Source: Leucosporidium creatinivorum
Lineage: Eukaryota > Basidiomycota > Microbotryomycetes > Leucosporidiales > Leucosporidiaceae
NCBI GenBank assembly: GCA_001600635.1
Contig: BCKL01000019.1
Span: forward strand, 502,990-566,989
DNA length: 64,000 nucleotides
Direction: 5' to 3'
Shown here: positions 1 through 64,000 of the stretch, piece by piece
How the letters are laid out: each line of letters opens with the position of its first letter
Position numbering within the stretch: the stretch's first letter is position 1
The notes under the pieces: model-generated
Seen by the model: the letters and a program-made list of their open reading frames with translations, nothing else
Database searches by the model: none
What the model was told of the DNA's origin: nothing
Made by a program: the position numbers and the translations under genes

Positions 1-1598
1 CGTATGTCTTGAGGTCGGGGAGGGATATGGCAGGGGGAACGTGGCTCTTGATTGATGAAACAGAGCATGAAGGAAAGAGGTGGACTCGGGGGAGCAGTCA
101 GTCAACCGAGCGAGCAACTCAGAAGCGAGCCAAAGACTCGACCACGGGGCTATGGCGTCCGACCGCTTGGGAGAAAGAGAGTAGGGACGCACCATCTTCT
201 TGGCCATAGTAATCACATAGCTGTGAAGCATCTTGTCCACGTCTTGATTCAACATGAGCTGCGAGGAGACGTTTTTCGGTGTTAGGTCCGCCGCCCTCCC
301 GTCAATTGAAGGCTACTTACAGAGCAGAAAGGTCGCAGGGGGTGTGTATCACCCCGAAACACAAACGTCTGCAGATACTCTAGAGCTGTTTCCACGTCAG
401 AGGGTAGTCCTGNAACGAGCCGAGCTTTTTGATCCAGCGACAGCAGCAACGCGTGTTTGGCGAGTTTGCTCATGTGCACCGCACTCTGTCGACTCCCTCC
501 CCACTCCATCAGCAGGGGAAGAGGTGATGAGAGTAAGAGGTTGCAGAGCAACTCTCGGGTTGCAAAGGCTGCTTCCCATTCCTCCGCCGAGGACTCGGAG
601 TGGAGAGGAGGGAGGACCGAGTCGGCGTGACGGTCAGCCCGGGCCGTGTGGAGAGGACTCTGTAGTAGTGTTGCATATGGCAAGTCAGTATCATCAACAG
701 CAGCAGCTCCAAACCACTCAAAAGCACTTACCGGCTCCCTTGCAAGCAAAAGGGCAGAGGCTGAACGGCCATGCAGTTGCTGCAAGTTACCAAGACACGT
801 TAGTCAAACTCGGAAGCAGGAGAGCACTCAGCCGCACCTGAGAGTATTCTATGGCAGCCAACCNGCCAACAGCGCGGCGAAGAGGATCCAGGTGCACCCA
901 ATTTCGCGCGCAGAGGTAGACGGTCTGGTCCGCTTCTTCGGGGTTCCGAGCAGCATTCACCTGTGTGCATCAGAGTAGATGGGATAGGAGAAGGTCAGCA
1001 TGAAGGGTGTGGAAGAAGGTGACGGTTGCTCGGCGTTGAGCTCCGCAACGAAACGCCCCTCCGTTGACTGCAGATAAAGGCGGCTCACCATGTCAGACTC
1101 AACAAGAGTGATATAGTGCTCAAACATCTCGTTGATATCTGTACGGTCCATGAGCTACGCGCAGGAATCGGTAAGCCGCTCACTGCCAGCTCTCGACCCG
1201 TCCCCATCGCTCGGTCACACTCCAACCACTCAACTTACCAGGCAGAATCGCCTGCGCGGAGTTGCTTCTCCCGTAAGCGTGCGCAAGCACTGTTTACGGG
1301 TGCCGGTTCCGATAGGGCGCCCCTCCGCGTTTAGCATCCTTTCCTGCCCCTCCCCCTGCGCCAGCACCGTCTCGACCACCCTTAGCATATCCTGCTTGAG
1401 AGCGTCGGTACCCGTGTACTTCATAGGAGCTGGAAAAACATCCTGCTTCAGCAAAGCGCAGATCCGTCTTCGAACGGAGAATGCTTCGGCCCAAACTTCG
1501 GCCGGGGCGTCGGCGTGGAGAGGAGGGAGGACCGAGTCGATGGGAATCTTGGACCACGCGATGTCGCAAGGCGTTGGTACGAGAAAGGCGTCCTGCAT
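1..1598 (-). CDS. LRARWA-family gene, left copy A1 (3' end outside window)
   Basis: Mirror copy of the gene at 10842-12640. It starts at an ATG at 1598 (MQDAFLVPTPCDIAW) and runs leftward off the window. Exon 1 (1598-1239) carries DSVLPPL and a following AEVW block. The next exon starts LMDRTDIN. A later exon carries the VYLCARNWVHLDPLRRA block, which contains the N at 864. A second repeat of the same domain then begins (DSVLPPL, AEEW), so this is a doubled-domain member. Exon 1 differs from the right copy at about ten residues, whereas exons further out are identical. Function is unknown and no known domain was recognised. The terminal exons lie outside the window. Confidence 0.6.
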
Positions 1599-2086
1599 CT
1601 GAATGAGTGCGGTACAAGAGGCTTCGAACGAAAAATGGGAAGAAAAGAGGCGAAGCGAAGGATTGGAGATTTGAGGGGGAACCGCGGAGCGGTGCAGTAT
1701 ACGGACGTGGGTTCTGCACAGCCCAAGCCGAGCAATCCGAGCAAACCGAGACGAACAGCGAGCAGAAAGCCATCAGAAGCAGAGAGAGGACCGAGCTGAG
1801 CGGGAGAAAGCAGAAGGCCGAATCGAGCGAGCTCATCTCTCTGGCTCCTCCCACTTCTCGCTCGGCTTCTCGACTCTTCGCTCGGCGCTGGTTCGCTACA
1901 GGATCCAGCTCAGCTTCGACTACAGCTCTTGATCGGCCTACATCCGCACCTATCGCTCATCAAGCGACATCGCGCAGGACGCTTCATCTCTCACTCTCGT
2001 CTTGCAGCGAGTAAGGGCTAGGCGCGCCAGTAGGAGCAGGTAGAACCGAGGAGTCAATATCACGTTACGACTGGTCTGTCTGCGGA

Positions 2087-3074
2087 ATGGTGATGGTGAT
2101 GGAGGCTACACAGCCGCAGAACGAGCGGGAAGACGAGGCAGGCTCTCGCGCGCTCCAGGCAGAGGAGCAGCAGGACCGCCCTACCCCATACAAGGCGGGC
2201 GAGCTCGGCTGGAGGGACTCGATACATGGGGAGGGAGCCACTCGCAAGCCTGGAGCCGATGTAGTGGAGCAGGGAACGAGCGGTGAGTGCGCCAGCTCGG
2301 CGATTTGACGAGGGAAGGAAAGATGAGGGACGATCCCGAGCTGCGGAGCTGATTAGAGCGCTCTAATTGTATCTCATAGCGCCCAACAAAGAGCACAAAT
2401 CGTCCCGCTTCTCCCTCACCCCAAACGGCCTCCAAATCCTCCTGCTCGGCGTCGCTTCCTTCGTCCTCGTCGCCCTCATCGTCGCCGCCATCCTCCTCTT
2501 CCCTCACCCACCTCAAACCACTCCTCCTGCACCTCTTTCGCTCCCTTCCGATCCGCGAGAAGGTAACTCTCCCGACCCCTCCGCCGGCGGACTGATCATC
2601 GTCGCCATCTCGACGCTCCTCACCTTCGCTTCGTTCGCCTTCTACCTCCGCTTCCGAGCTACCTACCTCCACTTCCGCCGCCAGAACATCAAGCACGCTG
2701 TCTCCCAGCCCGAGGACGAGGAAGCAGAAGTCGGCGCTCCTCCTTTCACTCCCCGCCCGCTCTCGCAGTCGCCTCCGCCCAAGGCCGTCTATCGACCGTA
2801 CAAGCCCACCTCTTTCCTCATCAAGGCCATCGAGGCATCCCTCCTCCTCCCGCCGAGCAAGATCCACCCCCCTCCGCCGGCCGCCGCTCGCTCGATGACC
2901 GAAGCGCAGAGTGCCATCGTCGCCGAAGCGGCGAGGGAGAGGGAGCGTGCCAGAGGAAGGATCGTGAGGGATAGGGAGTCGATTGGGGGAGCTATTCCCG
3001 CGCCACAGTATGGGAGTGAGGAACTGGAGAAGGATGTGGTGCTGTTGAGGGGTGCGCCGAGGGAGGACGAGTGA
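2087..3074 (+). CDS. Unknown two-TM membrane protein, intact left-arm copy
   Basis: Two exons. The first starts at ATG 2087 (in-frame ATGs follow at 2093 and 2099; the right-arm copy supports a start near MEATQPQNE) and is hydrophilic and Glu/Gln-rich. An intron with donor GTGAGT after 2284, a GCTGAT branch site and acceptor TCATAG joins it to APNKEHKSS. The second exon has two hydrophobic segments, LLLGVASFVLVALIVAAILL and GGLIIVAISTLLTFASFAF. A Pro-rich stretch and a basic/acidic tail ending RGAPREDE follow. Total length is about 300 residues. The right arm carries a frameshifted paralogue. I do not recognise a family; a small endomembrane protein is the most that can be said. Confidence 0.6.
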
Positions 3075-3421
3075 GCTGAGCTAGGAGTGGAGGGCGCGCT
3101 GGTCGTGCTAGAACTCCTCGAGGCGTTGCGCTGTACATTCACTCCTTCAGCTTTTCACCTTCCACCAGTCACGTACATAGCGAGCGGAGAGCTTGCGAGA
3201 GCTTGGAGTCGCTTGCTCTCTCGCCTCCGAACCTCGTTCGAGTCGCAAATCCTACAACACTTGATTCCTCTCATGTCCTGATTGCGCTACAAGAAAGATT
3301 AATGCGCCGGCTCCACCACCACCCCCGTATCGAAGCTCATCATCTCGTCCATCAGCGCCGAATCGTCAATCTCGGCAAACGCTCGGTCGAATCCATCGTC
3401 GTCGCCATCGACGTCCATTCC

Positions 3422-6400
3422 CTAGGGCTCCTCCTCGTCAAAGTCATCGTTGGCGCGGTCGCGGTTGGGGTCGAGGCCCATTTGCTTCTCCTTGATCTGC
3501 GAGTCGAGTCGAGCAAGCGAGTCAGCCTCGGCGCTCGCTGCTGAAGCTCGAATGGGCAGCGAAGAGACAAGCGCACCTGATCCATTCCCCAAGCCGACTT
3601 TGAGCTCTCGACGAACGGCTGAGCCATAGCGCGAAGGAACTTCTTTGAGTGAGCGATGGCCATATCGGATGAGAGGTTGGTGTCCGAGTCCTTGATGTAC
3701 GAGCCGATCCATTTGGGCAGCTTGGCGCGCTTGTCGGCCTTGGCAAAGCGCTGTAGTGCATGGAGCGAGGTGTCGGTCAGCTATCCCTGTCCGACCTGCG
3801 CATCCCGCTCTCTACCCGCCCGGGTCGAGCGAGCCGAGAAGCGACGAGCCTCGAAGATCAAGCGAACAGCCCAACCCACCTTATCAGCAAACACCATCAG
3901 CCCGTAATCCGTCTTTCCTCGCAGTACACGTCCGACACACTGAGCAGCATGGCGCATGGCGTCGAACGTGAGGAAGTCGTTCTCGCGGATCCGGTAGGCG
4001 TCGCGCAAGTACTCGAGGCGGGCTTTGAGGATGCGGGATTCGGTGTACTGTTGTTGAATGAGGCGGGTGTGATCCAGAGTGGTCGTGAGAGCGAGGTAGT
4101 GAGGAGAGAGAAGAGGTCAGCTCGGCTCTCCCTCCGTCTGCTCTCAGTCGACGACGCCAGCTCGAACTCACCTGATAAGGGATCCCAAACATGATTACCG
4201 CCCGCCCATAGTTGTGGTCGAAATCGATTCCCTCCGAGACCTTTCCACGCGCGACCGAGAGCAAGACGGCGCCTCGGCCGTTGTCGCAGGCCTTTGGTGG
4301 AAAAGGAGAAGGAGAGAAGGGAAGAGGGGAGAGGAGAGAAAGGAGAGACAGAGTCAGCGAAGACTCGGCCAGGTGAAGAGCGAGCAAAAGCTCACTCGGC
4401 GGTAGTTGTCGAGCGCGGCGCTCGTTTCCGGCGCATCAGGCGTCTCGATGAAGATGAGCTTGTGGTTGGTGACTTCGTTGAGGATACCCTGTTGATGCGA
4501 ACGATTCGAGGAGAGTCAGCATTTTCTCACCCGTCACGCACGAGACGACCCAAGCTCTCGCCGAGCGCTCCAGTCATCCCGGTCCGACGTCGAAGAGAAG
4601 CGACGACTACAACTCACCATCTCCATCCACGCACTAACGATGCTCTCCATGTAAAGATAACTGGGGAAGAAGGCGACGATGCCATCGGGCACAGCCTTGC
4701 AGTAGTCGATGAGGAGGGTGCCGAAGTTGCGCACGACGGCGGGGTCGTTTCGGACTTCGAAGCGCGAGGAGATCTCCACTTGGTCAGCGCCGCGGCAGAC
4801 GACCTGTTCGCGAGCGATGGGAGGTCAGCGCCGAGTGAAGAGAGGAGACGGACATCGACTCACCAACGGCAAGAAACAATCCCTACTGAGCGTCATGACA
4901 TAACTCTCACTAACGGTAGCCTCAAACCCGAGCATCTTGGGATACATCTCCAGCGGACTGAGGGTTCCCGAGGTGATGACGACGGAGGAGAAGCGCTCGA
5001 AGACGGGGGCGATGGCGAGCGAGGCGTCCAGGCAGACGAGGTGGAAGACGGGGTTCGGGACGGTGGCGTTGTCCGTTTCAAAGGGCTCGAGTATGAGGCG
5101 GAAGCCTGTTTAGACAGTAGGGATGGTCAGCGCCGAGCGGGGAAGGAGGAAGAAGGGACGGCGGACCTTTGTCGTAGGTCGCTACTAGCGTTGCGAAGGC
5201 TGCGACCTTTTGCAAAGGACTGTACTCGTCGATCCTGGTGAGCTCCAGTGTGCGGACCAGGGAGGAGAGGCGTTCGGCGCAGAATCTGCAGGAGTGGGAG
5301 AAGGACGTCAGCTCGGCTCTGCGGCGAGGAGGAAGCTCGAGCGGGCGGAGATCAGAGAGAAGAAACTGCAACTCACTTGAGCGGTTTCCGTTCAATGAAG
5401 GTGATATCCTTGAGATGCTGGAGGAAGGAGAGCGGCGTTTCGGCGACGACGTGAAGGACTCGCATGCGGGTCTGACGGCGAATAGGCCGAGTAGGGCAAG
5501 CGGGGGGAGCAAGAGTAGTCAGTGAGCTATCGCTGTGGAGGCGGAAGCGAGGAACATCTCGACTCACCTTCAAGTACTCGACGAACCTCGCCAAGAAGGC
5601 GGTGAAGTGCTCTGCGCGACGAATGTTGCCCGGCACAGCTTCGTCGAGGATCTCGGTCGGGAGGACTGTAGTCGAATCAGTCTTGGTCAGCTTCTCCTTC
5701 CCTCTCCCTCAATCACACCATCCCTCTGCGTCTCCCCTCCCCTTTCCCTACCTCTGAGAAGCGAGAGAAACTCACTAGGATTCGCCATAAAGTCGTCCTC
5801 TTCCCCACCACCTCTTCTATCATCCCCGTCATCATCCCCGCCCGTATCCCTCGTCCCTCGCAGCCCTTCCACCAGCTTGGCGTACTCGTCTTCCAGCTTC
5901 GAGGCGTCCGACTTCTTGATCCTATTGCGGGACGACGACGAAGGGAGCGGAGCAGAGAGAGGATAGAAGAAAAGGGAGAGAAGAAGAAGGAAAGGTAGGG
6001 AAGGCAAGTCAAGTCAAGTCAGCGAGCGGCCTAGGAAGCGAGAGAAGAGAGCCGAACTCGAAACTCACTCCTCAATCTTCTCATTCAGCTGCTCGACACT
6101 CCTTCCCGCAGCATCGAGCATCGGTCGCGTGAGGTCGATCGAGAGGGACTCGATGCAGACGTTATCTATCATTCGAGTGGGATGGGGTCAGCTGGTCCGT
6201 TCTCCCTCGCCTGTCCTCTCCTCCCTTCATCGCCGCCGCCCGCCTCCCGCTTCTCCCTCCCCCACGGTTCGAACCAGGCAGAGAAAAGAGAGAGGGGAGC
6301 ACCGCACCAATGTTATGCGCCTCATCAAACACGACGATCGAGTCCTTGCTCATCTCTTTGGAGACCTGTTCGGCGACTTTAGGGTCGAGGAGGTAGTGGA

Positions 6401-7938
6401 ACGAGTAGATGATGACCGAGGCGTGGATGAACTGGTGGTGGGTCGAGGTTCAGGGGAAGGGGGAGTCAGCAACAAGCTCGGTTCGGCGCGAGCGGAGTGA
6501 AGTTCGGCGCTCTCCCTCCCTGCTTCATCATCTCCCATCGCTGGAATCGTCTCCTCCTCGTCTCCCGCCCCGTTTCCCATTTCTCATCTCCCATCTCCTC
6601 CCATCCTCTCACCCGCCCGGATCTGAAGGTCGCTCGACTGCTCCCCCTCCTCCTATCGTTCGAATCCTCCCTCCCAAGACTCGACTCACCATCCTCCTGA
6701 TAGCGAAATAAGGACACAGCCCATGCTTGATGCCATACGCCTTGACGTCGTCCAAGGTGTGCACGCCGCGGGGGAGGAGATGGTCGGGGTCGAGGGCGCC
6801 GAGGTCCTGTTGCGAGTGAGAGCGAGGATTCGAGCGGGTGTTGAGGCGAGCGGGGGGGTAGGAGGGGGGCGAAGCTGGGTCAGCTCTTCCCCTCAGAGCA
6901 GCCACCACGCAAACTCACCTCATGGAACGAACACAGCTCGACGCTCTCCGGATCCGCCTCGTGCCGCGCTTTCGCCGCGCCATTGGTCATGTCCCTACAG
7001 CGCGCATCGACGGCTTTGCCCTTCTTCTCGGACTTGACCTGTTGTAGGAGCAGAGGGCGGGCGGGTCGGGTCGGGGGTAGAGGAGGGAAGGCGAGTCAAA
7101 GAGAAGGGGAAGTGAGAGAGAGAGAGAGAGAGAAGGGTCAGCTCCAAGCTCCATCTCCCACCAAGCTACACGGCCCAACACCAAACGCACCGAAGGATGG
7201 ATGCACAAATTCTTCCGACTCGACAATCCGAGGCCGAGGAACTCGCCATCGTCGATATTGTACGCTTCTTTCCTGTTTGGCGCCGAGCACGGGTGTCAGC
7301 TCTTCTCCTCCTCCTCTCCTCCTCTCTCGCTCGACCCGCTCCACTCAGAGCTCACCGGTACTTCATCAACCTCTTCAACTCTGCCAACGCTTTCTCAATC
7401 TCCGGAACGGTACGCGAGCAGTAGATGAGTTTGCGCTCGGGGCGGCCTTCTTTCCGTTCGTGCTGCGAGCGAGGATTCCAGCGAGCGGTGGGGAGGAAAG
7501 CGAGTAGGCGAGGAGAGGAGCAGGGGGAAGGGGAGCGTTGGTTTGGAGGGGGAGGGGACTCGGTCAGCTATCGCCCTCCTCGCCGCTGCCGTCCCGCTCG
7601 AGTCATATGGATGAGACTCCAACTCACATACTGATAAGCGACAATCAAGCTCAACAAAGACACCGTCTTGCCCGTGCCCGAGGGCATCTCGAGCACACAG
7701 TGACCTTGGGCGTCGAGGGAGCGCTTCAGGTCCGAGACGTAGGCGTATTGTTCTACAGAGCCGTGAAGAGCGTAGGAACGAAAAGGGTGGGGGAAAGCAT
7801 GGTAGGAAGAGAGGGGGAAAGGTGAGAAGTCAGCTACGCCGAGCGCCGAACTACGCCCGAGAGACAGCGAGAAGACTGACCAGGGTACATCTTGTCGTAG
7901 GGGAAGATGAACTCCATGTCGTCGAGGTGGAACCGCAT
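3422..7938 (-). CDS. RAD3: TFIIH 5'-3' DNA helicase subunit XPD/Rad3
   Basis: About 15 short exons, starting at ATG 7938 ([19 protein letters not shown]). Seen in order: Walker [17 protein letters not shown]; the four Fe-S cluster cysteine contexts NLCIHP, ARCRDM, ELCSFHE and GLCPYF; the DEAH box [50 protein letters not shown]; and motif [18 protein letters not shown]. Near the end is [11 protein letters not shown], as in other XPD proteins. XPD is the TFIIH helicase that opens DNA in nucleotide excision repair and scaffolds transcription initiation. The frame closes at TAG 3424-3422 after DFDEEEP. It would otherwise stay open for 40 more acidic codons to a TAA at 3299-3301, so the tail may be truncated. 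The gene lies in the spacer of the large inverted repeat. Confidence 0.95.
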
Positions 7939-9309
7939 CTCGTTGGGTGATGTAGCCTATGGGCTGAGAAGAGGGGAGCGGAGATAGGAAGGGGAGGGGG
8001 GTCTGCGCCGAGCAGGAGAGCGAGTCAGCGAGCGCGCCGAGAGAGGGGTGTTTGACATGGAAGAGCGAGCGTAGAAGGGAGATGGAAGTAGAGAGGAAGC
8101 TCGAACTGCCCAGCTGCAACTCTGTAGCCTAGCAGCTCCGCGCTCTTCTGCTCCTGGCGTCCCCTCCCAAGCCCAGCGAGCTGAACGAAAGAGCTACAGC
8201 CCCAGGCAATCCATCCCATCGACAAGATGCAGCACGCTACGCCCGTCTCAGCCTGCTACTGAAGCAGCGTCGACCGCGCTGAGCGAGCGATCTGAGAGGG
8301 ACGCGAATGCCCTCAAGGCCGCTGTAGAGAGCCCACTGACTGACCAGCGAGGGAGCGGCGGTAGCAGATCAGACCCGAGCCAACCTGGTATAGCACCGCC
8401 TACCCTGCTCCCCTACAGAAGAGCAAGGCAGTAGCGCACCGCTTGCTGGCTTGAAGCCCCCGCTGCTGGCTGGAACGCTGAGCTTTGCTGTACTACAGAG
8501 CAGCAGTAGCAGGAGCCAAGTCGAGCACTTCTGTACCTCATTCTGCTCTGTCCACCACTCCACCGTCTGCTGCCCGACCTTTGAACGCTGACGTCCCTCC
8601 AAGCCCCAGCTTGTAGTCCTGTACCAAACCACTCACTCACTTGATAGGTAGACCGCTACTCTACAGCTAGCTCTATTGCTGCTCTACGCCGAGCAGACGT
8701 CGAAGGGAGCGAAGAGGAAGGGTGAGGGCGAGTTGATTGTGGCGCCTCTCTCTGACTTGGAGTTGGTTTGCTGTGAGCTGAGTCCGAGGATGTAGGACAG
8801 TAGATAGCTGTAGGTCGATACGTGTCTGTGCGATAGACTGGTGGCTGCTGAACCAGGTCGAAGGAGGACAAGACGAGCCGAGTGCTGAGACGAGCACGAG
8901 GGAGGCTCGGCTCGGCGGGGAGAGCTTGAAGACCAAGTCGGAAAAAGGGGGGGAGTCGGTTCAGCTACAAGGCCCTCGCGTTGGAGCACTGACTAAGCTA
9001 GGATGTGCAAGGCCAACCTGCAGCCAAGTAGCCGTGTGCGACGAGGGAGAGGTCGTCTCATGCTCGGCGCAGGGCATCCATCGCCGAAAGTTCATTTCTG
9101 CTCGATATGAGTCGACTAGGCTCTTTGAACACACCTCTCGTCTCTCTCGTTGTGGGTTCAGGCTACACCGCCCCCCCAATCCCGCGACATCACTCTCGCT
9201 CCGACTGCTCAGCAGGCTCTCGCTCGGCGTTTCAAGTTCGGCGGCGGCGCAAGCCTTTGATTCGGAGGGCCGCTGCAAATCTGGTTCTTGCTTCTTCCAC
9301 CGCATCTTC
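7939..9309. other. Intergenic spacer between RAD3 start and right repeat arm
   Basis: About 1.4 kb upstream of RAD3 with only short overlapping open frames on both strands and no recognisable protein family. It presumably holds the RAD3 promoter. No TATA box or tRNA-like structure was identified by eye. Confidence 0.5.
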
Positions 9310-12300
9310 TCAACGCATAGTACAGCACGACCAGCGCGCCGTCCACTCCCAGCTCAGCTCACTCCGCCTCCCTCGGCGCACCCCTCAACAGCACCCCATC
9401 CTTCTCCAGTTCCTCACTCCCATACTGTGGCGCAGGAACAGCTCTCCCAATAGACTCTCTATCCCTCACGGTCCTTCCTCTGGCACGCTCCCTCTCCCTC
9501 GCAGCTTCGGCGATGACGGCGCTCTGAGCTTCGGTCATTGCGCGAGACACGGCCGGAGGAGGAGGGTGGATCTTGCTCGGCGGGAGGAGGAGGAATGCCT
9601 CGATCGCTTTGACGAGGTAGGAGGTCGGGGTGTAGGGTCGATAGACGGCCTTGGGCGGAGGAGACTGCAAGAGCGGGCGGGGAGTGAAAGGAGGGGGAGC
9701 GCCGACCTCTCCTTCCTCGTCCTCGGGCTGGGAGAGAGCGGGCTTGATATTCTGGCGGCGGAAGTGGAGGTAGGTAGCTCGGAGGCGAAGGTACAAGGCG
9801 AACAAGCGAAGGTGAGGAGCGTCGAGATGGCGACGATGATCAGTCCGCCGGCGGAGGGGTCGGGAGAGTTGCCTTCTCGCGGATCGGAAGGGAGCGAAAG
9901 AGGTGCAGGAGGAGTGGTTTGAGGTGGGTGAGGGAAAAGGAGGATGGCGGCGACGATGAGGGCGACGAGGACGAAGGAAGTGACGCCGAGCAGGAGAATT
10001 TGAATGCCGTTTGGGGTGAGGGAGAAGCGGGAAGATTGGGGCTCCCTGTTGGGCGCTGTGGGATGCAATGAGAGCGCTCTAGTCAGCTCAGCAGCTCACG
10101 ATCGTCCCTCATCTTTCCTTCCCTCGTCAAATCGCCGAGCTGGCGCACTCACTGCTCTTTCCCTGCTCAGCTCCATCGGCTCCAGGCTTGCGAGTGGCTC
10201 CATCCCCATGTATTGAGTCGCTCAAGCCGAGCTCGCCCGCCTTGTGTGGGGTAGGGCGGTCCTGCTGCTCCTCTGCCTGGAGCGCGCGAGAGCCTGCCTC
10301 GTCTTCCCGCTCGTTCTGCGGCTGTGTAGCCTCCATCACCATTCCGATGACAGACCAGTCGCGACGTGATATTGTCTCCTCGGTTCTACCTGCTCTTCCT
10401 GGCGCGCCTAGCCCTTACTCGCTGCAAGCCGAGAGTGAAAGATGAAGCGTCCTGCGCGATGTCGCCTGCTGAGCGAGTGGGGCGTGCTGTAGGTCGATAA
10501 AAAGCTGTAGTTGAAGCTGAGCTGGATCCTGCAGCGTACCAGCGCCGAGCGAATAGTCGAGAAGCCGAGGGAGAAGTGGAAGGAGGCAGAGAGATGAGCT
10601 CGCTCGATTCGGCCTTCTCCTTTCTCCCGCTCAGCTCGGTCCTCTCTCTCTGCTTCTGATGGCCACTTTTTTCTGCTCGCTGCTCGCTGTTCTTACATCT
10701 CGGCTCGCTCAACTTGAGCTGTGCAGGACCCACGTCCGTATACTGCACCGCTCCGCGGTTCCCCCTCAAATCTGCAATCCTTCGCTTCGCCTCTTTTCCT
10801 TCTCGTCTTTTCGCTCGAAGCCTCTCGCCGACTTTCCTTCGATGGAGGACGCCTTTCTCGTACCAACGCCTTGCGACATCGCGTGGTCCAAGATTACCAT
10901 CGACTCGGTCCTCCCTCCTCTCCACGCCGACGCCCCGGCCGAAGTTTGGGCCGAAGCATTCTCCGTTCGAAGACGGATCTGCGCCTTGCTGAAGCAGGAC
11001 GATTTTCCAGCTCCTATGAAGTACACGGGTACCGACGCTCTCAAGCAGGATATGCTAAGGGTCGTGGAAAGTGTGCTGGCGCAGCGGAAGGGGCAGGAGG
11101 CGGTGCTGAACGCGGACGGGCGCCCTAGCGGAACCGACACCCGTAAACAGTGCTTGCGCACGCTTACGGGAGAAGCAACTCCGCGCAGGCGATTCTGCCT
11201 GGTAAGTTGAGTGGTTGGAGTGTGACCGAGCGATGGGGACGGGTCGAGAGCTGGCAGTGAGCGGCTTACCGATTCCTGCGCGTAGCTCATGGACCGTACA
11301 GATATCAACGAGATGTTTGAGCACTATATCACTCTTGTTGAGTCTGACATGGTGAGCCGCCTTTATCTGCAGTCAACGGAAGGGCGTTTCGTTGCGGAGC
11401 TCAACGCCGAGCAACCGTCACCTTCTTCCACACCCTTCATGCTGACCTTCTCCTATCCCATCTACTCTGATGCACACAGGTGAATGCTGCTCGGAACCCC
11501 GAAGAAGCGGACCAGACCGTCTACCTCTGCGCGCGAAATTGGGTGCACCTGGATCCTCTTCGCCGCGCTGTTGGCNGGTTGGCTGCCATAGAATACTCTC
11601 AGGTGCGGCTGAGTGCTCTCCTGCTTCCGAGTTTGACTAACGTGTCTTGGTAACTTGCAGCAACTGCATGGCCGTTCAGCCTCTGCCCTTTTGCTTGCAA
11701 GGGAGCCGGTAAGTGCTTTTGAGTGGTTTGGAGCTGCTGCTGTTGATGATACTGACTTGCCATATGCAACACTACTACAGAGTCCTCTCCACACGGCCCG
11801 GGCTGACCGTCACGCCGACTCGGTCCTCCCTCCTCTCCACTCCGAGTCCTCGGCGGAGGAATGGGAAGCAGCCTTTGCAACCCGAGAGTTGCTCTGCAAC
11901 CTCTTACTCTCATCACCTCTTCCCCTGCTGATGGAGTGGGGAGGGAGTCGACAGAGTGCGGTGCACATGAGCAAACTCGCCAAACACGCGTTGCTGCTGT
12001 CGCTGGATCAAAAAGCTCGGCTCGTTNCAGGACTACCCTCTGACGTGGAAACAGCTCTAGAGTATCTGCAGACGTTTGTGTTTCGGGGTGATACACACCC
12101 CCTGCGACCTTTCTGCTCTGTAAGTAGCCTTCAATTGACGGGAGGGCGGCGGACCTAACACCGAAAAACGTCTCCTCGCAGCTCATGTTGAATCAAGACG
12201 TGGACAAGATGCTTCACAGCTATGTGATTACTATGGCCAAGAAGATGGTGCGTCCCTACTCTCTTTCTCCCAAGCGGTCGGACGCCATAGCCCCGTGGTC

Positions 12301-12439
12301 GAGTCTTTGGCTCGCTTCTGAGTTGCTCGCTCGGTTGACTGACTGCTCCCCCGAGTCCACCTCTTTCCTTCATGCTCTGTTTCATCAATCAAGAGCCACG
12401 TTCCCCCTGCCATATCCCTCCCCGACCTCAAGACATACG
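9310..12439. repeat. Right arm of the 3.1-kb inverted repeat
   Basis: Reverse complement of 1-3125 as described for the left arm. The outer 1.3 kb (about 11140-12439) appears identical to the left arm; the inner part (9310-11140) carries substitutions and small indels. LRARWA gene A2 starts in the arm and runs past its end at 12440, showing that the true left arm must extend beyond the window start. Confidence 0.93.
9359..10342 (-). pseudogene. Two-TM membrane protein, frameshifted right-arm copy
   Basis: Paralogue of the gene at 2087-3074 with the same two-exon layout. It starts at ATG 10342 (MVMEATQPQNE), followed by an intron and APNREPQSSRFSLTPNG with the first hydrophobic segment. Within the second hydrophobic segment, near 9800, one base is missing relative to the left copy (GCTTGTTC against GCTTCGTTC). 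The remaining frame (LRLRATYLHFRRQNIK to RGAPREAE) continues in another phase down to 9359. The rest of the copy is well preserved, so inactivation is recent or is a sequencing error. If real, only the left copy makes the full protein. Confidence 0.7.
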
Positions 12440-12640
12440 TCTGCGCTCGTGACTGGAAGACCCTCGATCCTCTTCGCCGAGCCGCTGGCGTGCTGTCTGC
12501 TGTAGCTTACTACAAGGTAGCTAGGCCATCCACTCATTGTGCTCTATGAAGCGCGCTGACTCGTCTTCGCACCCTTCATCATCATGCAGCGCGTGGAAAC
12601 CGTCGCTGCTGCTCAGCGCCGAGCTCGCCTCGCCGGATAG
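10842..12640 (+). CDS. LRARWA-family gene, right copy A2 with two fused repeat domains
   Basis: Exons seen: 10842-11201, 11286-11351, 11480-11602, 11661-11708, 11781-12119, 12182-12247, 12394-12516 and from 12590. Exons 1-4 form one family unit: DSVLPPLHADAPAEVWAEAF, LMDRTDINEMFEHYI, and a VYLCARNWVHLDPLRRA block containing an N at 11576. Exons 5-8 form a second: DSVLPPLHSESSAEEWEAAF, LMLNQDVDKMLHSYVI, VCARDWKTLDPLRRAAGVL. The first unit lacks its own C-terminal exon and splices in phase 0 into the second. The frame ends at TAG 12638-12640, short of the family C-terminus, which is still recognisable downstream. Function is unknown. The gene is either shortened or beginning to decay. Confidence 0.6.
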
Positions 12641-12732
12641 CCAGCAGCTTCAGCTTCAGCTTCCACACTGGTGCGCTCTTGTCAGTTGATAGCCCACATG
12701 GAACGCCTCTGATCTCTATCCCTCGCCTACAG

Positions 12733-12828
12733 CACAGCCTCGACCACAAGCACATCCCCTCCCTCTCGGCTCGTCAGGCTCGGTTTGAAGGGGTCTCGGA
12801 GCAGGAGTTGAGGGCGAGGTGGGCTTGA
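12733..12828 (+). other. Last exon of LRARWA gene A2, beyond the in-frame stop
   Basis: After an acceptor CTACAG at 12732 an open stretch reads HSLDHKHIPSLSARQARFEG and ends ELRARWA with TGA at 12826-12828. It matches the terminal exons of genes B, C, D and E closely and is in the same frame as the exon upstream. It belongs to the gene, but the TAG at 12638 separates it from the start. Confidence 0.65.
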
Positions 12829-13135
12829 GGGACTAGAGTGAGGGGCAAGGGATTGGCATAGGAAGCTTGGGAATATAGGAGTTTGCTGGTCGAGACAGAA
12901 GCAGGTAGCTTGAGCCACGAGAAGAGCGAGAAGCGCAAAGAGCAAGCAGCACGAAGCCAGCAGCCAGCCGCTCTCGTCGACAGGCTCTCCCCGAACTCCT
13001 CTCCTGGCTTCACTCTCAGAAGACCGACACGAGAACGAGCAATTCCATATCAGTCTCCGTCCTCCGCACCGGTCCTCCTTTCTACATCTCCCGCCTCCCT
13101 CGTCGTCGGCCGAACCTCCTGCTGTTCCTCGCCGA

Positions 13136-14441
13136 CTAGCAGACACCATCTCCGGCGCGCGTGTTGAGGATGAGGGCGACGATGAGGCCGTAAAGTCCGA
13201 TGACCTCTGTGCGTTGGCAAAAGTGGCGAATGGGAAGCGAGGGCAGATGTCGGAGCCAGGCGAGGGGGAAGAGAGCGGAGGCGATGGGCGTTGAGAGGCG
13301 AGAAGTGCCGGTGAGGTTACGGGTCGAAGAGGAGGATGAAGGGAGACATCCAAGTTGTGAATGTAAGGAGGAAGGAGAAGGTCAGCTTCTGGCTGATTCG
13401 GTCGTGAAGGCCGAGCCGAGTGGCTGAGCAGCCGAAGGGAGAGGAAACGAACCGGCGAAAATCTGTGGTAGAGGAGTAGGGTATCGAGTCAGTGATTTGA
13501 ACCGTTTGCTGTCTTTCTGCCTGCAATCGCGTGCAGAGGACGGAGAAGCGACTGCCAGACACGGCGCAACGGCCGCCGAGCGAAGACACGAGACTCACTA
13601 GCATCAGCACCATCGCTACAAAGATCCTACTCTGGTACATGTACGCCCTCGCGCACTATTGAGCCAAACGAGGATCAGCGAACGGCTCAACGCCTCCGAG
13701 CTCGACTCGCAACTCACCGCATCTCCTACAATCCCGATCGCATGTCCCGCCGCCAGTCCCGTCAATCCACACGACAATCCCGCTGCGAGGTGGATGAAGC
13801 CCGCGTAGAGCGAGTAGGGTGTATCGGGCGAGAGACCGCCGATGATGAGCACTGAAACGACCAGCCCGTAGACGGCGATGATACCGGCCATGACGACGGG
13901 GATGAGGGACTGTGGCGGTTCATTGAAGATGGGCGCAGAGGGTGGACGGGATTGTAGGACGTCAACTAGGTTGCTCGAGGCGCTTGAGCGCAACACGACG
14001 AGGGCGCACCTTCATGATGAGCTCGGGGCGCAGGGTTCCCATTCCCGAGATTCCGATGCCTGCCTTTGATGTACCATATGCTGCTCCGATGGCTGTAGGC
14101 GAGCAGGAGCCGGTCAGCGCTGTTAGCTCGGAGAGCGCCGTCAGCTCAAGAGGTGGGTCCTCGTTCGTCGTCGCTGGCTGCAGGAAGGCCGGAGATGCAG
14201 GGCGATAAGTAGCTAACGAAGCTCACTGGAGAAGACCATCTGTAGAGCATCAAGATCGGATCAGCTTTCGCTCATCTCCAGTCTTGAACCGGCGACGCAT
14301 CGTCTCGCTCTCGCCGCTCGCTGTAACAGCGCTGCAGCTTCGCCTGCGAGGCTGTAAAGGTGCAGAAGTGGTGCTTACCGAGCAAAAGACCCCTGCGAAC
14401 CCGAAGAAGGGCGCGTAGGCGGGACACAGCGGAGTTGTCAT
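13136..14441 (-). CDS. VMA3: Vacuolar H+-ATPase proteolipid subunit c
   Basis: Starts at ATG 14441 ([19 protein letters not shown]); the short N-terminus favours c (Vma3) over c' (Vma11). Four hydrophobic helices follow: [23 protein letters not shown] then [40 protein letters not shown], and [13 protein letters not shown] joined to [20 protein letters not shown]. The essential proton-carrying Glu lies in IFAEV. Two microexons are needed to read this: 13 nt at 14239-14227 (MVFS) and 10 nt at 13462-13453 (IFA plus the first base of the Glu codon). The protein forms the membrane rotor ring that pumps protons into the vacuole. Stop TAG at 13136-13138. Confidence 0.92.
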
Positions 14442-14743
14442 CTTTGAGCGAAGTAGTGGGGAGAGGCAAGCCAGCTGAGCGGCGGAAGGGGAGAAGGTCG
14501 ACCGGGCGAAGGGCTGCAGAGAGCTGCTGTTTGCACCGAGATGAGCCAGAGACAGCGTTCAGGTACTTACGGCCACTCTGCACCCTCGCGAGGCTCTCCA
14601 CAACCTACAGGAAGCTCTCCAGACCTCGACCGAGCTCCCCCTTTCGGCCAGCTTCGCCCGGTGGCAGCAGCAGGGTCAGCTAGTGTAAACCCAAGTGCAT
14701 TAATCCGAAACAACAAATCTAAGTGCTAGTCATCAAGTGGTCG

Positions 14744-17700
14744 TTACGCCTCATCACCCTTCTCCCTCTTCCCCCTCGGCGAAGTCAGCTCCCACCCCGC
14801 CCTGCCATGCCTCAAATCAAACACCACCTCATCCTGCTCCTCCACCCTGCGCTCATGAATCGTATGAACGAGCCCCAACCATCTCATCACACCCCTCGGC
14901 CCTCTCCTCATCACCCAATCCCTCGCCCAAGGCTTCAAGCCCGCGCCGAGGTTCACGTCCGCTTCGTCGTAGATAGTTTCGAAAGGGAAGGCCGCGCGGG
15001 GTTGGAGATGGTCATCTTCGTGGTCGGTCCCTGCGCCGGTGGTGTTGGTGTAGTGCGAGATGTCGAGAGGGTGGAGATGGCGAGAGGGGAGGAGAGCGTC
15101 GAGTGAGGAGAAGCGGACGAGGGTCTCATGCTTGTCGACGAGGTGAATAGGGATCGCTTGGTTGGTGCCCGAGAAGATGATTTCGTCGAGATAGAACTGG
15201 TGCAGAGCGAGGGAGCGTCAGCGAGTCGGGCCGCCACGGAGAGTCACGCCGAGCTCACGTAGATCTTGTTGAGCAGGCCGGTGTTAAAGTAGCCCCGACG
15301 GGAAGTAGAGAAGCCACGGTCGTTGAGGAAGCGCTCGAGCTCGGCGCGAGGCATGGGATGATACTGCGAGCAGAAGGTAAGTTAGCCTTGTTCGGTCGTT
15401 CGGCGCTGGGTAGCAAAGAGCTCACGCAGATGGATGCTCGATAGTGAGGTGAGAAGGACGCCGGCTGCGAGAAGATCTGAGGGATATTGGTGTTCTTGCG
15501 CCTGCAAAGAGTAAGAGGGAAGGGTGAGCGACACCTTCGGCGACGAGACGGCCAAGAAACTCACCACAAATCGTCCCAAAGCAGATACCACCACGCCCTA
15601 ATCTTGCTCGACTTCACAGACGCCATCCTCTCCTCCAAGAACCCCAAGCTAGCCCCGTATCGCTGCACCATCTCCCGCACGACCCTCGACTTCTCCCGCT
15701 CCTGGAGCAGCGCATCAAGCTCGGCGACGCTAAGCGTATCATCGGCGACGACGTCGAAGAGGAAAGAGTGCGAAAGAGCTTGATGCTTCGCTTCCGCCTC
15801 CGCTCGGAAGAAGTCACGGTGTCGAGCCAGCGTCGCTTCGACGACGGGCAAGCGAGTCTCGATGAGGTCTCGGTTGCGGCGGAAGAGCTTGGCGACCGAG
15901 GTGGAGAGCGTGAAAACGTCGGTGATGCCCATTTCGGCCGCGTCGAGCGTAAGGTGTTGTCCGTAGCGAATCCCGCCATCGCTGTCCTGTCCTTGGCCGT
16001 CGACGTAGGAAATGCTGACCTCGAATCCCGAGGCGTAGTTGTAGTCGTTCCATTCGAGCCCCGAGTTGCGACGAACGCTGAGCGTTCCGATGCGGTACTG
16101 GATGCGAGTCTGCACCTCGACTCCATGCCGCTTGCCGACGCTCTTCGTCTCGACGTGAGGAGCAAAGACGGCTTGGCCCTCGAGAGCGCGAAGAGCGAGT
16201 CGGACTCGCCTGCGACTCTGCACCTCTGACGACTCGTTTTGCTCCACGAGATGCTCAAGGTCATCCGTCTCGATGATCTGGATGGGGTGCAGCGGATCTT
16301 GGTCGTAGCGAAAGACGGCGACGAAGGGGAAGGGGATGATGTCGAGTCGGCCGAAGAAAGACGAGACGGCCGCAGGCGAAGGCTGGTGAGGAGGCTTCCA
16401 GTAGATGTCGGACCCAGTGAAGTGGTGCTGGATCGCGTGACGAAGGCGATGGGCTCTCGAGTCGTGAGGCATGTCTTGCGCTTGCATCGCGGCGGCGTAG
16501 GCGTCCAGTCCAATCTCGCGGAGGATCTGTAGAGTCGAGTGTGAGCTTCGATCTTGTATTAGAGAAAGCCGAACTCACCTTGAGGTTCTCGACATGTCGC
16601 TCGCCGGCAGAGCCGCGAAAACCGAGAAGGTAAGGCGGGAGGTAGGGGTCGACCGAGAACTCGAGGCGCTCCTCAGCGGGCATTTTGTGCTCTGGACCAG
16701 CGAGTAGGCTAACGGGGAAGCTAAGGGTCAGCCAGCCGCCCCTTGAGAAGCGAGCGAGCATCTTACATCGTCGAGAACGTCTCATGCCAAATGCGACGGC
16801 TGAGGTGCTTGGGCAGGTCGAGATGAGGGGAAAAGAGGTCGATAGAGGTGTCGAGTCGATGTTGTAGACGCTTGACGATCTGTTGAGCAAAGTCGGTGCC
16901 GATGAGGGAGAAGTAGGCGCTGTGGAGGGAGAAGGCGATCAGCGAGAGCTCGCCGCCGAGGGTCAAAGAGACGAACTTGATAGCGTAGCTGCAGGTAGGT
17001 GGAGTCAGCGTCTGCTCAGAGCGAATCGAGTTTCATAGCACTCACACAATAACGTTGACAAGGATCAAGATCGGCCCACCGAGCGCTTCCTTGCCCTTGA
17101 CATCGAGAGCGACGAGCAATCCGATGACGGCGATAGCGACGTAGCCTATCCGACTGACCATATCCGAGGTGTTCGATATGACATCGGCGAAGGGCTTGCT
17201 CGCGCGCATGGAGAGGAGGAAGAGCGACATGAAGGCGACGAGTGAGCCTTGTCGGACGACGCCGAGGTAGATGGAGGTGTAGGAGCGGAAGGCGCAGTTG
17301 TTCTTCTGGATGATGACGATGAGGAGGATGCTGTTGGAAGCGAATGGGAGAAAGATGAGGGTCAGCAACGCCGGCGCCAATCGAAAGGAAGGGCAGAGAG
17401 ACATACTTGACGAGCTTGATGAGCATGTAGATGGACTTGAACGATGCCCACGGGCGACGATACTCTGCGAGTAGGAACAAGAACGAGTTAACTCAGCATT
17501 GAGCGATGATTATATCCGAGCAACTCACCTCGGTACAAAAACGAGAACGGCGACCGATCCACCTCAACGAGCTTCTGATACTCGCCATTTAAATCCTTCC
17601 TCTTCTCTCCTATCTCAGTCCACGGATCCACCACCGGCGCCTCCATCCTCGCGACCCAATACAGCCTCCACGGCAAGAAGAGCGTAAGCCAGACGATGGT

Positions 17701-20042
17701 GAAGGCCGAGACGGGGAGGATGAGGTAGGCCCAGTTGAAGTTGCCCAGGAAGTTGACGGGTCGGAGCATGGTCGTGCGGTAGCAGAAGGAGAGGGGGTCG
17801 TAGTAGGTGGAGAATGGCCCGAGGGGAGCGGGCGAGGGGTTGTCGGAGGTGAGGTAGGGGTTGTCGACGGGCTGTACCGGTGCAAAGGTCAGAGAGGAGT
17901 ACAAGTCGGTGAGGGAGAGAGTGGAAGAGCTCACCCAGTAGTCCGAGGTCCAAAAGAGAGCACCAATCGCGAGCTTCGAGAGTGGCAGGTAGAAGCTCGT
18001 TGCGAGAAAGGTGATGGTCGCCTTGTAGCCATTGCTCTCCCTCCACCCTCTCCACCAGCGCTTCTCCCTCTGTCCTCCTCCCTCACGATCGAACCCTTCT
18101 CCTTCATCTCGCTTCTTCGCCGTCGCTCCTTTCCATCCTCCGGTAAAGCGGAACAGCTCGTAGACGACCACTGCGGCGATGGCGGTGAAGACCCAGAGCC
18201 AGAGGATGGCCATACCGAAGGCGGAGACGAAGTCGAGGAAGATGGCCGAGGGGACGGTGTAGAAGACGGCGCGGTACCAGGTCGAGGCGGTCGAGCTTGT
18301 CGAAGCCGAGGTGAGGAGGGTGATCATCCTAAGACAGCGAGACGTCAGCTCGGCTACAAGGGGTGATATGGCGACTCAACGCACTGCATGAGATCCCTGA
18401 ACATCTCGACGGTCGTCAAGTTGATGCCGTAGGTCGAGCCGGCCGCAGCGAGGACTCCATTGGCGGCGTTCTGCACGATGGCGGCGAGCGAGACGATGGC
18501 CAGCGGGGTGAGCTGATTGCGCTTGAGGTCGGTGACGGTTATCTTGGGCGGCAGAAGATGCATCGGCGGGAAGATGAGTGCTCGTTGTCGCTCCTCCTCG
18601 GTGCTGTCCTCGAGATGGCGTTTCTCGAGGTCCTCGTAGCTTCCTCGACTCTCATCGCTCTGCCCCAGCCCAACCGCTCGAGTCATCCGTGTCCACCATC
18701 CGGGCTTCTCGCCCTCTCGCACCCACTCCTCCCAGCCTCGCTTCTCCTCCTGGCCCCAGCTCAGCTTCGGCGAATCGACCTGGCTGAACTTGGCCGCTCC
18801 TCCCAAATCCCTCAGCACTTGGTCCACCGCCGGAAGGACGAGTGGCTCTGCGCCAGCGGCAAAGAGCTTGGCGGCGGGCAGATGTTGAGTTGCCGTCGAG
18901 TTGCAGGCAGAGGTGGTGGTGCGCGAGGAGGAGAGGTGCGTGAGACGAGGTCGTGGCGTGAGAAGGGGAGCAGTGGAGGATGAAGTCGTCGTCGAGTGGT
19001 GGAAGTGCGGGCGTGGAGATGAGATGGGTGATGAGGAGAGAGGAGGAGCGGGAGCTGGCGTGGCGAACAGAGGGTGGGGGATGGAGAGCTCCGAGGTGCC
19101 GAGTGCGATGAATGGCGATGATGGAGGAGAGTGCCGAGGTAAAGAGGCGACGGCGGGAGAAGGAGGCGCTGAGAATGCGGGTGCGGCGAGTGGAGATTTG
19201 CTGCTCGGCGCAGGGCCAGGTTCAATAGTTGGCGAAGGGACGGTCGAGGAAGCCGATGGGAGCGTAGTGGGTTCGAGGAGTGGCGGAGGGGGTTTGCGAC
19301 TGAGTTTCTTCGGGAGCACCGGCTGCGGCGCTAGCTCTTGAGCCACCGCTGACTTCGGCTGCTCCCTCGCTCCTGATCCCGCTCTCGCGCTCCCGCCCAC
19401 GCCCTCAACTCCATGCACCTCGACGCTCGCCTTCTTCCTACTCATCTCCATCTTGACCTTCCCATTCTGTCCCTCGTTTGAGACGTTGGCGGGAACGAGG
19501 ACAGTAGGCGCCGGCTTGACTGCTGGCGAAGGAGGAAGGGGAGCGGTTCGTCTGGGCTGGAAGGCGGAGAGCTGGATCTTCTGCTGAGGCTGGGCGATGG
19601 TGGATGAGGGCTTGGATGACGGGGAGGGAGGTGTTGGCGGTGTAGAGGTGGTTTGACTGGGAGCTTTCGGGGGCGACCTCGGCGATGATCTCGGTGCCCA
19701 GTCCATCGCTCCCACGCTGCCCTTCTGCACGGTGGCGGCGTTTTCACCTGCAGTCCTTTCTGTCGTAGCTCTTGTACCTTCCTTTCCCACCTCCATCGAG
19801 AATCGCCGAACATGCTTGCCGACTGTCCCGCTCCGAACGGGGACAATTCGAGACGGCGCCGAGGTGGAGGGAGTTGTCTGCTGAGAGGGAGCGGGCAGGG
19901 CCTGCTTGGCTGCTATTCTAGAGGTTGAATTGGCTGACGGGGCATTGGGCGCGGTTGGGGAAGTCGGAGCGGCGGAAGGCTCCTGGAAGAGGGCGACGAG
20001 GTCGGAGACGCGACGGGAGGGTGTTGGAGGAGGAGGAGGCAT
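14744..20042 (-). CDS. Very large polytopic membrane protein of unknown function
   Basis: Starts at ATG 20042. The first exon encodes about 550 residues of Pro/Ser/Thr-rich, probably disordered sequence, ending in a conserved stretch QNAANGVLAAAGSTYGINLT. Many membrane segments follow, for example FLDFVSAFGMAILWLWVFTA, SKLAIGALFWTSDYWV, FTIVWLTLFLPWRLYWVARM, NSILLIVIIQKNNC and SLVAFMSLFLLSM. A soluble C-terminal region contains FSPHLDLPKHLSRRIWHETF, ERHVENLK, HHFTGSDIYWKPP and WNDYNYASGFEVSISYVDG. The stop is near 14744 after REKGDEA. It resembles conserved but uncharacterised basidiomycete membrane proteins as far as I can recall. No transporter or enzyme motif was found. At least eight introns are visible. 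Confidence 0.75.
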
Positions 20043-21008
20043 TATGCAGGTCGTTTGTAGTCGTTCAGAGTCGTTATCGGGTCGTTACAGCGGGGCGTAA
20101 GTCGTTACGATTCGTTTGAAGGTCGTTTGTTGTGTCGTGAAGCTGTGGAGTCGGTTGAAAGGGTTAGCCAGGAGCTAAAGAGCTTCAGCGGACTGTCTGG
20201 CAGCGCTAATGCGCTCCAGTAAATGCTCGTCGGCCGCTGGGAGCTTCCCACTCGAAGCGAGCGGACGTCAGGCGCGGTGGGGCCCTCTGAGCTCTCTGCA
20301 GCTCAGCAAGCAATGAAAGGCTTACCAGTGGTAGTCGTGAGGGCTTGGAGCCGCCTCTGGCTCGGCTAAGAGCTCCGCCGCCGCCGAAGAAACAATGCAG
20401 GCGATGAGGGAAGAGCGAGAAAGCGAAACAGCAAGATGGGCTCGTGCGTCAGAGCTGCGGAAGTGAGCTCGGAGGGATACGCAGAGTCGACATAGCTTGC
20501 GGAAGGGAACATAAGCCTGCTACGCTTACCCTTTCGGCCGCTGTCAAGAGTGCTGGCCCCCTTTTCATCTCCTTCGGCGTTCGAAAGGTCGAGCGCTGGA
20601 GGGCCGTCGAGGCATGGATGTTCGGAGGCTGGGACAGCATGAGAGAGTAGATAGCAGGTGAAGAGCCGAGAGGCCTAAAGCTGGATAGTCGAAGCGAAGG
20701 GTTTGGGCCAACGCCGAGCTGCTGAACGAGCGGCCGAAGCGGGATCTGTAGCTGACTCGAGGGCGAGCGTAGCCGAGCTGACCCGTGTAGGAGTATGCCG
20801 GCGGTCTGTGGGCTCTGCTGTACAACAAAGCCAAAGGCAACACGACAGCACTTCGCCGAGCGTAAGATCTCGGCGCTCCCCGTTCGGGCGGATTTAAGGG
20901 AAGCTCGGTCCTATTGCTCTGCAGCTGCCATCGTACAGAGATACAGTAGCAGCTCTTGATCAACATCAGCGAGCTTCTCGTGAACCAGACAGTGTCCGGA
21001 GCTCACAT
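20043..21008. other. Intergenic region with a conserved 3' block of the coiled-coil gene
   Basis: No gene recognised. The stretch about 20860-20960, read on the minus strand just downstream of the coiled-coil gene at 21009-21435, is similar to 30830-30930, just downstream of its paralogue. The shared part includes CTGCAGAGCAATA followed by related purine-rich sequence. It looks like duplicated 3' UTR, possibly with a 3' UTR intron. Confidence 0.5.
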
Positions 21009-21435
21009 TCACTCCGCCTTCTCGCCCGCCTGTCCCTGCTCGGCGTCGGCCTCATTCTGCACCATTCTCCCACTCAGCTTCATCTTCAAAACCTCCTTCT
21101 CCATTTGATGAACGCTCTGCTCCACCGGCAGAAAACGACGATCCATCTCCTGCCTGCTATCGAGCAGGCTGCGATTCACTTCCTGCTGAAGAGCAAGGCG
21201 GTCGCGGTCCACTTCTTGCTTGAGGGCGAGGCGGTCACGATCTACTTCTTGCTTGAGATCGCGGAGGCGAGGGGTGACGTAGGAGTCTAGGAACTTGTAG
21301 CCGGCGGCGGCAAGAGAGACGAGCCCGCCGAGCGAGAGGGAGACGTTGCGCTTCGTAAGGAGTTGGCTGAGGCTGTAGGGGTGATCAGCTACAGTAGAGG
21401 CACAGCAAGGACAGGAGCTTATCATACCTTGCCAT
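21009..21435 (-). CDS. Small hendecad coiled-coil protein, MASLSQLL family copy 1
   Basis: Two exons. ATG 21435 reads MAS, then an intron (donor GTATGA, branch CTGAT, acceptor CTACAG), then LSQLLTKRNVSLSLGGL. A hydrophobic stretch SLSLGGLVSLAAAGYKFLDS could be one membrane anchor. After it come clear 11-residue repeats: LKQEVDRDRLA twice, then LQQEVNRSLLD and SRQEMDRRFLP, a hendecad coiled-coil pattern. Length is about 122 residues, ending GQAGEKAE at TGA 21009. The paralogue at 30355-30774 has the same intron position, the same N-terminus and the same periodicity. A GTGAGC donor-like site begins two bases after the stop. Function is unknown; a membrane-anchored oligomeric coiled coil is the structural inference. 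Confidence 0.75.
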
Positions 21436-21813
21436 GTCGTGTCGAGGAGCTAGCTGTAAGAGAAAGAAGGGGGAGAAGGAAAAGAGAGCGACGAGCGAGG
21501 GCGAGTTCAAGCTCGGATTGAGCGGCCCATCTCTCCCTCCGCTCTCGCTCTGATCTCTCGCTCTCCTCGCTAATCTGTTGGGGTTCATACTCCCCTCGCG
21601 GTACGCCCTTATTCAGGCTACTGCCAGCAGCTCACCAGCCCGCGCTCTTCTCTCCTTCTCTCGGCGCTCAAGGTCGAATCGAACGCGAGAGCTTGCATTA
21701 TAGAGGTAGATCGTCAAAGGTATAAGTCGTTATGGGGTCGTAAAAGGTGCACGGAGAGCGTAGGAACAAAGCGATAGAAAGAAAAAGGCGGAAGGAAAAG
21801 GCGACCTAGCACT

Positions 21814-24800
21814 TCACCGAGTGAACAGCGAGAGGGCGAGCGCTTGTATCTGCTGCCAGAGGGTGGAGGCGGAGGGTACCTCGACCGTCTGAAGGAGGTT
21901 GAAGCCTGGGTTGTCGGAGGCTGTGAGAGACGAAGCGGTCAGCGATGAGGCGAGCAACGAGGGAGCAAGGAGCGAAGCTCACTATCGCGACCGTCGGGCG
22001 CCCAGGCGAATCCTCCCATGAGGACGAGGTATGAGAGGCAGAGAATCGTACCGCGGTAGTAGTCTGTGGTTGATGTTACGGAGTCAGCTCGAGTCTCGCT
22101 CGACGACGGGACCTCGGCGTGGCTCGAGAGGAGGGAGAGGAACGTACTGGCTCGAGCCTCAATGTAGGTGTAGGTGAGGAGGAAGACGGAGAACATGATG
22201 ACGATGACGTCCCAGCGTGGGAAGACGAGGCTGTTTTGTGCGAGAGCTGGCGGGTTAGCGAGGCGCGAAGGAAGATGGAGAGCTCGACTCACGTGAACGA
22301 GTGGTGCAGAAGGGACTCCTTGCCGATGGCGTAGAAGGCTGAGAAGGCGAGCATGGCAGGTGCTTGGATTAAGCAGACCTGAAGAGCGTATGCCGAGCCG
22401 ATCTCCATACTGTTGCGCAGAGGAAGGAGGTCAGCGCCGAGACGGGAGTGGGCGGCGGGCTGGAGAGGTCGCAGCGTACCTCAGAGCAATGTTTCCATTG
22501 ATGGCGAAGGAGATGGCGTTCACTGTGGTGTAGGAGAGAATGAGGCGAAGAGGATGAGCGGCAGAGAAAGACAGATGGAGAGAATGGGAGAAGAAGAGAA
22601 GCTCGTCAGCGAACGAACGCCTACGTGTCTCCAAGCAGCTGAAACACGTACTGAACTCGGTAGTGTTGGGAACGAGAGCGAACAAGGTCACTCCCAAGAA
22701 CTTCTCGGGGATGCCAGAGCCGTCGAGGACGACATCGACGACGTCTACCAGGATCTCTGCGAAGCGGCGAAGAGGGTCAGCTCGCTCCTTCAATCACCTG
22801 TCGAGCTATGGGCGAGAGAACTCACCAGCGATGATAGCGTACAAGACGGTGCAGCCCATCAGCACGCTCGCACTCTTGGCTCGGCTCCAGTTCGGCGCAT
22901 CGTGCCCGCCGTGCCCTTCCTCGCCTCCCGCTCCCTCGTGCTCCGTCTTGTTCGACACCTCCCGGACATGCGAAGGTTGACGGTGTAAAGCAGGCGGCGC
23001 AGCAGGCTTGGAATGCGAAGGAGGGTGAGAAGACGGAGCCGAACGCATAGCACTCGCCGTCGCCGCTACCACTTCGAACGCCCTCGAGAGGTCCTCGGCC
23101 GTCATCCCATGCGGAAGCTCCATGGCGGGAGGGAGGTCGACCTTGGAGTGAGGTCGAGGGGCGAGGATGGGCGTAGTGCTGGTGGGCGTGCGAGCGCCGG
23201 TCGAGGAGCCATGGCGCTGCTTGGGGAGGAGTTGGGCAGGCAGAACGCGCTTGTACATGGAGGTGCGGTCGGCGGGATTGGCGGCGGTAGTGGGGCGAGG
23301 AAGGCCTTCTTCGACCGGCTTGGGGTGTTGAGCGTTCTGCCAAATCTGCGAGGCGTGGGTGCGGAGCGAAAACCAAAGGCCGATGAGGTACGACTGTGGT
23401 AGACGAATTCAGCGGAAGTTCTGAGCAGAGATCGAAGGGAAGCGCTGGTCGAACATACGAGGACGAGGAGGATGGCGCAGTAGTAGGCGAGCGGCTTGAC
23501 CGTCTGCTTGTAGAAGGGATCGTCGGCGGGGTCGACGTGCTCGTAGTAGCAGGTGCTGCACGACTCGGTCCCGCGAGGCGAAGTAGTGTCGCATCCGCTG
23601 CAGGTGAGCTGGAACTGGAAGGCGCAGGCGAGGAGTCAGCTTCGGCGCCGAGTTCGACGGCGAGAGGGACCGACTCACGCTGCCGTAGATCTCGTAGAAC
23701 ATGGTAGGAGTGAGGATGCCGATGATAGCCATGATCAACATGGTACTCGTGACTCCAGCGCTCCTCGCATTGAACTTTTGCTCCTTCCTCCGCATCGCTC
23801 CTCCAATCATCGACGCGCCGGGCATGAGGAGGACTCCAGCGAGGATGGATCCGACGATGGATCCTTCGACAAGGTTGGCCTTGCCTTGAGTAAGGGCGAT
23901 GCTGTAGAGGATGATCTCGATGATGGATCCGAACGAGGCGTTGATGACGGCTCCCATCCCGATGGACGATTGCGCCGAAATGGAAGCCACAGCCATACCG
24001 ATAAAGTACGAGAGGGGGATAACCGAGAGGAGGGCGGCGACGAAGAGGAAGCCTTGTCCCGAGACAAAGGCGAGGACTCCTCCCAGGTGGTGGTGCTCAA
24101 CGTAGGGTTCGAGGAGGAAGAAGTCGGCGATGACGAAGCCGACGAGGCTCATCAGGTTGATGAAAAGGATGTTGACTCCGTCGATGGTGTACTTGTAGTA
24201 CTGGAGGCCGGCCGCTCGGTAGGTGCAGAGGAGGACGGTCGAGTGAGGGCCGGTGAGTCGACCATGTCGGCGAGCCGAGTCGACTTGCTTGGGCGAGACG
24301 CGAGGAGCTGGTTGACCTGGGCGAAGAGGATACTGTACGCCGTCCATGGGAGCGGTGGGCTCGTCGAGGCTGTGATCGGGGGAGGTGGTCGAGTATTTGG
24401 GCGGGGAGCGGAAGTGGAGGGAGAGCGGCTCGTTGTTGAGGTGGCGGATGAGGACCCATAGGAGCTTGGCCATCGGGATGGTGAAAACCATGCCCCAGCA
24501 AAGGATGCAGACGAGGAGCATGAGCGGCGCGACTACGAGGTAGAAGCCCACCCAGTACATCACTCGGCCGAGCGCTCGGACTCGGAAGGAATGGCGCTCG
24601 TCCTTGTGGAAGTTGTGGGGGCGCCAGCTGGGGACACGTCGAATCCCTCCTTCTCCTGGGTCGGTGCCCTCGCTAGACGACCGCGACGTCTTGTCGCCGG
24701 TGGGGGTGGAGCCGTAGCCTCCGCGAGTCGTCGAGCCGCCGAGGAGGGTGGAGCGCTCGCCTTCGGTCGGCTGAGCTCCCTGTTGGCTCCAAGCTCCGCC

Positions 24801-26905
24801 TACCGAGGGGCGAGTCGAGTTGTTGGAGGCTTTGCGACCTCGGCCGAAAGTCCTCCCGCCGTCCTCGACGTCGAGAACGCGGCTCTGGCGCCCAGGGGTG
24901 GCGTCCCCATCCTCGGTAAGGGCTCCCTCGTCGTCCTCCTCGCCCTCCACGTTCTCGTAATCGTCGCCGTCCGTCCAGCCTTCGACATACTTGCCGAAGG
25001 GCCAAAGCAGGTATCCTCCGAGCTCCCACACCACTCGACCGTACTTCTCTCCTCCGAACGGCGTGCACCAGAGGATGGCGGAGATGATGGCACAGACGAG
25101 GCAGAGCCACGAGCCGAAGAAGATGGTCCAGAGGATGTTGCCGGGGGCGAGGTGGCGAAGAGCGGTCGAAGAAGGGGTGGCGTGCAGGGCGGTCTCGGCG
25201 TTGCGAGTGATGGAGCGCGACTTTTTGTAAAGAGCGGGCTTCCAGATGGGCAGACCGAAGGGATGCTCGACGTTGATGGCCTGTTGTGGTTGAAGTGAAA
25301 GATCAGCTCGGTTCGTCGAAGTGAGCGCGAGGGGAGACCTACATCTTGACGGTCCTTGAGCGTGTACTCGACGTCTCCATCTTCGTCAATGTCCTCGTCG
25401 TCGCTGGCGTCGTCCGTATCGTTTCCTCGGTAATCGTCGAAGCCATCGTTCGACTCCTCCGCCGGCGCCTCTTCCTCTCCTGCCTCAGCAGCAGCGACCG
25501 ACGACTCGAGACGATCGTGGAAGACGTCGCCCTCCATCTCGCCGTACTCGGCACCTTGTGAGCGAGTCGAGGCGAAGCTCGTGGTTCGATCGAGAGGGCG
25601 GCCGCCGAGGCGAGGACTGGCGCCCCTGGGAGTGCCAACTCCCTCGCCTTCTGACGAGTAGTAAGTCGAGGGCGGGCGCGCGGCGTCGCCTTCGTCGCCC
25701 GTGATGGTCGAGTTGGAAGCGATGCTGTCTCTGAGGCCAGCGCGAGAAGCGGTCCTCGACTGGGAGACGGAGATATTGGCAGAGGGAGGGTGCAGAGTGG
25801 GGAAACCGAGTCCGAGAGACGATTCGGCGCGTGGGGGAAGGTAGGGAGCGGGAGGGATGGCGCCGGCGGAGAGAGGGCGTTCGGTGTCGGGCTCGTAATC
25901 GACGGCGTAGGACGTGGGTTGGTAGGAGGCACGACGAGCGGACTCGAGCTGTAAGCGAGCAGCTCGGGCGTCGAGCTCACGCTTGCGAGCCTTCTCGGCT
26001 TCCTGTTTGAGAGGAGAGAGTTCAGCACTCATATCAGCTTGGGAAGGGGAGCGATTTCCTACCTTCTTCAGCCTAGCCCTGTCCTTCATCCTCTTCCTGA
26101 CGAGCTCCTCTCCTCGATCCCTCCTTTCCACCTCATCATCCTCGTCCATTGTCGAGCCGCCCAAGAGTACCGGCGCTGGACTCATGGCTCGGTCCCTCTC
26201 GCCTCTCCTCCGCTCTCCATCCCCTTCTTCTTCATCGTCGCTGTTTCTCCTCGCCCTCGACGCACTCCTACTTTTGCTGGCGCGCCCGACGGGATTCATA
26301 CTGCCGCTTCTCCCCACCAAGGCGAGAGTTGGCTTCTTGGGCGTCGCCGAGCCCATCTTGTTCGCTCCTCCTTTGGCGTTCCCTCGACCGCCCTTGCGCT
26401 CACGCTCGGCAAAGAAGCCTTCGTACCCCAAGCCTGTATCGCTAAGATCACCGAGGTCGAGATCGTCCGACATGAGCGACTCGGTCTCGGTGAGGTCTCC
26501 GCCGGGGCCAAGCCGATAGCCTCCGCCGACAGTAGAGGACGTCGAAGCGTAGGAAGGCTGTCGATCGCCCTCGCGAGTGGTAGATGGATTGCGAAGGATG
26601 CCAGCTGGTGGTTTGGGAGATCCGAGGCCGCTGCTCGCGCTCGGGACCCGAGCGTGCTCCTTGCCTTTGGCTGTTGCGGCGTGCTGAGGGGTAGGAGTGG
26701 CAGGAGGGGCGCCTCGACCGAGAGCGGACTGGCTGGTTGGAGTAGGAGGTGCAGCGGGCGTTGGTGTCAGAGTCGGGGCCGGGGAAGCTGAGGCGGAGAC
26801 GGATGGCGCAGTTGGAGTGGGAGGAGAGTCGGGAGCTGCCTCAGTGGAGCGCGGATCATCGCTCTGACTAGTACTTGACGAGTTGGGAGAGCCGGGCGTG
26901 TCCAT
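21814..26905 (-). CDS. VNX1: VNX1-like vacuolar cation/H+ exchanger (CaCA/CAX superfamily)
   Basis: Starts at ATG 26905 (MDTPGSPNSSSTSQSDD) with a long low-complexity Ser/Pro/acidic cytosolic N-terminus. Membrane regions follow: GRVMYWVGFYLVVAPLMLLV, SLVGFVIADFFLLEPYVEHH, FVAALLSVIPLSYFIGMAVA. Next is the diagnostic exchanger helix ASFGSIIEIILYSIALTQG with VEGSIVGSILAGVLLMPGAS and AGVTSTMLIMAIIGILTPTM. The second half contains LFALVPNTTEF and NAISFAINGNIAL and ends LALSLFTR at TGA 21814-21816. Yeast Vnx1 is a vacuolar Na+(K+)/H+ antiporter with this layout; the ion used here is inferred. About ten introns, including one of 60 nt near 26050 that leaves the frame open. The next helix pair is joined by a Ser/His-rich loop. 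Confidence 0.85.
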
Positions 26906-27809
26906 CGCGGATCACTCCGGTCGAGGGGCGTGCGGGCGAGGAGGGGGAGGGCGACAGAAAGGCGAGGGAGGGGGGTGGGAGAAAGGACGGGATTCTGCAC
27001 GCTTTGGAAACGATCAGTTTGCTCCTCTACACCCCTGCAGTTTTTGCCGAGCGCTCGGAGGCGCCTCGTTCGAGCCGCCATCATCACAAAGCCCCCACTC
27101 CGTCGTCGCCGACGCCTGGAAATCGCCGAGCTCGCACGAGAGCAGCCTGAAGCTGACCCGATGAAGTACAGAAGATCACATCCAGAAGGTGCTCCCCTGC
27201 AACGTCTCGCTCCCTGCTCGCCATCAGCCACTTCCCCTCCGTCCCGATTGAGACGGGGCCCACGCACACGACCCGGACTCTCCTCGTCCGTCTGCTTCTG
27301 TAGTTCACTGAGTGCAGGAACTTCAAGACTCACCTTGAAGCTGTGCTGCTACCTTCTCGTCTGCTGTCCTGGGGCAGAAGAGCTGGCGAAAGCCTTAGAG
27401 ACTGGAGACGCGCTTCAGCACGTGGGTTTTGTAGCCTTTCCTCAGCTCTTGAAGAGGTGCAGTCTGCTAGGCGAGGTGTTGGCGTATAGTTGAAGCCTGT
27501 AGAGTAGTCGAAAGACCGCTGCGAGGTCGAAGGAAGAAGCGAGCGAATTAGGAGAAGGAAAGAGGCGAGGCGCCTCTCGGCTTGGAGGTGGGAGAGCGCT
27601 GGGTGCTCGCGAAGACAAGTTCTGGTCGTCACCAAGACGAGGTCGGAGCGGAAAGCTTGACTCTGTAGTTGAATCAAACGATCGAGGGCCTCTCTGACTT
27701 TCCTGCAACTCATCCGCTTCTGCTATGCAGCCAGGCTCGCTCGGCGATCGTTTCTCAGCGGAAGCAAGAAGGCAAAGATTACAAACAGACGGCACAACCT
27801 ATACAAGCA
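26906..27809. other. Intergenic, VNX1-like promoter side and seipin 3' side
   Basis: About 0.9 kb with only short frames lacking ATG starts or family similarity. No repeat, RNA gene or protein relic was recognised. Confidence 0.5.
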
Positions 27810-29759
27810 CTAAACGTCGTCCCAAGCCCTCTCAATCAGCCCTCGCCTTCCCTTTCCCCTTCCCTTTCCTCCGCCGAACTCCTCTTCTTCCTCCTCGACC
27901 CTCCCAGCTCCAAGCCTCGCACGCAAAGCTCCGGCGCTCGTCGATTCAGTGGCAGTAGTTCGAGAAGTCGACGCCGTGGTGGATGTACCAGCGAGTGAAG
28001 GGCCGAAGGACGAGCGAGTGCCGCGAGTGGTGTCGGACTGCGAAAGAGAGGCGAGGTTAGCGTCAATTCCAGGTGAAAGAAGCGAAGACTCACGCCTCCC
28101 ACCGTACCCTCCTCATCCTTGATATCCTCGCCTTCGACTCCCTCCCAGCTCTCCTCGCTCGTCGCGGCTCCTTCAGCCTCGGCGCCCCCACCCTCGTCAA
28201 GCACCGTACCCTCCTCCGTCTCCTCCATCTCCTCCGACTCCGTCTCCGTAGCCTCACTCCCCTCAATCTCCGTCATCCCCACCCTTCCCCCAACTCCCAA
28301 AGCTCTGGCCCTCGCAATCCTCGCCGCTTCGGCATCATCCCTCGCGGCACGAGCGAAGGGGTCAACTCCAGGTCCAACGCCGAGCGTCGAAGGTCCAGCG
28401 AGATCGAGAGACGAATGTTCGTCGCTCTCTTCCTGCTTGACGGCGCCGGGGAAACCGGGGGCGGGGGGGAAGACTGCTGGCGCCGTGGAAGCATCCTCGC
28501 TCGGTCGCTTCAAGTAGGCGAGCCAGATGGCCCAGGCGACCAAGGCGGCAAAGAGCTCGAAGAGGGTGAAGGCGGGGACGAAGAGGAGGAAGAGGAGAAT
28601 AGGGTGGTACTGCGTCAAGTAGCTGTGGATGGCAGTTCGGTTTCGAAGGAGGAGCAAAGCAAGGGAGGTTAGCATCTGGAGAGCGATAGCGAAGTACCAA
28701 GACCACACACCGAAGCCCGCTCAATCGAACGGAGAAGCTCAACCACGCTTCGTACACCTGCACCTCGCCCATCCCAGGCGTCCAGCCATTCGAGCCCTTC
28801 GCCGAAGGGTGCGCATCCTCCCTCCCAACTCGCACAAAGACCTCGGTAGTCTTGGACTTCTTTCGGGCCAGACTCGCGCCTTCGAGGAGCGGTACGGTGA
28901 GGCGTTGAGTTGTTGCGGAGGAGATGTGCGAAGATGGGAAGACGAGCGAGCCGAGAAGTCGGGTCGGCGAGAGGAGGGCCAAGAGTGAGGGAGGTGCGGG
29001 GTGATGGAGCGTGGCCTGTATATGTCGATAGCGTAATTATTGTGGATGAGATGGTCCAGTCGAAGGTCAGCGAGGTTCGGCGACCGAGGACAGAGTCGCG
29101 TGAGGACGAACCGGGCGAGCGATATGCTGTAGCGCTTCTCCAGCCTGATCACGAAGCTCGAGCGACACCATGAAGTTGCCTGGTAGTCGTATCAAACAGT
29201 CAGCGCTCCCTGTCGCCGAGCACTCCACCTGCTCGTCCTGCTCACCAAGATCGAGGTTGCGCGCGACGGCAGGCACGGTCATCTCGAGCTGGACGTCGTA
29301 GAGCTGTCCTCCAGTAGAATCGTACTTGCCACTGGGAAGCACGATGCTGGCGTAGGGCGCTTGGTAGTGACTACCGAAGCGCGGTGGGGGGGGATCAACA
29401 GTCGGTCAGCGGCCTGTAGCTCTTTCTACGACGAGCTGGAGCGCAGCAGGACTGTTGCAGGTCTGAAGAGCTGCACAACTCACCCGTACTGCAGCCAGAC
29501 CCTCTCCCTGCCGCCCATCGAGCCCGTCCTGAGTGACGCGTGGAAGACGATCCAGGCGAACAGAGCGATGGCGACCGAGAGGAGGAGTACAGAAGCGAGC
29601 AGAGCAGACCGTAAGAGCAAGGGTGGCGATGGTAGGAAGCTCGACAGCTGCTCGATCAGCTTGGGAGAGCGTCGAGGCTGTTGGGATCAACTGTTAGCGA
29701 GTCGCGCTGGGCGACAGCAGAAGCTGCAGGCGTACGCTGCGAGACCTTGAGCGAGCCAT
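27810..29759 (-). CDS. SEI1: Seipin, ER lipid-droplet assembly protein
   Basis: A 24-nt first exon (ATG 29759, MARSRSRS) splices in phase 0 to PRRSPKLIEQLSSF. Then comes transmembrane segment SALLASVLLLSVAIALFAWI with FHASLRTGS. The lumenal domain contains IVLPSGKYDSTGGQLYDVQL, NFMVSLELRDQAGE and ARKKSKTTEVFVRV. The second membrane segment is YHPILLFLLFVPAFTLFELF. The cytosolic tail is long, acidic and low-complexity and ends GLIERAWDDV at TAG 27810-27812. Seipin forms rings in the ER membrane that control lipid-droplet budding. Two membrane passes around a lumenal beta domain fit the family. The long acidic tail is typical of fungal rather than animal forms only in being variable. Symbol by homology to yeast SEI1. 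Confidence 0.85.
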
Positions 29760-30101
29760 TGTGTCGTTAGCTGCTCCTGTTCCCGAGTCGAGGTGAGACG
29801 CGGTGAAGAGGCGGGGGCAAGAGGCGAAGCGAGCTTGAAGTCGGCGGTTTGGCACGTGAGAAGCTGGGAGTAGTGGGCCTTGGTCGAAGAGGGTGCAAGG
29901 CTCACTCGGAGCAGTAGGTAGGGCAGCTATCCTGAAACCTTGCGACCTTCGACAGGAGGACTTTGACGGCTCAGCTTCTCGTTCATGCTCGGCGCTCGGC
30001 TTCGGCCATGGCTCCTGCTCGCACTGGTACTAAAGCAAGACTGAGGCGCGTTCAAGCATCTCCACATCTATAAACAAATGTAGCTCGGATCCTATAGCTC
30101 A

Positions 30102-30194
30102 TCATGCCCACCGAGCCCTCAACTCCTTCTCCGAAACCTTCGAACGCCGAGCTTGTCGCGGCGTCAGCGAAGGGATGTGATGTCCGGTACTGGA
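30102..30194 (-). pseudogene. LRARWA-family relic E (last exon only)
   Basis: Minus-strand exon after an acceptor CCACTGCAG, reading HHIPSLTPRQARRSKVSEKE and ending LRARWA with TGA at 30104-30102. A short basic stretch further upstream (RSMRKRACRAG, about 30280-30340) may be part of the penultimate exon. Nothing from the N-terminal exons is present before the start of coiled-coil gene 2 at 30355. The relic therefore appears cut off at that gene. Confidence 0.65.
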
Positions 30195-30354
30195 CTGCAG
30201 TGGGAAGACTCAGTCGTGAGGAGAGCAAGATCAGAACGACAGCAAGGGTGAGAGCGGCTCGCTCGATCCGAACTCGAACGTCTCGGACTTGCCCCTGCTC
30301 GGCACGCTCTCTTCCTCATGCTTCTTGCTCCTGTGACTAGCTTCTCATCACAGC

Positions 30355-30774
30355 ATGGCAAGGTGAGTTGCTTTATCATAGCCCTGCTACCCGACAGAAG
30401 CTGACCCGCTTTGCAGCCTCAGCCAACTCCTGACCACGCGCAACGTCAGCCTCGGCCTCACCGTCGGTGGACTTGCCTGCAAGCTTATCGACAGTCGAAT
30501 CCAGCGCCGCGTGATCCAAGCGCACCAACAACAGCAAGAACTCAACATCCTCAAGCTGCAACAGGAGATGCACCGCCTCATTCTGCAAGGCCGGCAGGAG
30601 ATGGAGCGCTGGCAGCTCGAGAATAAGCAGAAGTTTGAGCGCCGACTACTTTGGACTGAGATGGGAATGAAGGAAATGAATGAGCGCGTGCTAAGGCTCG
30701 AGGTGACTAAGATAATGGTGCAGACGGAGGTCGACGCCCGGGAGCAGGGAAGCGATGGCGAGACGGCGGGTTGA
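30355..30774 (+). CDS. Small hendecad coiled-coil protein, MASLSQLL family copy 2
   Basis: Same structure as the gene at 21009-21435: ATG 30355 reads MA plus two bases of the third codon, an intron (donor GTGAGT, branch GCTGAC, acceptor TTTGCAG), then LSQLLTTRNVSLGLTVGGLA. The 11-residue repeats are degenerate here: LQQEMHRLILQ, GRQEMERWQLE, NKQKFERRLLW. About 121 residues, ending GSDGETAG at TGA 30772-30774. As in copy 1, a GTGAGC donor-like site lies directly after the stop, followed by a CTGAT and a conserved CTGCAGAGCAATA. The N-terminal dozen residues are better conserved than the coil. Function unknown. Confidence 0.72.
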
Positions 30775-32382
30775 AGGTGAGCTCGGCAGCTGTCCTCTGC
30801 GCAAAAGAATTTCTGCTGATATTTGTCTGCAAGCGCTGCTGTACCGCTGCACCTCGTCAACTGCAGAGCAATAAGAACGAGCGTCGCGTAAAGCCGACCG
30901 AGCGGACAGCGCCGAGATTCTGCGGAAGGCGAAGGGTCGTCAAGTCTTCAGCTTAAGGTGCAGGAAAGCATGCAGCCTACATCAGACGGCTATGCAGGCC
31001 CCGTCGACTACACTCGGGCGCTACTCGACTGCAGATTGCACTTCCGTCGCTCCTTCAGCCTGCTGCTCGGCGCCGGCTCGACTTTATCGCTTCAGCTCCA
31101 TCTTCTCACGCTCTTCTCGGCCAAATCCCTTCTCTACAAAGCTCTCTTTCACTCCCGCCGCCAACACCTCCTCTTCAACATTTCGACCTGTGCTCGGCGG
31201 GACCGGACCGCCTCGCTGTCGGAGATCGCCTCGGTCGACGGCCTTCGCAGCTTGGGAAGGCAGTTGCACTTCAGCGAGCGATTCTGCAGCGTTATCTCGA
31301 CAGCCAAGACTTGTTCATCAACTTTCGGCGTAAAGTAAGGCATTTTGACGTCAACCCGCCTTGCCCTCGCTCAAAGTCGCCTCGGGCGCTAACCAAGGCT
31401 TTCCCTCTTACTCTTTCGCACTCGCACTCGGTTCTCGACTCGACTACATACAGCACTCGAGGACGACTATACACCGCCTCACAACGTACATAGGATCCAT
31501 CAACAGCCAGGTGAGTAGCTCGAGCTGGAGTCCGGCACCTCTTAGCGCGTCGAGTCGAGTCGAGGGCAAGGCAGGGTGTGGGAGATGGGATGGGGAGGGC
31601 GGGGCCAGCTGAGGGGTGGCAGCAGCGGGGTGCGGTGGTCTATCTGTAAGGGATAGACTGCCGCTCCTGCTGTAGGCTATCACCTCTCTGCGCCGAGCAG
31701 CCAGCGGAGCTCAGCCGCCGACGAGTCGTTGTGGGCGCTCGCTCGCTGTCCGAGTCGACGTAAGGACTTGAGACTTTGGGAGGCCGGGAGGGGGGGGGGG
31801 ACCGAGATATGTTCATACAGTCTTGCTGTATTACTATAGCAGGGCTGCTGGACTGTTGTCGCCGTCTGCCGAGCGATTCCCTAGTACCCCTCTATGACCT
31901 CAGGCCAATGCACGCGCAAGGCAGGGGAGAGAGAACTTGTTGGGTGCTCGGTGGAGGGCGAGGGGGAGCAGTGGCGAGATAGCATGTAGTACAGGATCTT
32001 TTGCCGTTTTCGCTGACGGCGGCAGAGCTGCTTGATCCATCTTCTCGCCATTCTCCTGGGCCGTGATGGCCTCCTCAGGGTTCGCTAGAGCTGTCGGGAG
32101 GGCTTTTCGGACGTCGGTGGAACTTACAGTACATCAGGCATTATACCGACGCTGTTGGAAGCAGCTAATCGCGCCCACAGTCCTCTCGGCGCTCGCGCCC
32201 TTCGTCATCGAGCCCGCAGAGGCGTCCAGGTTTCAGCGGTTTTGCTGGGCTACAGGAAGCTCGGCTGAACGCTCTGCTTCGTCTTCACCCCTCCAGTCGA
32301 ATATCACACTTCATCTGAACTCGCAAGCTGACCTTTTCCCTTCGCCTATTCGCAGTCCCCTTCTTAACCCTCCTTCACCACC
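30775..32382. other. Long region upstream of GUT2 without recognised gene
   Basis: The first 150 bases resemble the 3' flank of coiled-coil gene 1. The rest holds only short frames. The longest, about 30958-31338 on the plus strand, encodes a basic 126-residue sequence with no recognised family and is probably not a gene. A G-run of about 10 lies near 31790. Confidence 0.45.
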
Positions 32383-35300
32383 ATGTCGCGCTTCATGAAC
32401 CTCCGCTCGCGCCTCCCGAGAGCTCGGAATGTAGCCCTCGGAACCGCCGCCACCCTTACCGGTTTAACGACCTACTCGGTCCTCACATCCGGCCCCGGCG
32501 AGGATCTTCTCCCCGCCGACCCTGCATCTCTCTACTACTCTTCCAACGCCCGCGCATTGCGCATGGACGGTCAAGCTCCTCAGCAACTCGACCGGCCTTC
32601 AGCTACATGGACGCCACCCACTCGTGCAGCCCAGCTCGCCGCTCTCGGGTGCACGGGAGTCGCACATGGCTATGGAACCGGCCACGGCGCGACGAGGGAG
32701 TTTGTTGGAGCGATTGCCGATAAGGTGGGACTTGGGTCGTATATCCCGAGGGTCGCTAGTGAGGCATTGGACGAGATTACGGGCAAGAAGGTCGAGGAGT
32801 TTGATCTTCTGGTCGTTGGAGGTGGAGCTACGGGCGCGGGAGTGGCGCTGGATGCGGCGAGTCGAGGGTTGAAGGTCGCTGTCGTTGAGCGGGACGATTT
32901 CAGCTCAGGTGAGTTGGCCGTCTTCCTTGGCAGGAAGAGCTCGAGCTGACTTCGGCGATTGCTTCCGCTCTCGCACTATAGGAACCTCCTCCAAGTCGAC
33001 CAAGCTCGTCCACGGTGGAGTTCGTTACCTCCAGAAGGCCGTCTTTGAGCTCGACTATGAGCAGTACAAGCTCGTTCGCGAGGCGCTGCACGAGCGCAAG
33101 ACCTTCCTCCACACCGCTCCTTACCTCAGTCACTCCCTACCTATCATGCTTCCGATCTACACGTGAGTAGAACCCTCTGTCTGATCTCGAGCTCTTGAGC
33201 TCCAAGCTGAACTTCTCCTTTCCCTCTCTCGCAGCTGGTGGCAAATCCCCTACTTCTACTCGTGCGCTTCAACTCGCTCTCGACGGCCCATCTCTGCGAC
33301 CTTCAGCTGACGCTCTTTCACTCTGCCACAGCGGCTGCAAGATGTACGATCTCCTTGCCGGATCCGCCAACATGGAGTCCTCCTACCTGCTCGGCAAGGG
33401 CAAGGCTATGAACGCCTTCCCCATGCTCAAGAGTGACGGATTGAGGGGCGCTGTCGTCTACTATGATGGTGAGTCTATCTCTCGAGTCCTTCTCGCTGGA
33501 GCTTCAGACTTCGGCTCGACGAGGACGAGCGCTGACTCTTCTCTCCCGCCCTCTATTCTCCCTCTCTCGCCGAAAACAGGCCAGCACAACGACTCGCGAA
33601 TGAACATGGCCCTCATCACCACCGCCGTTCAGTACGGAGCCGTCGCCGCTAACCACACGGACGTCACTTCGCTCATCAAGAACGACGAGGGCAAGATCAT
33701 CGGCGCGACGATGCGCGACAATCTCACCGGCAGGACTTGGGAGACCAAGGCCAAGGTGTGCAGCTGCCTGGAGACGTCGAGAGCGACCGCTGACCTCTGT
33801 TCGACCTACAGGGAGTCATCAACGCCACCGGACCCTTCACCGACGGCCTTCGCCAGATGGACGAGCCTACCGCTCAGAACATCGTCGCCCCCGCCTCCGG
33901 AGTCCACATCACCCTTCCCAACTACTACGCCCCCGCGAAGATCGGCCTCATCGACCCTGCCACCTCTGACGGCCGCGTCATCTTCTTCCTCCCCTGGCAA
34001 GGCAACACCATCGCCGGAACGACCGATTCCGCCGCCGAGGTGGAGCAGCACCCCATTCCCAAGGAGGAGGAGATCGAGTGGATTCTCAACGAGGTGCGCA
34101 ACTATCTTTCGCCCGACATTCGCGTGAGGAGGGGAGACGTCCTCTCGGCGTGGTCGGGACTTCGCCCTCTCGTCAAGGATCCCGCCGCCAAGAACACCGA
34201 GTCGCTCGTGCGCAACCACATGATCAACGTCTCCAAGTCGGGGCTTCTTACCATCGCTGGTGGAAAGTGGACGACTTACCGCGCCATGGCTGAGGAGACG
34301 GTCGACCGCGCTGTCAAGGAGTACGACCTCAAGCCCAAGCAGGGTTGCGTGACTGAGAAGCTGCAGCTTATTGGATCCGCCGGATGGACCAAGATGATGT
34401 TCATCAAGCTCATCCAGCAATTCGGTCTCGAGGTGAGTTCTCACCTTTTCGAACGAGTAGCGGAGGCTTCGCCGAACCGAGCTGACTCCCTCGCCCACCT
34501 CTCATCCACAGTCCGACGTCGCCAAGCATCTCGCCGACACCTACGGCGACCGCGCCTGGGCCGTCTGCGCCATGGCCGAGCCCACCGGTCTGCGCTGGCC
34601 CGTCCACGGCACTCGCCTCGACGTCTCCTACCCCTACATCGACGCCGAGGTCACCTGGGCTTGCCGCCGCGAGTACGCCTGCACCGCCGTCGATGTCATC
34701 GCCCGTCGCACTCGTCTCTCCTTCCTCAACGCGGAGGCCGCTCTCGAGGCCCTCCCTCGCGTCATCGACATCATGGCTGGCGAGCTCGGATGGAACGGCA
34801 AGGAGAAGGAGGCGCAGTTCAAGGATGCGACGACCTTCCTTCACTCGATGGGATTGAGCGAGGCGCGCGTGGGCAAGCTCAAGCTTGATGATGTGAGGCA
34901 GGGAAGGCATAAGCTGCACCTGGAGATTGAGGACGAGGTGCTCGCGAGGACTATCTTCACGCCCGAGGAGCTACAGAGCCTCAAAGACAAGTTTGGCAAC
35001 ATCGATGGTGAGCTCGTCTCTTCCACCTTTCGCTCCTCCATCGCTGATTCCCTCTCGTCGCTTCTCAGCCGACCAGGACGGCAAGATCTCGGCTGGCGAC
35101 CTCGCTCGCACATTGCGCAACCTCGGCCAGGACGTCCCTAGGGTGAGCTTCTCGCTCTACCTTTTCTGAGGTCGTCTCGCCTCCCGTCGACCGAAGCTGA
35201 CCATCGTCTCGCCCGCAGGAAACCGTCCTCTCGATCATTCGCGAGGTCGACGCCGACAAGAGCGGCAAGATCGAGTTCCAGGAGTGAGTTTCCCGCCTCG

Positions 35301-35730
35301 CTCACCCACGACCTTTCCGCCGTCGTCGTCGTCGTTGGGACCCTCCATTCTCGAACCTCGACCGACCGACGGCTCGCTCGCCCCATCGTCAGCGCCGCAA
35401 CTGACGTTCCTCTCCGCCTACTTCTCCCTCTTCCCCGACATCCCCCACCTTTTTTCATGCCTACCACCACCACCACCACCACCACCACCACCACCACCAC
35501 CACCATCCCTCAGATTCCTCGACATCGCCGCCGGAGTCAAGGAGCTCCACCTCTCCAATGCCTTCTCCTCCATCGTCGACAGCCTCAAGGTCGACGTCCA
35601 AGGCGGCGGAATCACGGGCGCAAGTCCAGCACCTACCAACCTCGGCGCCTCATCCCCCACCCCTGGATACGACGACAAGCGCCACGCAGGCGCTAACATC
35701 CCTGTTGAGAAGAGCGGTGGAGGAGTTTAG
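32383..35730 (+). CDS. GUT2: Mitochondrial FAD glycerol-3-phosphate dehydrogenase with EF hands
   Basis: ATG 32383 in a good context (CACCATG). The basic, Ser/Leu-rich N-terminus [20 protein letters not shown] looks like a mitochondrial presequence. FAD Rossmann motif [20 protein letters not shown], then [18 protein letters not shown]; catalytic-domain blocks [10 protein letters not shown] and [20 protein letters not shown]. The C-terminal domain has two EF hands, [13 protein letters not shown] and [13 protein letters not shown], as in animal GPD2 but not baker's yeast Gut2, which suggests calcium regulation. It oxidises glycerol-3-phosphate and passes electrons to ubiquinone at the outer face of the inner membrane. 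About ten introns; the last contains a CCA microsatellite (35463-35506). Confidence 0.95.
35463..35506 (+). repeat. CCA microsatellite in the last GUT2 intron
   Basis: About 14 uninterrupted ACC/CCA units directly before the acceptor CCCTCAG. They replace the pyrimidine tract between branch site and 3' splice site. Confidence 0.85.
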
Positions 35731-35879
35731 GCTCGGAGCTGGCGATGGGCATGGATATTCGGGATCTCAACAATATACAAGCAGTGAATTCTTAGACGTA
35801 TCTTCTTATCTCTCATTCCTATAACGAGAGATGTGCGAGACGTCTCAGCCAGTAGCAAAATTGAAGGGAAGGGGAGAGC

Positions 35880-35923
35880 GCCGAGCGAGAGTGAGGTTGC
35901 TCTTGGCGAGGAGTTGGCTGAGG
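35880..35923 (-). pseudogene. Relic of the MASLSQLL coiled-coil family
   Basis: The minus strand reads acceptor TGTACAG followed by LSQLLAKSNLTL, matching the start of exon 2 of both coiled-coil genes. Homology ends after about 12 codons, and no hendecad region or first exon was found. It lies about 155 bases upstream of LRARWA gene B on the opposite strand. Confidence 0.6.
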
Positions 35924-36078
35924 CTGTACATGGGCTCTCCCTAACGGCTCTCTGTTCTTCTGCGCGTTTCACCGTGGAACGGGATTAGCAGTGGTCGGGC
36001 TATTCTTGAGGGCATCGCCGAGGAGACAGACCTTTCGTCTGTTTCTTCTCTCTGGCTCTTTTTTACTTCCAATCAGCC

Positions 36079-37030
36079 ATGTCACTTGCCAACTCCCGCC
36101 TTAACTCGCACCTCTGGGACGGGCTGGACCCTAATGATGTGCTCCCTCCCTTCACCGACTCGGCTGCCTTCTACCGGAAGACGGTGCTTGACTGGTACGT
36201 TGGGAGTGAGGAGCTCTTCCAGTCGCCCCGAGGCGTCATGTCGGGGCTCAAGCACCGCCTTGCTCTGACTCTGAGCGTTCCCCATTGGACTCTCACTCAA
36301 GACACTTCCTTCGAAATTGTAAGCTCGGCGTTGACTCGGGTCGGCGGAAAGCTTGACGGCGAATTATGTGTGTTTCCTTGAACAGTTCATGGATTTGGCT
36401 AAGGAGGATCAAAATCACTATGTTATGCTTGTACGACAGGAGCAGGTGAGTCAGTGCAGCACCCTCTGCATTCGGCTCGGCATTTGTGCGCAATGCGCTG
36501 ACTCGCCGCCTTCCTCCTCCCTCTACGGCGCTCTCTTGCTGTTTTGGAGCAAGTAGGACATGAACCTTTGGATGCTGGATCCGACCGATGTCAATCAAAA
36601 AATCCTCTATGTGATGGCTCCGGTGTTCAAGGACCTTGACCAGGTTCGCCGAGCACGGGTCATAATAGCGGCGAGGTATTGTCGAGGGGTGCGTTGCGGA
36701 GCGCTTGCTTTGTCAGTTTTCTGAAGTTTTCGGAAGAGAGAAAGGCTGACTCGGCCTCCCCTCTTCCCACTGCAGCAACTGACTAGAGCGCGCAATCTTG
36801 CTCGCCAAGCGCGGCGGGGCAGGGAGTGCTCGTAAGTCTCGCCGGTTGACCGTTGGAGGGCGGCCCCAGCCACAAGCTAGGTTCCTACTGAAGCAGGTTC
36901 ACCCTTTCTTCTCAACTCTTCACACCTCCACAGCATAGTTTCAAACCACCAGCACTTGCCTTGCCTCTCGACTCGGCAAGCTCGGCGTTCGAGGGTTTCC
37001 GAGCAACAGCTGAGGGCTCGGTGGGCTTGA
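36079..37030 (+). CDS. LRARWA-family gene B, intact single-domain member
   Basis: ATG 36079. Exon 1 reads SHLWDGLDPNDVLPPFTDSA and ends TSFEI. Exon 2 is FMDLAKEDQNHYVMLVRQEQ. Exon 3 is DMNLWMLDPTDVNQKILYVM, then FKDLDQVRRARVIIAARY. Exon 4 is QLTRARNLARQARRGREC. The last exon reads NHQHLPCLSTRQARRSRVSE and ends QLRARWA with TGA 37028-37030. All splice phases agree, giving about 200 residues with a basic C-terminal half. Exon order and boundaries match A, C and D. No known domain, signal peptide or membrane segment is seen. The nearest relative is broken copy D on the far side of POR1. Function unknown; the Arg-rich end could suggest nucleic-acid or nucleolar binding, which is speculation. Confidence 0.7.
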
Positions 37031-37590
37031 GGTGGTAGAGCAGATAAATAGAGCATCCATCCTCCACCACTGCTGGTGGGAGCAGAGTCGGGAGCAGCAG
37101 AGCTTGATTGAGAAGCACAGCCGCAGCGTCACGAGCAGCTCGCCGGTCCTCGCCTTGCCTGCGGAGGCTGAGATGAAACGCTCACAGATGCAGCAGTGGT
37201 AGCTAGATCACGATCCTTCTTTCGAAAAACCCGCACTTCCGTAAGAATCGTAGAGGTCAGCGCCGGAGCCTCGGAGTCGACCAACGGTCTGCGCCGAGCG
37301 CCGAGCGCCGAGCGCGAGTTGCAAGTCGATCCGCTCGTGTGTAGCGCTGCATGCAGAGCAGAGCAGAGCGTAGCGAGCATTCCCATCCCCGGCCGAGCGC
37401 TGTACAAGGCAGCAGTTTGACGCCACTCGCTCCTTCTCTCGCTCTCCCTCTCTCTCTCTCCTTCCCACTCCGCTCCTCTCCTCTCCTCTCCTCGAGCAAA
37501 GCACGGTGCACATCGCGAAAATCACATGTATTTCTCCTCCATCCATTGCTTTAACTTGTTGATACTCTGAACCAAACTGAACGGTACGTG
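37031..37590. other. Intergenic between LRARWA B and POR1 (tail to tail)
   Basis: No gene recognised. Contains a small tandem GCGCCGAGC cluster near 37290-37315. Confidence 0.45.
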
Positions 37591-37647
37591 AGTCGAGTCG
37601 AGCCGAGTCGAGCCGAGTCGAGCCGAGTCGAGCCGAGTCGAGCCGAG
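37591..37647 (+). repeat. Minisatellite of AGTCGAGCCG units 3' of POR1
   Basis: Roughly five to six 10-bp units in tandem, ending about 15 bases from the POR1 stop codon, so inside its 3' UTR or terminator region. Confidence 0.85.
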
Positions 37648-37661
37648 CAGCGCCGCGCCGT

Positions 37662-40150
37662 TTAGGCCTCGAACACGAGCGAAGTGCCGAACTTGTGGGC
37701 AGCTCCAGTGGCGGACTGGGCGGACTGTGTGTGTGTGGTGGTGTGTTTAGGGGTTGGGGGTTGAGCCAATTATGGTGGTGGAGGGGAAGGAGAGAGAGAA
37801 AGCGAGGGAGGTCAGCTCGGCCCTTGAAGTCCTCTCGTCCTCCTCGTGCCCCTCTCGGCGCTTCCCTCTTCCTCTCAGAGGCTCAAGAGCGCTGAGAGGA
37901 TGCAGAGGACTCCCATCGTATCGCTAGCAAGACAGAGAGACGCGAAACTCACGAGCTGAGCCGTATCAATCGCAACTCCAAAGCTAGCCTTGACTCCCGG
38001 GCGAAGGCTTTTTTTGGTGGATCAAACGGGGGGGTTCAGAGAGCAGTGATGTAGAAGCGAGGGAGAAGTCAGCAAGCAGGGAAGGGAGAGAGAAAGAGAG
38101 AGGGGACGAACGCCTGGGTGTAGCCGAGCCCGACGACTCCGACAGAGTTGACCTTGGCCTTGATGAAGGCGGTGTTCTGTGGTGTGGAGTGTATAGAGGT
38201 GCTGGTCAGCGGTCGGCTCCTCTCCTCGAGCAGCGCGGTTAGGAGGGGACGGCGGGGGAGGCGAGGGCGAGGGCGAGGGCGAGGCGGGGAAGGGAGAGAA
38301 GAGAAGGAAGGGGAAGGGGAAGGGGAAGGGGAAGGCGAGAAGTGAGGTGAAAAAAGGGTGAGAAGAAGGAAGGGAGGAGGGGGAGGGGAAGAGAGGAGGG
38401 GGAAGAATTGGAGACTCACGTCCAAGTAAACCTTGCTTCCGACCTCGACTCCGACGTTCGAGGTAGTGGACTTGGAGTCCCAGATGGCCTGTATCATATC
38501 ATATCGTATCACAGCGAGCGAGCGCAGCGGGTCAGCGTTCCTTCTCTGGCACGGACACGACCCCTCATCGCCGAAACGACAGCGCACCTTAGCACCCGCC
38601 TCGACGTCCTTGTTAACCTTGTGGTAGTAAGACGCGGAGAAGACCGAGAGGTTGGCCAATCCGTGGAGGGTGACGGTGTACGAAGGAGCGGCGTAGCCTG
38701 CGCCGAGGGCGTAGCGGGTGATGGATCCAGTGGGGACAGAGTAAGTAGACTCGGCACCGAGGAGGAAACCGTCGCGGCCGATGACCTGTGTGTTGTAGCA
38801 GAGCGAGCGAGCGTCAGCAAGCTATTTCCATCCGGTCTCTCTCTCTCTCTTTGGTCGTCCTCCCGCCCCCGCCGAGCGCTCAACGCCGAGACGAGACGCG
38901 ACGAGCAGGGAGGAGGGAAGGAGAAAGGATAGAGCGGGAGCGGGAGAGAGAGAAAAACAACGCACAGCATCAGCAGTGAAGGTAGGGCCCTTGAACACAT
39001 CGAGGAGGGCGCGCGTGTGGAGCGAAGGCTGCTTGTAGATGGCCGTGACGAAGGCCGATTTGGCCTGGGTGGCGGGGAGGAGGTGCGCCTGGACGTCGAG
39101 CTTGAGGCCTGTTATAGCATCGGGGCTTGTTAGTATTCGGTACAGAAGGAGGAGGGCGGGGGAGGGAAGGCCGCCGAGAAGGGAAGGCGAGAGAGGAAGA
39201 GCGAAACGCACCCTTTGCGATCTGGTTCTCCAACTCGACCTGAGTCTTGAGGACATTGTTGGTGGTCCAGGTCTGGGTGAAGGTGACGCCGTTCTTGGGG
39301 TCGACGTACTTGCCCTCGATATCACCGGCGATGGCGTTGGACTTGGCGTCGCGAGTGCCGGCTACTTTGAAGGCGACGTTGTTGGGAGCGCGGGTCTGGG
39401 GTAGAAAATAGAGGGTGAGTTATGGTGTAAAGAGAGAGCGTGGGAGCTGTGTAAGAGGCCAGCGGGTGCAGTACAGAGACGAGAAGAGGGAGACCGGAAG
39501 GAACCGCTGTTATGAGCGCTCCCCTCCCCTCCCCTCCCCTCCCCCCACCCAGTCGCTCGTCGCTACTGTCCCTTGCGCTTTGCAGCCTAGCGCCTAGTGA
39601 GCTAATCTGTAGTACTCCAGACCCTCCCTCCCAGCTGAAACGCCCGCCGACGAATGGACGAACTAGGACCGACCGACCGACCGACGAGCAACGAGGAAAC
39701 CCTTCGAACGGAGCGGCGGGCCCCAACTCGTCCTGTCGCCCTGCCCTCGTCGCTGCTAAGCTAGGCGCTGTAGTGCTCCCATCTAGTCGACTCTACAATC
39801 TCCTACATTCTCCCCCTACCTCCCTACCAGTCCGGCAGAGAGAGGGTCGGAAGCAATGGGCTGAGATCACGCGCTGTCTCTCTCTCCCTGCTCCTCCCCT
39901 CTGCTCCCAACGCTGTACCCTTCCAGACCAGAGAGAGAGAGAGAAGAAAGCAGAGGACTAACCTTGACCTCCAACTGGTTACCCTGGAGGGGGTAATCCT
40001 TGTTGAGCAAGTCGGCGGCAGACTTGCCGCTGTTCACACACAACGCAAGGGCGTCAGTTGGGCTGTTGCTCTGCTTCCCTACAGAGAGAGAGAGAGAGAA
40101 ACATACAGATCCTTCCACGAGGGAGGTGTAGGTTGAGAGAAGGCGGACAT
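37662..40150 (-). CDS. POR1: Mitochondrial outer-membrane porin (VDAC)
   Basis: ATG 40150 (MSAFSQPTPPSWKDL), then GKSAADLLNKDYPLQGNQLE, TRAPNNVAFKVAGTRDAKSN, TFTQTWTTNNVLKTQVELEN, GLKLDVQAHLLPATQAKSAF, VIGRDGFLLGAESTYSVPTG, LSVFSASYYHKVNKDVEAGA, AIWDSKSTTSNVGVEVGSK, NTAFIKAKVNSVGVVGLGY, LRPGVKASFGVAIDTAQL and a final exon ending KFGTSLVFEA. It forms the 19-strand beta barrel passing metabolites and ATP through the outer membrane. The N-terminal helix and the GLK-type region fit the VDAC family. About eight introns, one with an unusual GTTCGT donor. A partial duplicate lies at 42540-43521 in the opposite orientation. Confidence 0.95.
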
Positions 40151-40673
40151 GGTTGTTGTAGAGGTGTAGTGAGACTGGGTGAGGGAGGGAGGGAAGGGGC
40201 GCACGTCGTCCTTCGGCTGGGCTCAGAGGGGAGGCTCGAAATGGCAATCTTTGGACCAGGCAAGCGGGAGGGTCAAAAGAGGGCTATCTAGTGAGGTGCA
40301 GAGCAGTTGAACTGAGCAAGGGGACGATACCCGGTCAAGAGCAAACGAGGAGAGAGAGAGCTCGGCGAGCCCCTCTCCCCACCCAGCGCCGAGCAATCCA
40401 TTTGCTGGTCCTGAGGCCGCGCTGAATAGCCCTACATGAACTACACACGCCGGAGGTAGCAATCTCTAGCAACCTTACTCCCTCAAGAGCCTACTACTAA
40501 GCCCTCTGGGCGCAACCCCTCACCAATTCAATCCTCGCTTTCGGCGCCGCGCCGAGCTCCTCTTTGTGCTCGCGAGAGCAAGCAAGGTTTGAGCTCTTTA
40601 TGATAACCAGTAGTTCTCCAACTTCAAAGCAAATTCCCACCATTCCCCCCCGCTAACAATAGCTCAAGCCCAC
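40151..40673. other. POR1 upstream region
   Basis: About 520 bases with no gene. It presumably carries the POR1 promoter and the 3' end of broken copy D. No motif was identified with confidence. Confidence 0.45.
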
Positions 40674-41590
40674 CTTGCCCTCAGCTCCCGCTCCGAAACC
40701 CCCTCGTGCCGAGCTTGACGGGCCGAGATGGAAGGGATGTGCTTGTGGTTATTAGAGAGGCTGTGCTGTAGGGGGTGAAGAGACATGAGAGGACAAGAGA
40801 TGAGCTAGGTCATAGGTCATGCACAGGAGGCTGCTCGGCAATGCGGAAACAGGAAGGGGGCTCACCAGTGTGGAAGACCCGGCCGCTGAAGCAGCATTAC
40901 CATGCTTTTGATGATACTCCTACCATGGGAAAAGCGAGTCTACTGTATCAGCTCAGCAACCTTGTACAGGGAGCGAGGGAAGCATCCCCCCACCTCATAG
41001 CAACGCTTCGCAGCGATCATGATTCGTGCTCGCCGGATTGGATCAAGCACTTTGAAATCGCTGGCCCAGAGCAAACACTATCTCTTGGTTCTTGTTATCA
41101 GGTTGAAGGTCCTGTGCATGCTTCAGCTGCTTGTCGGGAGCGAGGGAGAGGAGAGATCAGCTCGGCGCCGAGCTTTGAAGATCGGAGTGAAAAGAAGAGC
41201 AGATTCAGCAGAAGCAAGCGAGGTTTCCACTACTCACCAGCGCATTCTGTACGTCGAAAATGTACTCGTACTGGCTCGTCTCTGCGTACTGCATGCACTG
41301 CAGCAGGGTATGGCAAGGGTTAGCCAGCAATTCTGATCCTCAGGCTCGCGACCGAGCTTACGATCCCAAAGTAGTTGTGGTCGGTCTCAATCCAATTGCG
41401 CTGAAATATGGCCCGATGGAGAGTATTCTGAAGGTTCGTTGATACACCTGCAGGCAGAGGAAAGATGGGGTGCTGGCCGAGGTAGAAGCCTAAGAGGTCT
41501 CTTTTGGATTGAGCAGGCGGGGTTGGTGGAGAGAGGGAGGACCTACTCCACGTCGAGGCCTTTCCAGAGTTGGATCCAGTTGACTGACAT
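40674..41590 (-). pseudogene. LRARWA-family copy D, broken
   Basis: Minus strand. Exon 1 from about 41590 (MSVNWIQLWKGLDVE, then a TAG and a phase change) continues as HPIFPLPAGVSTNLQNTLHR and ends HNYFGI. Exon 2 is CMQYAETSQYEYIFDVQNAL. Exon 3 reads NKNQEIVFALGQRF, then after a one-base shift KVLDPIRRARIMIAAKRC. Exon 4 is EYHQKHGNAASAAGSSTL. The last exon reads HSLSNNHKHIPSISARQARH and ends ELRARWA at TGA 40676-40674. Exon count and order equal gene B, to which it is most similar (LWxGLD, VLP). At least one stop and two frame changes make it a pseudogene. It faces B across POR1. Confidence 0.7.
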
Positions 41591-42539
41591 GGGCGGTGGA
41601 GCTGAGGGAATATGTAGGAAGAAGAGGAAAGAGGATGAAGGAGACGGCGATGCGACGCCGACAGCAAGTCGCTCCGAGGCGGTGCTTCAAGTTCGCAAAT
41701 AGCCATCGCTCGCTCCTGCTGAGAAGCGCCCAGGAGAGCGAAAACCTGATTGGAGCTGAGGTGAACACGGGCCGAGGATCAAAGCCTCAAACGACACGGA
41801 CCGAAGCTTGCGCCGAAGTTCACTCGCGCGAGCAAACGGTCGAGCATCGAGAGGGAGAGAGACGTTGCAGGGCATGCGGGACGTTGTAGCTTTATGATCA
41901 GAGCTACATGACAGGGTCTAGGCCTGCTTCAGGGGTGTAGCTGACACTAGCTGAGCAGAGATGAAGCTTCGGCGATGATAGGCCAGCGCCGCCGAGCAAG
42001 CTGCATGAAGGGCTACATGTTCGAGAGGAGCCACTTCACGAGCGAAATAGTGTCCTTGACAAAACAATCTGTAGCGCCTCAAGACGTCGCTAGGAGTTGC
42101 ACCTCTCCAGCTCACTCGAACTTGGCCCTCGGCGCTGCTCTCCCTTTGCCAGCTCACGTCGTCTCGTCTCTTCTGCACCTCGACCTCTCACTTTACCAAG
42201 GAACAACTCAGCGAGCGACCTAATCGACCTACACATCCCTCTCAGCCAGCGCCTCACTGGCACCGCCTCACATCGCTTCCCAAGCCCTGCGGTGGCCTTC
42301 GCGCTCTCCCGCGGCTGCGCTCTTCGTTCGAGTCAGCAGCAGCCAGCAGTCAGAGATGAGACGCTATGTAGATAAATCGAGTTCGAGGCTTGGTAAGCAG
42401 CGCGCGCGTGCATTCAGCCTCACAGAGAGGGCCCCGCTCCCGCCTGCTCGGGCGCGCCGAGCCCCAGTCTGATCTCCTTGTCCTTTCCCTTGCTCTTCTT
42501 CCGCTTTGACATCAAGTAGTACAGAGAGAGCGTTATGGT
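41591..42539. other. Region between broken copy D and the POR1 duplicate
   Basis: About 950 bases with no recognised gene on either strand. The upstream half of POR1 is absent here, so the duplicate is truncated rather than hidden. Confidence 0.45.
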
Positions 42540-43521
42540 ATGTGAACTACCATAAGGTCAACCAGGACGTCGAGGCGGGTGCTAAGGTGCGTTGTCGTTC
42601 CTTTCGGTTTCGGCGATGAGGGTCGAGTCCGAGCAGAGAAGGAACGCTGACCCGCTGCGCTCGCTCGCTGTGATACGATATGATATGATACAGGCCATCT
42701 GGGACTCCAAGTCCACTACCTCGAACGTTGGCGTTGAGGTCGGAAGCAAGGTTTACTTGGACGTAAGTCTCTTGCCCGTTTCTGTCCCTTCCGTCCTGCC
42801 CCTTTCCCCTTCCTCCTCCTCTTCCACCTTCCCCCCTTTGTCGCTGTTCCCTCTCTTCTTCTCGTCTCGCCTCACCTCTTCTCCTTCTCCTCTTTCTGCC
42901 TCGCCCTCGCCCTCGCCCTCGCCCTCGCCCGCCGTCCCCTTCCAACCGCGCTGCTCGAGGAGCCGACCGCTGACCAGCACCTCTATACATCTCTATACAC
43001 TCCACAGAACACCGCCTTCATCAAGGCCAAGGTCAACTCTGTCGGAGTTGTCGGGCTCGGCTATACCCAGGCGTTCGTTGCCCTCTTTCCCTCCCTCTCT
43101 TTCTCTCTCCCTTCCCTGCTGGCTGACTTCTTCTTCTCTTCTACATCACTGCTCTCTGAACACCCCCCGTTTGATCCACCAAAAAAAGCCTTCGCGCGGG
43201 AGTCAAGGCTAGCTTTTCAGTCACGATTGATACGGCTCAGCTCGTGAGTTTTCGCAGTCTTTCTTCCGCGCTATAATTCCATCCGGGGCTGTTTGATGTT
43301 GTCTGTGTGCTCTTGAGCCGCGAGGACCGCGGAAGCGCGCACGAGGAGGAGGAGGAGGAGGAGAAAGTGGACGGAGCGCCGGACTCACCTCTCTCTCTCT
43401 CTCGCCTGTCCCTCCTCTACAAAACATTCAACGCTGATTCCGATGCACAGCAACGCAGTCCGTCCAGTCGGACACCGGAGCCGCCTCCAAGCTCGGCACT
43501 GCGCTCAACTTCGAGGCTTAA
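42540..43521 (+). pseudogene. 5'-truncated POR1 duplicate, C-terminal half
   Basis: Exons with POR1-like introns between them: VNYHKVNQDVEAGAK (about 42540-42586), AIWDSKSTTSNVGVEVGSK, NTAFIKAKVNSVGVVGLGY, LRAGVKASFSVTIDTAQL, and a last exon SVQSDTGAASKLGTALNFEA with TAA 43519-43521. The introns are homologous too, including the rare GTTCGT donor and the A-rich acceptor, so this is a DNA-level duplication and not a retrocopy. The N-terminal two thirds of the barrel are missing and no start is seen. All retained exons are open. The last exon differs from POR1 mostly by conservative changes. Confidence 0.8.
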
Positions 43522-44056
43522 AGAACCTCGGCGCTGGGCTCCGAGTCGGATTTCCTCGCACTTCAGTCCAGTCGAGTTCCCACACTTCTGCGTGTAACAT
43601 CAGGAAGAAGTCAAAAACACGCTCGATGTGATGTGAGCAGCGCGGCTGTACTGTAGTCAAGCAGAGCGGGCGAGAGAAACGAGAACGAGTCCTGCGAGCA
43701 TCTGGGCGAGACTCTATGGTCTGAGTGCTCTCTTACAGCGTCTGCTCACCTTCGAAGCACTAGAGACTCTTTGATTTGCTCTGCAGCTTTATAAACGACC
43801 AAGGTGCAACTCGAGCGCAAGCTCGGCGAGAGCCGCTCGAGAGGAAGGGATCGCCGAACTCTTCTCCGTGCTGTCCTCCAGCTCCACTTAAATGGAGTTA
43901 TGACGGCTTCAACCTCGCTGCAGCACCACTACTCGGCAACAGCGAAACCCCTCTCTCCCCACTTCGAAACGCGTCGCTGACTCACCTCTGCTTTCTCTCT
44001 CCCGCTTCGTCGCTCTTCTCGCTCATCACCTCCGACACGTCTACAGAGCTCCCTTA
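43522..44056. other. Intergenic upstream of the double GNAT gene
   Basis: No gene recognised. It presumably contains the promoter of the acetyltransferase gene. Confidence 0.4.
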
Positions 44057-45703
44057 ATGACGGCTCCTCCAATGGTCTCCCTGCTCCCAGCGACCCCCAG
44101 CGACGTACGGCGATTAGCAGAGATCCAGCGCCTCGCCTTCGCGGAGATGGCGGTACAGAGGGCGGTATTTGGCCATGTTACAGCAGAGGTGGAGGATCGC
44201 TATACGGCGGAACATATCAAGAAGGCTTTGGAGAGCGAGACGGATGCGGTGTGGAAGGCGGTCTTGCAGGAAGAGGGCGAGGGGAGGGTGGTGGGGTTCG
44301 CGGTTTGGAGGATGCCGAGGGAGGAGACCACGGTAGTACTGGAGCAGGATAAGGTGCAGGAGAGCGAGGAGCAGAAGCAACAGAGGATCCGAGCCCGTTT
44401 CCCCGAGGGCACGAACTTGGAGCTCGCGGCTTGGCTGTTTGGCTCTCTAGGGATTGCTACACCTCATCTGCGTACGTCTCTTCTCTTCCTGCCCCCGAGC
44501 CGAGCTCGAGCTGACCGCTCCTTGGACGAGCAGACCTTAGCCGACTCGCGACGGACCCAAGCTACCAACGACGAGGTGTAGGATCGCTGCTGCTCAAGTG
44601 GGGATGTAGAGAGGCGGATAGGAGAGGCGTGGAGATGTATTTGAAGAGCTCGGATGGTGCGCTTCGCTCACTGTCTCAAGGATTTTCAAGCTCGGCGCTG
44701 ACCCTCTGAGCCGAACAGTTGGCATCCCCGTCTACCAACGAGCAGGGTTCGAGTTCTTTGGCGATCCCGTCGGGTCACTCACTGACCCAGCCCTACGAGT
44801 ACGTCCCCACCTCCCTCTCCCTCGCCTCGAGCTAATCTTTGCGCCCGCCGAGCAGCTCTACCCCATGACCCGCCCCCTCCTTCTCATCACCTCTCCCTCT
44901 CCCTCTGAGCTACCTCTCATAGCCAACATCCACCAACGCGCATTCTGGCCCTCCTCCTTCTTCCACTCGATGTTCCACAGCACGCGGCCCGAGGATTGGG
45001 AGAGCTGGCACTTGGCTCGGCTTTTCCGCTGGCATGCGAGTGAAGAGAAGGGAGAGGGAAAGGAGTGTACTGCGCTTGCTAGGAGGGGTGGGAGGGTGTT
45101 GGGGTATGGGCATTTTACGGTGCATTGCAATGAGGCAGGGGAGGGAGAGGGAGGGGAGGAGAAGGGGCAGGAGTGGCCGGAGGGGACTGATGTAGAAGCA
45201 GCGAGGAGCGTCTTTGGCGGGATGGAAGCAGTGGAGCGCACGATTCCTGGTCGCTACGTCGGTACGTCCTCCTTCCTCTCCTTCGCCGCCGAGCTGACCC
45301 CTCGCGCCGAACAGTCCTCCATCAACTTGCCACCGATCCAGCCCACCAAAATACTGGAGCAGGTCGAGCGCTACTCAGCTGGTTCATTGAGAAGGCGAGG
45401 AGTATGGGGTTTGAGGAGCTGTACCTGCAGGCGACGCCTGGTGAGCTCTTGCCCTCCCTCTATCGAACGCCGTGCCGAGCTGACCTGAGCTCGTTGACAG
45501 CTGGACTGCCGCTGTACAAGAGCATGGGATTCAAGCAGTTCGCGGAGACTATCGTGTCGTGTAGAGGGGTAGAGGTGAGCTCTCTTGACCTCGAGGACCT
45601 TCTTACTCGGCGGTCGTTGGAATCGAGCGCTGACCTCGACTCGACTCGACTTGACCAGATCTACCCTATGGTGCATTCCCTGAAGAGGGAAGCTACAGTT
45701 TGA
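44057..45703 (+). CDS. Protein with two tandem GNAT N-acetyltransferase domains
   Basis: ATG 44057. The first domain: MVSLLPATPSDVRRLAEIQR, the CoA-binding loop YQRRGVGSLLLKWG, and strand VGIPVYQRAGFEFFGDP, ending LYPM. Splicing continues without a stop into a second domain, LLLITSPSPSELPLIANIHQ, with a second CoA loop HQNTGAGRALLSWF and AGLPLYKSMGFKQFAET, ending IYPMVHSLKREATV. Both halves end in the same (L/I)YPM motif, which points to an internal duplication or fusion of tandem genes. About seven introns. The domains resemble small-molecule GNATs that use acetyl-CoA; the substrate is unknown and probably cytosolic. Both pyrophosphate-binding loops look intact. Confidence 0.82.
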
Positions 45704-46157
45704 GCACGTATGCAAGAGCAGCACGCAGCTTCCAGTCCTCCTCCACGATCCGACTTCGCGATCCGAGTTCGGCGCTGAGCTTTCTCACCTCGGCTTAGGC
45801 TATCGCTCTCTTGGGCAAGGGCTCGCAAAGTCTCAACTGGTGTACACTTCCATCAATTTTTCCTGCCTCAGCTGCAGCTGATCAGCGAGCTCTCGGCGCT
45901 GCTCGGGATGCTCGGCGCTCGAAAGGGCGCAACACGGGATCGGCTCAACGCTGCGACACGAAGCAGCGTTCTGGACTGTTCAGCACGCTTCGGGAAGGCG
46001 CTCCGGTGGGAGAAGAGAAACGCCGCTCTCTCCCTTGCCCCACGCCAAAAACGCTCGTTGACCTCGGGCCTTGCTTGGCTACATGTGCGGCTGTTTTCGC
46101 TTCCTTTCCCTCCTTGCCCCTCCTTCTCTTTCTTCTCGCAGAACACATCAAGCACCA
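45704..46157. other. Intergenic upstream of the siderophore transporter
   Basis: About 450 bases with no gene. Iron-responsive GATA sites would be expected for this transporter class, but none was assigned by eye. Confidence 0.4.
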
Positions 46158-49100
46158 ATGGCCACCTCAGCACAAGCCGCACACAACGTCGTCTCCTCCC
46201 AAACCGCTTCGGCCCTCTCCCAATCCTCTTCGCTCGAGGAAAAAGCAGCAGCCGGTGATGCTGAGAAGGGGAACCACCCTGTACACGAGGATCTGAATGG
46301 ACATAATCAAGGAGTTTCCAGGATTGAGGCGCTTTGTGAGTCCGAGTAGAGGCGAGAAAAGGTGAGCCGGACCGAGCCGAGCTGATTGTTTCTCGCATCG
46401 CAACACGCGCAGACGTCGTCTTTGGCAAAGGATGGAAGATTTGGGGACTGTACCTCTCCATGTTTGTTGCTCTCTGCTTATCGACACCCTCCCTAGCTGA
46501 CCTTTGTCCCTCCCCCGATAGCGCCTTAATCGCCTACGTCTCCTCCCTCGCGTCTAACACCCTCTACGTCTACCTGCCTTTCGCTACTTCCTCCTTCGGA
46601 GAGCACTCGACCTTGGGCACAATCACCGTCGTTACCAGCATCATCGCCAGCGTGTGCAAGCCCTTCCTCGCCAAGATTGCCGATTTTACGAGCAGGCCAC
46701 ATGCTTATCTCTACTCGTTGGTCGCCTGTGAGTTCTGACGGGTTGCGCTACGACTCAGCAAGTCGAGCTAACTTGCTGCACCCTCGATAGACGTCCTCGG
46801 TCTTGTCATCCTCGCCTCGTCGACCTCGGTCAACGCCGTCGCCGCTGGACAAGTCTTCTACACTATCGGCAACACGGGCTTTGATCTTGTCCTCACGATT
46901 ATTCTAGGAGACATTACCTCGCTGGAAGTGAGTGATGCCTCTAGACGTGGTAGATGAGAGTCGGGGCTCGGCGCTGACTCTTCCTTTCGCTTTCACTTCC
47001 GTACCCTTCACAGTGGCGCGGAATGAGTCAAGCCATCGTCGCCTCGCCCTACACCGTCAATGCTTTCATCGCAGGCTACATCTCCAGTGCCATCTCCCTC
47101 GAAGGCTGGTCCGTCGCGCTTCTGATTGCCCTCGTCGACGCCGAGCTGACTTGCTCTTGCCTCTCCCTTCCTCCCTTCTCTGTTGTACAGGCGATGGGGC
47201 TACGGGATGTTCGCCATCATCCTGCCAATCTGCACAAGTCCCGCGCTGTACATTCTGTTCTGGGCGGATATGAAGGCGCAGAAACTCGGCGTGAGTTTTG
47301 ACTCGGAATGGGGCGAAATGAGGGGTGGACGAGCTGGAGAGGGCGTCTAGCCGCTCTGCAGCTTCTCACTGCACCTGTTTGGTGTGCACGAAGCTGACAA
47401 GACCTTCGGACACCTCCCCACAGGCCGTCTCTATCGCCTCACCCGCCTACGCTCTCAACGAGGCGGTCAAGCAGCAGGAGAGGAAGAGCTGGTCGGCTCG
47501 CATGCTCGAGACTCTTGTTATAATTGATGGTGAGTTTCTGTTCGTCTGCAGCTGGCTCCCCTCATCCGAAACGTCGACGCGCCCCGCGACCACCTGCACC
47601 GATCGAGGCGCTCTTCAAACTCGACCGAGTTGCTGATCCCCTCACTCTATCCTGCAGCTCTCGGACTCGTCCTCCTTGGCTTCTCTTGGTCCCTCATCCT
47701 CCTCCCTTTCACCCTCTCAGCGAGTGCCAACGGCGGGTGGAAGAACGGTGAGTGGTCGCTGAGCCCGTCTTCCTCCCGGCCAAGCTGACTCCGTTGCAAC
47801 CCCAACAGCCTCCATGCTCGCCATGGAGATCATCGGCATTGTACTCCTCATCACTTTCACCCTCGTAAGCCTCTCCGTGTCTTCTCGCAGCCCCAACTGG
47901 GCGTCGAAAGCTGACCTCCTCCGTCTCGCCTCGCTAACAGTACGAGTTCTACTGGGCCAAGTACCCGCTCATGCCCAAGCGCGTGATGAACCGCACCTTC
48001 CTTTGCTGCATTGCTATCGACTTCCTCTACTACCTCTCCGTAAGCTCAACTCAGCTTTCTTTTTTTGAGGCTCGGCAAGGAGAGCAGCTGATTCTGAGTC
48101 GGTTTATCGTTGTAGGGTTACATTCAAAGTACCTACTACTCCTCTTACGTGTTCGTTGTACGTACAGCTCTCGCTACAGGTCGTCGGGAGCTCTGGGGGA
48201 GGGCTGGGAGGCCGGGAAAGCTGCTCGGCGTCGGCGGCCTGAAAGCTCTATCCTGAGCTTCACAGTGGGCTTGAGGGTCTGATGCTTCGGCTACAGCATC
48301 ACCATGGCCACTGGTATCTGTGGTGGCTGTACCAAGGGCCCCAGACTCCACCAGCGCCGTTCAGATCATCAATTCTTCCCGCTCGGTCGTCTCAGAGGCT
48401 AAACCCTTCCCTGCCCCCTAACAGATCCGCGACTGGTCCACTCGTGATTATACCTTCTTTCTCAACACGCTCGGCGTCGGACTCTGCTTCTTCTCCCTCA
48501 TCGCCGGCGCTCTCCAGCGCTTCTTCCACAACTACAAGTGGGTCCAGCTCGCCGGAATCTGCATGAGGGCCATCGGGATGGGTCTCGTCTTCTTCGCCAC
48601 GGGCGATAAGGCTACAGACGTCAATCTCGTGATGGCGCAGGTCATGATCTCGCTTGGAGTGAGTTGCCCGAGCCGTCTTTTGCCTTCGCCGAGCGAGTTG
48701 AGCTGACTCGGAATGGCTGCACAGGGATCCTTCTCGGTCATTGGATCGCAAGTCGCTTCCCAGGCCTCTGTACCCCACGCCGACATGGCCACCGCCATCT
48801 CCCTCCTGTCCCTCTGGACCGGAGTTGGAGGATCCATCGGCTCGGCCATCTCGGCCGCCGTGTGAGCTAACCTCGGCTCGACCCCCTCACTGAACGAGCG
48901 CTGACCTTCACCGCTTCGCCAGCTGGACCAACAAGATGCCCGGAAACCTCGAGAACAGGCTCCAGGACCTACTCCCCGCCGGGAACATCACCGCCATTTA
49001 CGGCTCGCTCACCGACGCTCGCTTTTCGAGCCCCGAGGTTCGCGCTGCGGTCATTGAGGGTGAGTGGCCGCCTACTAATCTTGCTGCTGAGCCCAAGCTG

Positions 49101-49520
49101 ACAGCGTTCGTGTCTTCTGCTCCCTCCACGTCCTCTCCAACTCCATTAATCCATCGCCGAACTCATCCTCCTTCTACCTCGTCGCTTCTGCCGCCTTCTT
49201 TGCCCCCCCCCCCCCCCCCCACCAACAGCCTACGATGACACCTCCAAGATGTACCTCTACCTCCCCGCGCTTATCCTCGCGATCCTCCCCCTCATCCCCG
49301 GAGCTTTCACCGTGAGTCCCGCCTTCTGCTCTCCTTTCCTTCTGCGCTCTCTCGCTGACCTCCACGCCTCACCCCACAGTCCAACTTCTACCTCGGCACC
49401 CAGCAGAACGCTATTGAGGACAAGGAGACTCACCTCACTGAGGAGGTGGACGATGCTGAGCTTGCGAGGCGTGCGGAGGAGGCGAAGAGGCTCGCGGCCG
49501 AGAAGGTCGGTCGTGCTTAG
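46158..49520 (+). CDS. Siderophore-iron transporter, MFS (SIT/ARN family)
   Basis: ATG 46158 (MATSAQAAHNVVSSQTASAL), a soluble N-terminus, then about 12-14 membrane helices over some 13 exons. Recognisable SIT features: ALIAYVSSLASNTLYVYLPF, HSTLGTITVVTSIIASVCKP, IADFTSRPHAYLYSL, GNTGFDLVLTIILGDITSLE, WRGMSQAIVASPYTVNAFIA, MPKRVMNRTFLCCIAIDFLY and GSQVASQASVPHADMATAIS. It ends AEEAKRLAAEKVGRA at TAG 49520. SIT proteins import ferric siderophores by proton symport at the plasma membrane. One intron (about 48160-48423) is much longer than the others. Another ends in a run of 18 C. A fragment of the gene is duplicated at 50750-51175. Confidence 0.88.
49203..49220 (+). repeat. Run of 18 C in the pyrimidine tract of a SIT intron
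   Basis: The C run lies directly before the acceptor ACCAACAG. Confidence 0.85.
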
Positions 49521-50749
49521 TAGAGGGGCGTAGTGGGGTAGTAGAGGCTTGGGTTAGATAAGGTATAGTTTCGGGTCACGGATTGCAGGTTAGCAGGAGA
49601 GGAAACTGCCTCTCATTCGCTTTGTCGACGTTCGCCGAGAGCAGAGGCCGAGCGAGCCCGGTGCAGGCGGGGGAGCTGCGAGGAGCAGGCAGACCTCGAG
49701 CGACGCTCTACTAGTGAATCTCATCACTGTCCGACTTCTGGCGAAATGCGTGAGAGTCGTGAAGGCTCAAGCCAGCCTGCTCGGCGCACCCTCCTTCCAA
49801 CTCGCTTCGACAGCTTTTTCGGACGATCTGCAAGCACCACGATGAGCTAGCGTACGAGTCAAGCCTTCTGCACCGGTCTTGGATCTACTCGCCCACAGCT
49901 CGACCCAGCGCTTGAGCCCTTTCTCCCTCGCCGCTCCGTTCTGCCTCGCATTTGCAGGCCTCGCACGTCACTATGGACTCGCCGAACGAGCAGGAAGTCT
50001 CTAGACACTACTCTGCTGCCATCATGAGCCCCGAGAGGCCGACTTTGAGCAAGGAAAGGAGCGGCCGCTCAGGACCCCAGGCGGAGAACACTCTCTTGCA
50101 GTCGTTCGGAAGTGCTACAGGACGCTTGGTGAGCTGAGGAGCTCCAGTCATGCCCGCTTAGCCTCACTCACGCCCCGAACAGCTTACAGCTGCCAAGATT
50201 CGCTCTTGTTGATGGACAGGCCGACTCGCTGGCGGCTTAGCTCGTCCACGGGCGAGCAGAAGCAGCCCGGAGGACCTTTTGGCGGCTTCAGACGTTCTTT
50301 AGACCCCACGCACAGCTGTTCCGGCTCTTCCGAGACTCGTACGGCGGAAGCTCGGCGCTCAGACAAACCAGCTGCGCCGGCCGCGTCTCAAGACCTGCAA
50401 CACACTCTTTAGACACTCGGACCCGGACTTCGGTGAGTGTACTATCCTACAGGCAGTCTTCAAGCGTCGACTGACCCTCGCGGCGGCTTGGACACGCTCG
50501 GCTTTCGTTCAGGCTCGTTCAGGCTCGCGTCCCTGCCCTTCACCATCGCTGTACACGTACTTTTCTCGACTGAGAGGAGTCTAGTAAACTTCAGTGCTGT
50601 GCTCGACTTCGTAGCAGCCTCTTGGACAAAGTGAGCCCGGCTCTGAACTTGCATGTCAAGGCTCGGCGCTGACCTTACCCTTGCTCTTTCCTGGGGCGGC
50701 GGCGTAGAGAATGTCATGGTAGCATTGCTTGATCCCAAAGCTTCAGCGT
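49521..50749. other. Region downstream of the SIT gene, no firm gene
   Basis: A short frame from ATG 49974 (MDSPNEQEVSRHYSAAIMSP) ends at a plausible GTGAGC donor and could be a small two-exon gene, but it has no recognised family. The rest shows nothing I can assign. Confidence 0.3.
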
Positions 50750-51175
50750 TTTCATCGCCGCCCTCGTGAGACTCTCCTCCCAGCTCCGACTCGGTGCCGA
50801 AAGCTGACCTCCTCCGTCTCGCCTCGCCAACAGTACGAGTTCTACTGGGCCGAGTTCCCCCTCATGTCCAAGCGCGTGATGAACCGCACCTTCCTTTGCT
50901 GCATTGCTATCGACTTCCTCTACTACCTCTCCGTAAGCTCAACTCAGCTTTCTTTTTTTGAGGCTCGGCGAGGAGAGCAGCTGATTCTGAGTCGGTTTAT
51001 CGTTGTAGGGTTACATTCAAAGTACCTACTACCCGCCTGCGCGTTCGTAGTACGTACAGTCCTCGCTACAGGTCATCGGGAGGTCTGGGCGAGGTCTGAG
51101 AGGCTAGGAAAGCTGCTCGGCGTCTCCGGCCTGGAAGCTCGATCCTGAGCTTCACAGTGGGTTTGAGGCCTGCTG
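50750..51175 (+). pseudogene. Duplicated internal fragment of the SIT transporter gene
   Basis: Matches about 47850-48290 of the transporter, including the intron ends. It has acceptor CCAACAG, exon YEFYWAEFPLMSKRVMNRTF through LLYYLS-type sequence, an intron, and GYIQSTYY, which then diverges. The exon is open and carries K-to-E and P-to-S changes. There is no start, no stop and no other exon, so it cannot encode a transporter. Confidence 0.8.
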
Positions 51176-51570
51176 CTTTGAATTCGGTGGGCGTACTGCT
51201 TCGAATACGGTGTCTTCACGGTTCTCGCTTTGTCGCGTAGAAGGTGGAATGCTCTGGAAGCCCTCTTCGCCGCCGACTTGCCGAGCACTCTGGACCACCA
51301 GGCCTTCTCGCTTGATTGGCTGGCTCACAGTGAGAGATTCACACCTTCCGCAAGATCCGTGTGGAAGCATTCCCTATCAGAGGGAGTGGGACACGTAGCA
51401 GGCCAATGAGCGTCGAGCGTGAACCTGCTTGGCGCCGAGCTGAGCGCCGAGCTGAGCGCCGGGCTGAGCGCCGTTCCCCTCTGCTCGCTGTCTTAACTCT
51501 CACTCCTTCAGGTGGCGGATCTATCAACAATAAGTTATCTACACTCTGCCAGCTACTCAAACTACTCGAT
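51176..51570. other. Intergenic with a short GCGCCGAGCT tandem array
   Basis: No gene. At about 51430-51475 a 13-base unit containing GAGCGCCG is repeated three to four times. Confidence 0.5.
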
Positions 51571-53791
51571 CTAATCTTCCCTAACCCCAACATCGACTTT
51601 CTCCCTCTCGATCCCCCCATCCCCTTGCTCCTCCTCCAATTTCTCCGCCAACCGTTGCTCATCCACTACCGTCTCGCCCATCAGAAGAGGGTCGGTTATA
51701 CCGAAACCCTCTGGTGTTGGGGGTGCTGGGGCGGAGGGAGGGAGTCGAACAATCTCCCAGCCTTTTCCGGCGTTGGTCGGGGGAGAGGAGGATGGGGGTG
51801 GGAGGAAAGGAGAGGTGGGGAGGAGGGTCTGCCAGGCGTGGAAAAGGAGAGAGGTCCAGGTTATGTACCTGTTTTGAAGAGGGCATGTCAGGGAGGAGGG
51901 GGGGAGCCAGAGGAAGGAGAGGGCGAGCAAGAAGGTCAGCGCCATCGCCGAGCTCGCTCCTCGTCACGAAGCTACGCTGCTCCGAGGAGAGCGGAAGAGC
52001 AGACGAGAGAACTCACATTGGATCCCAGAAATGTACCGGATCTTTCATCATCTCCGTCCCTGCCGTTCTGCTCATCGTGTACAGATCCATAGTCTTGACC
52101 GGCGTCTCCCTCTCCTCCGCCCACCGCTGGATCACAGCATTCGTAGCTCGTATCATCAGATCATTCCTCATCACCCTTGAGGATTCGTAGAGAGGCGGAA
52201 GGCGAGAGGGTGCGGTTGCTGAAGTGAGAGCGAGGATGAGAGGAAGGGGAGGGGAGGAAGGAGGGAAGAGCACCGGCTCGAGAGCGGTGAGGAGGGCTGA
52301 CATGCCGAGAGAGGTTTCGGCGGGCATGTGCGAACCGATGGAGAGGAAGATTGCTTCTGCCGGTTCGGCAAAGTCCTCGAAATGCCTCGGCCAGGCGGCC
52401 GTCTTCTCCCACGGCACTGAAGCGAGCAAGTCTCCCGCACTCCAGGCGAGAAGATGCTCCAGCTTCTTGGCGTCCCCCTCATGCGCGGTGTTCTTGGATC
52501 CCTGGTTCCCGAACCACCAATTGAAGGAAAGCAGCAGCTCATCCGACCAGCAGAGGAGGGTTGTTGGGTGCGCGTCGTTCGTCCCTTGGTGGGCGAGGCA
52601 GTGGGTGGAAGGGTCGATACCGAGAGAAGAAGCGAGAGGGTGGAGAAGGGTGCGGAGGTTCGAGTCGCCCAGGAGGCGGAGCCAGCGTTTTGGTCGAGGA
52701 GGTTCGGCGTTGAAGGAGGGGAGGGAGGAGGCGTTGGCGTAGGCGGAGGGGGAGAGGAGTCGGCAGGGTGATGAGTCTTGGGAGGAGAGGAATGAGTAGG
52801 TATGCGAGTTGGGGAGCCAGGAGCCGGGGATGTAGGAGAGGGAGGGGCAGAGGGGAAGGTCGGGGGAGGGTGATGAGGGAGAGGTGTATCTGGGGAGAGT
52901 GAGGAGAGGTCGAAAGCCTGTTATTGCGCAGAGACGTGTGATGAGGGCAACAGCTCGGTCAGCTTACTGTATAGAGACTCGAAAGCGAGTGACGAAAGCC
53001 AACGCCGAAACTCACGATTGCGATAACTCGGTCGCTCGCCCTTGGTATCCAACACCTCCACCTCAGTCCACTTGTACCCCCTCCCAATCATCTCCTCATA
53101 GTCGCACACCCTCTTCTCCTCACCACAGGGCATCCCCTCCGCTCCGCCTGGGAACCATCCCGAATCGAGCACCACCTCGATCTTAACCTCGGGGAAGAGC
53201 TGAGCGGTGATGGGTGCGAGGAGGGGGAAAGAGTAGATCCCAGGTGAGGGTTGAGCTGGGATAGAGGGGAGGAGAAGCCGCCGTTCGAGGGAGGAGAAGT
53301 GTAGGCGGGGGGTGAAGTATGCCGAGGAGAGGGTTGGGCAATTGAGCGAAGCGAGCGAGGTGGATCGAGGGCGGATGGTGAGATCTGTAGTGGTGTATCG
53401 GGGCGTCAGCTTCCTAGACCGAAAGCTGTAGGCTACCGAACGAAGAGAACTGACGAGTAGCGCCGATCTCGGCGACCCAAAAGGAGGCTTGTGTTCTCCC
53501 TTGTAGCACCTCTTTCGTCTTGCACGCGTCTATAACCTCATGTAACAGTTCCTTCGGCCCCTCTTTGCTCTCCGCCGAGTCCCTGCTCAACAGCCACAGC
53601 ACAAGGAGCACCGCTGGGAGCGCGCCGAGCCAGGTCTTTCTCCAGCGGGGGCGGCCGTCCTTTGTAGTGCGAGAAAGGATGGGAGAGGAAGGTACTGAGC
53701 TGAGCCAGGAGGGGAGAGGCGTGTAGCCTTGTTGCGAGTGAGATGCGCTCGTGTTGTGAGCCAGACGCGTCAAGGCGGCCAGAGGGGGCAT
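51571..53791 (-). CDS. Type II membrane protein with SGNH/PC-esterase-like domain
   Basis: ATG 53791 (MPPLAALTRLAHNTSASHSQ), a short cytosolic tail, then one anchor KTWLGALPAVLLVLWLLS and a lumenal region of about 550 residues. Catalytic-type blocks: WLRLLGDSNLRTLL (GDS, nucleophile Ser) and RTAGTEMMKDPVHFWDPM (DxxH). IFLSIGSHMPAETS lies between them. This order is that of the GDSL/SGNH PC-esterase superfamily, which includes Cas1-type glycan O-acetylation proteins. A Golgi enzyme that adds or removes acyl groups on glycans is likely; the substrate is unknown. The C-terminus EKVDVGVRED ends at TAG 51571-51573. About four introns. It is divergent with the HP1-like gene, the starts being about 200 bases apart. 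Confidence 0.65.
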
Positions 53792-53988
53792 CCTCTGCTA
53801 GGAGAGCTGTAGCCTGGTAGAGCGAGGCTGAAACGGCCGAGTCCGAGAGTGAGATTCTGCAGTCTATTCAATGTTGAGACGAGCAAGAGTTGAGGGGGGA
53901 GACGAACCGGAGAGGCCGCCGCCAAACAGGCTTGGCTTCTGCCCTTTCGCTTGTGATTCTGTAGCTCTTCACCTCCGCCTCGCCAGGC

Positions 53989-56835
53989 ATGGCCCGTTCG
54001 CCCGTACTGAGGAGGTCCCAATCGGGCAGCCAACCCCGCAACCGACCCGCTGTACTAAAGCACGACTCCAGCTCGGACAGCTCGGACAGCTCAGACTTGG
54101 AGATCCTGCAGCGTATGTCCCTTGATTCGCTATCTTACAGCAGCACAAGCTAACAGTCTGTATCTACAGCCAAACCCACTACAGAACAAGACTACATCAT
54201 CGAACACCGCTGGACCGTGAGCTCGTCTGGCATGCTCCAAGCCGTTCGTTCGTTCGCTAAGCCCGCTCCACCGCTTTCCTACAGGAGAAGAACCAACTAC
54301 AATACCACGTCCGTCGTGCAGCGCTACACGTCCAACTTTGGTCTGCTTTGCTCTCCCCGTGCGTTCGCTCTCGATTCCCCCACTTCCAATCGCTAACCCT
54401 CGCCGAAACCGAAACAGCAACGACGCGCCCCTCATCTCCTCCTACTGGGCCCACGTCCCATCGAATCAGCAGTACCAACGCTACGAGAGGCCCCGCCCAG
54501 GCAGGCCTCCCGGTCCCAAATGGTTGGAGAGGAAGAGGAGGGAGAGTGAGGCTAGTAACAGTTTGGTCGGGAGTTGGGTCGCCGTGGGGAGTCCGAGTGC
54601 TGGCGCCGCATCGGAGCTGATGAAGAGTGGGAAGAGGAAGGCTCCTACGCCGAGCCCCGAGCCCCAAGACGAGGAGGAGGAGGAGGATCAACTCGATTCG
54701 ACTTCGGAGGAGGAGGCTCGACCTACTCCACCGGCGCCCAAGTCAGTCCCTCAGCCAACCCTCAAGAAAGCCCATCGCACGCCGGAGGAGAAGGCCGCTC
54801 GAGCAGCCAAGAAGGAACGCAAGCGTTTGCGGCGGGAGAAGAAGGCTGAGCGGGCTCGGCGGCGGGAGGCCGAGGAGCAGAAGGGGGAGCGTTCTGAGGT
54901 GAAGGTACAAGATGTTGCTGGTGGGGAGGGAAAGAAGAAGAGGAAGAGGGATAAGATCAAGAAGCAGCAGGAGAGGAGGAAGAGAAGGAAGCTCGGCCGT
55001 CAAGTGGAGCAAGGGGAGGAGCAGAAGCAGGAGGGTGTCGTTGCTCCCTCGCCCGTCGAATCGGCAGCCGACAAGCCTTCACTCGGTTCAGCATCGCCCT
55101 CGCATCCGGATCACCATCCTCTTCCCGTCGCCTCGAGCTCGAAGCCGTCCTCTACGGTGCAAAAGGGGAAGAGGGAGACTGAGGCGGTGGTGGAGAGGAA
55201 AGAGAAGGTTAGGAAGAGGAGGAAGGTGGAAGCTGGAGCTGAGGTCGCCCCGCCGACCGCTTCGACCGAGCATGAGCAAACCCTCGTTTCGGTCGACCAA
55301 CCCTCTTCGACCCTTCCACCCTCCACCACCGCGTCCAAGCCCGTTCCTCCCGCCTCATCAATCTCATCAACCTCATCCTCCCTCGCCGTCCAACCTCTTC
55401 CCGCCACATCGACCTCCAAGCCCGCTCCCGCCCCCGCTCCCGCTCGCGCACAGGCTCTCTCCCCGCTCCCTACCACCTCTACCTCCCTCCCGAGCAAGAC
55501 GGCCGCTTTGGCCCCTCCCTCCCCGCCCCTCGAAGCACCCGCCCTCTCCCACTCGCAGTCTCAGCGCCGAACCTCGACCATCCCCATCCCCATTCCCGAA
55601 ACGACGCGCCACCTCCTCCTCCGTTCTGAGGGTCCATCCCAGGTGGAGGTCGAGCTCGAGGAACAGGAGAAGAAGAAGCGCCGAAGGAAGGCCGAGAGGA
55701 AGGAGAAGAAGAAGAGGAGAAGGAAGGAGGAGGAGAGGAGGGCCCAGCGGTCACCCAGTCCCGGTACGGTCGACTCGACCCTGCAGCAAGCGAAGGAGGA
55801 GGCCCTCCGAGCCCTCTATGCGTATGCGAGCTTGGAGGTCGGGGGACGAGTGTATGAGTATAGGCCTAGGTGGAGGGAGTTGGAGGAGAGGGGTGTAAGG
55901 GGGTGGGAGGTGAGTTTTTGCTTTCTCTTTCTTCTTCCTTTTGCTTCTTTTGAGAGGGCGCGGGCGAGGGAGGGAGGCCAAGGAGGGAGAGCTGATTTCA
56001 TCGGTCTTTTTTGTCTCTTTGGGGACGGGCGGGGGGAGAGCAGGATCATGTGGAGGAGATCCTTTCGTTTCAGCCTGCTGGACCAGCGACGGGGGGGTCG
56101 GGGTCGGGGTCGGGGTCGGGAGCAGGAGCAGGAGGGTCGCCGAGCAAGCTTGCGGGGAGAGCGGCCGATGATGGAGCTGGAGCTGGAGCAGGGGAGGGGT
56201 GCATGTGTTTTGTAGTATGGTGAGTATGTTCCTGTCTCTCCTTTCTCTGCCTCTCGAGTCCTGGGCTGTTTTGTTTTGAGGAGAGAGCAAGGCGCTGACC
56301 CTCCTCCCTCTCTTCCCCTCGACGACCGACGACTTGTCAATGAAACAGGGCTCAAGACCTCTCCTACTCGTGGCTTCCTTTACATTTGGTCAGAAGGAGA
56401 TGTCCAGGGAAGGTGAGTAGGCTTTCTAGTCGACACGAGACGAGATGAACGCTCGGCGCTGATCCCTTCTTTCTCCACTCACTCTCTCCTCTGCTCGCCC
56501 GCTCGACGGCCATAGTTGATCGACTTGTTCGAGGTGAGCTCTCCCCCCTTGCATGCATCGGTCTCGTCCTTTTATGCATCGCTGACCGTACCGGTACCGT
56601 CCTCCTTCGTCGCCTGCCTCTTCATTCCCTCTCCCTTACCTCTCTCCCGCTCTCTCTCCCTCTCTCGCCCGACAAACAGAAATCCATCGAGTGGCATCAT
56701 CCAGCACCAGCACCAAAAAGCAGCACTCCTACTGCCTTCTCCTCCTTGCCGAAGAAGAGCCTCGTCAACGACAACGAGGGCAAGGAGAAGGTCGACCTGC
56801 GCCGAGCGGTTTCGGAGGGGAGTGAGGAGCTGTGA
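53989..56835 (+). CDS. Divergent HP1-like protein: chromo and chromoshadow-like domains
   Basis: ATG 53989 (MARSPVLRRSQSGSQPRNRP), an acidic Ser/Asp stretch, then exons reading PTTEQDYIIEHRWTEKNQLQ and LWSALLSPNDAPLISSYWAH. These suggest a poor chromodomain, with the usual KWxGY missing. A long Lys/Arg/Glu-rich and Pro/Ser-rich linker follows (about residues 120-540). The C-terminal part reads WEDHVEEILSFQPA, a Gly/Ser-rich insertion, CMCFVVWAQDLSYSW, then RRRCPGKLIDLFEKSIEWHH. That last stretch resembles the CPxxVIxFYEERLxWH end of chromoshadow domains and spans an 18-nt microexon (56517-56534). The stop is TGA 56833-56835. If correct, it would be a heterochromatin protein binding methylated H3K9; this is an inference from weak similarity. 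Confidence 0.55.
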
Positions 56836-57156
56836 GGTCGGTTGCTGCTGCCCTTTGGAGGGCGTGCGAGGGGTCGAGAGGTAGTGCTTTTCATTTTGTT
56901 GTCGTACAATCTAATTCTGTCTCAGCCTATTCCCTCCCTTGCGGTGGTGAGAAAGAGCAGGGGAGCGAGCGCCGAGCAGCTGAGGAAGGGGGAGCTGAGC
57001 GGGGAGGAGCCTCCTGAAAGCGGTCGAAGGAGCAAGTAGAGCGGGGGGTCTGTAGCCTTGTACATACCATCGAGTCGAGCCGAGCCCCTTTAGCCCAACC
57101 CTCACCTCCGCGTCTTTCCTCCCTCTTGGTCTCGTCGTCTCTGGTCCTATCTCTCT

Positions 57157-57158
<2 letters not shown>

Positions 57159-57193
<35 letters not shown>
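57159..57193 (+). repeat. CAG trinucleotide repeat (about 11 units)
   Basis: A perfect CAG run between a possible acceptor CTCTCTACAG and the start of the F-box frame. In that frame it encodes Ala (GCA). Confidence 0.9.
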
Positions 57194-57195
<2 letters not shown>

Positions 57196-58464
57196 GTGGC
57201 TTCACCTGATCGTACTTTCTCTTCTATCTCGCTACAAGATGATTTTAGCCCTCCTCCCACTCGTCAACAACAATCGAGGTTAACCTTAACCTCGCTCCCT
57301 TATGAACTGCTGTACCTCATCATCTCCTCCACTCTCCCACCTTCCCTCAGCATAGGAGGGACCACCAAGGACCATTCCCACCGCACTTGCACTCTCCTCC
57401 AACTCTCACTCGTTCATCGCTCCTTGACTCCTCCAGCTCAAGCACTCCTCTTCGCTTCCCTCTCCCTCTCCCGTCCAGCACAAGCATCCAAATGGCTAGC
57501 CTCTCCTCTGACCATGGAGAGCAGGTACGCCACCAAAGAGTTGGAAATCTCGGGAGTTAAAGATGGTCAAGGATTGGGAGGGGCTCAGGCTATCAGAGTC
57601 TTGGCCAAATGTAGGGGGGTAAAGTGGTTGAGGTTGATGGATTTCAAGAGGTTGAGCTGTAGGCTTGTACAGCTGGACGCGCTGGCTGGTACGTTTTCCC
57701 CTCCCACTCCCGCTGTCGAGTCGCTGTCAATTCTCGCCGAGCCGTCGCCGAGCAGTAGCTCACCCACCCGCCGCTTTCCTTTCGAAGGCCTCAAAACGCT
57801 GCACCTCCTCACCCCCTTCCCCGACCCTCCCTCCCGCATCATCTCCCTCCACCCCTCCTTCACTCTCACCTCTCTCCACCTGTTCAACCGCACCTTCTCT
57901 TCCTCCCTCCTCGTCCTCCTCCTCCGCTCCTCCTCCTCCTCCCTCCGCTCGCTACACATCTCCATGTCCCCTCAAACTACCGCCTACCCCGGTTTGATCG
58001 AGGGGTTCGAGGTCGTTGCACCGGGGTTGAGCGAGTTGAGGCTGTTGAATCGACCGAGTGAGGAGCTGGTCGAGCTGCTGCACCTCTGCACTCGCCTCAG
58101 AGTGCTCGTCTGCCACGCTTCCGTCAACCTACAAGCTATCCTCGACGCTCTACCCTGGCCCACCAACCCGGACGCCCAAGGGCTTGAAACGCTCGACCTA
58201 GCGGTAGATTACAACGCCCTCTCCCTCCTTCGTCTCCTTTCTCTCCGACTCTTCTCCCCCACCACCCGAGCACGTCTCCCAGCAGGCCCTCTCGCCAACC
58301 TCCAAACCCTCATCCTACGAGGCACCACATCAACCGAGTTGCAGACGATGGGCCAGGCGAGTTTTTTGAGGTCGTGCGAGAGGGAGGGCGTTAGGGTTGT
58401 TATGGATGAGGAGGGGGAGGAGATGGTGGCGGGGAGGAGGAGGGGGAGGGGTTTGTTTGATTGA
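57196..58464 (+). CDS. F-box-like protein, 5' end uncertain
   Basis: A single open frame of about 420 codons beginning at the non-ATG codon GTG 57196 (ASPDRTFSSISLQDD). The F-box-like helix pair is LTLTSLPYELLYLIISSTLP with LSLVHRSLTPPAQALLFASL. Leucine-rich stretches follow: LKTLHLLTPFPDPPS, LTSLHLFNRTFSSSL, LETLDLAVDYNAL, LANLQTLILRG. It ends GRRRGRGLFD with TGA. Such proteins recruit substrates to SCF ubiquitin ligases. No in-frame ATG lies between the upstream stop at 57091 and the F-box. Either an upstream exon splices at CTACAG 57160, or initiation is at a near-cognate codon. The first internal Met (MESRYATK) would lose the F-box. Confidence 0.6.
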   Translation: MASPDRTFSSISLQDDFSPPPTRQQQSRLTLTSLPYELLYLIISSTLPPSLSIGGTTKDHSHRTCTLLQLSLVHRSLTPPAQALLFASLSLSRPAQASKWLASPLTMESRYATKELEISGVKDGQGLGGAQAIRVLAKCRGVKWLRLMDFKRLSCRLVQLDALAGTFSPPTPAVESLSILAEPSPSSSSPTRRFPFEGLKTLHLLTPFPDPPSRIISLHPSFTLTSLHLFNRTFSSSLLVLLLRSSSSSLRSLHISMSPQTTAYPGLIEGFEVVAPGLSELRLLNRPSEELVELLHLCTRLRVLVCHASVNLQAILDALPWPTNPDAQGLETLDLAVDYNALSLLRLLSLRLFSPTTRARLPAGPLANLQTLILRGTTSTELQTMGQASFLRSCEREGVRVVMDEEGEEMVAGRRRGRGLFD

Positions 58465-59452
58465 GGGGGCATGAGTGAGGGGTGGAGTGAGGAGAAGGGA
58501 GGTGAGTTCGGCGTCGAGGAGATGGAGGGTCGGGCGCGACGCTGATACTATCCAAGGCTCTACAGGTCGGCCGAAAACTCGCTCCCTAATATACACCACA
58601 ACCGACTGTTCTTCCTCCTCTCCTCTCCTTACCTTACCTTGCCACCCTCCCTCCCTTCCTGCACGCTCACTACTCCCTTTTCCTCGCGCGCGCGCGCGCC
58701 GACTCTCCCTTCCGCCCTAGCGACAATCTTACATCTCATCATCCGCCTCGCGAGGTCAATAGTATCCCAAGTTGGACGAAGATGTTGCGCTGCAGCTCGG
58801 CTCGGGACGAACGGAGCGGAGCTGAGATGAGATGAGATGAGTGCGAAAGGGAGGGAAGGGAGGAAAGCGCAGGCGCCTTATCACCCCATGTCAAATCACA
58901 CATGTAGCATATAGTAACCTCGTCTACTGCAGCGGGCTCGGAGAAGCTCGAGCAGAGCGCAATGAGAGCGAAAGGGAGGGGAGTTGAGTTCAGTTCGGCG
59001 ATTAGGCTCGTTTCGGGTCAGGCTGAAAGCGCTCGAGCGAGTTGGACGGCGCGAGGACGGCGCTTCTGCTGCTTGCAGCGTCCTTGAAGTAGTGCCCTAC
59101 AGCTCCTCCTTCGGCTCCGTCCCTCCCATTTTGCCCCTTTTCTGCTTCGTTACATGACGTCCCTCCTTTCCCTCGGCGATGGCGGTGACGACCTCAAATC
59201 TCGTGTTCGCTCGCTGTCCACAACGATACATATAAGGTGTGTTGCTGTATTGTCTACAATATGTACTGTAAACAGAGAGAGCAGAAGGAAGGCGCGTCGC
59301 GGTACTACTGATGCGCGAGCGATGCTATTGCTGAGGGAGGTGTTGCGAAGGGGTCGTAAAGGGAGAGAGGAAAGGTCTATGTGCGATGAGAAGGACGAGC
59401 GAGTATGTTGCTCTTATGTACATGATCGTTTTGGTGGTGGAGCCGGAAGGTC
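58465..59452. other. Intergenic, no gene recognised
   Basis: About 1 kb containing a GC dinucleotide run near 58686-58697 and short frames only. Confidence 0.45.
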
Positions 59453-59639
59453 CTAGTACAGCCTCTGAGCCGACCTCTTCCTAATCGTCTGCTCGGCGGA
59501 ACGACGCTTCGGCGACGATCCGGAGCTCGAGCTCGACTTATCAGCCGCCACGCCGTCCAGACGGTCCTTGTTCTGGATCTGTAGCTTGAGATCCTCGAAG
59601 CGGGCTTGGGTGTAGTGCGCCAATGATTCTGCGCGCGGG

Positions 59640-59694
<55 letters not shown>

Positions 59695-59871
59695 CAGCTC
59701 GCTGCGAAGGGGCAAGGCAAGGAGGGGGGAGGGGAGAAACGCACGGCGGTAGGCTTTCAAAGGGGAGATTTCCTCCGATAGTGAGGTGGAGAGTGCCGCA
59801 GCGAGGGGAGAGAGGGAGAGCGAGTCGACAGAGTCGGGAGAGGAGCAGGGGGACGCGAGGGTGGTCGACAT
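59453..59871 (-). CDS. Small unknown protein, two exons
   Basis: ATG 59871 (MSTTLASPCSSPDSVDSLSL), exon 1 ending SPLKAYR with one base of the next codon. An intron with donor GTGCGT, branch CTGAC and a 53-base C tract (on this strand) before acceptor GCGCGCAG follows. Exon 2 reads QSLAHYTQARFEDLKLQIQN and KDRLDGVAADK, then a Ser run, and ends RKRSAQRLY at TAG 59453-59455. Length is about 107 residues. The central amphipathic helix and the Ser/Arg-rich basic tail suggest a small adaptor-like protein. No family recognised. Confidence 0.6.
59641..59693 (+). repeat. Uninterrupted run of 53 G
   Basis: Lies inside the intron of the small gene on the minus strand, between its branch site and acceptor. 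The true length may differ, since such runs are assembled poorly. Confidence 0.9.
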
Positions 59872-60773
59872 TGCTGCTCAGCTGAGTTCGGCGGAGGTGA
59901 GGGCGCGAGAGCTGGAGCAGGAGAGGGAGGATTAGCTGCTTGTATTGAGGTACAGGATGGTGAAGGGACGAACACTTGGTACACTGGAGAGCTTGGGAGG
60001 ATGTGATGTGAAGGAGGAAGAGCGTCCTCGTCGCCCTTGGGTGGGAAATGACGACCGCCGAAAGCAGCTTGGCTTCGAGGAGTTCGAGTTGATATTCGCG
60101 GTCCCCTCGCTGTGAGCAGCTCAGAAAGATATCCGGGTTGCTGCATGCGATCATGAACCGGCGCGCTGGGCGGCTGATGTCAGCCAGCTCGTGTCCCAGT
60201 GGCTTCGGGCAAGCCGGGAGGTGGCTTCGGTGATGTCAATTGCAACGGGCGCAGATAGCGAGACGATGCGCTGCATCAGATATCTAGTGCGGAGCAATGC
60301 GGAGAAGAAAACAATGTGATGAGGTGCAGAGGTGACGAGATAGCCTCGGAGGTGGGCGAGGAGACGAGCAGAGCGCAAAGCGAAGGGGAGCAAGAGGTCA
60401 TCGCCGAAGTGGGCTACTTTTGGGAATCTGCAGCACATCTCCCTGGTCTGCGAAGTTGGTTGGTAGCTCAAGATGCTGTTGAGATTTGAGCGAGCTCTGC
60501 TGGACGAGCAAGCGCAGTGCAAGATGTGCAGAACGGCGCGGCCGAGAGCGCCGAGCTCGACGCTGCTCGCATCCTCCGCCCCCGAGGTCCCGGGTCTCTC
60601 TCGCACTCAGAATTGCTCAGGACTCGACCTTGACTGCACGGCCACAGAACAGCGCCCAGCTGGAGCTCCACAAACGTCTACACCCGCCTCGAGCCCCTGG
60701 TTCGACATCGCCGAGGAGCAGTGCACTTCCCGCCGCTCCAATTCTCATCTCTGTCTCCTGCCATCCTCATAGG
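59872..60773. other. Intergenic upstream of the small gene and of LRARWA C
   Basis: Shared divergent upstream region of about 0.9 kb with no recognised gene. Confidence 0.45.
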
Positions 60774-61868
60774 ATGCCGCCCCCAGCAGAACAAACCCCT
60801 TCAGACATCGCCTGGTACCACAAGACCCTCGCCGACCTCCCTCATCCGCCACTCAGCGTCGACTCGACCGCCGAGGAATGGGCGTTCGCTCTCCAAACTC
60901 GGGAACGACTGGCCCATCTCATCCTCCTCCCAACTCATGAGTCTCCCTTCACCTTTCCCGGTCCAACCGCTGCGCGTCAACAGCAAAGAGCCGAAAGAGA
61001 GCGAGAGGATCTGGCTCGGCGAGCTTTGGAGCAGGACAAGCGGCACAAGGTCAACCTAGGAGTTGAGACCGGACGGCCAGGGGGAGTCAAGGACGCTCAG
61101 TCGATGGTTAACACCTTTGTAGGAGATAAGGTCAACGGGAGGCCCTTCGTTTTTGTGAGTAGGGAGGTCGGAGGGAAAGCTCGGCGTTGCCATTCGAGCT
61201 CCCGAGCAGATGGCTGAGCTTGCTCACTTCCCACCTTGCAGCTGATGCGAGACGAAGACGTCAATGCGGCACTTGGTGACTACGTCCGAGCCACGGCGCA
61301 GAAGATGGTAGGTACTTCTCTCGGCTCCAGCAATCACTCGGATCTCGTCTCCGAAGCTTCGAGGCTGACGCTGACCCGCTCGTCACCTACAGCGTCTCGC
61401 AGCTCGAACTGACGCCGATCCAGATGGAAAGACGCTCTACATCATTGCCAGGTACTGGGACCAGTGTGATCCTCTGCAGAAGGCCGAGGGCGTGGTAGCG
61501 GCGAGTCAGTATCGCAAGGTGAGCGAGCTACAGCCTGCTGTCGGAGAGAGAGAGAGAGGGCTAGGCTGAACTTTGCTACACTACTCCAGCGCATCAGGCT
61601 CGCGCAAGCTGCTCGCCGAGCGAGGCCGCGCATCTCCTCGCCAGCGGGCTGGCGCTCAGCGTCGGCGTTCGAAGCTCACAATGCTGTTCAGGTGAGTCGA
61701 ACTGCTCACGAACTTCTGCTTGAGCTCGCTCACACGTGAACCAAAACCTTTCTTGATTCTTTGCCTCGACCCTAGAGCCTCAGCCATCAGCACCTCCCCT
61801 CGCTCTCTCCAAGGCAGGCTCGGCGCTCGCGGGTCTCGCAAGCTCAGCTTCGGGCGCGGTGGGCGTGA
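60774..61868 (+). CDS. LRARWA-family gene C, intact single-domain member
   Basis: ATG 60774 (MPPPAEQTPSDIAWYHKTL). Exon 1: ADLPHPPLSVDSTAEEWAFA, a Glu/Arg/Lys-rich middle, ending GRPFVF. Exon 2: LMRDEDVNAALGDYVRATAQ, KM. Exon 3: RTDADPDGKTLYIIARYWDQ, CDPLQKAEGVVAASQY. Exon 4: RIRLAQAARRARPRISSPAG, ending HNAVQ. Last exon: SLSHQHLPSLSPRQARRSRV, ending QLRARWA with TGA 61866-61868. All junctions are in phase; about 230 residues. Its exon 1 (DIAW, AEEW) is closer to A than to B or D. It ends 33 bases from the USB1 stop on the other strand. Function unknown. Confidence 0.72.
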
Positions 61869-61901
61869 GCCGGTGATCAGACTTTGGTATGATAGACAGC
61901 A

Positions 61902-62994
61902 CTATCCTCCAAATGCATACTTTGTGACCTGCTGCCCAATCTTGACGCACACCTGCCCGACCCAGAGCTCCTCCTCTCGTAAAGCCTTGCCAAGCTTCCG
62001 TTCCAAGTCGGCGAGCTCCTCCTCATCGAACGGGAGTTGTGATGTAGGTGAGGAGGAGTTGGTGGTGATGCAGCTCCACGCGATGGAGGTGTGGAAGCGA
62101 GGGTTGTCGTAGTAGGGAGGAAGGCGGAGGGCGGTGAGGGAGCTGTTGAGGAGGGCAACAAAGTCCTTCATCTGCAGCGGGCCAGGGAAGCACGATCAGC
62201 ATGAGCGTTTGAGGGAGGCGAGCTGAACGGATGAGTGAGTCACAGCGTCGTAACCTTGCCCAATTTCGATTCCCAAGAAGCGCCGAGTTTTGTCGTCGTT
62301 CTCCAGCCATGCGAAGGTGGCGTAGCGAGCCGAGAAGCTGCAGCAGCGCGGCATGGTCAACCAGCGTTCCCTACCTCATACTCAAGCTCGACCGAGCCCA
62401 CCTCGTCGTCTCATTTGCCAACTTGGCTACCGCCGCTCGAAGCTCGGCGCGCTGGTTCGTCTGCAAGATGAGCGGCCTTGAGAGCGACAGATGCAGTGGC
62501 GGTTGGTCCTTGATAGCTTTGTCCTTTGCTCCGACTGCTAGAGATGGTAGCAGCGAGTGCACTGCCCTCTTGGGATCTTCCAGCGGCGGCGGAGGTGTAG
62601 CGAGCTTGAGCGCCTTCTCGAGCGTTCTACGGAGCTCGTCGCTCGGTGTCACTGCGGTAGGGGACAGCAGTCAGCATTCTGAAGCTCTTCAGCGAGCCGA
62701 GCATCCACTCACGCTCCAAGTAGACGTGCGAAGCCCACTGGCCTTGAGCGTGCGGAACGCTTCGAGTACGGCCTTGGTGCAGCTCGAGCGAGTCACTCAC
62801 GCGAGCTTTAGGTATAGTGTGAGCAGCTAGCTGCTGTCTGAGCACTTCACGATCCACGAACGACTCACGAGGCGCCGAGAAGGCCTCATCGAGGGAAGGG
62901 AGCTTCCTGTCGCGATGTAAAATATTAGCAGAGGCTCCTCGGAGCAGGGGGTGGTTCATTAAGCTCACCGCTTCTTCTTGGGCGGCTCAGCCAT
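61902..62994 (-). CDS. USB1: U6 snRNA 3' phosphodiesterase Usb1 (2H family)
   Basis: ATG 62994 (MAEPPKKKR), a short intron, then KLPSLDEAFSAPRESFVD, HAQGQWASHVYLE, VTPSDELRRTLEKALKLA. The first catalytic motif is PLHLSLSRPLILQ (HLS) and the second FHTSIAWSCI (HTS). It ends KIGQQVTKYAFGG at TAG 61902-61904. The paired HxS/T motifs and their spacing define the 2H phosphodiesterases. Usb1 trims and modifies the 3' end of U6 snRNA in the nucleus. The PKKKRK at the N-terminus reads as a nuclear localisation signal, created by the first splice junction. Confidence 0.85.
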
Positions 62995-63532
62995 CCTTCT
63001 CTCCCTGTACAGGCGAAGGGAACAGCGCTAGTTGAGGGAGTCGCGATGCTTCGAGCTGCGGAGGGGCGACAGAGCAGTGTTAGCAGACGTAGGAGCACGA
63101 AGATGCTCTCAGATAATACAGCTAGCACCTTGTGTACCGTGCAGAGCCACTTCGGCCTCGTTTGGGACGCCTCACGCAGGGAAGAGCTGAAGAAAGAGCG
63201 GCTGCTTACCTGTAAATATATAGCTGCTTTCCGGAATCGGACGCTCGTGTAGCCTCTGCCCAGTATCGTCCGATTCGAGAGACAGCAAGCAGAGAGAAGG
63301 AAGCGGAGGCAAGACACGATTCGACGATTCGGCTCGAGCTTCACGTCTCGACTTTTGACGGCAGAGGACTGGCAGAGGGCGCCAAAAGGTCATGCTCCAC
63401 ACTCAGAAGTGATCCTGAGCTTCGAGTACTCGCTAGTTGGCTTAGCTCTCTCCACAAGTCGCCGTGCTGAGGTGAAAAGAGTTGCCAACGAGCGCCGAAC
63501 CCGGCTCGACCGAGTCAGCAGGTCTATGTAGT
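62995..63532. other. Intergenic between USB1 and the M20 peptidase gene
   Basis: About 540 bases, the USB1 upstream side. Short frames only. Confidence 0.45.
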
Positions 63533-64000
63533 CTACTCCATCTTGCCCAGCGCCTTGAGCCATTCTGATACAATCGTCTTTCCTTTCTGCTCGAGGGGAG
63601 AGTGTCAGCGCCGCTCTTCAGGCAGCTCGTCGGCCCCCCACCTCGCTCGGCGCACTCTGAAGCAGCAGCACTCACCTCCAGATTGACGGTCCTGATCCTC
63701 TCATCAGGCAAGTGAGCCGAGTCCGAGCTCGTCCCCATCGGGAAGTGAACCGCATCGGCTGCGAACTCGCGCTCGAGGAAAGGAAGAGAAGGGATCGACC
63801 CTCCCTCGCGAATGAAGAGGGGTTCGATGCCCCATTCGGCTTGAATGCACGAGGCAAAAGCGGTGAAGTAGGGTGAGTCGATATCGCCGAGCCACCAGTC
63901 GGCGACGTGGTTGATGTCGATCTGAAGGCGAGGCAAAGTCAGCTCCGCTCGGCGAGTGAGGGGACAGAGAAGCAGAACTCACCGAAAGCTGGTTGACGGT
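63533..64000 (-). CDS. M20 metallopeptidase, DUG2-like, C-terminal part (5' end outside window)
   Basis: The reading frame enters from the right edge. Exons read IDINHVADWWLGDIDSPYFT, IQAEWGIEPLFIREGGSIPS and FPMGTSSDSAHLPDERIRTV. After an intron comes KGKTIVSEWLKALGKME with TAG 63533-63535. REGGSIP and the metal-ligand context SDSAHLPDERI are typical of M20A peptidases. The AHLP form with WWLGD fits fungal Dug2 (glutathione degradation) better than Dug1 or carnosinase-type enzymes. Expected WD40 repeats at the N-terminus lie outside the window, so the assignment is provisional. Confidence 0.65.

Follow-up and report, generated by a model that had tools for sequence, protein, structure and literature searches.

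Among described systems, those closest to the genes analysed here are the lineage-specific (orphan) families that have expanded in fungi. Like these, the LRARWA family comprises multiple paralogs, intact as well as broken, which follow a common exon plan and give no convincing domain match in the collections searched. Orphan families in which one terminus is fixed and the rest diverges offer a clean setting in which to ask how new genes acquire and retain a function. A second point of comparison is the wtf family of meiotic drivers in Schizosaccharomyces pombe, which are likewise multi-copy and quickly changing fungal genes; the LRARWA proteins differ in having no strongly hydrophobic stretch. 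The third is the classical helix-turn-helix motif of the LacI type, in which residues follow an A...(G/R/K)VS...L-type spacing. The Arg-rich LRARWA tail has this spacing and is predicted, at low confidence, to form a helix, a turn and a helix. In contrast to the classical motif it has no profile or fold match, the chain stops directly behind the second helix, and no first helix is demonstrated.

We searched the window, i.e. the whole 64 kb stretch of DNA that was analysed, in six frames with profiles of exons 1, 2, 3 and 5, and tested each member by removing it from its own profile (leave-one-out). The results support an LRARWA family that is real, duplicated, spliced and protein-coding within the window. 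Its members are built on a common plan of five exons, in which the N-terminal part diverges and the C-terminal exon, of 29 residues, is nearly invariant. The introns, a porin gene and a glycerol-3-phosphate dehydrogenase-like gene point to a fungal host, which would be basidiomycete-like and is probably a red yeast. We put the probability that a real, constrained family exists at roughly 0.9; the odds that it is, in addition, lineage-restricted are even. The best reading of the locus is that the LRARWA proteins form an orphan family, putatively undescribed, whose members are small, basic and helical and whose C-terminus, with its helix-turn-helix-like spacing, may bind nucleic acid. Such a family is of an ordinary kind, a duplicated orphan family with an unusually fixed C-terminus, and as such it is well supported inside the window.

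Gene copies and their exon plan

Gene B occupies positions 36079-37030 of the plus strand, a span that corresponds to exactly one five-exon model (36079-36318, 36386-36445, 36557-36688, 36776-36831 and 36934-37030) with GT-AG introns. Its frame is open over 194 codons and a stop, giving a product of 194 amino acids with a pI of 9.7, but the last intron is in phase 2, and B is the most divergent of the full-length family members. The cleanest copy is gene F, which is probably the gene C of the first-pass annotation. It lies at 60774-61868 on the plus strand (exons 60774-61154, 61242-61307, 61393-61518, 61590-61691 and 61776-61868), has all of its introns in phase 0 and encodes 255 amino acids with a pI of 10.2. 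Among the three full-length models it is the only one free of irregularities, those of the other two being the phase of the last intron in B and an in-frame stop in A.

Gene A, which had been described as consisting of two halves, is indeed a fused double copy, placed by gene modelling and profile matches at 10842-12828 on the plus strand. The first half contributes exons 1-4 (10842-11201, 11286-11351, 11480-11602 and 11661-11708), and the second half a set of exons 1-5 without its start (11781-12119, 12182-12247, 12394-12516, 12590-12670 and 12733-12828), in which the acceptor of exon 12394-12516 was set by eye. One N is present in each half. The in-frame stop is a TAG in the penultimate exon (12590-12670); judged from the sequence, skipping this exon would keep the frame.

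A is mirrored at the start of the window by the partial copy A' (1-1598, minus strand), which runs from exon 1 of A into exon 3 of its second half and is cut by the window edge. In exon 1 the two copies differ at 20 of 360 bases, with a pS of 0.085 and a pN of 0.046. A' and part of A are contained in a 3.1 kb inverted repeat with arms at 1-3109 and 9324-12439. Positions 1-1299 match the other arm with one mismatch and one end gap, ambiguous bases included, and from 1300 to about 3083 the identity in 100-column bins is 75-98%. Single Ns recur in mirrored positions of the arms (413/12027 and 864/11576), and for the near-identical part they suggest a collapsed assembly or a contig edge. Elsewhere in the window, a direct repeat of 408 bp (91% identical) is found at 47880-48287 and 50773-51178.

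Two further members had been reported as broken (D) and as a relic (E), and both descriptions hold. Copy D, at 40664-41590 on the minus strand, carries, as read by eye, a stop codon in exon 1 and a frame break in exon 3; its exon 2 lies at 41297-41238, exon 3 starts at 41126 and the last exon (40765-40664) is open. The copy sits between a porin gene (VDAC, Porin_3; 38114-40150, minus strand) and a partial second porin copy in the opposite orientation (42546-43522, plus strand), which matches only the last 57 residues and the 3' flank of the gene (repeat 37661-38628). Relic E is a lone last exon at 30102-30194 on the minus strand behind an AG acceptor, and the profiles of exons 1-3 gave no match near it.

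A common exon order with common boundaries had been proposed for copies A to E. The order is alike between copies and the introns are mostly in phase 0, with the last intron of B in phase 2 as described above, but taken singly exon 1 of B and most copies of exon 2 do not reach significance, and E consists of a last exon only. For F, B and the part of A that ends with exon 3b, 14 introns were tabulated; all are of the GT-AG type and measure 58-146 bases. That intact, fused, broken and relic copies occur together would fit the description of the family as fast-duplicating; the paralogs compared, however, are mostly old, and their synonymous differences are often near saturation.

Conservation along the gene

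The family profile of the last exon matches A (12739-12825), B (36941-37027) and F (61779-61865) on the plus strand and D (40667-40753) and E (30105-30191) on the minus strand. The first-pass annotation had proposed that several family members are present in the window and that their last exon ends in LRARWA-stop. Both statements are borne out: all five last exons end in this way, and each of them is recovered when left out of the profile, with scores of 58.4-65.0 bits. The best other match, from the reversed window, reaches 9.6 bits; the in-window background excluded matches overlapping the member regions as well as any that begin within bases 1-1800, the site of the mirror copy A'. In the alignment of the last exons 14 of 29 columns are invariant, the final six (LRARWA) among them. 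Over the 87 coding bases the mean pairwise DNA identity is 0.697, whereas 2000 random sets average 0.258 and reach 0.333 at most; this null ignores that the copies were picked for their likeness. Leave-one-out recovery together with the random-set identity rules out chance similarity of the last exons.

The conservation has the signature of a protein. In the last exon pS is larger than pN in every one of the 10 pairs, which are not independent, being drawn from five copies, and which cover a short exon; the tail is therefore constrained as protein. As the first-pass annotation had expected of a real family, dN/dS is below 1, with values of 0.14-0.53 in the nine pairs with finite dS (the tenth pair, B-F, is saturated). 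In a frame control, all 10 pairs have the larger pS when read in the exon's own frame; the same holds for 5 of them in the +1 frame, where one pair is tied at the precision given, and for none in the +2 frame, in which the order is the opposite in all 10. In successive 30-base bins the DNA identity amounts to 0.65, 0.70 and 0.77 within the exon, and beyond the stop codon to 0.32 in the first bin and 0.21-0.30 in the next six. A conserved DNA element in place of a coding exon is rejected on two grounds, as identity ends at the stop codon and the excess of pS over pN is specific to the exon's own frame. The last exons of the broken copy D and the lone exon E appear as conserved as the rest, so these two copies were either recently inactivated or are not fully dead.

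The same data bear on the alternative that the copies are the remains of a mobile element's gene that has survived best in its last exon. It would account for the broken and partial copies (D, E and A') that lie on both strands within 64 kb and for the further duplicated segments nearby. However, introns stand at matching places in different copies, which argues against retroposition, and Pfam yields no transposase or reverse transcriptase for either half of A (A1 and A2), B or F at E values up to 10. The low dN/dS of the last exon likewise speaks against this alternative, as does the end of similarity at the stop codon, with no 3' flank shared. In the range from 240 bases before to 210 bases after the stop, ungapped identity is at background level past the stop and, on its upstream side, at distances beyond 120 bases; the 5' flanks of the genes were compared between copies by self-BLAST of the window. 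On balance we regard an origin from a mobile element as unlikely and retain the reading as a duplicated orphan family.

Support for the other exons is uneven. In exon 3, leave-one-out profiles recover A1, A2 and F (38.1, 38.9 and 30.4 bits), and the partial exon 3 of D, which was outside the training set, is found at 28.8 bits; exon 3 of B is marginal (12.7 bits, E 0.01). Apart from B, exon 3 is thus well supported. In 6 of 6 pairs exon 3 has a pS larger than pN.

Exon 1 is recovered in A1 (65.7 bits), A2 (58.9 bits) and F (42.9 bits). The left-out family profile does not recover exon 1 of B, which matches exon 1 of D in two pieces (E 1.1e-05). The two motifs that had been ascribed to this exon throughout are unevenly distributed: A carries the AE(E/V)W block in each of its halves and F carries it as AEEW, but it is missing from B, and VLPP occurs in A and in B, which has the D-V-L-P-P block, but not in F, which reads PHPP there. 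Here too pS exceeds pN in 6 of 6 pairs, both values being high (0.63-0.74 versus 0.46-0.65).

Exon 2, with a length of 20-22 residues, is too short for proof by itself. It is found in the expected place with phase 0 ends in A, B and F, and A1 scores 10.4 bits when left out, above the background of that run. When left out, exon 2 of A2, B and F is not distinguishable from background, and D gives no match. In one of six pairs pS is smaller than pN. Given the high pS and pN of exon 1 and this one deviating pair in exon 2, constraint in exons 1 and 2 is weak or unproven. Over all exons, the outline of the first-pass annotation is largely correct.

Searches for a known identity

The collections searched comprise curated families and prokaryotic, viral or solved-structure sets. 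The absence of a known domain, as stated by the first-pass annotation, is supported in so far as no convincing match was obtained in Pfam (A1, A2, B and F), NCBIfam (A1, B and F), PHROGs (B and F) or PDB sequences (profiles of exons 1, 3 and 5), and no relatives were found among IMG/VR viral contigs (profiles of exons 5 and 3) or prokaryote genome contigs (profile of exon 5). For the five tails no Pfam family appears at E values up to 10, in a search where HMMER's filters remove most weak matches. Rfam at gathering score and tRNA scans of the window gave no matches.

Several weak candidates were judged to be chance matches. For A1 these are ILV_EDD_C in Pfam (E 0.063, 13.1 bits versus a cut-off of 27.7) and NF010407 TrbB in NCBIfam (E 0.00086, 18.8 bits versus a cut-off of 499), and a known domain for the LRARWA proteins was rejected, there being no convincing match in either collection. 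For F they are phrog_12986 (E 0.0091) and phrog_22295 (E 0.081). Among PDB sequences, the repeat protein 6xr1 reaches an E value of 3.3e-07 over the whole chain; this match adds up nine pieces of 8 residues each, and taken singly none of them reaches significance. Exon 3 matches nine PDB chains with E values of 0.033-0.97, mostly designed barrels, the rest being an antibody chain and lysozyme, and exon 1 matches 2h5n (E 0.78) and 7jw1 (E 0.89).

Unnamed orthogroups are common in fungal comparisons. Fungal resources may accordingly list the LRARWA genes already, for instance as a red-yeast orthogroup that carries no name, and the genes would then be an ordinary orphan family. The composition of the collections searched, with their curated, prokaryotic, viral and solved-structure entries, favours this alternative. 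Against it, the string LRARWA is absent from the literature searched, which says little, as papers seldom print such strings. No description of the family was found in a literature search that was too thin to claim absence from print, and the passages considered of PMC12093110 and PMC4469406 do not describe it. We give prior cataloguing an equal chance of being true or false; it is compatible with the best reading, a family of small, basic, helical orphan proteins, and takes away its novelty.

Protein properties and possible function

The last 66 residues of F and of B both have a pI of 12.0 and contain 15 (F) and 17 (B) lysines and arginines versus 1 (F) and 2 (B) aspartates and glutamates. 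The best mean hydropathy over 19 residues is 0.57 at residue 111 in F and 0.53 at residue 106 in B, and by this crude measure neither protein has a membrane-like stretch, none exceeding 0.57, or the N-terminal hydrophobic signal of a secreted effector. AlphaFold2 models the tail as two helices (residues 12-18 and 22-29) around a turn, with a mean pLDDT of 68.1, i.e. low confidence, and exon 1 of F as helices with no strands, also at low confidence (mean pLDDT 62.5). Foldseek returned no PDB match for the tail model. With no hit in Foldseek and none in Pfam, the helix-turn-helix idea rests on the residue spacing and a weak model.

These properties suggest the following tentative mechanism. The small, Arg-rich, helical, non-membrane protein would enter the nucleus, where its basic C-terminal tail, folded as a short helix that a turn of three residues joins to a second helix ending at the C-terminus, might bind nucleic acid. 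The variable N-terminal helices could bind partners that differ between copies, and birth-and-death duplication would leave broken and relic copies behind. Binding of nucleic acid by the C-terminus is the mechanism that we favour, though taken by itself we hold it to be rather doubtful. If the tail does bind, the LRARWA genes would amount to a regulator or defence family that arose within the lineage of a yeast-like fungus. Otherwise the family still deserves annotation, because gene finders readily overlook or mis-splice genes whose exons are this short.

Two paralogous genes for short coiled-coil proteins, at 30355-30774 (plus strand) and 21374-21015 (minus strand), are 41% identical over their tblastn match and have a tiny first exon. 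B and E are arranged head to head with such a gene or its relic: 161 bp separate the start of E from the ATG of the opposite-strand gene at 30355-30774, and just upstream of B, about 150 bp from its start, lies an opposite-strand relic of the same coiled-coil gene at about 35887-35932 (minus strand). This arrangement raises the alternative that LRARWA and coiled-coil genes together make up a divergent unit of two genes, such as a selfish pair of the toxin-antidote kind, that is spreading and decaying. However, the second full coiled-coil gene has no adjacent LRARWA exon, A, D and F have no adjacent coiled-coil copy, and the match on the side of B extends over 52 bp in DNA with an E value of 2.9 as protein. 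As neither the second coiled-coil gene nor the remaining LRARWA copies have such a partner, the two-gene unit is only a lead, and we rate it as very improbable. Hardly better placed is the most far-reaching proposal, an undescribed fungal DNA-binding family with a fixed, helix-turn-helix-like LRARWA tail and a fast-changing, partner-binding N-terminus, possibly spreading together with a divergent coiled-coil gene as a selfish unit, which we consider quite improbable.

Other genes in the window include the glycerol-3-phosphate dehydrogenase-like gene, which was read by eye, and an open frame at 23412-25385 on the minus strand that combines a YccF domain (E 3.8e-16) with a sodium/calcium exchanger domain (E 1.3e-07).
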